Source of the DNA: Solirubrobacter phytolaccae
Lineage (GTDB): Bacteria; Actinomycetota; Thermoleophilia; Solirubrobacterales; Solirubrobacteraceae
Reading direction: 5' to 3'
NCBI RefSeq assembly: GCF_027587195.1
Contig: NZ_JAPDDP010000066.1
Span: 1-44,562 of the forward strand
DNA: 44,562 nucleotides
Position 1 is the first letter of the stretch. Each line of letters starts with the position of its first letter. Position numbers and translations under genes: made by a program. The notes beneath the pieces are model-generated. The model was not told where the DNA came from. It ran no database searches and saw only the letters and a program-made list of their open reading frames with translations. Below are positions 1 to 44,562 of this stretch, in pieces.

Positions 1-183
1 ACGATCTTCGATGACCGTAACTTGACGGTAGGCCTGCACACCAACCCGACCGTGCCGCGCGGAACCCGAGAGGCGCTGAGCCCGGGCGCGCGGTCGGCAC
101 CCGCGCTCCCTTCCCCCCTCGATGGCCGTTGAACGACGCGCTCCAGCTCGAGCGCGCCACATGAGCTGAGCTCCACCCACCCC
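1..183. other. Left-edge region without a recognisable gene
   Basis: One frame is open from the window edge to a TGA at 130-132 (about 43 codons, proline-rich). It could be the tail of a gene outside the window, but I recognise nothing in it. A short inverted repeat, ACCGT (14-18) and ACGGT (25-29), lies in the first 30 bases and could belong to a promoter. No tRNA or terminator is evident. Confidence 0.3.
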
Positions 184-207
184 GTTATGGACCGATCGTT
201 CCATAAC
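184..207. promoter_or_regulatory. Palindromic TetR-type operator upstream of the SDR-tetR pair
   Basis: A 24-bp inverted repeat has arms GTTATGGA and TCCATAAC around a CGATCG centre; only one symmetric pair of positions (192/199) breaks the dyad. It ends 18 bp before the preferred SDR start at 226, where it would overlap promoter elements. Near-perfect dyads of this size are typical TetR-family sites. The only regulator in this transcription unit is the TetR gene at 1023, so autoregulation is the simplest inference. Confidence 0.7.
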
Positions 208-225
208 CCTGCTACCTTGCTTGCC

Positions 226-1011
226 ATGGCAACTACCTCTCCCCAGGACATCGCCCAGCTCACGACGCCGCGCGACCTCGAAGGCCGCCGGGCACTCGTC
301 ACCGGCGGCAGCCGCGGCATCGGCGCCGCGATCGTCGAGCGGCTCATCAATGCGGGCGCTGAAGTCGTCACCACCGCGCGGTCGGCGAGCGCCGACACGC
401 CGGCCGCCGCTCACTTCTTCACCGGCGACCTGAGCACGGACGCCGGTGCACGGCGGATCGCCGAGCAGGCCGTCGAGGCGCTCGGCGGGGTCGACATCCT
501 CGTCAACAACGCCGCCGCGGCGCGGGCGCACTTCGGTGGGGCCGCCTCCATCCCGGACGAGGAGTGGCAGGACGCGCTCGACCTGAACTACCTGTCCGCG
601 GTCCGGGTCACCAACGCGCTGCTGCCGCAGATGATCGCCCGTGGGAGCGGCGCGATCGTGAACCTCTCGTCCGCCGCGGCGCTCGCCATGCCGGCGCCGC
701 TGTTGCACTACGGAGCGGCGAAGGCCGCGCTGATCGCCTACGGCGCCGGGCTGGCGAAGGAGCTCGCGCCGGCCGGCATCCGCGTGAATACGGTCACGCC
801 CGGCAACGTGATCACGCCCGGCGCGGACGAGATTCGCCAGGCCATCGCGGACCAGTTCGCGGTGCCGCTGGACGCCGTGGCGGGCGGCAACCCGCTCGGC
901 CGTCCGGGCGTCCCGTCCGAGCTCGCCGAGCTTGTCGGCTTCCTCGTGTCCGACCGCGCCTCGTTCATCACCGGCGCGAACCTCGTCGCCGACGGCGGCG
1001 AGACCGCATAG
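226..1011 (+). CDS. SDR family NAD(P)-dependent oxidoreductase
   Basis: Classical short-chain dehydrogenase/reductase of 261 residues. The cofactor motif TGGSRGIG is at residues 26-33, NNAA follows strand 4, and the catalytic Tyr162-x3-Lys166 (YGAAK) follows Ser149. The C-terminal VTPGNV and ADGG segments are typical. An in-frame ATG at 187 would add 13 residues, but it lies inside the palindromic operator, so ATG 226 is the better start. It is followed after 11 bp by a TetR gene on the same strand, suggesting an operon in which a regulator controls a reductase of an unknown, probably xenobiotic or carbonyl, substrate. The substrate cannot be read from sequence. Confidence 0.93.
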   Translation: MATTSPQDIAQLTTPRDLEGRRALVTGGSRGIGAAIVERLINAGAEVVTTARSASADTPAAAHFFTGDLSTDAGARRIAEQAVEALGGVDILVNNAAAARAHFGGAASIPDEEWQDALDLNYLSAVRVTNALLPQMIARGSGAIVNLSSAAALAMPAPLLHYGAAKAALIAYGAGLAKELAPAGIRVNTVTPGNVITPGADEIRQAIADQFAVPLDAVAGGNPLGRPGVPSELAELVGFLVSDRASFITGANLVADGGETA

Positions 1012-1022
1012 CCTGATCCAGC

Positions 1023-1601
1023 GTGGCCCGACCGCGCGAATTCGACGAGGACTCCGTTGTCGCCGCCGCCCGCGACCGTTTCTGGGACGCGGGCTACGCG
1101 GCGACGTCGCTGAGCGACCTGACCTCCGCCACCGGCCTCGGCCGGGCGAGCCTGTACGGCGCGTTCGGCGACAAGCACGCGCTGTACCTGCGCATCTTCG
1201 ACGACTACATCGCCGGGGCGGTGCGCAGCGTGCACGACGACCTCGCCGGCGACGACCAGGGCGCGCTGGAGCGCATCCGCACCCACCTGCTCGAGAACGC
1301 GCGGGCCTCGGCCGGCAACCCGCGCGGCTGCCTGCTCGCCCGCGGCACCGCCGAGCTGGCCGGGCGCGACGACGACGTCGCCGCCCGCTCCACCCAGGCC
1401 CACGAGGACCTCGCGCTCGAGTACGCGAACGCGGTCCGTGCGGCGCAACGAGCGGGCGACGTCGACCCCACCGCCGACGCCGCCACGCTCGGCCGCCTCC
1501 TGCTCATGATCCACCGCGGCACCGAGGCGCTGGGCCGCGGTGGGATGAGCGAAGCTCCGCTACGAGCCACGGTCGAAGCCGCGCTCACCGCGCTGCCTTA
1601 G
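1023..1601 (+). CDS. TetR/AcrR family transcriptional regulator
   Basis: A 192-residue protein from a GTG start. The N-terminal helix-turn-helix region (about residues 8-55) has the usual TetR layout: AARDRFWDAGYAATSLSDL, a recognition helix around GLGRASLYGAFGDK, then a tyrosine and helix 4. The C-terminal ligand domain is alpha-helical and diverse. It lies 11 bp downstream of the SDR gene and is probably its repressor through the palindrome at 184-207. Its TAG stop overlaps the TAA of the convergent peptidase gene by 4 bases, so there is no room for a separate terminator. Confidence 0.92.
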   Translation: MARPREFDEDSVVAAARDRFWDAGYAATSLSDLTSATGLGRASLYGAFGDKHALYLRIFDDYIAGAVRSVHDDLAGDDQGALERIRTHLLENARASAGNPRGCLLARGTAELAGRDDDVAARSTQAHEDLALEYANAVRAAQRAGDVDPTADAATLGRLLLMIHRGTEALGRGGMSEAPLRATVEAALTALP

Positions 1602-3418
1602 GCGCAGACCCGGTACTCGCGGCTCTGGACCACGGTGCGGCCGTCGCTCGTCCGCGCCTTCACCCGCAGCACGACCGGGTCGCGCCCCGCGGCCCGCGCG
1701 TCGACGACCACGAGGCGGTCCGCGAGCACGTACGCGCTCCCCGCGCTGACGGTCGCCTGCACGCCACGCCCGCGCACCGGTTCGAGGAACCAGCGCGCGC
1801 CGCTGCACGTGTCCGGCCGCCGCGTGAGCACGCCGCCGCCGCGCTGCTCGACGAACGCGTAGCCCTCGGCGATGAACGCCGGGGTGTCCGCGGTGACGGT
1901 GATCGCCGTCCGGCCCTCGTCGGTGACGCCGGCCGGGATCGAGTACCGGTAGCGGCCGCCGCCGAGCTCGGTCGCCGTGCCCTCGTGGCGTGCCCAGTGA
2001 TCGTTCTGGTTGACGAGCACGCGCACGGGCGCGCCGACCACCGGCGCGCCGGCCGGGTCACGCAACTCGACCTCGACCGGGATCTCCGCGCCGGCCTCGA
2101 CCCGCTCGGGCGTCCGCACGCTCACGCTGGGCACCTCGCGCACCGTCAACTCGGCCGGCGTGGCCGTCTGCAGCGCGAGCAGCGCGTCGCGCAGGTAGGC
2201 GCTCACCCGGCGCAGCGACTCGGGATCGACGCGCTCCGGCACGTCCTGGGGCGTGTGGTAGAAGGGCGTCGAGGTGAAGGTCGAGAAGCCCTGGACGCCC
2301 GCGCTGTAGAACGGCTGGATGTCCGTCGGGAGGATGCCGCCGCTGATCGCGCGCACCACGGTCGCCGGCAGGTCCTGCGCGACGTAGCCGTTCGCGGCCG
2401 CCGCCTGCTTGACGAGCGCCGTCATCTTCGGGCCGCTCGTGCCGAAGCGGATCGCGGGCGCGCCGGCCTCCGCCGCGGTCATCTCCAGGTTCACGTTGAC
2501 GACGATGTCGCCGAGGCGGTCGGCGTGGCGGGCCACCCAGTCGTAGGAGCCGGTCAGCCCGAGCTCCTCCGCGTCCCAGCCCGCCAGCACGACGGTGTAG
2601 GCGAGCGGCACGTCCCGAACCGCGTCCGCGACAGACAGGAGCGAGCCGACCGCCGTGCAGTTGTCGATCGCGCCCGCGTGCCAGGAGTCGTAGTGCGCGC
2701 CGACGACGATCACCTTGTCCGGGTGCGTCGTCCCGCGTCGGACGCCGAGCACGTTGCGCGCGACGGCGTCCTCGCGGCTCGCGCGCACCTCGAGCGTGAC
2801 CTCCAGGCCGGGGCTGCCGGCCAGCGCCGCGCGCACCGCCGCGCCGTCCTGCGCGCCGACCGACACGGTCAGGATCGACGCGGGCGCGTACTGGGCGAAC
2901 CGCACCGCGCCCTCCTGCACGAGGTTGTCCGGCGAGCCCGACACGTACAGCATCGCCGCGCCGCCGCGGGCGATCACCTGCGCGAGCTGCGAGCTGCGGT
3001 GGAACGCCTCGTCGCGCGTGACCATCACGATCTTGCCCGTGACGTCCTTGCCCGCGTAGTCCGCCGGGCGCCCGACGCCGACGTCCACCACCCCCGCCCG
3101 CACACGACCCGTGCCCCCGTAGGCGAAGCTCTCGGCCGGGACGTCCTTGCCGGCCACCGTCAGCCGCGTCCGCTCCTCCCGGAAGAGCGGCACGTGAAAG
3201 TCCTCGCGCGCGGTCGTGAAGCCCGCCTCGCGGAACCCGCGCTCCAGCCGGCGCGCCTGCTCGCGCCCGGCCGCGCTCCCGGGTGGCTTGGCTCCGAGCT
3301 GCGCGCACGCGCGCATCTCCTCGTTGGCGATGTCCGTCGTGGCGGCCTGCGCCGGTCCCGCAGACAGCGCGAGCGCCGTGGCGCACACGGCCAGGCGCCC
3401 GATCCTTGAGAGGTGCAT
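1598..3418 (-). CDS. Secreted M28 family zinc peptidase (aminopeptidase-like)
   Basis: A 606-residue precursor. I chose the ATG at 3418 because it begins a clean signal peptide (MHLSRIGRLAV..., Ala-rich, cleavage after AQA near residue 25); the longer frame adds non-hydrophobic sequence. A PA-like insert precedes the peptidase core. Metal and catalytic residues are visible: HYDSWH at 242-247, Asp252 in AIDN, the Glu284-Glu285 pair in DAEELG, NLEM in place of the usual NLDM, and a final His in YHTPQDV. The last 130 residues look like an Ig-type accessory domain. The enzyme likely releases amino acids from exported peptides. It is divergent from the small GNAT gene. Confidence 0.92.
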   Translation of the reverse strand: MHLSRIGRLAVCATALALSAGPAQAATTDIANEEMRACAQLGAKPPGSAAGREQARRLERGFREAGFTTAREDFHVPLFREERTRLTVAGKDVPAESFAYGGTGRVRAGVVDVGVGRPADYAGKDVTGKIVMVTRDEAFHRSSQLAQVIARGGAAMLYVSGSPDNLVQEGAVRFAQYAPASILTVSVGAQDGAAVRAALAGSPGLEVTLEVRASREDAVARNVLGVRRGTTHPDKVIVVGAHYDSWHAGAIDNCTAVGSLLSVADAVRDVPLAYTVVLAGWDAEELGLTGSYDWVARHADRLGDIVVNVNLEMTAAEAGAPAIRFGTSGPKMTALVKQAAAANGYVAQDLPATVVRAISGGILPTDIQPFYSAGVQGFSTFTSTPFYHTPQDVPERVDPESLRRVSAYLRDALLALQTATPAELTVREVPSVSVRTPERVEAGAEIPVEVELRDPAGAPVVGAPVRVLVNQNDHWARHEGTATELGGGRYRYSIPAGVTDEGRTAITVTADTPAFIAEGYAFVEQRGGGVLTRRPDTCSGARWFLEPVRGRGVQATVSAGSAYVLADRLVVVDARAAGRDPVVLRVKARTSDGRTVVQSREYRVCA

Positions 3419-3445
3419 GCCCGGCCAGACGTACCGGCCGACATC

Positions 3446-3469
3446 GTCATTCCCGGCTGGGAGAATGAC
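3446..3469. promoter_or_regulatory. Inverted repeat in the M28/GNAT divergent promoter
   Basis: GTCATTC (3446-3452) and GAATGAC (3463-3469) form perfect 7-bp arms around a 10-bp spacer that contains the GGGAG ribosome-binding sequence (3459-3463). It could be a repressor site, or an RNA hairpin that hides the ribosome-binding site of the GNAT gene. No cognate regulator is adjacent. Confidence 0.4.
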
Positions 3470-3473
3470 GGGA

Positions 3474-3782
3474 ATGGCTGAGATCGAGGTCCGTGACGTC
3501 CCGGCGGCCGACCGGTTCGAGGTGCACGTGGACGGCAAGCTCGCGGGCTTCGCCGTCTACCGGCGCGCACCCGGGCTGATCGACTTCCTCCACACCGAGG
3601 TCGACCCGGAGTTCGGCGGGCAGGGCGTCGGCAGCGCGCTCGTCCGCGAGGCGCTGGCCGCGGCTGCCGACGAGGACCTGGCCGTCATCCCGCACTGCCC
3701 GTTCGTGCGCGCCTACCTGCAGCGCCACCCCGAGCTGGTCGCGCTGGTCCCGGAGGACCGGCGCGCGCAGTTCGGCCTCTAA
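3474..3782 (+). CDS. Small GNAT-type N-acetyltransferase (NATD1/YjdJ-like)
   Basis: A single minimal GNAT domain of 102 residues. The acetyl-CoA pyrophosphate loop is GGQGVGSALV, preceded by the beta-strand segment IDFLHTEVDPEF. The tail, with CPFVRAYLQRHPE, matches the compact NATD1/YjdJ family, whose members usually have about 90-110 residues. ATG 3474 has a GGGAG Shine-Dalgarno 10 bases upstream; ATG 3465 would leave only 1 base, so it is less likely. The acceptor substrate is unknown. Its stop overlaps the convergent FdhF-type gene by 4 bases. Confidence 0.88.
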   Translation: MAEIEVRDVPAADRFEVHVDGKLAGFAVYRRAPGLIDFLHTEVDPEFGGQGVGSALVREALAAAADEDLAVIPHCPFVRAYLQRHPELVALVPEDRRAQFGL

Positions 3783-6040
3783 GCCGAAGGCTCGATGCGG
3801 ATCACGACCGACTTCGACGTCGGCGTGCCGCTCTCCTCGGCCACGCTGTCGAGCGGCACGAGCGCGTTCGTCTCGGGGTAGTACGCCGCCGCGCACCCGC
3901 GCGGGGTGTCGTACTCCACGACGCGGTAGCGATCCGACCGCCGCTCGACGCCGCGGGAGTCCTCGCTGATGAGGTCGACGATGGCGCCCTCGACGACGCC
4001 GAACGCGCGGATGTCGTCGGGGTGCAGCAGCACGACGCGCCGGCCCGACTTGATGCCGCGGTAGCGGTCGTTGAGGCCGTAGATCGTCGTGTTGTACTGG
4101 TCGTGCGACCGGAGGGTCTGCAGGAGCAGCCGGCCTTCCGGGACCGCGACCGGCACGAAGTGGTTGACGGTCAGCTCGGCCCGGCCGGACGGCGTCGTGA
4201 AGCGCACCTCGTCGCGTGGCGGGCTCGGCAGTACGAACCCGTCCGACAGGCGCGCGTCGAAGTCGTCGAAGCCGGGGATCGCGGCCTCGATCGCGTTGCG
4301 GATCAGGCCGTAGTCGTTCGACCAGTCGCGCCACGGCACGGGCACACGGTCGCCCAGCACGCGCTCGGCGAGGTCGCAGACGATCGCGACCTCGCTGCGC
4401 AGGTGCTTCGACGCGGGCGCGAGCCGTCCGCGCGAGGCGTGGACCGCGCTCATCGAGTCCTCGACGCTGACGCGCTGCTCGTTCCCGTTGCGGAAGTCCT
4501 TCTCGGTGCGGCCGAGTGTCGGCAGCAGGAGCGCGTGATGACCCGTGGTCACGTGCGAGCGGTTCGGCTTGGTCGCCACGTGCACGGTGAGCCGGCACCG
4601 CTGCAGCGCCTCCGCGGTGGCGTTCGTGTCCGGCGCGGCCGACAGGAAGTTGCCGCCCATGGCGATGAAGACCTTGATCTCGCCGGTGAGCATCGCCTGG
4701 ATGCTCTCGACGACGTCGTGCCCGTGCTCGCGCGGTTGCGGGAACCCGAGCGCCGTCTCCATCCGGTCCAGGAACGCCTCCGTGGGCTTCTCCCAGATGC
4801 CCATCGTGCGGTCGCCCTGCACGTTCGAGTGCCCGCGGACGGGGCACAGCCCGGCGCCCGGCTTGCCGATCATCCCGCGCAGCAGGATCGTGTTGACGAT
4901 CTCCTGGATCGTGGCCACGGAGTTGCGATGCTGCGTGAGCCCCATCGCCCAGCAGACGATCGTGCGCTTGGAGTCCACGACGAGCTGCGTGAACGCCTCG
5001 ACGTCCTCGATCGACAGCCCCGTCGCCGCGGTCACGTCGGGCTCGTCGCCTCGGAGCAGGTGCGCACGCAGCTCGTTGAACCCACCGCAGTGGTTGGCGA
5101 TGAACGCGTGGTCGATCGCGTCGCGCTCGAGCAGCCGCCGGTTGACCGCTCCGAACAACGCCATGTCGCCGTTGATGCGGATCGGCAGGTGCAGGTCGGC
5201 GAGCTTGGTGCCGCGGCCGAGCATGCCCTTGACCGTCTGCGGGTTGTCGAAGCGTGAGAGCCCGGCTTCCCGCAGCGGGTTGATGCTGACGATCTTCGCC
5301 CCGGCCTGCTTGGCCGTCTCCAGCGAGCTCAGCATCCGCGGGTGGTTGGTGCCGGGGTTCTGCCCGACGATCACGAGCAGGTCCGCCTGCTCGATGTCCT
5401 CGAGCGTGACGCTGCCCTTGCCGATCCCGACCGTGCGGTTGAGCGCGCTGCCCGAGGACTCGTGGCACATGTTCGAGCAGTCGGGCAGGTTGTTCGTGCC
5501 GAACGCCCGCACGAACGCCTGGTACGCGAACGCGGCTTCGTTGCTGGTGCGGCCGGACGTGTAGAACGTCGCCTCGTCCGGGCTGTCCAGCGCGGCCAGC
5601 TCGTCAGCGATGAGACCGTAGGCGTCGTCCCAGGAGATCGGCGCGTAGTGGGTCGCGCCGGGCGCGAGGTACATCGGCTCGGTCAGCCGGCCGCGCTTGC
5701 CGATCCAGAAGTCCGAGTTGCGCGCGATGTCCTCGACCGACCACTGCGCGAAGAAGTCGCGGTCCGCACGGAAGCGCGTCGCCTCCTCGGCCACGGCCTT
5801 GGCGCCGTTCTCGCAGAACTCGGCGTGGTGGCGCTTGCCGGGGTCCGGCCACGCGCAGCCCATGCAGTCGAACCCGCGCTCCTGGTTGATGTGGACGAGG
5901 GTGCGCGCCGTGCGCACCGGCCCCATCTCGCGCACGCCGTGACGCAGCGCCGAGAGCACCGCCGGCACGCCCGCGGCGTGCTTGGAGGGCTCGCCGATCT
6001 CGATCTTCTCGTCACCGGGGTCCTCAGGCGGCTGCCGCAT
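3779..6040 (-). CDS. FdhF/YdeP family molybdopterin oxidoreductase
   Basis: A 753-residue protein of the DMSO-reductase superfamily, YdeP-like branch. The N-terminal segment FDCMGCAWPDP followed by AEFCENGAKA is a hallmark of this branch and replaces the classical four-Cys iron-sulfur motif. NMCHESSG sits where the Mo-ligating Cys or Sec occurs in formate dehydrogenases; VGQNPGTNHPRM and the C-terminal HDQYNTTIYGLNDRYRG are cofactor-binding segments. ATG 6040 has AAGAAG 6 bases upstream; ATG 6046 abuts that sequence and is less likely. The reaction is not established for the family; E. coli YdeP is linked to acid resistance. No fdhD or other maturation gene is nearby. Divergent from the metal ATPase. 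Confidence 0.92.
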   Translation of the reverse strand: MRQPPEDPGDEKIEIGEPSKHAAGVPAVLSALRHGVREMGPVRTARTLVHINQERGFDCMGCAWPDPGKRHHAEFCENGAKAVAEEATRFRADRDFFAQWSVEDIARNSDFWIGKRGRLTEPMYLAPGATHYAPISWDDAYGLIADELAALDSPDEATFYTSGRTSNEAAFAYQAFVRAFGTNNLPDCSNMCHESSGSALNRTVGIGKGSVTLEDIEQADLLVIVGQNPGTNHPRMLSSLETAKQAGAKIVSINPLREAGLSRFDNPQTVKGMLGRGTKLADLHLPIRINGDMALFGAVNRRLLERDAIDHAFIANHCGGFNELRAHLLRGDEPDVTAATGLSIEDVEAFTQLVVDSKRTIVCWAMGLTQHRNSVATIQEIVNTILLRGMIGKPGAGLCPVRGHSNVQGDRTMGIWEKPTEAFLDRMETALGFPQPREHGHDVVESIQAMLTGEIKVFIAMGGNFLSAAPDTNATAEALQRCRLTVHVATKPNRSHVTTGHHALLLPTLGRTEKDFRNGNEQRVSVEDSMSAVHASRGRLAPASKHLRSEVAIVCDLAERVLGDRVPVPWRDWSNDYGLIRNAIEAAIPGFDDFDARLSDGFVLPSPPRDEVRFTTPSGRAELTVNHFVPVAVPEGRLLLQTLRSHDQYNTTIYGLNDRYRGIKSGRRVVLLHPDDIRAFGVVEGAIVDLISEDSRGVERRSDRYRVVEYDTPRGCAAAYYPETNALVPLDSVAEESGTPTSKSVVIRIEPSA

Positions 6041-6102
6041 ACCCATCTTCTTACCAATGCCGGGGGTCGAGTACGCACGACGTAAGCTTTCGAGCGGACC
6101 GC

Positions 6103-8214
6103 ATGAACCCGATCGAGCTGCCGATGGCGCCGCCGCCCGCGCCGCCTGAGCCGACACCGCCCGCCGGCACTCGCCGCTTCCGGGTCGAGGGCATGGACTG
6201 CGGCGCGTGCGCGAAGACGGTCGAGGAGGCCGTGGCGGGGCTCGACGGCGTCGCGTCGGCGCAGGTGTCGTTCGGGAACGGCACGATGGCGGTCGCCGGC
6301 GACGCCACCGACGAGCTGATCGCGACCGCGGTCGCCCGCGCCGGCTACCGCGCGCACCCGGCGATCCGCAAGGCCGCCGAGCCCCAGGCTCCGTACTGGC
6401 GGCGCGACGCTCGCGCGCTCTCCACCACGGTGTCGATCGCGCTGCTGCTGGTCGCCGTGGTGGCCTCGCTGGCGTCCGCCCCGCGCGCGGTCGCCGAGCC
6501 GCTGTACCTGCTCTCGATGGCCGTCGGCGGCTGGCCGATCGGGCGCGCGGCCGTCGTCGCGCTGCGCCGCCAGCGCCTCGACATGAACGTGCTGATGGGG
6601 TTGGCGGCCGTGGGTGCGGTCGGGATCGGCGAGTACGCCGAGGGCGCGTGGGTGCTCGTGCTGTTCGCGGTCGGGACGAGCCTGGAGGCGATGGCGCTCG
6701 AGCGCAGCCGCCGGACCGTCGCCTCGCTGATGGACCTGGCGCCCGCTCGCGCCCGCGTGGACGGGCAGCTCGTGGATGTGGAGACCGTGACCGCCGGCAC
6801 GGTCATCACGATCCGGCCGGGCGAGCGCATCCCGCTCGACGCCGTGGTCGAGTCCGGCGCCTCCAGCGTCGACCAGGCGCCGATCACCGGCGAGTCCGTG
6901 CCCGTGGACAAGCAGCCCGGGGACGAGCTGTTCGCCGGCACGCTCAACACCACCGGCGTGCTGGTCGCGCGCACGACCCGCGCCGCGGAGGACTCGACGC
7001 TCTCGCGGGTCGCGGCGCTGGTCGAGGAGGCGCAGGGCAGCCGCGCGCCCGCCGAGCGCTTCATCGACCGCTTCGCCGCCATCTACACGCCGCTCGTCTT
7101 CGGGATCGCGCTCGCGCTCGCCACGGTGCCGTTGCTGTTCGGGGGTGACGCGGGCACGTGGCTCTACCGGGCGCTCGCGTTGCTGATCGTGGCCTGTCCG
7201 TGCTCGCTCGTGATCTCCGTGCCGGTCGCGGTCGTGTCCGCGGTCGGTGGCGCCGCGCGGCGGGGGATCCTGATCAAGGGCGGCCAGGCGCTCGAGGACC
7301 TCGGCCGTGTCCGGGCGGTCGCGCTGGACAAGACGGGCACGCTGACGCTCGGCCTGCCGGTGCTGCGGCAGGTGGTGGCGACGGACGAGGACCGTGCGCT
7401 CGCGCTGGTCGCTGCGGTCGAGGCGGACTCCGAGCATCCGCTCGCCGCGGCGCTCCGCCGTGCCGCGCGGGACCGCGGGCTCGCCGTCCCACGGGCGGAG
7501 CGGTTCGTCTCCCTGCCGGGTCGCGGCGCGACCGCCACCGTCGAGGGTCGGGAGCTGTGGGCCGGTGGTCCGCGGCTGATGCGCGAGCGGCTCGGGTCCG
7601 TCCCACCGGAGCTCCCCGGCCAGACGATGATCGCGCTCGGTGAGGGCGACCGGCTGATCGCGCGCTTCGGCCTCGCCGACCAGCCCCGCGCGGAGGCCGA
7701 CGGCCTGGCGCAGACGCTGCACGCCGCGGGCGTGAGGCGCGTCGTGATGCTCACCGGCGACACCGAGCCCGTCGCGCGCGCCGTCGCCGAGCGGGCCGGG
7801 ATCGACGAGGTCCGCGCGGGCCTGCTCCCCGCGGACAAGCTGAGCTACGTGCAGGCGCTCGAGCGCGAGGTCGGTGCGGTCGCGATGGTCGGCGACGGCG
7901 TCAACGACGCGCCCGCCCTCGCCGCGGCACGCGTCGGGATCGCGATGGGCGCGGCCGGCTCCGACGTCGCGCTCGCGAACGCCGACGTCGCGCTGATGTC
8001 CGACCGGCTCTCCGGCCTGCCCGAAGCAGTCCTCCTGGCCCGCCGCGCACTACGGATCATGCGCGCGAACGTCATCGCCTCGCTCGCGATCAAGGCCGTG
8101 TTCGTGCTGCTCGCGCCGTTCGGGCTGGTCACGCTGGTCGTCGCCATCGCCGCCGACATGGGCATGTCGCTGCTCGTCACCTTCAACGCGATGCGACTGC
8201 TGCGAGCCGCGTGA
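6103..8214 (+). CDS. Heavy-metal P1B-type ATPase (Zn/Cd/Pb exporter-like)
   Basis: A 703-residue membrane pump. An N-terminal HMA domain carries GMDCGAC (Cys33, Cys36). Further landmarks are TGES at 262-265, the transmembrane CPC at 365-367, the phosphorylated Asp409 in DKTGT, an SEHPLA nucleotide-binding motif and GDGVND at 597-602. The last membrane segment has DMGMSLLVTFNAMRL, resembling the P1B-2 (Zn/Cd/Pb) signature rather than copper pumps. It probably exports divalent soft metals from the cytoplasm. It is divergent from the FdhF-type gene with only 62 bp between starts. No ArsR or MerR regulator is adjacent. Confidence 0.95.
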   Translation: MNPIELPMAPPPAPPEPTPPAGTRRFRVEGMDCGACAKTVEEAVAGLDGVASAQVSFGNGTMAVAGDATDELIATAVARAGYRAHPAIRKAAEPQAPYWRRDARALSTTVSIALLLVAVVASLASAPRAVAEPLYLLSMAVGGWPIGRAAVVALRRQRLDMNVLMGLAAVGAVGIGEYAEGAWVLVLFAVGTSLEAMALERSRRTVASLMDLAPARARVDGQLVDVETVTAGTVITIRPGERIPLDAVVESGASSVDQAPITGESVPVDKQPGDELFAGTLNTTGVLVARTTRAAEDSTLSRVAALVEEAQGSRAPAERFIDRFAAIYTPLVFGIALALATVPLLFGGDAGTWLYRALALLIVACPCSLVISVPVAVVSAVGGAARRGILIKGGQALEDLGRVRAVALDKTGTLTLGLPVLRQVVATDEDRALALVAAVEADSEHPLAAALRRAARDRGLAVPRAERFVSLPGRGATATVEGRELWAGGPRLMRERLGSVPPELPGQTMIALGEGDRLIARFGLADQPRAEADGLAQTLHAAGVRRVVMLTGDTEPVARAVAERAGIDEVRAGLLPADKLSYVQALEREVGAVAMVGDGVNDAPALAAARVGIAMGAAGSDVALANADVALMSDRLSGLPEAVLLARRALRIMRANVIASLAIKAVFVLLAPFGLVTLVVAIAADMGMSLLVTFNAMRLLRAA

Positions 8215-8258
8215 GAGCTGCGCCGGAAGCGCGACCGGCGCGCTGTCTGGACGGGGTT

Positions 8259-8307
8259 CCCTGCCAGTACCCCCTGTCGCAGGGTCCCCCACCGTGCATG
8301 CGTACGC
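8259..8307. promoter_or_regulatory. Dyad elements upstream of the SDR-MFS-cupin-SDR operon
   Basis: CCCTGC (8259-8264) and GCAGGG (8279-8284) are 6-bp arms around 14 bases, followed by the 8-bp palindrome GCGTACGC (8300-8307) just before the first gene. This is the only substantial non-coding space before the four-gene run, so the promoter and operator should be here. I cannot assign a regulator. Confidence 0.35.
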
Positions 8308-8322
8308 GCTTGTATGGGTGAC

Positions 8323-8976
8323 ATGTCCATCGTGATCGTCGGAGCAGGACCCAACCTCGGTGCCGCCGTCGCCCGCCGCTTCGGCCGCGAAGGGCTGGCC
8401 GTCGGGCTCGTGGCGCGCAACGCCGAGAAGCTGGAGGCGCTCGCGGGCGAGCTGACCGCGGACGGCCTCACCGCCGATTACGCGGCCGCCGACATCCGCG
8501 ACGCAGAGGCGCTGTCCGCGGCGATCGGCTCGCTCGCCGACACGCTCGGCCCGGTCGAGGTGCTCGAGTACTCCCCGCTGCCGGCGAAGGCGTTCATGAA
8601 GCCGATCCTCGAGACCACGGTCGACGACGTCCGCGGGCCGCTGGAGTTCAGCGTGCTCGGCGCCGTCGCCGCCACGACCACGGTCATCGGCCCGATGCTC
8701 GAGCGCGGCTCCGGGACGATCCTGTTCACCACGGGCGGTGCCGCGATCAACCCGTACCCGCTGCGCGCCGGCGTCGGCATCTCGTTCGCCGGCGAGGTGG
8801 CGTACGCGCGGATGCTGCACGACGAGGTCGCCGAGCGCGGCGTGCACGTCGCCCACACGGCGATCGGCGGCCGGATCGCGCCGGGCGCCGACCACGAGCC
8901 CGACGACGTGGCCGATCTCCTCTGGCGCCTCCACGTGGAGCGCAGCGGCTTCCAGACGCGCATCGGCATCGATTGA
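8323..8976 (+). CDS. Atypical SDR-family protein lacking the catalytic Tyr/Lys
   Basis: About 217 residues. A Rossmann start (IVIVGAGPNLGAAVARRFG) and the general SDR layout are clear. Aligned back from the conserved helix ending AERGVHV, however, the positions of the catalytic Tyr and Lys fall on Val and Phe in AGVGISFAGEV. It may therefore bind a nucleotide without classical SDR chemistry. ATG 8323 gives the usual spacing to the glycine motif; ATG 8314 is an alternative. Its TGA overlaps the TTG start of the next gene by 4 bases, indicating translational coupling to the MFS transporter. Confidence 0.85.
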   Translation: MSIVIVGAGPNLGAAVARRFGREGLAVGLVARNAEKLEALAGELTADGLTADYAAADIRDAEALSAAIGSLADTLGPVEVLEYSPLPAKAFMKPILETTVDDVRGPLEFSVLGAVAATTTVIGPMLERGSGTILFTTGGAAINPYPLRAGVGISFAGEVAYARMLHDEVAERGVHVAHTAIGGRIAPGADHEPDDVADLLWRLHVERSGFQTRIGID

Positions 8977-10154
8977 TCTCGCGCTCGCGCATCGGGTTCT
9001 TCGCGGCCACGGCGTCGCTCGTGGCGATCTTCGCGGCCTCGGCGAGCGCGATCCCGCTGTACGAGCTCTACCGGCGTGCCGATCACCTCAGCCACGCGGA
9101 CCTCGCGACGACCGCGGTCGCGTACTTCGTCGCGGTCGTCGTCGCGCTGCTCGTGCTGGGCCGGATCTCCGACCATCTCGGGCGACGCACGGTCGCGCTG
9201 CTGGCCCTCGGACTCGCCGCCGCCGGGACGCTCGTGCTCACCGACATCCACAGCGTCACGCCGCTGATCCTCGGGCGTGCCCTGCAGGGTCTCGGGTGCG
9301 GCTTGGCGTCCAGTGCCATCGCCGCGTTCGTGATCGACAGCGCGCCCGCGTCCGCCGGCTCCCTCGCGAGCGCCGTCACCACCGCGTCGCCGATGACCGG
9401 GCTGACCCTCGGCGCCCTCGGCTCGGGCGTGCTGGCCGAGCTCGGCCCCGCGCCGCGCACGCTCGTGTTCTTCCTGCTCGTCGGCGTGCTCGTCCTCTGC
9501 GCGGTGCTGATCGTGCTGAGCCGCGAGACGGTGACCCGCGCCCCGGGGCTGCTCGCGTCGATGCGCCCGCAGCTGCGGATCCCGGTCGCCGCCCGCCGGC
9601 TCCTGCCCGCGGCGTGCTCGATCTTCCTCGCGACCTGGGCCTTCGGCGGCTTCTACCAGGCGTTCGGGCCGTCGGTCACCGCCGACCAGCTCGGCACGAC
9701 GAGCGCGCTGATCGCCGCGGCCGTGTTCGCCTCCTTCAACGCGCCGAGCGCGCTCGGCGCCGCCTTCGCCGGCCGTCGCGCGCCCGCGACCGTGCAACGC
9801 ATGGGCATGGCCGTGTTCGTGCTCGCGGTGGCGGGCGTGCTGGCCTCGCTGGACCTCGGTGCCGTCGTGCCGTTCCTGGTCGCGAGCGCCGTCGCCGGCC
9901 TCGCGATGGGCGCCGCGTTCGCCGGGTCGATGCGCGCGCTGCTCGCCACGGCCCGCCCGGCCGAGCGCGCCGGCCTGCTCTCGGCGATCTACCTGATCTC
10001 CTATAGCGGTGCCGCGGTCCCCAACTTCATCGCCGGCCAGCTCTCCGAGGCCATGAGCCTCTTCCACATCGCCCTCGGCTACGGGGTACTGGCCGCGCTC
10101 GCCTTGCTGATCACCCTCGGCGCCACCCGGGTTCCGCGCCCGGCGACCGCCTGA
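8973..10154 (+). CDS. MFS transporter, 12-TM
   Basis: A 393-residue very hydrophobic protein with about 12 membrane segments. The loop 2-3 motif GRISDHLGRRTVALL is the MFS signature, and segment 4 begins GRALQGLGCGLASS. It starts at TTG 8973, inside the stop of the upstream SDR gene. The tail includes PAERAGLLSAIYLISYSGAAVPNFIAG, common in small-molecule drug-type exporters of actinobacteria. Substrate is unknown; the operon context (two SDRs and a cupin) suggests export or uptake of a small oxidisable molecule. Confidence 0.92.
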   Translation: MISRSRIGFFAATASLVAIFAASASAIPLYELYRRADHLSHADLATTAVAYFVAVVVALLVLGRISDHLGRRTVALLALGLAAAGTLVLTDIHSVTPLILGRALQGLGCGLASSAIAAFVIDSAPASAGSLASAVTTASPMTGLTLGALGSGVLAELGPAPRTLVFFLLVGVLVLCAVLIVLSRETVTRAPGLLASMRPQLRIPVAARRLLPAACSIFLATWAFGGFYQAFGPSVTADQLGTTSALIAAAVFASFNAPSALGAAFAGRRAPATVQRMGMAVFVLAVAGVLASLDLGAVVPFLVASAVAGLAMGAAFAGSMRALLATARPAERAGLLSAIYLISYSGAAVPNFIAGQLSEAMSLFHIALGYGVLAALALLITLGATRVPRPATA

Positions 10155-10168
10155 CAAAGGAGCCATCC

Positions 10169-10564
10169 ATGCAGATCACCCGCAGCAGCGTCGACACCCA
10201 GACGGGCCCGGCCGACTGGTTCACCGGCGACGTCTACATCGACGCGGTGGCCGCCCCCGCCGGGACGTCCACGACCGCTGCCGCCAGCGTCCACTTCACG
10301 CCCGGCGCCCGTACCGCCTGGCACACGCACCCGCACGGGCAGACGATCTTCGTCACCGAAGGCGTCGGCCGCTGCCAGCGCGAAGGCGGCCCGATCGAGG
10401 AGATCCGCCCCGGCGACCGCGTCTTCTTCGAGCCCGGCGAGAACCACTGGCACGGTGCCGCGCCGAACCGCTTCATGGTCCACATCGCCATCCAGCAGGC
10501 CGACGAGAGCGGCAGCCCGGTCACCTGGGGCGAGCACGTCACCGACGCGCAGTACCGCGGCTGA
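10169..10564 (+). CDS. Small cupin-domain protein
   Basis: A 131-residue single-domain cupin. Motif 1 is HTHPHGQTIFVTEG, with two His and a Gln/Glu-type ligand region; motif 2 is PGDRVFFEPGENHWHG. Both metal-binding motifs are intact, so it probably binds a divalent metal. Similar proteins sit beside carboxymuconolactone-decarboxylase or SDR genes, but the reaction is unknown. A strong ribosome-binding site (AAAGGAG) lies 7 bases before ATG, 14 bp after the MFS stop. The next SDR gene starts directly at its stop. Confidence 0.9.
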   Translation: MQITRSSVDTQTGPADWFTGDVYIDAVAAPAGTSTTAAASVHFTPGARTAWHTHPHGQTIFVTEGVGRCQREGGPIEEIRPGDRVFFEPGENHWHGAAPNRFMVHIAIQQADESGSPVTWGEHVTDAQYRG

Positions 10565-11293
10565 GTGGCCCGCGTCTTCATCACGGGCTCGGCCGACGGC
10601 CTCGGGCGCGCCGCGGCCGAGACCCTGCTCGACGACGGCCACGAGCTGGTCGTCCACGCCCGCAGCACTGCGCGGTTACGAGCCGTGGACGACCTGATCG
10701 GCCGGGGCGCGGCCGCGGTCGCCGGTGACCTGGCGGACCTCGAGCAGACCCGGCACGTCGCCGAGCAGGTGAACACGCTCGGGCGACTGGACGCGGTGAT
10801 CCACAACGCCGGGGTCTACACCGGACCGGACATCCTCCCGGTCAACGTCGTCGCGCCGTACGTGCTCACCGCGCTGATCGAGCGGCCGCACCGGCTCGTC
10901 TACCTCACCAGCGGCATGCACAGCGGCGGGCGTGCCGAGCTCCGCGGCATCGACTGGACCGGGCGTGGCGGCTCGTACTCGGACAGCAAGCTGTTCGTCG
11001 CGACCCTCGCCCTCGCGGTCGCCCGCCGCTGGCCCGACGTGTACAGCAACACCGTCGACCCCGGCTGGGTCCCGACCAGGATGGGCGGTCCCCACGCGCC
11101 CGACGACCTCCGGCTCGGGCACCTGACGCAGGAGTGGCTCGCCACGAGCGACGACGCGGAGGCGAGAACCAGCGGCGGCTACTGGTTCCATCAACGACGC
11201 CGCGACCCGCACCCCGCGGCGCTCGACCCGCGGTTCCAGGACGCGTTGCTCGCCAGCCTCGCCGACTACACCGGCGTCACGCTTTCCGGCTGA
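10565..11293 (+). CDS. SDR family NAD(P)-dependent oxidoreductase
   Basis: A 242-residue protein from GTG, with no gap after the cupin stop. It has TGSADGLG as the cofactor loop, HNAG after strand 4, and an intact catalytic YSDSK. The DPGWVPTRMGG segment resembles SDRs related to daunorubicin ketoreductase or light-dependent protochlorophyllide reductase, but the substrate is unknown. This last gene of the operon retains classical catalytic residues, unlike the first SDR at 8323. It converges with the DHFR-like gene and overlaps it by 17 bp. Confidence 0.9.
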   Translation: MARVFITGSADGLGRAAAETLLDDGHELVVHARSTARLRAVDDLIGRGAAAVAGDLADLEQTRHVAEQVNTLGRLDAVIHNAGVYTGPDILPVNVVAPYVLTALIERPHRLVYLTSGMHSGGRAELRGIDWTGRGGSYSDSKLFVATLALAVARRWPDVYSNTVDPGWVPTRMGGPHAPDDLRLGHLTQEWLATSDDAEARTSGGYWFHQRRRDPHPAALDPRFQDALLASLADYTGVTLSG

Positions 11294-11906
11294 ACGTCAG
11301 GTGCGTCACGCCGCTCGGCGAGACGGTCGTCTCGATCGCGTAGTGCTCCTCGAGGCCTTCCACGCCGTCCCAGAGCCGCACGCCGCGGCCGAGCAGGATC
11401 GGCACGACGACGATGTGCGCGTGGTCGATCAGGCCGGCGGCGAGGAACTCGCGGATGACGGTCGCGCCGCCGCCGATGCGCACGTCCTGGCCGCCCGCGG
11501 CCGCCTGGGCCGTCTCGAGCGCCTCGGCCGGCGGGGCGTCGACGAAGTGGAACGTCGTGCCGCCCTCCATCTCGATCGACGGCCGGACGTGGTGGGTGAG
11601 GACGAAGACCGGCGTGTGGAACGGTGGGTTCGGTCCCCAGGCGCCCTTCCAGTCGGGATCGTCCTCCCAGCCGGGATGCGCGAACTTGCCGGCGCCCATG
11701 ATCTCGGCGCCGATCCCCGGGTCGTGCTGACGCACGAACGCGTCGTCGACGCCGGCGCTGCCGCCGGCCTTCCACCAGCGGGTGGCGAACATCCACTCGT
11801 GCAACCGCTCCCCGGCATGACCGAAGTGCAGGTCGCGGCTCTGGCCCTCCCCGGTGCCGAAGCCGTCGAGGGAGATGGCGAAGTTGTGCACGCGGACAAG
11901 TGACAT
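11277..11906 (-). CDS. Dihydrofolate reductase family protein (RibD C-terminal domain)
   Basis: A 210-residue protein. VRVHNFAISLDGFGTG at the N-terminus and the C-terminal IGGGATVIREFLAAGLIDHAHIVVVPILLGRGVRLWDG are diagnostic of the RibD_C/DHFR-like NADPH reductase fold. A PVFVLTHHVRP segment lies between them. I start at the ATG at 11906 because this places the SLDG motif at the usual distance. Family members are usually uncharacterised. It is divergent from the LysR gene at 11981 (74 bp between), which may control it. Confidence 0.9.
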   Translation of the reverse strand: MSLVRVHNFAISLDGFGTGEGQSRDLHFGHAGERLHEWMFATRWWKAGGSAGVDDAFVRQHDPGIGAEIMGAGKFAHPGWEDDPDWKGAWGPNPPFHTPVFVLTHHVRPSIEMEGGTTFHFVDAPPAEALETAQAAAGGQDVRIGGGATVIREFLAAGLIDHAHIVVVPILLGRGVRLWDGVEGLEEHYAIETTVSPSGVTHLTFSRKA

Positions 11907-11980
11907 ACGTGCAGCTTGCGCCCAACCCGCGCATGCGTCCAATGCCAACTTTCGCGGTGATCCATAGATAGGGTTGATCG

Positions 11981-12856
11981 ATGCTGGACGTCAACCGGCT
12001 CCGGGTGATCGACGCCGTCGCGCGCCACGGCTCGGTCACCGCCGCGGCCAAGGAGCTGCACTACTCGCAGCCTTCCGTCACCCATCACCTGTCCCGGCTC
12101 GAGGCGGAGACGGGCGCGCAGCTGCTCCAGCGCGTCGGGCGCGGGATCCGGCTGACCCCGGCCGGGCGACTGCTGGCCGACCGCGCGGCGGAGATCATCG
12201 GACGGATCGACGCCGCCGGCGCCGAGCTCTCCGCCCACGTCGGGCTGACCGCCGGGCGCGTGCGGCTCGCGGGCTTCGCCTCGGCCAACGGCTCGTTCGT
12301 GCCGGCCGCCGTGGCCGGCCTGGCGGTCGAGCACCCGGGGCTGCAGGTCAGCCTGACCGACACGCACCCGGTCGACGCGCTGGAGCTGCTGCGCACGGGC
12401 AAGGTCGAGGTCGCGATCATCTTCCGCTACGACGACACCGAGCCCGAGCCCGCCGGGGTCCGCCTCCATCACCTGCTCGACGACTCGGTCCATGTGCTGT
12501 CGACCCGCCGCGAGGGCGAGCTGGCCAGCCTGCGCGACGCGACCTGGATCGCCGGCTGCGAGCGCTGCCGCAGCCACCTGCTGTCGCTCTGCGCCGACGC
12601 CGGCTTCGAACCGCGGATCGGCTACAGCTCCGACGACATGGTCGTGATGCAGGCGTGGGTGGCCGCCGGGCTCGGCGTCGCGACCCAGACCGGCCTGGCC
12701 CTGCTCGCCCACCAGATCGACGGCGTCGTCGCGACCGAGCTCCCCGGCGTCAAGCGGCACATCTACGCGGCGACGTTCGGCGAGCCGCCCGACCCGCCCG
12801 CGACCGCCGCGCTGCTGGCGGCGCTCGCCGAGGCCGCGGCCGCCACACTCGCCTAG
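11981..12856 (+). CDS. LysR-type transcriptional regulator
   Basis: A 291-residue protein. The N-terminal winged helix-turn-helix is clear: RLRVIDAVARHGSVTAAAKEL, then HYSQPSVTHHLSRLEAETGAQLLQR. A periplasmic-binding-like effector domain follows from about residue 90 (GRVRLAGFASANG onward). A Cys pair (CERC) lies in the middle of the effector domain. It is transcribed away from the DHFR-like gene, the usual arrangement for a LysR regulator and its target. The 74-bp spacer holds CGCATGCG (11930-11937) and an AT-richer stretch near 11960, but I see no clear T-N11-A dyad. Confidence 0.93.
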   Translation: MLDVNRLRVIDAVARHGSVTAAAKELHYSQPSVTHHLSRLEAETGAQLLQRVGRGIRLTPAGRLLADRAAEIIGRIDAAGAELSAHVGLTAGRVRLAGFASANGSFVPAAVAGLAVEHPGLQVSLTDTHPVDALELLRTGKVEVAIIFRYDDTEPEPAGVRLHHLLDDSVHVLSTRREGELASLRDATWIAGCERCRSHLLSLCADAGFEPRIGYSSDDMVVMQAWVAAGLGVATQTGLALLAHQIDGVVATELPGVKRHIYAATFGEPPDPPATAALLAALAEAAAATLA

Positions 12857-12862
12857 CGCGCG

Positions 12863-13105
12863 CTAGTCCAGCCCGGCGAAGGGATCGGCCTCACGGGCGG
12901 CGATCCAGCCGGCGCGGGTCAGCGACCAGTGCTCGCCGGCGCGGCTCGCGAGCTGCTCGGCCTCGAGCGCGACGAGCGCGGCCTCGACGACGTCCGCCGG
13001 GGTCGACCCGAGGCGCTTCGCGACGCGCTCGACCGTGTCGTCGTGCGGGTGGTCCCGCAGACAGCCGAGGACGCGTTGCAGGACATGGGAGCGTGGAGCA
13101 GGCAC
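12863..13105 (-). CDS. Small hypothetical protein, winged-helix-like
   Basis: About 80 residues if GTG 13105 is the start; the frame is open further upstream, but that part reads like non-coding sequence. The segment LGCLRDHPHDDTVERVAKRLGSTPADVVEAALVALEAEQLASRAGEHWSLTRAGWIAA has the helix-helix-wing pattern of small winged-helix proteins. No clear Shine-Dalgarno is visible, so the start is uncertain. It converges with the LysR gene with 6 bp between stops. Confidence 0.55.
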   Translation of the reverse strand: MPAPRSHVLQRVLGCLRDHPHDDTVERVAKRLGSTPADVVEAALVALEAEQLASRAGEHWSLTRAGWIAAREADPFAGLD

Positions 13106-13224
13106 TGAGTGGGATGAACCTAACGCGAAATCTGTGGTTGGCCATCCGAAGATCCGGGAACAACCGCCTTGTCGCGTCGTAAGACCCTCATTTTCAAGCG
13201 GCGCACACCCCTCCTCCTCAGTGA

Positions 13225-13260
13225 ACGGGGCGTCCCTCACGGGGCGCCCCGTTTGCGTTT
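13225..13260 (+). terminator. Intrinsic-terminator-like hairpin before the PP2C gene
   Basis: ACGGGGCG (13225-13232) pairs perfectly with CGCCCCGT (13245-13252) across a 12-base loop, followed by TTTGCGTTT. The T-rich tail is on the plus strand. The nearest plus-strand gene upstream (LysR) ends 370 bp earlier, with a minus-strand gene between. It either ends a long LysR transcript, ends a small RNA from 13110-13225, or acts as an attenuator in the PP2C leader. Confidence 0.5.
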
Positions 13261-13287
13261 CGGGGCAGAACGGGCAGCGACTCCACC

Positions 13288-15480
13288 GTGATCGACACCA
13301 GCCCGATCTCCGCACCGGCGATCCTCGACGCGCTGTTCGCCAACTCGACGATCGGCCTCGTCGTCTGGGATCGCGAGCTGCGGTTCCGGCGGGTCAACGC
13401 GCGTCTGGCGGCCATGAACGGGCTCGCGGCCGAGGCCCACGTCGGCCACCGCCCGCGGGAGGTGCTGCCCGAGCTCGGCGAGCGGCTGGAGGCACTCCTC
13501 GGCCGCGTCGTGGCGACGGGCGAGCCGCTGCGCGACGTCGAGGTCTCCGGCGAGACGCCCGCCGCGGTCGGCGTGCAGCGACACTGGCTGGCCAGCTACT
13601 TCCCCATCCGCACCGATGCGAACGAGATCGCCGGCGTCACGGGGCTCGTCGTCGAGATCACCGCCGAACGCGACGCCCGCGACCGCGCCGAGTCGGCGAT
13701 GCAGCGCACCGCGTTCGTCGACGCCGAGCTGCAGGCCCTCTACGCGGCGCTGCCGGTCGGCGTCGCCTTTCTCAGCCCCGACCTGCGCTACCAGCGCGTC
13801 AACGAGACGCTCGCGCGACTCAACGGGCGGCCGGTGGGCGCCCACGTCGGCGCCTCGCTGGAGGACGTCGTGGGCAAGCACGCGCCGGCGCTGCGAACCG
13901 AGCTCGAACGCGTGGTCGCCAACCGTGAGCCGGTCGACCTGGAGCTCGAAGTCGCGCTCCCGCACGATCCGACGGACCTGCGGGCGCTCGAGGCGACGTT
14001 CTTCCCCGTCGTCGATCGCGACGAGGCGCTGCTCGGCGTCGGTGGCGTGATCCGCGACGTCACCGTGCGGCGAGAGCTCGAGCGCAAGCAGTCGGACCTG
14101 CTGCGCGACGCGCTGTTCGCCCGCGCCGCCGCCGAGGCCGCCGGCGTGCGGACCGACGATGCCCGTGAGGAGGCGGAGCGCACCAGCGTGGCCGCCGAGC
14201 GAGGGCGGGCGCGGATCGCGCTGCTCGCGCGCGCCGGCCAGCAGATGGCGGAGTCGATGGAGTGGGAGCCGACGCTGCAGGCCGTCGTGCGCGCGGTCGT
14301 CCCGGACGTCGCCGACTGGGCCTCGCTGACCGTCGTCGATCCCCGGGGAGCGCTGCGCGTCCATGCGATCGCCCACCGCGACCCCGAACGTGAACGGCTG
14401 GCGTGGGAGCTCGCCGAGCGCTATCCGGCTTCGGCGGACGCGCCGAGCGGGCCGGGCCACGTCGTCCGCACGGGTGAGCTCGAGATCCGGACCGACATCA
14501 CGCCCGACGCGATCCGCGCCGCCGCGCGCGACCGCGAGCACCTGCGCCTCATGGAGAACCTCAGCGTCAAGCACGTCGTCGAGGCCCCGCTGACGGGACC
14601 GAGCGGCGTGCTCGGCGTGCTCTCCTTCGTCCTGGGCGACTCCGGCCGGCGGTTCGAGCCCGAGGACCTGCAGCTGATCCGCAGCCTCGCGACCCGCGCC
14701 ACGCTCCACATCGAGAACGCGCGGCTGTACACCGAGCGCTCCACGATCGCCGAGACGCTGCAGGCGAGCCTGCTGCCGCGGGCGCTGCCCGAGATCCCGG
14801 GCGTCGAGCTCGCGGCGCACTTCCAGCCGGCGGGAGATCAGAACACCGTCGGCGGCGACTTCTACGACGTGTTCGGCGCGGGCGAGAACGCGTGGGCCGC
14901 GGTCGTGGGCGACGTGTCGGGCAAGGGCGCTCCCGCGGCCGCGCTCACCGCACTCGCCCGCTACACGCTCCGCGCGACCGCGCGCACCCATCCCGACCCC
15001 GCGGCCAACCTCGCGCTGCTCAACGCGGCCTTCAAGGACGACACGGGCGCCGAGCAGTTCTGCACCGTCTTGTACGCGCGGGTGTGTCCCGGTCCTGACG
15101 GGCTCGACGTGCGCTTCGCCAACGGCGGCCACCTGCCGCCGCTGCTGCTCAAGCCGGACGGGTCGGTGACGAGCGTGGACGGTGGCCGCGGTCCGCTCGT
15201 CGGCGCCCTGGCCGACGCACGGTACGAAGAGGCGGCGCTGACGCTCCGGCCCGGAGAGCTGCTGCTGCTCTACACCGACGGCGTGACCGAGGTCAGCACG
15301 ACCGACATCACCCTTGGCGAACGCGAGCTGCACGCCACGCTGGCAGGGCTCGTCGGGGCGTCGGTGCAGGAGGTCGTCGCGGCGGCGGCCAACCGCGCGG
15401 TCGAGCTGCAGGCCCACGCGCCGCGCGACGACATCGCGCTCCTCGCCCTGCGCTTGAAGCCCGCTACGGTGCACCCGTGA
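13288..15480 (+). CDS. PAS-PAS-GAF-PP2C (SpoIIE-type) serine phosphatase
   Basis: A 730-residue cytoplasmic sensor phosphatase from GTG. Two PAS domains lie at about 10-130 and 145-262, a coiled linker at 262-305, a GAF domain at about 310-480 and a PP2C/SpoIIE domain at about 490-725. Phosphatase metal motifs are intact: GGDFYD at 522-527, GDVSGKG at 541-547, NGGHLPPLL, YTDGVTE and a late DDIALL. Such proteins dephosphorylate STAS anti-anti-sigma factors in partner-switching control of sigma factors. A STAS protein is encoded at 39621, too far away to assign as its partner. It overlaps the next gene by 4 bases. Confidence 0.94.
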   Translation: MIDTSPISAPAILDALFANSTIGLVVWDRELRFRRVNARLAAMNGLAAEAHVGHRPREVLPELGERLEALLGRVVATGEPLRDVEVSGETPAAVGVQRHWLASYFPIRTDANEIAGVTGLVVEITAERDARDRAESAMQRTAFVDAELQALYAALPVGVAFLSPDLRYQRVNETLARLNGRPVGAHVGASLEDVVGKHAPALRTELERVVANREPVDLELEVALPHDPTDLRALEATFFPVVDRDEALLGVGGVIRDVTVRRELERKQSDLLRDALFARAAAEAAGVRTDDAREEAERTSVAAERGRARIALLARAGQQMAESMEWEPTLQAVVRAVVPDVADWASLTVVDPRGALRVHAIAHRDPERERLAWELAERYPASADAPSGPGHVVRTGELEIRTDITPDAIRAAARDREHLRLMENLSVKHVVEAPLTGPSGVLGVLSFVLGDSGRRFEPEDLQLIRSLATRATLHIENARLYTERSTIAETLQASLLPRALPEIPGVELAAHFQPAGDQNTVGGDFYDVFGAGENAWAAVVGDVSGKGAPAAALTALARYTLRATARTHPDPAANLALLNAAFKDDTGAEQFCTVLYARVCPGPDGLDVRFANGGHLPPLLLKPDGSVTSVDGGRGPLVGALADARYEEAALTLRPGELLLLYTDGVTEVSTTDITLGERELHATLAGLVGASVQEVVAAAANRAVELQAHAPRDDIALLALRLKPATVHP

Positions 15481-15851
15481 CCCTCGACTGGCGTGTCAAG
15501 CGCATCGCCAAGAACGAGACGAGCTTCCGGGACATCAACGAGCGCCTCGAGGCGGGGCTTCGTCAGGTGCGCCACACCCCGGAGCGGCTCGAGTTCATCT
15601 GCGAGTGCGGGGACCGCGAGTGCGAGTCGTCGGTCCACGTGAGCTTCGAGGAGTACGAGGCCGTCCGCGCCGACTCCCGGCGCTTCATCGTCGTGCCCGG
15701 CCACGTGTTCCCGGAGACCGAGCGCGTGGTCTCCGGCAACGACCGCTACGAGGTCGTCGAGAAGTTCGGGGAGGCGGTCGAGGTCACCGACGCCTCTGAC
15801 CGCCGCAGCCCCGGCATCACCGGTCGCCGGAGCGACTCGACATCACCCTGA
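15477..15851 (+). CDS. Conserved actinobacterial hypothetical protein with CxCx4C motif
   Basis: A 124-residue protein from GTG inside the stop of the PP2C gene (GTGA overlap), so it is translationally coupled. It begins with a helical segment (NETSFRDINERLE), then CECGDREC, which looks like part of a small metal or iron-sulfur site. VSFEEYEAVRADSRRF and VVPGHVFPETE follow, and then YEVVEKF. I recognise this as a widespread unnamed family in actinobacteria, often near signalling genes; no function is known to me. The tail is disordered and overlaps the convergent GGDEF gene by 35 bp. Confidence 0.82.
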   Translation: MTLDWRVKRIAKNETSFRDINERLEAGLRQVRHTPERLEFICECGDRECESSVHVSFEEYEAVRADSRRFIVVPGHVFPETERVVSGNDRYEVVEKFGEAVEVTDASDRRSPGITGRRSDSTSP

Positions 15852-17487
15852 CGCCCGCCTGGTCGAGCACGCGCGTGAGTGCCTCGACCACGTCCGGGTC
15901 GAACTGCGAGCCGGCGTGGCGGGCGAGCTCGTCCAGCGCGAACTCGCGGCCCGGCGCACGGCGGTAGGGACGGTCGGACGTCATCGCCTCGTACGAGTCG
16001 GCCACGAGGATGATCCGTGACTCGAGCGGGATCTCGTCGCCGCTGAGCCCGTCCGGGTAGCCACGGCCGTCGATGCGCTCGTGGTGGTGGCGCACCCAGC
16101 GCGCCTGCTCCGGGAGCCCCGCCGCGTCGACGATCTCGAACCCGAGCTGCGCGTGCTGCTTCATCAGCTCGTACTCGTCGTCGGTGAGGCCCGCGGGCTT
16201 GTTGAGGATCGCGTCCGGGACGCCGATCTTGCCCACGTCGTGCAGTAGGCCGGCGAGGCGGATCTTGGCGAGCCGGTCGCCGGTGAAGCCGAGCTCGGTC
16301 GCGACCAGCGCGCTCAGCTGCGACACCGTGTTGCAGTGGCTGCGCGTGTAGGCGTCCTTGGCGTCGACGGCACGCGCGAGTGCCGCGGCGAGCATCTGCG
16401 TGTGGTGGTCGTCGACGGTCGGCGCCGTGGCCCCCGGGTCCATGTCGTCCGTGTAGACCAGCACCCGTTGATGCGAGCGCTTGGCGGTCAGCAGCGCCAT
16501 GTCGGCGTCGTGGACCAGCGCGTCGCGTGACGTCAGGGACTCGGCGGCGGCGATTCCGGCCGTCACGCCGGAGAAGCGGTGGTGCAGGCGCTGCACGAAC
16601 TCCAGCGCACCCCAGGCGCGCGCGTCCGGGAGGATGACCGCGAACTCGTCCCCACCGATCCGGTACGCGGTGTCGGTCGCACGCAGGCTGTCCCGCAGCG
16701 CGTGTGCGAGCGCCTGGAGGCAGCGGTCCCCGGCCTGATGGCCGTGGGTGTCGTTCAACGTCTTGAGGTTGTCGAGGTCGAGGAGCACCAGCGCCAGCGG
16801 GATGCCGGTCCGGCCGGAGCGCTGCAGCTCGCGGGCGAGGTCCTCGTGGAACAGCCGGTGGTTGCGCAGGGCCGTGAGCGGATCGCTCGACGCCATCTCG
16901 CTCAGCCGCTCGATCTCCTGCCGCTGCGCCGCGTCGAGCCGGCGCCGGTGCTGGCGCAGCATCCACCACAGCGCACCGAACACGACGAACGCCAGGCCGA
17001 CCTCGACCCGGCCGACGTCGACGACGCGCCGCTCACTCGCGTACGCGCTGATGCCGATCCGGTGCGCGCGGACGCCCGCGGCGTCGCTGGCGCCGAGGAT
17101 CGCCGTCTCGAGCTGCCGGGACCAGGAGCGGGCCTCGATGAGCCGACCGTCGGCCACGGAGGCCTCGTACGCGGCGAGCATCCGCAGCAGCCGATCGACC
17201 TGCGGGCGCTCGCTCGCGTCCAGCGCGACCGCGCCCGCGAGCCCGGCGTGGACCGCCTGCGTCGCCGCGGTCCAGGCCGCCGCGTCGCCGGCGTTGAGCG
17301 CGACGTCCTGCCGGTCTCTCGCCTTGTGCGCCTGCCCGTAGGCCCCGGTGACCTTGGCGATCTCGAGCGCGTGCTTGGACTTGACGGTCGCCCGGTTGAG
17401 CTCGACGCCCAGCAGGATCGCTCCCGCGAGCACGACGAGCACGCCGAACCAGACCGCAACTGAGGCGGGTGACAGACGACGAAGCAT
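15817..17487 (-). CDS. Membrane GGDEF + HD-GYP cyclic-di-GMP enzyme
   Basis: A 556-residue bifunctional protein. Transmembrane segments at about 11-30 and 160-178 flank a helical extracytoplasmic sensor. GGDEF domain: SSDPLTALRNH at 200-210, intact GGDEF at 278-282 and the inhibitory RxxD (RATD, 269-272) five residues upstream. HD-GYP domain: His384, HDVGK at 416-420 and HHHERIDGRGYPDG at 467-480, all intact. It should be able both to make and to hydrolyse cyclic-di-GMP, with the sensor or product inhibition setting the balance. ATG 17487 begins the first membrane helix and is preceded by a strong leader hairpin. Confidence 0.94.
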   Translation of the reverse strand: MLRRLSPASVAVWFGVLVVLAGAILLGVELNRATVKSKHALEIAKVTGAYGQAHKARDRQDVALNAGDAAAWTAATQAVHAGLAGAVALDASERPQVDRLLRMLAAYEASVADGRLIEARSWSRQLETAILGASDAAGVRAHRIGISAYASERRVVDVGRVEVGLAFVVFGALWWMLRQHRRRLDAAQRQEIERLSEMASSDPLTALRNHRLFHEDLARELQRSGRTGIPLALVLLDLDNLKTLNDTHGHQAGDRCLQALAHALRDSLRATDTAYRIGGDEFAVILPDARAWGALEFVQRLHHRFSGVTAGIAAAESLTSRDALVHDADMALLTAKRSHQRVLVYTDDMDPGATAPTVDDHHTQMLAAALARAVDAKDAYTRSHCNTVSQLSALVATELGFTGDRLAKIRLAGLLHDVGKIGVPDAILNKPAGLTDDEYELMKQHAQLGFEIVDAAGLPEQARWVRHHHERIDGRGYPDGLSGDEIPLESRIILVADSYEAMTSDRPYRRAPGREFALDELARHAGSQFDPDVVEALTRVLDQAGVRVMSSRSGDR

Positions 17488-17517
17488 CAGGCCCCGAGAG
17501 ATCGTCCGAAGCCCGGC

Positions 17518-17564
17518 GGCTTTGAGCAAGTTGACGCCTTCGGCGTCAAGCGTGAGCTTTGGCC
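17518..17564 (-). promoter_or_regulatory. Extended stem-loop in the leader of the GGDEF/HD-GYP gene
   Basis: TTGACGCC (17531-17538) and GGCGTCAA (17542-17549) form a perfect 8-bp stem with a 3-base loop. Outer short helices AGC/GCT and GGC/GCC extend it through internal loops. It lies about 30 bases before the start codon on the minus strand. I compared it by eye with the class I cyclic-di-GMP riboswitch and the core does not match, so its function is open: attenuator, new RNA element or operator. Confidence 0.4.
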
Positions 17565-17702
17565 GAGTTCGCGGATGGCGCGTATCTCTGCCTCGAGTCG
17601 GGGTAGGTTGCTTGGACGGAGGGCATTCGCACCGAGGTCCGTCCCGCTCGCGGGAGGGCAACGGCGCCTGACTTCCGAGTTGATCCACGACTCGGAGACC
17701 AT

Positions 17703-18239
17703 GTGTCCGCAACCTCCCGCACCACACGCGTCGGCACCGACCCGCCCGCTCCCGACGAGCGTTTCGCGCGGGTCTGCGCCCGCCTGGGGTTCGATCACCC
17801 GGACTGGTTCGCACCCCGACGCGCCGCGGTGCTGTCCACCCTGGAGGCGACGACGCGACTGACGTCCCCGCAGCTGCGGACGATGGCTCGGGCGCAATCC
17901 ACGCGCCTGCGACCCACGGCGCCGAACGGGGTCGCGTTCAGCGGTGAGCTGCGCGCCGCGCTCGGGTGCGCACGCGAGGAGGCTCGCCTGCACGGCCGCC
18001 TGGTCGCGCTCGGCCAGGCGTGGGCGGGCAGCAACCAGGTGGTCGCGCTCGTCACCGCCCGCGAGCCCGGACTCACGCCGGTGGTCGCGACGGCCGTGGC
18101 CGGAGAGGTCCTGTGCCGGCTGCTCGGCGACATCCGCGAGCGCCGCGTGCTCAGCCTGGCCGACGAGGACATGCTGCGGAGCGCGTGGAGCGCGGCGCAC
18201 CCACTGCCCGCCTACTTCAGACGGCCGGCCCGCACCTGA
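17703..18239 (+). CDS. Hypothetical protein
   Basis: A 178-residue protein from GTG. I do not recognise a domain. After a disordered N-terminus, a short segment (FARVCARLGFDHPDWFAPRRAAVL) is followed by mostly helical sequence. The second half (GSNQVVALVTAREPGLTPVVATAVAGEVLCRLLGDI) looks like a folded alpha-helical domain without membrane segments. It is divergent from the GGDEF/HD-GYP gene with a 215-bp spacer and converges with a LysR gene. Amino-acid composition is consistent with a real gene. Confidence 0.72.
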   Translation: MSATSRTTRVGTDPPAPDERFARVCARLGFDHPDWFAPRRAAVLSTLEATTRLTSPQLRTMARAQSTRLRPTAPNGVAFSGELRAALGCAREEARLHGRLVALGQAWAGSNQVVALVTAREPGLTPVVATAVAGEVLCRLLGDIRERRVLSLADEDMLRSAWSAAHPLPAYFRRPART

Positions 18240-18274
18240 GCCCGGCCGCGGTCGAAGTCCGGGGCGCGCTGAGG

Positions 18275-19159
18275 TCAGGCCCGCGCGTGTGAGAGCAGCC
18301 AGGCCTTGACGGCGGCGGTCGGGCCCGGGTGCCGCGGGCGGCGCGGGGTGACGACGTAGAAGCCGGCGTCGCGGTCGAGCGCCGCCCCGAACGGGTTCAC
18401 GAGGCGGCCGGCCGCGAGGTCGCGCTCGACGAAGTGGCGGCTGGCGAGCGCGATGCCCTGGCCGCCGAGCGCCGCGTCGATGGCCAGGGAGGTCTGGTTG
18501 AAGCGCACGCCGGTGGACGCACCGGCCGCGGAGTGCTCGAGCACGGTCTCGATGAACTGGGGCCACTGGCCGTGGGAGTCCTGCAGCAGCGTGTAGCCGC
18601 TCAGGGCCTCCGCGGCCAGCGGCAGCTGCGCGTCCGCGACCAGGCCCGGGCTGCAGACGGCGATCAGCTCCTCCTTGAAGAGCAGGTCGACCGTCATGTT
18701 GGGCCCGCTCGGGGCGCTGCCGAAGCGCACGGCGAGGTCCACGTCGTCGCTGTGGAAGGTCGTGCGGCGCTCGCTGGCGATGATGCCCAGGTCAAGGTCG
18801 GGATGCGCGGCCGTGAAGTCGGGCAGGCGCGGCAGCAGCCACTTCGCCGCGAACGTCGGCGTCACGCTGATCTGCAGCCGCAGCGGCGCGGGCCGCACGT
18901 TCGCCGTGCCCTCGACGATCAGCTCGAACGCGCGCCGGATCGTGCTCGCGTACCGCCGCCCCGGGTCGGTCAGGGCGAGCGTCCGCGGGAGCCGGTCGAA
19001 GAGCTTGACGCCGAGCCGGTCCTCGAGGCCGCGCACGTGTTGCGCGACGGCCCCCTGGCTGACGCCCAGCTCCTCGGCGGCGAGCCGGAAGTTGAGGTGC
19101 CGCGACGCCGCTTCGAACGCGCGGATCGCATTGAGGGAGGGAAGCTCGCTCGTTCTCAT
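18275..19159 (-). CDS. LysR-type transcriptional regulator, GcvA-like
   Basis: A 294-residue protein. The N-terminus LPSLNAIRAFEAASRHLNF followed by AAEELGVSQGAVAQHV is the GcvA-subfamily form of the LysR helix-turn-helix. The effector domain begins near residue 92 (LRLQISVTPTFAAKWLLPRL), and DLAVRFG is also typical. It is divergent from the SDR gene at 19234, and the 74-bp spacer holds a clear T-N11-A dyad, so the SDR gene is its likely target. Confidence 0.94.
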   Translation of the reverse strand: MRTSELPSLNAIRAFEAASRHLNFRLAAEELGVSQGAVAQHVRGLEDRLGVKLFDRLPRTLALTDPGRRYASTIRRAFELIVEGTANVRPAPLRLQISVTPTFAAKWLLPRLPDFTAAHPDLDLGIIASERRTTFHSDDVDLAVRFGSAPSGPNMTVDLLFKEELIAVCSPGLVADAQLPLAAEALSGYTLLQDSHGQWPQFIETVLEHSAAGASTGVRFNQTSLAIDAALGGQGIALASRHFVERDLAAGRLVNPFGAALDRDAGFYVVTPRRPRHPGPTAAVKAWLLSHARA

Positions 19160-19163
19160 CCAG

Positions 19164-19211
19164 GAGTTTTACTACTGGCAACTCGCCGAGGATATGACTC
19201 GAAACTCATGC
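19164..19211. promoter_or_regulatory. LysR operator: GAGTT-N11-AACTC plus extra half-site
   Basis: GAGTT (19164-19168) and AACTC (19180-19184) form a perfect dyad with the T-N11-A spacing of LysR recognition sites. A further AACTC (19203-19207), preceded by ACTC (19197-19200), lies 23 bp on, where the activation site is expected. The element fills the divergent LysR/SDR spacer. Assigning it to the adjacent regulator is inference but follows the standard layout. Confidence 0.7.
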
Positions 19212-19233
19212 GCTAGCGCCATACCTTTGCCAC

Positions 19234-19938
19234 ATGACGGCAAGAAAAGTAGCGATCGTGACGGCGGGCGGCAGCGGCATGGGCGCGGCGGCTGCGCGGC
19301 GCCTGGCCGCCGACGGGTTCCGGGTGGCGATCCTGTCCTCCTCCGGCAAGGGCGAGGCGCTGGCCGAGGAGCTCGGCGGGTTCGGGGTGACCGGCTCCAA
19401 CCAGTCCACGGACGACCTCCAGCGCCTGGTCGACGGCACCCTGGAGCGCTGGGGCCGGATCGACGTGCTGGTCAACAGCGCCGGCCACGGCCCACGCGCA
19501 CCGATCCTGGAGCTCACCGACGAGCAGTGGCAGGCCGGGATGGAGACCTACTTCCTCAACGTCGCCCGGCCCGTGCGCCTCGTCGCTCCCGTCATGCAGC
19601 GCCAGGGCGGCGGCGCGATCGTGAACATCTCCACGGCCTGGGTCGCCGAGCCGAGTGACCTCTTCCCCACCTCGGCCGTGTTCCGCGCCGGCCTGGCCGC
19701 CTACACGAAGATCTTCGCCACCACCTACGCGGCCGACAACGTGCGCATCAACAACGTGCTGCCGGGCTGGATCGACAGCCTGCCCGCGACCGAGGAGCGC
19801 GCGGCGAACGTGCCGATGCGGCGCTACGGCACGAGCGAGGAGGTCGCCGCCGCGATCGCGTTCCTGGCGTCATCGGAGTCCTCGTACATCACGGGCCAGA
19901 ACATCCGCGTGGACGGTGGCGTGATCCGCGCTATCTGA
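19234..19938 (+). CDS. SDR family protein with non-canonical active site
   Basis: A 234-residue protein. The cofactor loop TAGGSGMG, NSAG and the C-terminal VLPGWIDSLPA and DGGVI segments are SDR. The catalytic tetrad is degenerate: SAVFR stands where YxxxK belongs, so Tyr is Ser and Lys is Arg. Related SDRs with such changes exist, and their activity is uncertain. Control by the divergent LysR gene is likely. It converges with the GNAT gene (8-bp overlap). Confidence 0.9.
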   Translation: MTARKVAIVTAGGSGMGAAAARRLAADGFRVAILSSSGKGEALAEELGGFGVTGSNQSTDDLQRLVDGTLERWGRIDVLVNSAGHGPRAPILELTDEQWQAGMETYFLNVARPVRLVAPVMQRQGGGAIVNISTAWVAEPSDLFPTSAVFRAGLAAYTKIFATTYAADNVRINNVLPGWIDSLPATEERAANVPMRRYGTSEEVAAAIAFLASSESSYITGQNIRVDGGVIRAI

Positions 19939-20446
19939 GCGGGTGCGCGTGCCAGACCTCGACGTCGCGATCGAGCACGGGGTTGTGGATCTGTCGGCAC
20001 AGCCGCATGCCGAGCTTCGTCGCGACCCGTTGTGAGCGGGCGTTCTCGGGATGGATGATCGAGATCAGCTCCCCGAGCGCGAGCCGGCCGAACGCGTCGT
20101 CGCGGGCGGCGACGGCGGCCTCCGTAGCCAGCCCACGGCCCCAGACGGCGGGATCGAGCCGCCACCCGAGCTCGGGGCCGGGGCCGGCGTCCGCGAGGAA
20201 CGGCGGCAGATGGGCCAGCCCCGCGAAGCCGACGAACCGGCCCTCGTACTCGACCGCCCACGGCCCGAAGCCGTGGGTCGCCCAGTGGTCGGCGATCATC
20301 GCGAAGAAGCCCTCGACGACGGCTTCCTCCACCGGGCGGTTGAGGAAGCGGCCGACCTCTGGGTCACGGTTGATGGCGGCCATCGCCGGCTCGTCCTCGT
20401 CGATCCAGGGGCGGAGCGTCAGGCGTGGGGTGCGGAGTTCGATCAT
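19931..20446 (-). CDS. GNAT family N-acetyltransferase, RimJ/RimL-like
   Basis: A 171-residue protein. It begins IELRTPRLTLRPW, typical of the RimJ/RimL/Acetyltransf_3 type. The acetyl-CoA loop WGRGLATEAAVAARDDAF and the late HPENARSQRVATKLGM are diagnostic. The ATG at 20446 is 2 bp after the stop of the large secreted-protein gene (TGACCATG arrangement), so the two are probably cotranscribed and coupled. The acceptor may be a ribosomal protein N-terminus, an antibiotic or another amine; this cannot be decided. Confidence 0.92.
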   Translation of the reverse strand: MIELRTPRLTLRPWIDEDEPAMAAINRDPEVGRFLNRPVEEAVVEGFFAMIADHWATHGFGPWAVEYEGRFVGFAGLAHLPPFLADAGPGPELGWRLDPAVWGRGLATEAAVAARDDAFGRLALGELISIIHPENARSQRVATKLGMRLCRQIHNPVLDRDVEVWHAHPLR

Positions 20447-20448
20447 GG

Positions 20449-23400
20449 TCAGTAGCCGCAGTCGTAGGTCACGTAGAAGTCGCCCTTGGCCATCGACGGG
20501 AGCCCGTGGCCGTCCTGGATGCCGCGCGTGAACAGCGCCGACTGGGAGAGGCCATAGCCCCCGCTCTCGATCGACCGGCTCAGCAACGCCAGCAGATCGG
20601 CGTTCGGCGGTGTCACGTGCCGGCTGGTCGGGAACTTGCCGGTGCCGGTGTCGATGCCCACGGTCCACGGATTGTCACCGTCCTGCTTCTGGATGAGCGT
20701 GTAGAACGCGGACGGGACGTCGGCGTCGAGCGGCAGGTAGTTCGCGGTCTCCGGCCACTGACCGGCGTAGCTCGGCGACATGGGGTTGATCGCGAACACG
20801 TGCCAGGACGTGTTGGTCGACGAATACCGGGTGGGCAGCGTCCAGCAGTTGATGCTCCACAGGTTGCTGACGTCGCGGGGCTGCGGCGTCGTGGCGGAGC
20901 CTCCGCCGTGGCGATTGGCCGTGGGCGCCCGCCAGACGTCGTAGTACGCGCTCATCCAGCTCTTCGCCAGATCCTGGCGCACGCCCTGGGCCATCTTGTC
21001 GGTCGCGGCCGCCAGGGAGAGGTCGCTCTGGTTCCAGTTGGCGGCGAACAGGTCGGCGCCGGTGTTCCGCGGGGTCTTGAGGCCGATGAGGTTGTCGTTG
21101 GCCCGCAGCAGCTTCGCCGGGTCGGTGAGGATCCGGTCGAGCACCACGGCGAGCGAGGACTTGGCGTCGTTGAGCTGCGTGATCGCCTCCGACTGCAGGT
21201 CCGAGGCCGGCACCCGCTCGTTCGCGCCGGCCGGCTCGGGCTCCTTGGCGTCGCCCTTCTCCAGGAACACGTTGCCGAGCTCCATCAGGTCGACGATCGG
21301 TTCCAGCGGCTCGGCGCCCGGAAGGTTGGAGGCCAGGGTCAGCGCGGGCAGCAGCAGCCGCCAGGCGTTGAAGGTCGCCGTCGGCTGCGAAGGCGTGACG
21401 GAGGGGGTGTACGGGAGCAGATCTTGGATCGACTTGGCCTGGACCTTGTTGATCACGCTGGTGAGCGTGGCGCTCAACGTGCCGTCGACTTCGAACGCGT
21501 GACGAACGTTGGCGACGGCGGAGAACTCGGCGCCGAGCTGGCCGCTGACGCGCTTGAACACGGCACCGTCCGCGTCTGCAGAGTTGGCCTTCAGGTACGT
21601 GTCGGGTACTGCCCGGGCGCCGCTGGCGTAGTCGTCGAGCACCCCCGCCATCCGTGACCACTCACCGCCGTCGATGCCGATCCCGCAGTAGCTGGAGCGT
21701 ACGAGCAGGTTCGCCGGCAGCGCGGTCACGTCGGGGTAGCACGTGTTGCTCGCCGTGGCGGCGAACGTGGAGTCGGTGACGAGGTAGGCGAGCACGGCGT
21801 CCTCGGCGGGATCGTCCTTGCGCACGGTCGGCGGCGATTGCGTCAGGCCCTTGAGCGCGGCCATCGCGCCGCCGGCGCCGGGACGGCTGAGCACCGGCGC
21901 GAGCGCGCCACCGTTCACCCGCGGCTGCAGCAGGCCGCTCAACTGGCCGGCGCCGCCGTCGACCGAGCCGGCCTCGGCCGTGGTGGGCGCGTCGCCGAGC
22001 GGGTCGGGTTGCATCGTCGGCGCGATGCTCGCCACCAGGGCGTAGGCGCCGCCGCTGCTGCGCATGAGCGCGTCCGAACCGCCGTGGCCGTTGCCGCTGT
22101 TCAAGCGGGCGACGGCGGCGGCCAGCCGGTCCCAGCTCGACCCGCTGCGCTGCGGGTGCCCGATGCTCTGCAGCAGCAGCGTCGAGCTCGTCTTCGCGTC
22201 GATCAGCACGTTGATCTGCGTGGCCAGGCCGTCGGCGTCCGTCGCCGCGTACGCCTGGTTGACCTGGACGCGCCCGAGGTCGTCGAGCACGACGAGCTGG
22301 AAGCCGCTGGTCGCGCCGCCCGGGATCGTCGCCGTGATCGGCGTCGAGGTCGTCGACGCGCCGTCGCCGGTCACCGAGCGCAGCGTCATCGTGTTCGCGC
22401 CCGCGGCGCCGGGGCCGTAGGTCTGGTACGCCAGCTGCACGCCCGGCACGTAGGTGTACGGGCCGTCGACACCCTCACGCTGGAGCCAGCCCCCGAGCCC
22501 GCCCGGGGCGCCCGCCAGCGCGTCACCGTTGCCCGCGCTGCGCCCGGTGTGGGACACGGCGGCGCTCAGCCCGGCGTCGGCCGCGCTGAGGTCCGGCGTG
22601 AACAGGTACGTCCCCGGGTTGGCGTTGTCGACGTAGTTCATCGTCGAGCCGGGGACGTTGCCCGGCGAGACGAAGAGGGCGAGCATCGGGTCGCTGACCA
22701 CGCTCTGCCAGTAGCCGACCTGCGTCTTGATGAAGTCGACCGCGTCGTCGCCGTTCGCGCAGCCCTTGTCCATGCGGCCGACCCACAGCGGGTCCTGCCA
22801 GGAGGTGTTGATCGGCGCGAGCGTGTCGGCGTCGAGCAGCAGCAGCGCCGGGCACGACCCACTGCCGAGGTGGTAGGTCTGGTCGCCGAGCTGGATCGCG
22901 CTCGACGCGTTGGTCGGGTCGGTCCGCAGCCACAGGCCGGTCACCGGGACGGCCGGGCCGACGTCGACGCTGGTGTCGTACCCCGAGGCCGCACTCGCGC
23001 TCGCCTTCCCACGCGTGGAGAACGTGAGCCGCAGCCGGTATCGCCCGGGCACGTCGGCGGCGAGCGTCGGGCGCGCGGTGTTCGCGCCGCGCAGCACGGG
23101 CTTGGCGCCCTTCGGCCCGCGGACGATCGTCCACCGATAGTCGACGGGCCGGGAGCGCGTGACCACGCGTCCGTCGAGGCGCGTCGCCGCGCCCTTGACG
23201 GCCTGGTAGGCCTTCGCACGCCGCAGCAGCGGCGCCGACGGGTCGACCGTGGCGACGGTGGTCACGGTCTCGGCGGTGCCCTTCGACGGCCGCGTGGCGA
23301 CCACGCGGATGCGGTTGCGGCCGAGGCGGACGCCATCGTCGGCGCCGAGCGCGACGCTGAAGGTCCGGCGCTTGCGCGGGGAGACGACGGTCTGCCTGCC

Positions 23401-23847
23401 GTTGACGGTCACGCGCACCTGGTGCACGCCGCCCGCGGCGGTCAGACCGAGCTCGAGCACCCCGCGCGCGGTTCGGGGCGCGCGCACGCGGACCAGGCCC
23501 GGGTCGCGCGCGAGCGAGGTGAAGCGGTCGGTGCGCGTCTGCGTGCGGCCCTTCGCGTCACGCCAGCGCAGCGCGACGTAGTGCTTGCCCGGGCGGAAGC
23601 GGGCGGCCGGCACGTCGATCACCACCGCGCCGGCCTTGGTGCGGCGGGCGCGCACGGCCTTGCCGTCGAGCGTGGCCCGGAGCTCGCTCACGGTGCCGGA
23701 CTCGCGCAGCGAGATCTGCAGCGGCCCGGCGGGCTGCGCGCGCCACTTCGGGGCGACGACGTCGACGGCGGCATCCGCGGCGGTCGGCGTCAGCAGCACG
23801 CCGCCGAGCACGGCGAGGGTCAGGGATGTGGGGTTCAGTCCAAGCAA
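20449..23847 (-). CDS. Large secreted multi-domain protein with ILEI/FAM3-like domain
   Basis: About 1132 residues. The TTG at 23847 is 8 bases after an AGGAG sequence; the TTG at 23856 abuts it. A signal peptide (LTLAVLGGVLLTPTAADA) leads into two or three beta-rich Ig/PKD-like repeats in the first 290 residues. Around 510-615, FQLVVLDDLGRV and LLLQSIGHPQ with a late GGAYALV resemble the ILEI/FAM3 lectin-like fold, known in bacterial surface proteins. The rest is helical or mixed and unrecognised. There is no membrane anchor or sorting signal, so it is probably released or held by the cell wall. Its promoter shares a 41-bp operator with the MFS-LuxR operon. Confidence 0.85.
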   Translation of the reverse strand: MLGLNPTSLTLAVLGGVLLTPTAADAAVDVVAPKWRAQPAGPLQISLRESGTVSELRATLDGKAVRARRTKAGAVVIDVPAARFRPGKHYVALRWRDAKGRTQTRTDRFTSLARDPGLVRVRAPRTARGVLELGLTAAGGVHQVRVTVNGRQTVVSPRKRRTFSVALGADDGVRLGRNRIRVVATRPSKGTAETVTTVATVDPSAPLLRRAKAYQAVKGAATRLDGRVVTRSRPVDYRWTIVRGPKGAKPVLRGANTARPTLAADVPGRYRLRLTFSTRGKASASAASGYDTSVDVGPAVPVTGLWLRTDPTNASSAIQLGDQTYHLGSGSCPALLLLDADTLAPINTSWQDPLWVGRMDKGCANGDDAVDFIKTQVGYWQSVVSDPMLALFVSPGNVPGSTMNYVDNANPGTYLFTPDLSAADAGLSAAVSHTGRSAGNGDALAGAPGGLGGWLQREGVDGPYTYVPGVQLAYQTYGPGAAGANTMTLRSVTGDGASTTSTPITATIPGGATSGFQLVVLDDLGRVQVNQAYAATDADGLATQINVLIDAKTSSTLLLQSIGHPQRSGSSWDRLAAAVARLNSGNGHGGSDALMRSSGGAYALVASIAPTMQPDPLGDAPTTAEAGSVDGGAGQLSGLLQPRVNGGALAPVLSRPGAGGAMAALKGLTQSPPTVRKDDPAEDAVLAYLVTDSTFAATASNTCYPDVTALPANLLVRSSYCGIGIDGGEWSRMAGVLDDYASGARAVPDTYLKANSADADGAVFKRVSGQLGAEFSAVANVRHAFEVDGTLSATLTSVINKVQAKSIQDLLPYTPSVTPSQPTATFNAWRLLLPALTLASNLPGAEPLEPIVDLMELGNVFLEKGDAKEPEPAGANERVPASDLQSEAITQLNDAKSSLAVVLDRILTDPAKLLRANDNLIGLKTPRNTGADLFAANWNQSDLSLAAATDKMAQGVRQDLAKSWMSAYYDVWRAPTANRHGGGSATTPQPRDVSNLWSINCWTLPTRYSSTNTSWHVFAINPMSPSYAGQWPETANYLPLDADVPSAFYTLIQKQDGDNPWTVGIDTGTGKFPTSRHVTPPNADLLALLSRSIESGGYGLSQSALFTRGIQDGHGLPSMAKGDFYVTYDCGY

Positions 23848-23910
23848 CGCGGTCAACTCCTGAGGGGTTGGAAGTTGCCGCGACGGTACGTCCGGCTCGG
23901 GGCCGTCTCA

Positions 23911-23951
23911 GCAGTGACGGACTACTGCAGCTGCGCCGGCGACTACGGCAG
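23911..23951. promoter_or_regulatory. Composite operator A (palindrome CAGTR-N6-TACTG plus third half-site)
   Basis: CAGTG (23912-23916) and TACTG (23923-23927) form a dyad. CTACGGCAG (23943-23951) repeats the half-site CTACTGCAG (23922-23930) 21 bp away, two helical turns. The 41-bp element matches 31 of 41 bases with 28094-28134, in the same orientation to its gene and at the same distance (about 64 bp from start). It lies in the promoter of the large secreted-protein gene. Confidence 0.7.
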
Positions 23952-23964
23952 CCGTGCGGTCGGC

Positions 23965-26565
23965 TTACAGCTGCACGTTGCGCAGATCCCGGCGACCGCT
24001 CACGCCGAGCTTCTGCGACGCGCGGTACAGGTGCGACTCCACCGTGCGGACCGAGACGACGAGGCGCTCCGCGATCTCCGCGTTGCTGAGCCCGCGGGCG
24101 GCGAGCGTCACGTACTCGCGCTCGCGCTCGGTCAGCTCGGCGGTCGCACCGCCCAGCGCGGGCATCGACGGCAGCGGACCGTCCTCGCCCTGGCCGTGGA
24201 GTCCGCGGCAGCGCGCCGCCGCGCGGCGCGCCGAGTCCTGGCGTCCGGCCCGGGCGAACGCCTCGGCCGCGTTGGCCGCCGCCTCGCTCGCGAACCGCAG
24301 CGCGCCAGTCGTCTCGAACGCGTCGGCGACGGCGAGCAGCGCGTCCGCGGCGTCCCCCGCGCGCGCGGCGGCATGGTCGGCGTAGACGCCGACGAGCCGC
24401 GCGTCGCACCGCTCACGCAGCTCCCCCAGCGCGCCGGTCACGTCCCGCGCCGGGACGCCGAGCCGCATCGCCTCGTAGAGGACGCGCGCCGCGTGCACGG
24501 GGCTCGGGGCGAGCTCGTCGGCCAGCTCGAGCAGCGTGGCCCGCGCCCGCCGCACGTCGCCTTCGGCGTACGCCGCCCACGCCTCGGCCCGCACGACGTA
24601 CGGTCGCTGGTGCCCGAGCGGCTCGCCACCGCCGAGGTTCGCCCGCATCCGCGCCAGCGCGGCGAGCGCGGCCGCTTCGCCTTCGACCAGCGCCGCCACA
24701 GAGGTCTGCAGCGCGTTCACGGGCACGAGCAACCCGACGGGGTCGTGCCGCTCCAGCTGCAGCTCGGCCTCCGCGAGCAGCGTCCGCGCGGACCGGTAGC
24801 GCCCGCCGAGATGGTGCAGGATGCCGAGCGTGTACGCCGCCTGGCCCGCGGTCGCGGCGCTGCCCTCGCGCACACCCACCTCGAGCGCACGCGCCATCCA
24901 CGCGGCGAGCGGCGCCCAACTCTCACCGGTCTCGACGAGGATGCGCGACCACAACGACAGCGCAATCGCGTCGCTGAGCTCGTTCACCGGCGGCTCCGGC
25001 CGATGCTGCTCCGCCAGCTGGAGCGCGAGCTGCGTCCGGCCCGCGTAGAACAGGTTCGCGATCTGCGAGGGACGGTCGGCGCCGGCGTGCTGCTCGGCGT
25101 CGCGAACGCCGCCGAGCCGCTCGAAGGACGCGACGCGCAGCCGCAGCGCCTGGACGCTCCGGGTCCACTCGGGGTTGGCCGCGAACCACCCAGTCGCGCG
25201 GTCCAGCAGCGCACGCAGCTCGTCGAGCCGGTTGAGCCCCCAGTGCAGCACCTCGCTCTGCTGCTCGAGGTAGGTGAGCGCCTGCGCCGGCGTCGTGATC
25301 GCCGGCTCCGCCTCCGCGAGCGCGGCGCGCGCGGCATCGAGGTCGTGCGCGTTGAGGTGGGCACGCGCGAGCAGCAACCGCGCGTCGACGCCGCTGTCGC
25401 GTTCAAGGGCCTGAGCCGCGAGCGTCGCGCCCAGCCCGGGGGCGCCCGAGGTGCTCGCGATGCTCGACGCCGACAGCAGCAGCTCCGCGTCCATCGGCTC
25501 GCCCGCGTCCAGCAGCCAGCGCGCGAGCCGCAACGTGTCGGCCGGCGTGCGCCGCGTCCGCGCGCCGACGATCTCCGCGAGCTGCAGCCGTACCGCATGG
25601 GCCTGCACGGCCGGCAGCTGCGCGCGGATGGCTTCGCCGTACAGCGGATGGGCGAGGCGCACGTCGCCGTCGAGCGGGCCGTCCGTGGCGATCAACCCAC
25701 GCGTCTCGGCGGTGCTGAGCGGGTCGGGGCCGGCGAGGCCGAGCAGCTCCCGCAGCCGCAGCGGCTCGCCGAGGGCGAGCAGCTCGAGCACGCGCTGCTG
25801 CCCGCCGTCCAGGTCCGCGAGCCGCTCGCGCACGAGCTCGGCCAGCGAGCCGCTGATCGGCGGGCGCTCCGCGAGTCGCCAGAGCCCGTTCACGTCCGCC
25901 AGCGCGCCGCCGGTCGTCGCGCCCACCACGAGCTCGCGCACGTACATCGCGTTGCCACGGCTCGTCGCGTGGAACCACTCGAGCGCCCCGCGCTCGACCG
26001 GTCCGCCGGCGATCGCCTCGACCAGCTCGTCCGTCGCCGACCGCGACAGCTCGGCCACCTCCACCCGCGGCGCCCCGGCGTCCTTCCAGAGCGAGACGAT
26101 CGCGTCCGGCGCCGGCTCGCCCGTGCGAACGGTGACGACCACGAACGTCGCCGCGGAGGTCGCCAGCCGCAGCACGAGCGCGGCGGAGACCGGGTCGAGC
26201 AGCTGCGCGTCGTCGACGCCGAGCACGAGCGGTCGCCGCCCAGCCCACGCCACGAGCGCGTCGACGCTCTGGCGGAGCAGCTCGAGCAGGTCGTCCGAGC
26301 GCACCTCGCCCGGGATCGCACCGGCGAACGCGCCCAAGGGAAGCGCCGCGGCGCTGCGCGTGGCCTGGACCCAGACCGTCGCCGCGCCCGCCGCCTCCGC
26401 CGCGGCGACGGCCTCCCGCGCGACCCGCGACTTGCCGACGCCGGGCGGCCCGGCCACGACCACGCCGACTTCACCCCGCGCGCGAGCGTCGCTGATCAGC
26501 GTCAGCTCTCGATCGCGGCCGACGATCGGCCACCCGGGGCGCAAGTTGGCGCGCATGCGCGCCAT
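23965..26565 (-). CDS. Large ATP-binding LuxR-family regulator (LAL/MalT-like)
   Basis: An 866-residue signal-transduction protein. An N-terminal AAA/NTPase-like domain has Walker A GPPGVGKS at 39-46 and Walker B PLVLGVDDAQLLD. The middle is a long alpha-helical, TPR-like region. The C-terminal 56 residues (LTEREREYVTLAARGLSNAEIAE, then VVSVRTVESHLYRASQKLGV) are a LuxR helix-turn-helix. Such regulators bind ATP and a ligand to activate transcription. It lies 20 bp downstream of the MFS gene on the same strand and is probably the third-party regulator of the operators at 28094, 23911 and 38266. Start ATG 26565; ATG 26556 is possible. Confidence 0.93.
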   Translation of the reverse strand: MARMRANLRPGWPIVGRDRELTLISDARARGEVGVVVAGPPGVGKSRVAREAVAAAEAAGAATVWVQATRSAAALPLGAFAGAIPGEVRSDDLLELLRQSVDALVAWAGRRPLVLGVDDAQLLDPVSAALVLRLATSAATFVVVTVRTGEPAPDAIVSLWKDAGAPRVEVAELSRSATDELVEAIAGGPVERGALEWFHATSRGNAMYVRELVVGATTGGALADVNGLWRLAERPPISGSLAELVRERLADLDGGQQRVLELLALGEPLRLRELLGLAGPDPLSTAETRGLIATDGPLDGDVRLAHPLYGEAIRAQLPAVQAHAVRLQLAEIVGARTRRTPADTLRLARWLLDAGEPMDAELLLSASSIASTSGAPGLGATLAAQALERDSGVDARLLLARAHLNAHDLDAARAALAEAEPAITTPAQALTYLEQQSEVLHWGLNRLDELRALLDRATGWFAANPEWTRSVQALRLRVASFERLGGVRDAEQHAGADRPSQIANLFYAGRTQLALQLAEQHRPEPPVNELSDAIALSLWSRILVETGESWAPLAAWMARALEVGVREGSAATAGQAAYTLGILHHLGGRYRSARTLLAEAELQLERHDPVGLLVPVNALQTSVAALVEGEAAALAALARMRANLGGGEPLGHQRPYVVRAEAWAAYAEGDVRRARATLLELADELAPSPVHAARVLYEAMRLGVPARDVTGALGELRERCDARLVGVYADHAAARAGDAADALLAVADAFETTGALRFASEAAANAAEAFARAGRQDSARRAAARCRGLHGQGEDGPLPSMPALGGATAELTEREREYVTLAARGLSNAEIAERLVVSVRTVESHLYRASQKLGVSGRRDLRNVQL

Positions 26566-26585
26566 GCTTGCAGACGCGCGTCGGG

Positions 26586-28031
26586 CTACACGACCGCAGC
26601 GGTGGGCAGTGGCGCGGACGCGTCCGACGCCAGTTGCCGCCGCAGCAACGTCCAGGCCGCGCCGGTCGCGGCGAACAGCACGACGGCGGCGACGAGATAG
26701 GCGTCGGCGGTTGCGGTGGTCACGGCCGCCGGCGACGACCGGGCGCCCACGATCGCCCCGAGCACCGCCATGCCGACCGCACCGCCGAGCTGGCGGCTCA
26801 TCTGGCTCACGCCCGACGCCTCCCCGCGCTCCTCGCGTCCCGCCGCCGCCAGCGCGTCCGTGGCCGCCGGCGAGATCGCCAGGCCGAGGGCGACGCCCAC
26901 GCCCACGTAGCCCGGCGCGATCCACCCGAAGCTGTGCGTGTGGAGCATGACCGCGAGCCACAGCAGCGACAGCCCCATCAGCGCGGTCCCTCCCGCGAGC
27001 AGGAGTCGCGGACCGTGACGGTCATAGAGCCGGCCGGCGAGCGGTGCCACGATCAGCAGCGGGACGGTGAGCGGCAGCAGCGACAGGCCCGCGGCGATCG
27101 CGCCGTACCCGAGCACGCTCTGCACCCAGATCGCGCCGAACACCGTCAGCCCGACGAGGGCGAACTGGAGCGCCGCGAGCACCACGTTGTCGACCGCGGT
27201 GTTGCCCTTGCGCCACAGGGCCGGCGACACGAGCGGCTCCGGCACCCGGCGCTCGACCAGCACGAACGCCAGCGTTGCGGCCACCGCCACGACGATGGCG
27301 CCGAGCGTCACGACGCTGCCCCACCCCCACACCTGCGCCTGCATCAGCGCGAGCACGAGCGCGCCGATCGCCGCGACCAGCGAAGCGGCACCGGGCCAGT
27401 CGAAGCGGCCGCCCGAGCGGGTCTCCCCCGCGCCGCCGGCGAGGGCCACGTGCGCGAACGCCAGCGTGAGCGCGCCGACCGGGAGGTTCACGAAGAACAC
27501 CGCGCGCCAGGAGAAGAGCTCGGTCAGCAGCCCGCCTACCAGCGGCCCGAGCGCGAGGAACACCATCGTCGAGCCGGAGTAGATGCCCATCGCCCGCCCG
27601 CGCTCGGACGGCGCGAAGGTGTTGGTGAGGATCGCCCCGGTCGCCGGGACCATCAGCGCCGCCCCGGCGGCCTGCAGGCCGCGCGCGAGCACGAGGCTCG
27701 CGCCGCCCACGGCCAGCGCGCAGAACGCCGAGGCGCCGACGAACAGCGCCACGCCGAGGCGGAACGTGCGGGCCGGCCCGACCAGGTCGCCGAGCCGGCC
27801 ACCGATCACGACGAGCATCGCCAGCACGAGCAGATAGACGTTCACCACCCACTGCGCGCCGACCGGGCTGAGGTCGAGGTCACGCCGCATCGACGGCAGG
27901 GCGACGCTGACCACGGTCTGGTCGATCATGATCATCGACAGCGAGCCCGCCATCGTGGCGAGCACCCACCACCTCCGGTTCGCTTCGGTGATGCCCAACT
28001 TCCGCCGGGTACGGGGCACGGGTCTGGTCAT
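26586..28031 (-). CDS. DHA2-family MFS drug exporter, 14-TM (EmrB/QacA-like)
   Basis: A 481-residue membrane protein. Segment 1 with [17 protein letters not shown] is the DHA2 family signature; [25 protein letters not shown] and a segment-5 [25 protein letters not shown] are also diagnostic. It is probably a proton-coupled exporter of drugs or a metabolite. ATG 28031 has AAAGG 8 bases upstream. It heads an operon with the large LuxR regulator. Composite operator B lies 63 bp upstream, in a spacer shared with the divergent chemoreceptor gene. Confidence 0.94.
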
Positions 28032-28093
28032 TGCGGCGCCTTTCGCGAGCGGGAACGTGGCACGCAGCATCGGCGCGGGCTCGCCCTCCGTCC

Positions 28094-28134
28094 GCAGTAG
28101 CCGGCTACTGCAGGCCCGGCCGCGGCTACGGCAG
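28094..28134. promoter_or_regulatory. Composite operator B (perfect 18-bp palindrome plus third half-site)
   Basis: GCAGTAGCCGGCTACTGC (28094-28111) is a perfect palindrome. CTACGGCAG (28126-28134) repeats the half-site CTACTGCAG 21 bp further on. It lies between the MFS-LuxR operon and the chemoreceptor gene. With operator A (23911) it shares 31 of 41 bases including all three half-sites and spacing. Autoregulation by the LuxR protein is the natural inference. Confidence 0.75.
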
Positions 28135-28258
28135 GCGGGTCCCCCGTTTGGGGGACCCACCTGACACTCGGTTTCACTTCCGCGCCTCGGAGCCGATGAC
28201 CGGTGGCGACCCCGACGCCGCCCCGGCGTCCACCCGAGCCCCAGGAGTTCCCGCCGCA

Positions 28259-30070
28259 ATGCGCCTATCCGTCCGTACGAAGCTCTTCGGCGCCTTCGGC
28301 GTCGTCGTGGCCTTGATGATCGTCCTCGGCGTGAGCTCGCTCGGTCAGCTCGGCAGCCTCAACGACCGCGCCACCACGCTCGCGTCGGACACCCTGCCGA
28401 GCTCGGAGATGATCGGCAGCCTCCGGGCTCGTGCGGCCAACATGGCCCGCATCGAGTCCGCCGCCATCTTCACCGGGGACAAGCTCGCGGACTACACCAA
28501 GGAGGTCGAGACGATCAAGACCGAGGGTCAGCAGATCCTCGATGGCTACGAGGCGACCGTGTCGGACGCCAAGGACCGTGCCGCGTGGGAGAAGGCCAAG
28601 ACCGCCTGGAACGCGTACGTGGCCGCCACGAAGGACATCCTGCCGACGATCGCGCGTGATCCGCGCGCCGCGATTCCGCTCCTGACGGCCTCCGACGCGC
28701 AGTTCAACCAGCTCAACTCGGCGTTGCTGGAATGGTCCGGGTACAACCGCGAGCTCGCGCAGCAGGCCAAGACCGACGCGGCCAACACGTACGCGTCCGC
28801 GCGCACCCTCGTGGTCGTGCTGATGGTGATCGCCGCGCTGATCGCCGCCGCGCTGGCGTTCGTGATCGCGCGCAAGCTCGTCGGCGGCGTGACGCAGATG
28901 CTGCGCGCCGCGGAAGGGATCGCCGAGGGCGACGTGGAGCAGGACGTGCGCATCACCAGCCGTGACGAGCTGGGCGACACGGGCGCGGCCTTCGCGCGCA
29001 TGGTCGACTACCTGAAGGAGATGGCGACCGCCACCGAGCGCGTCGCCGCCGGCGACCTCACCGTCGCGGTCCAGCCGCGCTCGGAGCGCGACCTGCTCGG
29101 CACCGCGCTCAACACGCTCGTGACCGACCTCGGGCACGTCGTGGGCGAGATCACCAAGCAGGCCGAGAGCGTCTCCAGCGCCTCGACCCAGATGGCCTCC
29201 ACCTCCGAGGAGACCGGCCGCGCGGTCGGCGAGATCGCCGCCGCCATCTCCGACGTCGCCCAGGGCGCCGAGCGCCAGGTGCGGATGGTCGAGTCCACGC
29301 GCACCGCCGTGCAGGAAGCCGCGCGCGCCGCCGTCTCCAGCGCCCAGACCGCGGCCGACACCGCCGCGGCGGCCGACGAGGCCCGGGGCGTCGCCCGCGA
29401 CGGCGTCGCCGCCGCCCAGCGCGCCACCGAGGCCATCCGCCAGGTCGCCACCTCGTCCACCGAGATCGGGGACGCGATCGGCGAGCTGTCCACCAAGTCC
29501 GAACGCATCGGCGGGATCGTCGACACGATCACCGCGATCTCCGAGCAGACCAACCTGCTGGCGCTCAACGCGGCCATCGAGGCCGCCCGCGCCGGCGAGC
29601 AGGGCCGCGGCTTCGCCGTCGTCGCCGAGGAAGTGCGCAAGCTCGCCGAGGAGTCCCAGTCCGCCGCGGCGCAGATCTCGGGCCTGATCACCGAGATGCA
29701 GCACGAGACGCACCGCGTCGTCGACGTCGTCTCCGACGGCGCGCGCCGCACCGAAGAGGGCGTCGCGACCGTCGAGGAGACCCGGCTCGCGTTCGAGCAG
29801 ATCGGCGTCGCCGTCGAGGACATGAACGGGCGCGTGACCGCGATCGCCGCCGCCGTCGAGCAGATCGGCGCCGAGGCCAGCCGCGCCGAGCAGGACATCG
29901 TCGACGTCGCGTCCGTCGCCGAGGAGTCCTCGGCGTCCTCCGAGCAGGTGTCGGCCTCCACGCAGGAGACCAGCGCCTCGACCCAGGAGATCGCGGCCTC
30001 GGCCCAGTCGCTGGCCGGCACCGCCGAGGAGCTCAACCGGCTCGTCGGCCGGTTCCAGATCGCCGCGTAG
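28259..30070 (+). CDS. Methyl-accepting chemotaxis protein
   Basis: A 603-residue receptor. It has a transmembrane segment at about 9-30, a four-helix-bundle type extracytoplasmic sensor at about 31-190 and a second segment at about 193-213. A HAMP region follows and then a long coiled-coil signalling domain. The conserved hairpin tip around [20 protein letters not shown] and [16 protein letters not shown] is intact. No che genes are in the window, so it may signal to a distant array. ATG 28259 is preceded by AGGAG at 11 bases; ATG 28196 is an in-frame alternative. It shares its upstream spacer with operator B. Confidence 0.93.
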
Positions 30071-30652
30071 CTATCGCGGGTCGAGGGCGGCGAAGGCCTC
30101 GTCGAGCAGGGCGACGAGGTCCAGCTCGCCGTCCGACGCCGTCCAGCGCTCGATCGCGATCTCCATGCAGTCCAGCGCGGCGGCGGCCTTGACCGACAAG
30201 CCCATCGGCACGTCAGGGCCGGCGCCCGTGCGCGTGGCCATCGCCTCGGCCAGCAGCGGCCGCCAGCCGTGGAAGCGCTCGCTCCGCTTCGAGCGGAGCG
30301 CCGGCGTGTCCATCACGAGCCGGGTGAGCGCCAGGGCCTCGACCGGATCGTCGTGGTAGGGCTCGAACAGCACGTCCACCGCGCGCCGGAGCGCGGCCCA
30401 GTCCGACTCGTCGGCCGGGCGGCTCCGGAGCGCCTGGGCGACCTGCTCCCCCTGGTTGTCCAGGAGGGTCAGGACCGCCTCTTCCTTGTTGCCGAAGTAG
30501 CGCAGGAAGGTGCTGCGCGAGACGCCCGTCGCCTCGGCGAGCTCGGTGACGGTGACGTTGTCGAAGCCCTCGCGCAGGAACAGCTCGACGGCGATCGGAG
30601 CCAGCTGGGCGCGGACCGCGGTGCGCGCGATGTCCCGCGTCGTCTTCCCCAC
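30071..30652 (-). CDS. TetR family regulator
   Basis: A 193-residue protein from GTG. The N-terminal helix-turn-helix is clear: ELFLREGFDNVTVTELAEATGVSRSTFLRYFGNKEE. The C-terminal domain resembles the MftR/TetR_C type with WRPLLAEAM and a helical dimer face. It is the third gene of the MMPL-PAP2-TetR run, 4 bp after the PAP2 stop, and abuts the stop of the convergent chemoreceptor gene. It likely regulates that operon. Confidence 0.93.
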   Translation of the reverse strand: MGKTTRDIARTAVRAQLAPIAVELFLREGFDNVTVTELAEATGVSRSTFLRYFGNKEEAVLTLLDNQGEQVAQALRSRPADESDWAALRRAVDVLFEPYHDDPVEALALTRLVMDTPALRSKRSERFHGWRPLLAEAMATRTGAGPDVPMGLSVKAAAALDCMEIAIERWTASDGELDLVALLDEAFAALDPR

Positions 30653-30656
30653 TGCT

Positions 30657-31382
30657 TCACGATCCTACTGTCGTGGCCTCCCGGAATCCGTGGCGATGCA
30701 GGCGCGGCGGGTGCTGGGCGGTCCACGCGATCACGGCGCCCAGCAGCGTCACGGCGAGCCCGGCGACGACGTCGAACACGAAGTGGTTGCCGGTCGCGAC
30801 GGTCGAGAGCGCGACGAGCGGCCCCCACAGCAGCGCGAGCGCGCGCAGCCAGGGGCGCGTGGTGGCCGCGGCGCCCGCGACGCTGAGCGCGAACGCGAAC
30901 CCGCAGTGCAGGCTCGGCACGGCCGCGATCGGGTTGTAGAACATCGTCGAGTGCCCGGCGAGCGCGACCGCGGACTGCTCGGAGACCCAGTCGGTGAGCC
31001 CCACGCCGGCGAGGCGCGGCGGCGCGACCGGGAACAGCGCGTAGACCACGAGCGCGAGCATCCAGGTGACGATCACGGTGTTGCGCAGCGGCCGGTAGAC
31101 CGCGGGCCGCCAGCGGTAGAAGGCCAGCAGCGCCGCCGGCAGCACGACGATCTGCGCGGCGAGGTACACGTGGCTCAGCAGCCACTCCACCACCGGGGTG
31201 TCGAGCGCGTGCTGGACCGCGCGCTCGACGCCGATGCCGCCCTGGAACTCGACGAGCCAGCGCGCGTTGGAGAGCGCCAGGTCGACGTCGCCGTTCGTCG
31301 CCCACCGGCCCGCGTTGTAGAGCAGGTAGGCGAACGCGAAGAGCGCGAGCTCACGGAGTCCTGGGCGGCGCAGCAGCTGCAT
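30657..31382 (-). CDS. PAP2-superfamily membrane phosphatase/transferase
   Basis: A 241-residue protein with about six membrane segments. The PAP2 motifs VPSLHCGFAF (the PSxH core) and GNHFVFDVVAG (the SxxxH-x3-D-type motif) sit between the last helices, as in inositolphosphotransferase-like (Aur1/Ipt1) and lipid phosphate phosphatases. It may act on lipid phosphates in the envelope. The ATG overlaps the MMPL stop by 1 base (TGATG), and TetR follows after 4 bp, so the three genes are probably one operon. Confidence 0.92.
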   Translation of the reverse strand: MQLLRRPGLRELALFAFAYLLYNAGRWATNGDVDLALSNARWLVEFQGGIGVERAVQHALDTPVVEWLLSHVYLAAQIVVLPAALLAFYRWRPAVYRPLRNTVIVTWMLALVVYALFPVAPPRLAGVGLTDWVSEQSAVALAGHSTMFYNPIAAVPSLHCGFAFALSVAGAAATTRPWLRALALLWGPLVALSTVATGNHFVFDVVAGLAVTLLGAVIAWTAQHPPRLHRHGFREATTVGS

Positions 31383-33598
31383 CACACGACGGCGGGGACG
31401 CGGGTCTCGTGGGGCTCGCGCAGCGCGTCCGGGTGCCCGTCCATCGGCGGGTCCTTCGGGTCGCGGTTGGCGACGAGATGCCCTTCGAGCGAGACGTTCG
31501 GCAGCACCCGGTCCAGCCAGCGCGGCAGCGTCCACGCGCGGTCGCCGAGCAGCTGCACGACCGCCGGGGCGATCACGAGCCGGACGATCAGCACGTCGAC
31601 GAGCACGCCGAGCCCGAGCCCGAGGCCGAACATCTTCGCGGTGACGTCGGGCTGGGTCACGAAGGCCAGGAAGACCGAGCCCATGATCAGCCCCGCGTAG
31701 AGGATCACCTTGCCGATCCGCGAGACGCCGTGGATGACGCTGGCGCGGGACGAGTCGCCCTCGTTGTGCGCCTCGTGGATGCGCGAGAGCAGGAAGACGT
31801 TGTAATCCATGCTCAGCCCGAACAGGATCGCGAACATCATCACCGGGACGAACGAGATGATCGGGACGTCGCTGCCCACGCCCAGCAGGTCGGCGCCGAC
31901 ACCCAGCTGGAAGACCGCGACGACGATGCCGTAGGACGCGGCGATCGAGAGCAGGTTGAAGACGGCCGAGACGAGCGGGATCCAGAGCGAGCGGAACGCC
32001 GCCGTCAGCAGCAGCACCGAGAGCCCGATCACGACGGCGATGAAGATCGGCAGGCCGGCCGCGGTCTTGTCGGAGAAGTCCTGGAAGCCGGCGGTGTTGC
32101 CGCCGACGTAGGCCTTCAGCGGCGTGCCCTCGAGCGCGCCGGGGATCACGCGGTCGCGCAGCGTGTTGACGAGGTCGCTCGTCTTCTCGTCCTGTGGCGC
32201 GGTGGACGGGATCGCCGTGAGCGTCGCGATCTCGCCGTCCTGGCTCGGCGTGGCGGGCGTGGCGGCGACGACGCCGTCGGTGCCGGCGATCGCCGTGCGG
32301 AGCCGTTCGAGCTGCTCTGCCGTCGCGGCGTCGCCCTTCGGCGTGTCCACGGTGATCAGCAGCGGGCCGTTGGTGCCCGGGCCGAAGCCCTTGCTGACCT
32401 GGTCGTAGGCGACGCGCTGGGTCGTGTCCGCCGGCTTGTTGCCGTCGTCGGGCTGGCCGAGCCGCAGCTGCGTGACCGGGAACGCGAGCACGAGCAGGAC
32501 GAGCACGCCGGCGCCGACCGACAGCCACGGGCGCGCGGTGATGATCTCGCCCCAGCGGGCGAACCGCTGCGACGGGGCGACGTGCGCGTAACGCTTGGGC
32601 TTCAGGCGCTTGGAGAACGCGCCGATCAGGATCGGCAGCAGCGTGATCGCCGACAGCACGACGGCGGCGATGCCGATCGCCGCGCCGATGCCCATCTTCC
32701 CGATCAGCGGGATGCCGATCACGAGCAGGCCGGCGATCGCCACCATCACGATCAGCCCGGCCGTGACGACGGCCGAGCCGGAGGTCGCGAGCGCCTTGGC
32801 CGACGCGTCGCGCACGCTGTCCCCCGCCGCGACCTGCTCCCGGAAGCGGCCGATGATCAGCAGCGCGTAGTCGATGCCCGCGCCGAGGCCGAGCATGATC
32901 GCGATCGTCGCGGCGAACGCCGGCAGGCCCAGCGGGCCCGACACGGCGGTCAGCAGCAGCTGGCCGAGGATCACGCCGAGCAGCGCGCCGAACAGCGTCG
33001 CGGCCATCGCCGCCATCGAGCGGAACAGCAGCGTGAGCAGGATGATCGCGATCCCGATGCCGACGAGCTCGCCGACCGGCGCCTCCTGCTCGGAGGCGAG
33101 GTCGACGATCATCCCGCGCGCCGACACGTCCAGGCCCGGCCGCTCCGCCGACTCGACGGCGTCGAGCAGGCGCTCCCCGTCGGCCTTCTCGGCGTCCATC
33201 GGCGGCAGGTCGTACTGGACCGTGGTCTGCGCGATCGTGCCGTCGCGCGAGATCAGCCCTTCGGCGTCGAACGGGCTGACGACGCCGCTGACACCCTCCA
33301 GCTTGGAGATCTTCTGCAGCGCGGTGTCGATCGCGGCGCGGTTCTCGGGGTCGGAGACCTTCCCGCCGGTGGCCGTGAACACGACCTGGGAATCCACGCC
33401 CGCGAGCGCCGGCGTGTGGGCCTTGAGCAGATCCACGGCCGTCTGGGACTCGCTGCCCGGAACCTTGAAATCGTCCGTCGCGGGCTCGCCGTTGGCCGCG
33501 AACCCGCCCAGCACGACGAGGGCGGCGAGAGCCACGACGAGGCTTCGCCGCCATCGGTGGGTGAGCGTGCGCGCCAGCCGCGCGAGGGCATCGGACAT
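31382..33598 (-). CDS. MMPL/RND family transporter
   Basis: A 738-residue membrane protein with two repeats of one N-terminal helix, an extracytoplasmic domain and five helices. GLGAGIDYALLIIGRFRE and GLSMDYNVFLLSRIHEA are the MMPL motifs with the proton-relay aspartate. The ATG at 33598 has AGGAG 9 bases upstream and begins just before the first helix. MMPL proteins export lipids or hydrophobic molecules; pairing with a PAP2 enzyme fits a lipid role. Two TetR genes flank the unit (30071 and 33754). Confidence 0.94.
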   Translation of the reverse strand: MSDALARLARTLTHRWRRSLVVALAALVVLGGFAANGEPATDDFKVPGSESQTAVDLLKAHTPALAGVDSQVVFTATGGKVSDPENRAAIDTALQKISKLEGVSGVVSPFDAEGLISRDGTIAQTTVQYDLPPMDAEKADGERLLDAVESAERPGLDVSARGMIVDLASEQEAPVGELVGIGIAIILLTLLFRSMAAMAATLFGALLGVILGQLLLTAVSGPLGLPAFAATIAIMLGLGAGIDYALLIIGRFREQVAAGDSVRDASAKALATSGSAVVTAGLIVMVAIAGLLVIGIPLIGKMGIGAAIGIAAVVLSAITLLPILIGAFSKRLKPKRYAHVAPSQRFARWGEIITARPWLSVGAGVLVLLVLAFPVTQLRLGQPDDGNKPADTTQRVAYDQVSKGFGPGTNGPLLITVDTPKGDAATAEQLERLRTAIAGTDGVVAATPATPSQDGEIATLTAIPSTAPQDEKTSDLVNTLRDRVIPGALEGTPLKAYVGGNTAGFQDFSDKTAAGLPIFIAVVIGLSVLLLTAAFRSLWIPLVSAVFNLLSIAASYGIVVAVFQLGVGADLLGVGSDVPIISFVPVMMFAILFGLSMDYNVFLLSRIHEAHNEGDSSRASVIHGVSRIGKVILYAGLIMGSVFLAFVTQPDVTAKMFGLGLGLGVLVDVLIVRLVIAPAVVQLLGDRAWTLPRWLDRVLPNVSLEGHLVANRDPKDPPMDGHPDALREPHETRVPAVV

Positions 33599-33642
33599 CG
33601 GAATGACTCCTGTACAAGGGGGAATCGCCGTCCGTGGACGAC

Positions 33643-33674
33643 GCAAGACTTGCATGAATGTAGTGCTTGCAAGT
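33643..33674. promoter_or_regulatory. TTGCAAG-type repeats between mmpL-like and tetR genes
   Basis: GCAAGACTTGC (33643-33653) is a palindrome and CTTGCAAG (33666-33673) is a second. The outer arms ACTTGCA (33648-33654) and TGCAAGT (33668-33674) are 13 bp apart. TTTGCAA and TGCAGAAATGC-type copies continue to about 33712 in an unusually AT-rich stretch. The cluster sits in the divergent MMPL/TetR promoter and probably binds the TetR protein at 33754, or both flanking TetR proteins. Confidence 0.6.
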
Positions 33675-33753
33675 TCGCCTGTCACGTTTTTTTGCAATAG
33701 ATGCAGAAATGCGCCTCTTGCGTATCTGCCATCCGGGCGTCTACGCTTGACGT

Positions 33754-34395
33754 GTGGCCGTGGACACCGAGTCAGAACGAGAGGGACTGCGCGAGCGCAA
33801 GAAGCGCCAGACGCGCGACACGATCGTGCGCACCGCGCTCGAGCTCTTCGATCGCCAGGGCTTCGCCGCCACCACCATCCCGGAGATCGCCGAGGCGGCG
33901 AACGTCTCCCCGCGCACGGTGTCGACCTACTTCCAGGCCAAGGAGGACCTCGTCTTCCCCGGCACCACGGAGATGTTCGAGCGCCTCGAGGCCCTGCTCA
34001 GCGCGCGCGGGCCGGACAAGACGACCGCGGACACGCTCCGCACCTGGTTCGCCGAAGAGGTCCCGCGCCTGGAGTCCGAGCACTTCGTCGTCGCGCGCCG
34101 CGTGATCCAGTCCAGCGAGCACCTGATCGGCTATTCCGGCCGCTTCCGCGCGCGCGGCGAGGAGATCATCGCCCGCTCGATCGCCGAGGACCTGTCCGCC
34201 GACCCCGGCGAGCTCGAGCCCCGCTTGGCCTCCGCCGCGACGCTGGCGATCTTCGGCGTCCTCGATTCCCTTAAGGACAAGCAGGACGACTGCGCGCCGA
34301 CCGATCACACCGCTGCGCTCGGCCTGCTGGACCGCGCGCTGCTGTTCGTCGACGCCGGCATCCGCGCGCTGCGGGACAGCCCGCCCTCGAGTTAG
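33754..34395 (+). CDS. TetR family regulator
   Basis: A 213-residue protein from GTG. The DNA-binding domain is clear: RERKKRQTRDTIVRTALELF, FAATTIPEIAEAANVSPRTV and STYFQAKEDL. The C-terminal helices (EHFVVARRVIQSSEHLIG, RFRARGEEIIARSIAE) follow the MftR-type pattern. It is divergent from the MMPL gene across a 155-bp spacer rich in TTGCAAG repeats. It probably represses the exporter operon and itself. Confidence 0.93.
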   Translation: MAVDTESEREGLRERKKRQTRDTIVRTALELFDRQGFAATTIPEIAEAANVSPRTVSTYFQAKEDLVFPGTTEMFERLEALLSARGPDKTTADTLRTWFAEEVPRLESEHFVVARRVIQSSEHLIGYSGRFRARGEEIIARSIAEDLSADPGELEPRLASAATLAIFGVLDSLKDKQDDCAPTDHTAALGLLDRALLFVDAGIRALRDSPPSS

Positions 34396-34451
34396 GTCCA
34401 GAGGTCCGCTCCGCCCGGCATACTCGCCTCAGCGAGCGGTGAGGGAGTGGG

Positions 34452-34895
34452 GTGCGGGGAGCGAAGGGCAAGTGGCTGGTGATCGTGGTGGTCGCGCTGG
34501 CGGGCGCGGCCGGCGGCGCGTACCTCGGCAACGAGGCCGCCCCCGACGTGACCGGCGTGATCGCCTGCCTCGCGGCTGCCGGGTTCGCGCTCGGCGGCCT
34601 GCTCGGCGTGCTCGTGAGCGGTTGGTGGCGGCCGCCGCCCAAGCCGGCCAAGGCGAGCCCGCCGGCGCCGCCCGCCGCCCCACCCCGGCCTGCTCCGGAA
34701 GCGACGCCCGAACCGGTCGTCGCCGCTCCGGCCGCCCCGGCCGCCCCGCCGCCGGCGCCGGAACCCCCTCCGCCCCCGGAGAACGAGGAGCCGGGCTGGT
34801 ACCCGGACCACACCGGCGCACGGCGCTACTGGGACGGCGAGCGCTGGACCGAGAGCCTGTGGCGCGACCGCGCGCCCCGCACGCGCAAGCGTTAG
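34452..34895 (+). CDS. Membrane protein with C-terminal DUF2510 domain
   Basis: A 147-residue protein from GTG with GAGGGAG upstream. Two membrane segments lie at about 8-26 and 33-57, then a long Pro/Ala-rich linker (about 60-110). A DUF2510 motif PGWYPDHTGARRYWDGERWT follows near residues 113-132. DUF2510 is an actinobacterial domain of unknown function, often on membrane proteins. Its stop overlaps that of the putative anti-sigma gene by 4 bases (convergent). Confidence 0.85.
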   Translation: MRGAKGKWLVIVVVALAGAAGGAYLGNEAAPDVTGVIACLAAAGFALGGLLGVLVSGWWRPPPKPAKASPPAPPAAPPRPAPEATPEPVVAAPAAPAAPPPAPEPPPPPENEEPGWYPDHTGARRYWDGERWTESLWRDRAPRTRKR

Positions 34896-35641
34896 ACCAC
34901 CAGCCGCTTGCGGTGCTCGCGGCCCGTCGGGTCGCGCCAGACGATCTCCTGAAGCCCACGCTGCTGGAACAGCACCGCGTTGTCGACCACGCGCAGCTCG
35001 CTCGTCTTCCCGGTCTTGAGGACGAGCGTCACGCGGTCGATGCCGTCGGGGAACAGCACGAAGTAGATCGGCCCGTCGCGTTCGGTGGTCCGGCTCCAGA
35101 ACGGCCACGCATACGTCGGCAGGCCCGCGGTGCAGCTCGACGTGCCCGAACCCCGCGGGCTCTTGATGGCGTCGCAGAACCCGGTTTTACCGTCCCACAG
35201 CGCAGGCATCACGAAGTGCTCGAGCGCACCGAGGCGGGCGACACGCCGGGCTCGTGACCAGTCCGGTTCGACAAGGACGATCTTCGACCCCGGTGACCGT
35301 GGCGCGTCTTGCTCGAACCGGTCGGACGGTCGCGCGGGCCGCCGCAGCGCGCCGAGCTTGGCCTCGGCCAGCGCACGCGCTTCGGCCATCGATGCCGGGG
35401 GTGTGTTCGGATCGCGCATCACCGGGCTGAACGGGTTCGGCTCCGCGGTCGCGGTCGGGACCGGCGTGGTGACGGCCGGCCGCTCGTCGCGGCCTTCCGG
35501 TCGGCCGGCGATCAGGAGCGCCGCCGCGGCGAGCGCGGCCGCGGGCGCTGTGATCCGCAGCAGCACGCGACGGCGTCGCCGGTGAGAACGCCGCTCGGCG
35601 ACGTCGCGGACGAGCAAGCGCAGCTCCGGGACTTCAGACAT
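34892..35641 (-). CDS. Putative membrane anti-sigma factor
   Basis: A 249-residue protein. A short cytoplasmic N-terminus (about 1-27, Arg-rich) is followed by one membrane segment (about 28-47, TAPAAALAAAALLIAG) and a 200-residue extracytoplasmic domain I do not recognise. It has a Cys pair and ends in a beta-rich segment. It overlaps the ECF sigma gene by 8 bp and is transcribed just after it, the usual place of a cognate anti-sigma factor. No zinc-binding ASD motif (HxxxCxxC) is visible, so the assignment rests on context. Confidence 0.72.
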   Translation of the reverse strand: MSEVPELRLLVRDVAERRSHRRRRRVLLRITAPAAALAAAALLIAGRPEGRDERPAVTTPVPTATAEPNPFSPVMRDPNTPPASMAEARALAEAKLGALRRPARPSDRFEQDAPRSPGSKIVLVEPDWSRARRVARLGALEHFVMPALWDGKTGFCDAIKSPRGSGTSSCTAGLPTYAWPFWSRTTERDGPIYFVLFPDGIDRVTLVLKTGKTSELRVVDNAVLFQQRGLQEIVWRDPTGREHRKRLVV

Positions 35642-36188
35642 CGTCGTGCTCCACGATCGTTCGCAGGGTCAGCAGCCCGCGGCTCACGTGCTTGCGCGCG
35701 ACCAGCGTCGAGCACTGCATCCGCTCCGCGAGCTCGGGATAGCTCAGCTCCTCGATCACGCGCGCACGGATCGCCTCCGCCTCACGTGGGCGCAGATGGG
35801 CGAGCAGCTCTTCGACCGAGCGGCTGCCGAGCCGGTCCACCCGCTCGAGCCGCTCGTCGATCAACTCGAGCCGCCCCGCGCCGAGCTTGCGCCGCGCCCG
35901 TTCCTCGACCTGGCCGCGTTTGATCGAGCGCAACAGCTTGTGGCGCGCGATCCCGATCAGCCACGCCACCGCCGGGCCGTCCTGCGCGCGGTAGCGCCGG
36001 ACCGAGCCGAGCGCGGCGACGAACGTCTCGGCCGCGAGATCGATCGCGACGTCCGACGACGCCGTCCGCTTGCGCAGGTAGCTGAGCACGAGCCGCTCGT
36101 GCCGCAGGTAGAACTGGTCGAACGCCGCCGGCTCCCGTGGCGTGCGGCGCAGCAGCTCTTCGTCGGAGAGTCGGTCGAGGTTCGCCAC
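35634..36188 (-). CDS. ECF-type RNA polymerase sigma factor
   Basis: A 184-residue protein from GTG. Region 2 has FDQFYLRHERLVLSYLRKRT, AIDLAAETFVAAL and VAWLIGIARHKLLRSIKR. Region 4 has LRPREAEAIRARVIEELSYPELAERMQCSTLVARKHVSRGLLTL. It lies 47 bp downstream of the secreted-protein gene, with a hairpin at that stop, and overlaps the putative anti-sigma gene. Control of envelope functions, perhaps including the upstream protease, is inferred. Confidence 0.93.
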   Translation of the reverse strand: MANLDRLSDEELLRRTPREPAAFDQFYLRHERLVLSYLRKRTASSDVAIDLAAETFVAALGSVRRYRAQDGPAVAWLIGIARHKLLRSIKRGQVEERARRKLGAGRLELIDERLERVDRLGSRSVEELLAHLRPREAEAIRARVIEELSYPELAERMQCSTLVARKHVSRGLLTLRTIVEHDDV

Positions 36189-36230
36189 TACTGACCACTT
36201 CTCCGCACCGCTTCAAACGTGACATGCGCG

Positions 36231-36251
36231 CCGCGTCACTTGACGACGCGG
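36231..36251 (-). terminator. Hairpin overlapping the stop of the secreted-protein gene
   Basis: CCGCGTC (36231-36237) and GACGCGG (36245-36251) form a 7-bp stem with a 7-base loop spanning the stop codon at 36236. No T-run follows on the minus strand, so it may be only an attenuator between the secreted-protein gene and the sigma factor gene. Confidence 0.35.
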
Positions 36252-37168
36252 AACATCAGCGGGCACCCATAGTCCCCGCGCAACTCGTTCCCGCGACTGC
36301 GGTAGACCGGCCACACCTCGCTGAAGCCGAGCTTCGACCGGCTCACGCTGAATCGGAATCGGCCATGGCGGTCGGTCCGCACCGTCTTCCACACCTTCGC
36401 GGCGGGCCGCGCCGGCGGCACGCGATACAGACGCACGGGTCGACCGGCCACGGGCGGATCGATAGCCCCGAGGACCGACAGCCGGCGGCCGCGCTTGACC
36501 TCGACCACCCGGAGACCACGGGGATTCCGGAGTTGCGGGGCGAAGCGCATGCCCAGCTGGGCGCCGAGGCGCCCGCTGATCCTGATCGGCCCGGACATCG
36601 CTTCCAGGGGCGACATGGAGGGCTGTCCCGGCAGCGGGCTCAAGCTCGTCTTGAGCGTGAACCGCACCCGGAGATCCATCCCCGCCCAGAGCGGCCGGTC
36701 GGTGACCGAGTACAGGTACCGCACCCGTGACGTGCTCCCGGCCGGCACCAGCAGGTCGCGCTGCTGGTTGTCCACCTCCCACCCGTGGAAGCCACCGGGC
36801 CAGGTCGGGGAACACGAAGGCCGCCCCCGCATGCCCCCGACGCCTCCGGTGAACGCGGCCGGCCCCTCGACCACGGCCGGCGGGCCGGACGCGAACAGCG
36901 GCGTTCCCTCGAGTACCCGCGGCTGCGTTCGACGCGATGCGAACAGGGGCAGCTCAGCGCCCAGGGCGACGCGCTCATCCTGCGCGCCGCCGGTGACGAG
37001 CACGGTGAACGTCAGCAGCTGCCCGTCGGCGCCGCTGCGCACCGTTGAGCGATCGGCGCTGACTTCGATCCGGACCTGGCCTGACGCCCCATCGGCGATC
37101 CAGCCGCTGACCCCGACCGCGACCAGCGCTGCCAGCACACCCCTACGGCACGCGTCCCGGATCAGCAT
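36236..37168 (-). CDS. Secreted hypothetical protein, beta-rich
   Basis: A 310-residue precursor. The signal peptide MLIRDACRRGVLAALVAVGVSGW with ASG before the mature start is evident. The mature part begins VRIEVSADRSTVRSGADGQLLTFTVLVTG, an Ig-like or DUF11-like beta pattern. A C-terminal module (GRPVRLYRVPPARPAAKVWKTVRTDRHGRFRFSV) resembles a carboxypeptidase-regulatory or transthyretin-like repeat. No catalytic motif is visible. Its start overlaps the protease stop by 7 bp, so the two are coupled. Confidence 0.85.
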   Translation of the reverse strand: MLIRDACRRGVLAALVAVGVSGWIADGASGQVRIEVSADRSTVRSGADGQLLTFTVLVTGGAQDERVALGAELPLFASRRTQPRVLEGTPLFASGPPAVVEGPAAFTGGVGGMRGRPSCSPTWPGGFHGWEVDNQQRDLLVPAGSTSRVRYLYSVTDRPLWAGMDLRVRFTLKTSLSPLPGQPSMSPLEAMSGPIRISGRLGAQLGMRFAPQLRNPRGLRVVEVKRGRRLSVLGAIDPPVAGRPVRLYRVPPARPAAKVWKTVRTDRHGRFRFSVSRSKLGFSEVWPVYRSRGNELRGDYGCPLMFRVVK

Positions 37169-38127
37169 CCCCCGGCGGTCACCCCGTACCGGCAGCGCAG
37201 GCCCACGGCGTCGCCATAGCCCAGCGTGCGCCGGAAGATGTCAGCCGTCGCGGTGTGGTGCATCGTCAGGTAGAACGCGTTCACCTCGCCGAGCCCGACG
37301 CTGTGGCCACCCTCGTGCGTCGCGACGCTCTGCACGTCCAACGTGCCGCCGGCTCCGTTGAGGCTCCACGGGGAGGCGTCGTTGAAGCGCATATCCACGT
37401 TGTGGAAGAACACGCCGTCGTACGAGTACCAGATCGTGCAGGCGGCGAAGCCGCTGCTGCAGCCCACGGCGCTCATCGATCCGAAATCGACCACGTTGAC
37501 GCCGTCCGGTGTCATCTGCGGGACCGCGGTCGTCGTCCCGGCGTACACGTGTTGGATCGCCGTCACGTTCCCCCACCCGCAGCTGTTGTACGTGGTGTCC
37601 CAGTTCTGGAGCCCGGCGCCGATCTGGTAGAGGTAGGTCGCAGGCATGTAGCCGCCCTGACGGTTGCGCCACTCGTAGCCACCTCCGCCCGAGCCGTTCA
37701 TGAGCCGCGGACCCACCCACGTGTAGCCACCGGTGCTGCAGCCCGTGTCGGCCTGCTTGAGCTGTCGCTGCGCGGAGGATGCGGCCGGCACGACGCCCTC
37801 CCACTGCACCGCACGTGGCTCGGTCGGCGGCAGGTACCGGGCCGCGGACTCCTCCCGCATCTTCGCCCAACGCGCGGCGGCGCCCGCAAGCTTCGGATCT
37901 TCGAAGGTTCCGGACACGCCGCCGCCGCCGCGTCCGGGCTCAGGGCTGTCGAACCAGCTGATGGGCAGCATCTCGACCTTGCCCTCCGGGCCACGAACCG
38001 GAGCGACCGTCACGCTGCGCTCGAGGTCGCCGTCGGGATCACATCGGGTGACTCTGTACGAGCCTGATTCGTAGTACTCGGTCACCTCGAGCCCGCGGTC
38101 ACGCGACGCGGTGCTGACGCTCATCAT
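37162..38127 (-). CDS. Metzincin-like (matrixin-type) metalloprotease
   Basis: A 321-residue protein. The zinc motif HEGGHSVGLGE and a Met-turn-like segment LTMHHTA, followed by RTLGYGDAVGLRCRYG, match matrixin-like peptidases. The third ligand position carries Glu instead of His or Asp; the codon is GAG. Six or more cysteines suggest disulfides and an extracytoplasmic location. However, no signal peptide follows either of the two adjacent ATG codons, and an in-frame TGA lies two codons upstream, so export is unexplained. It heads the run protease, secreted protein, sigma, anti-sigma. Confidence 0.85.
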   Translation of the reverse strand: MMSVSTASRDRGLEVTEYYESGSYRVTRCDPDGDLERSVTVAPVRGPEGKVEMLPISWFDSPEPGRGGGGVSGTFEDPKLAGAAARWAKMREESAARYLPPTEPRAVQWEGVVPAASSAQRQLKQADTGCSTGGYTWVGPRLMNGSGGGGYEWRNRQGGYMPATYLYQIGAGLQNWDTTYNSCGWGNVTAIQHVYAGTTTAVPQMTPDGVNVVDFGSMSAVGCSSGFAACTIWYSYDGVFFHNVDMRFNDASPWSLNGAGGTLDVQSVATHEGGHSVGLGEVNAFYLTMHHTATADIFRRTLGYGDAVGLRCRYGVTAGGC

Positions 38128-38265
38128 TATTCAACTGTCACTTCGCGCTGGTGAGCGCACAGGGTGTGTAGCGACGGCCCTGATCGGTTTCAAGCATTCA
38201 TGCTGGTGAAGGCAGTCGTATCAGTCAGCCTCGTGACTCGGTCCCCGCGGAGTGCGGCGCACGTT

Positions 38266-38282
38266 GCAGTAGCGGCGTACTG
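38266..38282. promoter_or_regulatory. Third copy of the CAGTA-N6-TACTG palindrome
   Basis: CAGTA (38267-38271) and TACTG (38278-38282) repeat the dyad core of operators A and B; the preceding G at 38266 is also shared. It lies 35 bp before the SGNH hydrolase start, inside a 190-bp spacer. The extra half-site 21 bp away is absent here. It suggests that the same regulator also controls the hydrolase gene. Confidence 0.55.
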
Positions 38283-38317
38283 AGGACACGGGCGGAGCGA
38301 ACCGGGACGCTCCGACC

Positions 38318-39649
38318 ATGAGCTTCTCTGGACTCTTGATCGCGGGCACGCTCGCGCTGACGCTGACGGGACCGGTCCAACCCGCCCCGCGCTACGTCGC
38401 CCTCGGTGACTCGGTCGCGGCCGGCGAAGGCATCGGTGAAGGCTGGACGTGGAACGCCGGCAAGCAGCACTGGGTCGGCGGCAGCACGCCGGGCCGCTGG
38501 GACACGACGTTCCGCCCGGTCCCCTGTCATCAGACGCGGCAGGGCTATCCGTGGGTGGTGGCGGCCCGGCTCGGCGCGGACCTGAAGGACTTCGCCTGCA
38601 CGGGCGCGAGCGGGATCGACGGCATCCTCGGCGTCCAGCCCGACCGTGACCTGGACGGCGCGCAGCTCGGGTGGACGGGTGCCGCTCCGCTGGCCGGGGC
38701 CGCACCGGCGAACCTCGCCTACGACGCGCCGGCACCGCCGTCGCTCGTCTCGCTCACGCTCGGCGCGGACGACGTGGACTTCGCCGGGCTCGTGGGCCGC
38801 TGTTACAAGAAGTACGACGGCGGGTGCAGTCATGCCCCGAGCCGCCTCGACGCGGTTCTGCAGAGACAGAAGGCCAACCTCGCGCACACGCTGCAGGAGA
38901 TCGAACGGCGCGGGGCGGCCGACGGACGCAAGCCGCTCGTGGTCCAGACGACCTACTACGACCCGTTCGGGTCAGACACGAAGTGCGTCGACAACCGTCC
39001 GGAATGGCCGCTCGCCTATCTGAACGCGGCGGACCTCCGCTTCCTCGCCGGCGCGCAGGTGCGGATGAACCAGACGATCATCGACGTCGCGGCCGAGCAC
39101 GGCGCCCTCGTGCTCGACACCGACCCGCTGTTCGCCGACCACCTGTGGTGCTCGCCCGACCCGTGGGTGTACGGGATCTCCATCAAGCGCTCGGACAAGC
39201 ACACGATGGCGCCGTTCCATCCGATGCCCGCGGGCCAGCAGGCGCTCGGCGAGGCGATGGCCACGGTCTTCGCGAGCGCGGCGCCGGTCGACGCCGGCAC
39301 GGACGTGCACGTTCGGGTCGCGCACGGCGCACTGCGGTTCTCCTCGGTCAGCACGCCCGGTGAAGCCGCGATCGTGCCCGCGGCCGACCTGCCCGGCAGC
39401 GTTCCGCCGTCGAGTGGCTTCGTGGTGGGCTCCGCGTACGCCGTCACGACCTCCGCGGACTTCAGCGGCGACGTGACGATCGCGCTGCCGTCCGCTCGTG
39501 CCCAGCAGCTCTTCCAGTACCTCGACGGCGGCTGGCGGCCGGTCCCGTCCGCGTTCGACGGGGGCTTCGTGCGCGGGACGGTGTCGTCGCTCTCGCCCGT
39601 CGCGCTCGGGACGACCTCGCTCAACCCCGCCGGTCGGCGAGCGCGCTGA
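38318..39649 (+). CDS. Secreted SGNH/GDSL-family hydrolase
   Basis: A 443-residue protein. A short signal peptide (MSFSGLLIAGTLALTLTGPVQPA) is followed by block I ALGDSVAAGEG with the nucleophile Ser. Block III is LTLGADDVDF, where the usual GND is GAD. The His block reads FHPMPAGQQALG. Disulfide-type cysteines occur at several positions. It likely hydrolyses an ester outside the cell; related actinobacterial enzymes are lipases or esterases. The C-terminal 110 residues form a beta-rich extra domain. Its promoter carries the third copy of the palindrome. Confidence 0.9.
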   Translation: MSFSGLLIAGTLALTLTGPVQPAPRYVALGDSVAAGEGIGEGWTWNAGKQHWVGGSTPGRWDTTFRPVPCHQTRQGYPWVVAARLGADLKDFACTGASGIDGILGVQPDRDLDGAQLGWTGAAPLAGAAPANLAYDAPAPPSLVSLTLGADDVDFAGLVGRCYKKYDGGCSHAPSRLDAVLQRQKANLAHTLQEIERRGAADGRKPLVVQTTYYDPFGSDTKCVDNRPEWPLAYLNAADLRFLAGAQVRMNQTIIDVAAEHGALVLDTDPLFADHLWCSPDPWVYGISIKRSDKHTMAPFHPMPAGQQALGEAMATVFASAAPVDAGTDVHVRVAHGALRFSSVSTPGEAAIVPAADLPGSVPPSSGFVVGSAYAVTTSADFSGDVTIALPSARAQQLFQYLDGGWRPVPSAFDGGFVRGTVSSLSPVALGTTSLNPAGRRAR

Positions 39650-40004
39650 GTCCGGTGTCCACGTCCTTGACCAGCGGCAGGAACTCGGCGGCGCCCGCGA
39701 TCTCGAACGCCCGGGCCGCGCCGGGGCGCGCCGGACGCACCATCGCCACGCGTCCCGCCGCGACGCGCACCTCGCGCACCGCTCCCACCAACGCACGTAG
39801 GCCGGTGGAGTCGCAGAACTGCAGGTGCGAGAGATCGATCAGCAGGCGCGAGCTGGGGCCATCCACCTTCGCCCCGATCTGCGTGCACAGCAGCGGCGCC
39901 GTGTAGAGGTCGAGCTCGCCGTTGACCTCCAGCACGCTGACGCCTTCGACCCGGTGCTCGATCAGCCTGAGCCGTGTTGCCACATCGTCGGATGCCAGGA
40001 ACAT
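39621..40004 (-). CDS. STAS-domain anti-anti-sigma factor
   Basis: A 127-residue protein with a single STAS domain. The segment LLIDLSHLQFCDSTGLRAL carries the phosphorylatable Ser in DSTG. The N-terminus (LIEHRVEGVSVLEVNGELDLYTAP) is typical. Such proteins release sigma factors when unphosphorylated. No kinase (anti-sigma) gene is adjacent; the PP2C phosphatase at 13288 is a possible but unproven partner. It converges with the SGNH gene (29-bp overlap). Confidence 0.92.
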   Translation of the reverse strand: MFLASDDVATRLRLIEHRVEGVSVLEVNGELDLYTAPLLCTQIGAKVDGPSSRLLIDLSHLQFCDSTGLRALVGAVREVRVAAGRVAMVRPARPGAARAFEIAGAAEFLPLVKDVDTGLSALADRRG

Positions 40005-40066
40005 GTGCGCTCCGCTACCCAGCCGCGATCCGGTGGCCGCCTGCCCGGCGGTCTATTCGTCAGCCC

Positions 40067-40108
40067 GGTAACGCGGGTGTCACGCATCCGAGACACGTCC
40101 GCGTTACC
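40067..40108 (-). terminator. Strong hairpin at the end of the hypothetical gene
   Basis: GGTAACGCGG (40067-40076) and CCGCGTTACC (40099-40108) pair perfectly, followed after a 2-base bulge by GTGTC/GACAC and a 10-base loop. The right arm overlaps the stop codon (40104-40106) of the upstream minus-strand gene. No T-run follows, but stem strength suggests a terminator that separates it from the STAS gene. Confidence 0.55.
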
Positions 40109-40607
40109 ACGCGTGAAGCGGATCGACACCCACGTCAAGCGCGAAGCCGTCGACCGCGCGGCAGTCCAGGGCGGTCGTGATCCACGCGCGTGCGGCCTCC
40201 AGCCCGGCGGTGCCGGACGCGGACCCCATGCCGGCGGCCAGCTCGCGAACCGTCGCCTGCAGCGCCTCACCGACGAGCTCGAGCACGAGGCCCGCCGGGC
40301 CGAGCAGGACGAACGGGCCGGCCGCGGGCGCCGGGAGCGTCGCGCCGACCCGCGCGAGCAGTCGCAGCTCCTCGCGCAGACGCGGCAGCTCCGGGTCCTC
40401 GGTGGGAGCGGCCGCCTCGCCGGATGGCTTCGAGCGCGTGGCGCGCGCCCGGATCGCGTGTTCGAGCACGCCGGTGCGGGCCGCGAGCGCGCGTTCGAGC
40501 GCCGGACGGTGGTGGGCCGTCAGCTCGACGCGAAGCACGTCGCAGACGCCGAGACCGCGGGCGGTGCCCGCAAGGTGAGCCGGATCGGCGGTACGGTCTG
40601 GATGCAT
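40104..40607 (-). CDS. Hypothetical protein
   Basis: A 167-residue protein from ATG 40607, which has AGGAG 11 bases upstream. I do not recognise a domain. It is alpha-helical: ALERALAARTGVLEHAIRARA, then a Pro-containing linker, ELPRLREELRLLARVG, and a hydrophobic stretch GPFVLLGPAGLVLELVGEA. The C-terminus reads ALDCRAVDGFALDVGVDPLHAW. It is divergent from the IolE-like gene with a 185-bp spacer. Amino-acid composition supports a real gene. Confidence 0.7.
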   Translation of the reverse strand: MHPDRTADPAHLAGTARGLGVCDVLRVELTAHHRPALERALAARTGVLEHAIRARATRSKPSGEAAAPTEDPELPRLREELRLLARVGATLPAPAAGPFVLLGPAGLVLELVGEALQATVRELAAGMGSASGTAGLEAARAWITTALDCRAVDGFALDVGVDPLHAW

Positions 40608-40792
40608 GGGAGATGACGAGCTCCTGTGCCGGCCCCGGGGCGTTGCCGCGCCGCCGGGGCACTTTTGTTGGTGTGGTGAGGAAGTATATGGGGTGGGTCG
40701 GCGGAGCGGTGGGCGCGCCGCGGAGGTTCGCGATTTGCAGCGAGAACGTGATCGGGCGTTCATACCCACTGAGTAAGTGATTGAATGAGTTG
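40608..40792. other. Divergent promoter region of the hypothetical and IolE-like genes
   Basis: An unusually AT-rich stretch for this window around 40660-40690 and 40760-40790 should hold both promoters. CACT (40767-40770) and AGTG (40776-40779) form a small dyad just before the IolE-like start. No clear transcription-factor site of a known type can be named, and no RNA gene is seen. Confidence 0.35.
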
Positions 40793-41674
40793 ATGCACTC
40801 CATCCACCTCGCCGGCGGCCCGGTCTCGTGGGGCGTCGACTTCGCGGACACGCCCGGCAACCCCGTCCCGGACGTCGTCTTGGACGGGATCGCCGCGGCC
40901 GGACTGGGCTGGATGGAGCTCGGCCCCGTCGGCTACCTCCCGCGTGACCCCGGCGCGGCCCGCGCTGCCCTGCGCGCCCGCGGACTCGGTGCGGTCGGGA
41001 CGTTCGTGTTCGACGACCTGCACCGCCCGGAGGCCCGCGACACCGTGTTGGCCGCGGTGGACGCCGCGCTCGTCGCCATCACCGCCACGGGCGGCACCCG
41101 GCTCGTGCTGATCGACCGGCCCGACGAAGCGCGGGCGGCGACCGCCGGCCGTTCCGCCGCGGCGCCGCGGCTCGGCTCGGCCGCCTGGGAAGCGCTCATC
41201 GACGTCGTGCGCCGCGCCGCCGAACGCGCGTCGGCGACCGGGGTGCGCGCGGTCGTGCACCCGCACGCCGGTGGCTACGTCGAGTTCGAGGACGAGATCG
41301 AGCGGCTGCTCGAAGCGGTGCCGGCCGCGGAGGCCGGGCTGTGCCTGGACACCGGGCACGCGCTCTACGCCGGCAGCGATCCCGCCGAGCTGCTCACGCG
41401 CCACGGCGCCCGCGTCGAGCACCTGCACCTGAAGGACGTCGACGCGCAGGTCAGGGCGCGCGAGCTCGGGTTCTGGGACGCGATCGCCGCCGGCGTCTTC
41501 TGCCCGGTCGGCGACGGCCTCCTCGATCTCGCGCGGGTGCGGGCGGCGCTCGCGACGATCGGGTACTCCGGCTTCGCGACGGTCGAGCAGGATCGCGTGC
41601 CCGGCGCCGCCGGCGATCCGGGCGCCGACCTGCGCGAGAGCGTCAGCCGCCTGCGCGCGGCAGGCATCGGCTGA
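40793..41674 (+). CDS. IolE-like sugar-phosphate isomerase/epimerase (inosose dehydratase family)
   Basis: A 293-residue TIM-barrel protein of the AP-endonuclease-2/xylose-isomerase-like family. GGPVSWGVDFAD at the start and GWMELGPVGYLP resemble IolE (2-keto-myo-inositol dehydratase). Metal-binding-type His and Glu residues occur in VVHPHAGGYVEFEDEIERLL, CLDTGHALYAG and HLHLKDV, with VEQDRVP near the end. ATG 40793 gives the usual start; TTG 40781 is possible. Its role is likely inositol catabolism, together with the convergent IolD-like gene. The exact substrate is inference. Confidence 0.85.
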   Translation: MHSIHLAGGPVSWGVDFADTPGNPVPDVVLDGIAAAGLGWMELGPVGYLPRDPGAARAALRARGLGAVGTFVFDDLHRPEARDTVLAAVDAALVAITATGGTRLVLIDRPDEARAATAGRSAAAPRLGSAAWEALIDVVRRAAERASATGVRAVVHPHAGGYVEFEDEIERLLEAVPAAEAGLCLDTGHALYAGSDPAELLTRHGARVEHLHLKDVDAQVRARELGFWDAIAAGVFCPVGDGLLDLARVRAALATIGYSGFATVEQDRVPGAAGDPGADLRESVSRLRAAGIG

Positions 41675-41810
41675 CGCCGCGCTCCGCGGGCGTCCCGGCG
41701 GCCCGGCAGCCCCGTGGGCGGGCGCGCGACCGGCGTCGCCGACGGACGCATCTGTGCCTGTCCGGGGCGCGCGCGGCTCGATAGCTTCGCGCTGCGGCGA
41801 GTGCGGCCCG

Positions 41811-41840
41811 TCTACTCAACGGGTTAGAGCGCCGCGTTTC
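41811..41840 (+). other. tRNA D-arm-like fragment
   Basis: CTCAACGGGTTAGAGCGCC (41815-41833) closely resembles a tRNA D-arm with its pairing CTC/GAG. No acceptable anticodon stem, T-arm (GGTTCRA-type) or acceptor stem can be built around it, so it is not a functional tRNA. It may be a decayed tRNA half or chance. It lies between convergent genes. Confidence 0.25.
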
Positions 41841-41918
41841 GTCGAGGCTCGGCCGCGGGCTGGGGTCGCTACCCGCTCTCCCCCGTCCGCGGCCCGGCCT
41901 CGCACCGTGGCCGCGGGT

Positions 41919-41948
41919 GGCCGGGATCGGCTGACCCCGATCCCGGCC
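41919..41948. terminator. Bidirectional terminator hairpin between iolE-like and iolD-like genes
   Basis: GGCCGGGATCGG (41919-41930) and CCGATCCCGGCC (41937-41948) form a perfect 12-bp stem with a 6-base loop. It lies between two convergent genes, 17 bp beyond the IolD-like stop. There is no T-tract on either side, as is common in GC-rich actinobacteria. The 244 bp between the IolE-like stop and this hairpin hold no gene that I can support. Confidence 0.75.
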
Positions 41949-41965
41949 GTTCGCGGGGAGCAACC

Positions 41966-43813
41966 TCAGACGAAGGGGCGTTGACCGGCGGCGCGTCGGC
42001 GCGCCTCGGCCACTTCGACGTGCCGGCGCGTGTCGTCGCCGGCGGCGGTCTCCGGCACGCCGAGGTCCCAGAACGTGCCCGAGGGCGGGATCTCGGCGTC
42101 GCCCACCGGGCAGTGGATGACGGTCGTGCCCGTGCCGGCGCGGGCGGCTTCGAGCGCGCGCCGCAGGCCCCAGGCGTCGTCGACGCGGGTCCCCTCGCAG
42201 CCGAGCGCGGTGGCGAGCTGCGCGATGTCGACCAGGAGCTCGTGGCCGTCGGCGTCGACGAAGCGGTTGCCGACGCTCACGCCGATGGTGTCGCGTGCCA
42301 GCGCGTCGATCGACCCGTAGCCGGCGTTGTCGATGACGACCACCGTGACTTTCAGGTCGGCCTGGATCGCGGTCAGCAGCTCGGCCGGCGCCATCAGCAG
42401 GCTGCCGTCGCCGACGATCACGAACACCTCCGGGTCCGGCCCCTCGTGCAGGCGGATGCCGAGCGCCGAAGGGAGCTCATGCCCCATGCACGAGAAGCCG
42501 AACTCGAGGTGGGCATGGCCGCCCGGTGGAACGCGCCAGAGCTTGAGCAGGTCGCCGGGCGTCCAGCCCGCCGCGGCCACGACCCAGTCGCCCTCGCGCG
42601 CAGTTTCATTGACGGTCTCGTAGACCGCACGACGGTCGAAGCGATCGGGCGCGCGCGACGTCTCGACGTCCGCGTGCCACGCGGCCTGCGCCGCGGCGAC
42701 GTCGGGACGGTCCGCGTGCGGGACCGCGTCGCGGAGCGCCTCGAGCGCGAGCTTCGCGTCGGCCACGAGCGGCTTCGCCCCGAGCTTGTACGCGTCGGCG
42801 GCGGCGACGTTGACGCCGAGAAACCGGACGTCCTCGTGCTGGAACAGCGACAGTGAGCCGGTCGTGAAGTCGGTCAGGCGGGTGCCGACGGCGATCACGA
42901 GATCCGCCTGCTCGGCGATCCCTCGCGCAGCGGCCGTGCCGTTCACGCCGAGCCCGCCCAGGTGCAGCGGACCGGGCGCCATCACGCCCTTGCCGGCCGA
43001 CGTCTCGGCGACGGGGATCCCGGTCGCGGCCGCGAACGCCGCCAGCGCGGCCTCCGCGCCGGAGTAGCGCACGCCGCCGCCCGCGATCAGCAGCGGTCGC
43101 TCGGCGCGCACCAGCAGCTCACGGGCGAGCGCGAGCTCCTCCGCGGCGGGCGGGCGCCGGGCGACGGTCCACGTGCGCTCGGCGAAGAACTCCGCGGGCC
43201 AGTCGAACGCCTCGGCGAGCACGTCCTGGTGCAGCGCGACCGTCACCGCGCCGGTCTCGGCGGGATCGAGCAGCACGCGCAGCGCGGCCGGGAGCGCGGT
43301 GAGCAGGTGCTCGGGCCGGACGACGCGGTCGAAGAAGCGGCTGAGCGGGCGGAACGCGTCATTGACCGTGAGGTCGCCGGACACGGGGTCCTCGAGCTGC
43401 TGCAGGACCACTCCGGAACGTCGCGTCGCGAACGTATCGGCGGGCAGCAGCAGCACCGGGAGCCGGTTGACGGTCGCGGTCGCCGCGCCGGTCAGCAGGT
43501 TGGTCGCGCCGGGGCCGATCGACGCCGTGCACGCGTGGGCCTGCAGCCGCCTCGCGGCCTTCGCGAAGCCGAGCGCGGAGTGCACCATCGACTGCTCGTG
43601 CTTCGGTTGGTAGAGCGGCAGATCCGCCCCCTCTTGGGCGATCGCCTGGCCGAGGCCGAGCACGTTCCCGTGGCCGAAGATCCCCCACAGGGCGGGCACC
43701 GCGCGGCGACGCACGCCGTCGCGCTCGCTGTGCTGGACCGAGAGCCAGCGCACGAGCGCCTGCCCGGTCGTGAGCCGGACGGTCGGCCGGCGTCTGGACG
43801 GTGACGGGATCAT
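41966..43813 (-). CDS. iolD: IolD-like ThDP-dependent acylhydrolase
   Basis: A 615-residue thiamine-diphosphate enzyme of the acetolactate-synthase fold. The N-terminal catalytic region holds WGIFGHGNVLGLGQAI and HEQSMVHSALGFAKA; the middle domain has GVNGTAAARG. The ThDP motif runs from GDG at 468 to Asn496 (GDGS...VVVIDN). WRVPPGGHAHLEFGFSCMGHE and IDALARDTIGV match IolD, the 3D-(3,5/4)-trihydroxycyclohexane-1,2-dione hydrolase that opens the inositol ring. ATG 43813 overlaps the upstream SDR stop (ATGA). The convergent IolE-like gene supports this assignment. Confidence 0.9.
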   Translation of the reverse strand: MIPSPSRRRPTVRLTTGQALVRWLSVQHSERDGVRRRAVPALWGIFGHGNVLGLGQAIAQEGADLPLYQPKHEQSMVHSALGFAKAARRLQAHACTASIGPGATNLLTGAATATVNRLPVLLLPADTFATRRSGVVLQQLEDPVSGDLTVNDAFRPLSRFFDRVVRPEHLLTALPAALRVLLDPAETGAVTVALHQDVLAEAFDWPAEFFAERTWTVARRPPAAEELALARELLVRAERPLLIAGGGVRYSGAEAALAAFAAATGIPVAETSAGKGVMAPGPLHLGGLGVNGTAAARGIAEQADLVIAVGTRLTDFTTGSLSLFQHEDVRFLGVNVAAADAYKLGAKPLVADAKLALEALRDAVPHADRPDVAAAQAAWHADVETSRAPDRFDRRAVYETVNETAREGDWVVAAAGWTPGDLLKLWRVPPGGHAHLEFGFSCMGHELPSALGIRLHEGPDPEVFVIVGDGSLLMAPAELLTAIQADLKVTVVVIDNAGYGSIDALARDTIGVSVGNRFVDADGHELLVDIAQLATALGCEGTRVDDAWGLRRALEAARAGTGTTVIHCPVGDAEIPPSGTFWDLGVPETAAGDDTRRHVEVAEARRRAAGQRPFV

Positions 43814-44562
43814 CGGGCCGTCCACCCACCGTCGACGCGCAGGCTCGTGCCGGTGACCGACGCGGCCGCGGGCGAGGCGGCGAACACCGCGGCCGCGGCG
43901 ACGTCCTCGACCGTGGCGAGCCGCCCGAGCGGGATCTGCGCCACCACCTGCTCGCGGAACCCGGGCGCCGCAAGGAACGGCGCGGTCAGCTCGGTCTCCA
44001 CGAACGTCGGCGCGATCGCGACCACGCGCAACCCGCGCGGCGCGAGCTCGACCGCCAGCGCCCGCGTAAGCCCTTCGACCGCGTGCTTGGTCGCGCAGTA
44101 CACGCTGCGTCCCGGCGCACCGACATGCCCCATCTGGCTCGACAGGAACACGAGCACGCCGCCAGGCTTCATCCGGGCGGCGGACTCGCGCGCGGCGTGC
44201 AGCGTCGCGCGGACGTTGAGTGCCCAAAGGCGATCGGCCACCGCGAGATCGACCTCCTCGAGCGCCTGCGGCACGTTCGTCCCGGCGGCGCACACGAGCA
44301 CGTCGAGCGCGCCGACTGCTGCGAACGCCGCGTCGAGCGCCTCCGCATCCGTGACGTCGGCGACGTGCACGGTGGTCTCGGCCCCGTGCGCACGGGCCCT
44401 GCGCGCCACGTCGTCCAGTGCCTCCGGCGAACGGGCGACGAGCGTCAACCGCGCGGCGCCGGCGGCGGCAAAGGCCACGGCGATCGCGGCACCGAGGCCG
44501 CGGCTGCGCCGGATTGCGCCCGGGCGCGGGCCGAGTGCGCTTGTCGGTCCTGGTGCCACGCG
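43810..44562 (-). CDS. SDR family oxidoreductase, 5-prime end at or beyond the window edge
   Basis: About 250 visible residues. NAD(P)-binding helix RGLGAAIAVAFAAAGA, CAAG after strand 4, Ser in FLSSQMG and an intact YCATK are present; the C-terminus SLRVDGGW is complete. The N-terminus is odd: AIRRSRGLG stands where a TGASRGLG-type loop is expected, and the first 14 residues after GTG 44559 do not look like a first beta-strand. The frame is open to the edge, so the real start may lie outside the window. It overlaps iolD by 4 bases and probably oxidises a polyol or inositol intermediate. Confidence 0.85.
   Translation of the reverse strand, partial: RVAPGPTSALGPRPGAIRRSRGLGAAIAVAFAAAGAARLTLVARSPEALDDVARRARAHGAETTVHVADVTDAEALDAAFAAVGALDVLVCAAGTNVPQALEEVDLAVADRLWALNVRATLHAARESAARMKPGGVLVFLSSQMGHVGAPGRSVYCATKHAVEGLTRALAVELAPRGLRVVAIAPTFVETELTAPFLAAPGFREQVVAQIPLGRLATVEDVAAAAVFAASPAAASVTGTSLRVDGGWTAR

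What the first reader, a model, noticed from the sequence alone, without database searches (positions are those of the whole stretch)
23911..38282. Shared palindromic operator in three promoters (23911, 28094, 38266)
The spacers before the large secreted protein, before the MFS-LuxR operon and before the SGNH hydrolase each contain CAGTR-N6-TACTG. The first two also share a third half-site exactly 21 bp away, 31 of 41 identical bases, the same orientation and nearly the same distance to the start (about 64 bp). I found no other copy by eye. This looks like a small local regulon, with the large ATP-binding LuxR protein (23965-26565) as the likely regulator and one of its own targets. Secreted protein, exporter and secreted hydrolase would then be induced together.
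Basis: partly seen in the sequence, partly recalled or inferred. Interest (0 to 1): 0.78.

Follow-up and report, generated by a model that had tools for sequence, protein, structure and literature searches.

The report
A shared gene-switch DNA box
Three genes in this soil bacterium share a short mirror-image DNA box just in front of their promoters; the same box stands before genes across the genome and beside the same family of sensor-regulator genes in distant relatives, so it is very probably the landing site of that regulator.

Summary
All three sites exist, 31 of 41 bases are shared by the first two, and a promoter model finds no convincing fourth in the window. They belong to a fixed promoter: CAGTAG-N4-CTACTG, then nnGAC at +1..6 (-35), then nAnnnT at +24..29 (-10), often with the start codon at +35..37 (26 of 53) and a third half-site 21-22 bp upstream (24 of 53). 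The own genome (Solirubrobacter) holds 20 such promoters, so the regulon is not local. Sites track a family of large ATP-binding LuxR (LAL/MalT-type STAND) proteins that includes the window's: 12 of 15 genomes with it, 2 of 131 without (Fisher 3e-13). The box recurs beside related LALs in Mycobacterium, Mycolicibacter and Actinomycetospora: 25 of 43 with helix RTVES[HY]xYRA, 0 of 19 with others. Best explanation: the LAL binds it as a class-II activator, as published for Actinoplanes MalT (palindrome 34.4 nt from the TSS, PMC7567727). Binding, activation and inducer are inferred, not measured. Known kind of system; new operator, new multi-paralogue regulon.

The parts
23912..23927 (-). Operator palindrome (CAGTAG-TCCG-TCACTG on the minus strand, one half degenerate), upstream of the large secreted protein
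   Evidence: R1 E=9.3e-8 within the window
23943..23948 (-). Third (distal) half-site, 21 bp from the nearer arm
   Evidence: read; distal GTA at 19-20 bases upstream in 24 of 53 promoters
23883..23888 (-). Predicted -10 element TACCGT (+24..29 from the palindrome)
20449..23856 (-). Large secreted protein, target; TTG start at 23856 (alternatives TTG 23847, GTG 23811)
   Evidence: no Pfam or NCBIfam family at E<=0.001; distant homologues directly behind the same box in L043 and L171
23965..26565 (-). LAL / MalT-type STAND LuxR regulator (866 aa), presumed binder of the box
   Evidence: Pfam AAA_16 and GerE; AlphaFold mean pLDDT 87.4; Foldseek top hit STAND-TPR 6mfv E 2.4e-10, maltose-system chain 8bob_C E 9.9e-6, both at low TM-score
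26586..28031 (-). DHA2/EmrB-like MFS exporter, first gene of the operon with the LAL; start ATG 28031 preferred because the ATG at 28070 overlaps the predicted -10
   Evidence: best NCBIfam match efflux_EmrB 211.1 bits, below its cut-off 230.2; homologues (E<1e-120) in L308, L090, L111
28095..28110 (-). Operator palindrome, perfect CAGTAG-CCGG-CTACTG, upstream of the MFS-LAL operon
   Evidence: R1 E=1.2e-12 within the window
28126..28131 (-). Third (distal) half-site, 21 bp from the nearer arm
   Evidence: read
28066..28071 (-). Predicted -10 element GATGCT
38267..38282 (+). Operator palindrome CAGTAG-CGGC-GTACTG upstream of the SGNH hydrolase
   Evidence: R1 E=5.4e-10 within the window
38306..38311 (+). 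Predicted -10 element GACGCT; predicted transcription start at the A of the ATG (38318)
38318..39649 (+). SGNH/GDSL hydrolase (secreted by the look of its N-terminus), predicted leaderless target
   Evidence: Pfam Lipase_GDSL_2; start at +35

Best explanation
The three sites are operators of activator-dependent promoters. The palindrome CAGTAG-N4-CTACTG lies at about -51 to -36, centred near -43.5, abutting a weak -35 (nnGAC) that is 17 bp from a weak -10 (nAnnnT). This fits class-II activation of housekeeping RNA polymerase. The binder is most likely the LAL/MalT-type STAND regulator family to which the window's LuxR protein (23965-26565) belongs: an unknown inducer would bind its TPR-like sensor, the ATPase domain would open and multimerise, and the GerE domains would occupy the palindrome plus the third half-site cooperatively. 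Many targets would be leaderless mRNAs. Shown here: promoter anatomy, genome-wide distribution, co-occurrence and adjacency with the LAL, correlation with its recognition helix. Inferred: binding, activation rather than repression, transcription start sites, inducer, and which paralogue acts on which promoter.
For: Test on exact CAGTA-N6-TACTG palindromes in the fetched loci, chosen without regard to the -10: A at +25 with T at +29 on one side in 7 of 7 (own), 7 of 8 (congeners; the miss lies in coding DNA), 10 of 13 (other genera of the family; the 3 misses are in genomes without the LAL at E<=1e-60) and 18 of 24 (L190-L252, not Solirubrobacterales), against means of 0.2-0.8 and maxima of 2, 2, 3 and 6 at other offsets. 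Start codon at +35..37 in 26 of 53 target promoters; 18 of 25 with longer leaders have an SD-like motif, against 9 of 26 leaderless ones. PWM scan of 751 kb of chosen loci: 55 hits >=14, none inside a called gene by the script's test; Markov control 0 at >=10, 1 at >=8. LAL by site: 12 of 15 versus 2 of 131 genomes; with the bare exact palindrome 11 of 15 versus 10 of 131 (p 3e-8). Within the genus the LAL (E<=1e-20) is in G000, G133, G134, G135, which have 20, 8, 8, 7 sites at E<=1e-3; G136-G138 have neither (G133 and G134 look like one strain). L190-L252: 24 exact palindromes in 1.20 Mb versus mean 0.54 and maximum 5 for 59 permuted palindromes, reversed control 2; helix correlation 25/43 versus 0/19, p 8e-6. 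Precedent: Actinoplanes MalT, palindrome 34.4 +/- 1.0 nt from mapped TSSs overlapping -35, activator by deletion and overexpression (PMC7567727, abstract and passages).
Against: No binding or expression data. Three LAL loci of the own genome (C77 pair, C44, C133) have no promoter hit in the stretches fetched, and 18 of 43 outgroup LALs with the right helix have no box within 3 kb. G002 and G112 have weak sites without a detected LAL; G136 has one exact palindrome but no LAL and no promoter match at E<=1e-3. The -35 element does not hold outside the family: GAC at +3..5 in 6 of 7, 4 of 8 and 7 of 13, but only 5 of 24 in L190-L252, where other offsets reach 9. No box with up to 2 mismatches was found in four mycobacterial iniBAC loci, so it is not general to all LAL-like regulators. 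LAL presence and sites are phylogenetically clustered, so the Fisher values overstate independence. Model R1 was trained on sites of G000, G133, G134 and G135, which match by construction; 5 own-genome sites and all other-genus sites were not in the training set.
Confidence: 0.82

Rival explanations
1. The box is the operator of a different, unlinked transcription factor, and the LAL genes are only frequent members of its regulon.
For: Sites on own contigs C114, C12, C147, C169, C112 and C125 lie on contigs where the LAL search found no homologue, and some LALs have no site.
Against: The LAL is the gene found repeatedly beside the box in and outside the family, and presence of the box follows the LAL recognition helix (25/43 versus 0/19). 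I did not search systematically for other co-occurring regulators.
Confidence: 0.1
2. The LAL represses these promoters by covering the -35 region.
For: The best NCBIfam match of the window LAL is AbsR2 (217.7 bits, below its cut-off of 850); SCO6993, which I recall to be AbsR2, is a repressor (PMC9628970, abstract and passages).
Against: The -10 and -35 elements are weak, as in activator-dependent promoters, and the position equals that of activating MalT in Actinoplanes.
Confidence: 0.1
3. The elements are the promoter of an alternative sigma factor, the palindrome being part of its -35.
For: The -10 usually starts with G (15 of 21), unlike TAnnnT.
Against: The palindrome is symmetrical and ends 23 bp before the -10, too far for a -35; within the family a separate nnGAC element lies at 17-bp spacing; a third half-site often occurs further up.
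Confidence: 0.04
4. Chance matches or a dispersed repeat.
For: The loosest pattern is no more frequent than its reversed control (8 versus 7).
Against: Similarity is confined to the promoter elements while the genes behind them fall into many unrelated clusters; fixed spacing to -10 and start; recurrence across species.
Confidence: 0.01

Closest known systems
MalT (ACSP50_3915) regulon of Actinoplanes sp. SE50/110 (PMC7567727, abstract and passages)
   Same: MalT-like LuxR regulator; palindrome of hexamers overlapping -35; 34.4 nt from palindrome end to mapped TSS (here about 35 by inference); many poorly annotated membrane and enzyme genes as targets
   Different: Box is TCATCC-5nt-GGATGA and the targets described lie in one large region; here the box is CAGTAG-4nt-CTACTG, sites are dispersed, and several LAL paralogues share the helix
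E. coli MalT (PMC4381067, abstract and passages; MalT box as quoted in PMC7567727 and PMC9628970)
   Same: STAND architecture; multimer binding several boxes cooperatively; box overlapping -35
   Different: MalT box GGA(T/G)GA; maltotriose inducer; no inducer known here
IniR (Rv0339c / MMAR_0612), mycobacterial envelope-stress STAND activator of iniBAC (PMC5760070, abstract and passages)
   Same: ATPase plus MalT domain-III-like sensor plus LuxR-like C-terminus; activator; actinobacterial
   Different: The genes I take for IniR in three mycobacterial iniBAC loci (by position and size) have another helix (AKTVEHHV), and no such box was found there
AbsR2 / SCO6993 of Streptomyces coelicolor (PMC9628970, abstract and passages; SCO6993 = AbsR2 is recalled)
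   Same: LAL family; best NCBIfam match; binds palindromes and its own promoter
   Different: Repressor of 606 aa; the footprints printed in the passages seen do not resemble this box

Membership tests
LAL (large ATP-binding LuxR) / MalT-type STAND regulators | N-terminal P-loop ATPase of AAA/NOD type | tested here: met
   AAA_16 42.5 bits, cut-off 32.6
LAL (large ATP-binding LuxR) / MalT-type STAND regulators | C-terminal GerE helix-turn-helix | tested here: met
   GerE 49 bits, cut-off 23.5, residues 810-861
LAL (large ATP-binding LuxR) / MalT-type STAND regulators | Superhelical TPR-like sensor between ATPase and HTH | tested here: met
   Helical-repeat region 307-793 in the model; Foldseek top hit is a STAND protein with TPR (6mfv, E 2.4e-10, TM 0.22/0.28); 8bob_C of the maltose system E 9.9e-6. 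Global TM-scores are low
LAL (large ATP-binding LuxR) / MalT-type STAND regulators | Inducer-dependent multimerisation and promoter activation | not testable with these tools
   Needs biochemistry
Actinoplanes-MalT-like class-II regulon | Palindrome ending about 34-35 nt before the transcription start, overlapping or abutting -35 | tested here: inconclusive
   -10 position and +35..37 starts agree, but no TSS is mapped
Actinoplanes-MalT-like class-II regulon | TCATCC-5nt-GGATGA box | tested here: not met
   Box is CAGTAG-4nt-CTACTG
IniR (mycobacterial) proper | Same DNA-binding helix and same box at iniBAC | tested here: not met
   (four loci; L300 is cut by a contig end and iniB was not called in L300 and L301)
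Autoinducer (quorum-sensing) LuxR | N-terminal autoinducer-binding domain | tested here: not met
   No such Pfam domain at E<=0.001; AAA instead

The most novel reading that the evidence does not exclude
Several paralogous STAND sensors in one cell converge on a single promoter code, like a bank of pattern-recognition receptors wired to one output. It would run a phylum-wide, partly envelope-directed programme (LysX operon, Pls/PosA synthetase, exporter, secreted proteins) expressed largely from leaderless mRNAs, with an equivalent, uncharacterised network in mycobacteria.
Probability: 0.35. Interest if true: 0.78.

Novelty: new variant of a known kind. Interest (0 to 1): 0.62.

Why it matters
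LAL/STAND regulators are common in Actinomycetota, but (to my knowledge) few have a defined operator; for SCO6993 the consensus could not be predicted (PMC9628970, passage). Here one operator and one promoter geometry can be assigned by sequence to a clade of them, from Solirubrobacter to Mycobacterium, which gives testable targets, start sites and start codons. It also poses a clean question: how do several paralogous sensors with one DNA-binding helix keep their signals apart?

Tried and rejected
Repeat or chance (spoken against by the spacing test). IniR as the same system: four mycobacterial iniBAC loci (L300-L303) hold no box with up to 2 mismatches; the iniB upstream stretch was printed and read in L302 and L303, and L300-L301 were searched for GTA-N6-TAC, none found; L300 is cut by a contig end and iniB was not called in L300 or L301, so these two are weaker negatives. 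The called starts at +24 (MFS) and +27 (L036) were set aside because they overlap the -10; in-frame starts exist at +63 and +36, the latter agreeing with the homologue in L042. A first homologue search for the MFS used a wrong frame and returned nothing; repeated in frame. One weak opposite-strand hit (L039 +, gene 1 kb away) was dropped from the 54 targets, leaving 53. L044 and L045 (G134) duplicate G133 and were left out but are among the 55 hits. A helix tally on partial matches was replaced by the one on whole reading frames. The gene finder is my own script, trained on these loci; gene coordinates outside the window are its calls.
Full report
Observation. The three palindromes are real and the 41-bp similarity is 31 of 41. 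A promoter model (R1) built from 30 sites finds exactly these three in the window at E <= 1e-7. The short loose pattern is not enriched genome-wide (8 versus reversed control 7); the tighter ones are: 7 versus 0, and 12 versus 5 with one mismatch.

Promoter anatomy. Aligning own-genome and congeneric sites towards their genes showed a fixed frame. Counting from the base after the palindrome, A at +25 and T at +29 were present in 21 of 21 aligned sites, with G at +3 in 20 of 21. Because those sites were oriented by their genes, I repeated the test on exact palindromes in the fetched loci chosen without regard to the -10: 7/7 (own), 7/8 (congeners), 10/13 (other genera of the family) and 18/24 (L190-L252), against means of 0.2-0.8 and maxima of 2, 2, 3 and 6 at other offsets. 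nnGAC at +1..6 and nAnnnT at +24..29 read as a -35 and a -10 at 17-bp spacing, so the palindrome occupies about -51 to -36. The -35 part is a feature of the family only: 6/7, 4/8, 7/13, but 5/24 outside, where other offsets reach 9. In 26 of 53 promoters a start codon lies at +35..37, the expected transcription start; 25 others have longer leaders, 18 of them with an SD-like motif, and 2 fit neither. A weight matrix over 751 kb of fetched loci gave 55 hits at >=14, none inside a called gene by the script's test, and no hit >=10 in a Markov control; these loci were chosen for sites or LALs, so the whole-genome result is the fairer one.

Genome-wide regulon. R1 finds 20 sites at E<=1e-3 in the own genome, on 10 contigs, 15 of them in the training set and 5 new. 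Targets include the MFS-LAL operon, SGNH and alpha/beta hydrolases, secreted proteins, an FAD-linked oxidase, a luciferase-like oxidoreductase, an AMP-ligase gene followed, probably in one operon, by LysX (lysyl-tRNA / lysylphosphatidylglycerol synthetase, over cut-off), and a Pls/PosA-family synthetase (over cut-off). A bias to envelope and secretion is my reading. Homologous genes keep the box between Solirubrobacter species; the window's large secreted protein has distant homologues directly behind the same box in L043 and L171, and the window's MFS has close homologues near a box and a LAL in L308 (another family of the class), L090 (own genome) and L111 (weak box, PWM 12.4).

Regulator. 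The window LAL is a STAND protein by Pfam and by its model (low global TM-scores). Five own-genome paralogues have the helix RTVESH[LIV]YRA, one has RTVETHVYRS, one (C44) ends before the HTH and two are N-terminal pieces at contig ends. In the genus, homologues (E<=1e-20) occur in the four genomes with 7-20 sites and not in the three with none at E<=1e-3. In 146 genomes of the family, 12 of 15 with the LAL (E<=1e-60) and 2 of 131 without have a site at E<=1e-3 (p 3e-13). The three LAL genomes below threshold have a weaker site beside the LAL: G068 E=0.0011, G058 PWM 12.4, G120 PWM 19.9. In 299 genomes drawn from the class, 7 have a site at E<=3e-4; the single one outside the family (G391) has it beside a LAL cut by the contig end and an MFS homologue.

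Beyond the order. One search kept 77 loci (capped; 184 candidates), of which 63 (L190-L252) are not titled Solirubrobacterales or Solirubrobacter relatives. These hold 24 exact palindromes against a mean of 0.54 (maximum 5) for 59 permuted palindromes and 2 for the reversed control; 15 lie within 1.5 kb of a LAL match (0.34 Mb) and 9 farther away (0.86 Mb). Mycobacterial sites often have GACGAT at the -10 position. Among 62 outgroup LALs with long reading frames, the box (<=1 mismatch within 3 kb) accompanies 25 of 43 with the helix RTVES[HY]xYRA and 0 of 19 with others. On a tree of 81 LALs the label needs 16 changes against 26.9 in shuffles, 0 of 500 as low. A whole-genome R1 search of seven of these genomes gave few and weaker matches (best E 1.5e-7 in Actinomycetospora, 1.6e-4 to 0.025 in six mycobacteria), so the model, trained on Solirubrobacter, does not measure regulon size there.

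Known relatives. The geometry equals that of Actinoplanes MalT, where deletion and overexpression showed activation (PMC7567727, abstract and passages). Seven papers hold both 'Solirubrobacter' and 'LuxR' and none of the seven titles concerns such a regulon; the literal forms of the box searched returned no paper; one search returned six papers with unrelated titles. This covers only the held open-access library.

Limits. All functional statements are inference from sequence. Which paralogue acts where, the inducer, and the sign of regulation are open.

Noticed in passing
L304:5951-5966 and 11306-11321 (Actinomycetospora): An IniR-like LAL next to iniBAC-like genes has GAGTAG-N4-CTACTC boxes and a different recognition helix (RTVDNVLH): the outer base may change with the helix.
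   Followed up: partly
L219:14708 and L237:14707 (Pseudonocardia): Box variant GCGTAG-N4-CTACGC near LALs whose helix reads RTVEGHVYRAC, again a possible helix-operator covariation.
   Followed up: no
L302:8490-8710 and L303:8660-9090 (mycobacterial iniB promoters): Three CCCCTAA(T/C) repeats upstream of iniB, start-to-start spacings 17 and 15 bp in both (read): a candidate box for IniR itself.
   Followed up: no
L089:6888-9299 (own genome, contig C44): A LAL paralogue that ends before the GerE domain: a sensor without its DNA-binding part.
   Followed up: partly
L034:3-1211, L035:18815-19942, L090:7721-9088, L091:6646-8160 (own genome): Four LAL paralogues end at or near contig ends, so the assembly probably breaks at LAL repeats and the LAL count is uncertain.
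   Followed up: no
L227:14046 and L224:3591 (Mycobacterium): The box precedes genes whose N-termini look like PE-family proteins (recognised from memory, not searched).
   Followed up: no
L105:8166-8762, also L107, L100, L101, L104, L109, L112, L090, L308: A small membrane protein family with the motif FVPWxLF (weak VC0807-family match, below cut-off) is a recurrent gene behind the box near the LAL.
   Followed up: partly
L116:8064, L083:834, L223:12633, L217:12659: Very short leaderless-looking ORFs (68-75 aa, 'LPxxYxxALRL') directly behind the box beside LALs in the window's family and in Mycobacterium.
   Followed up: no
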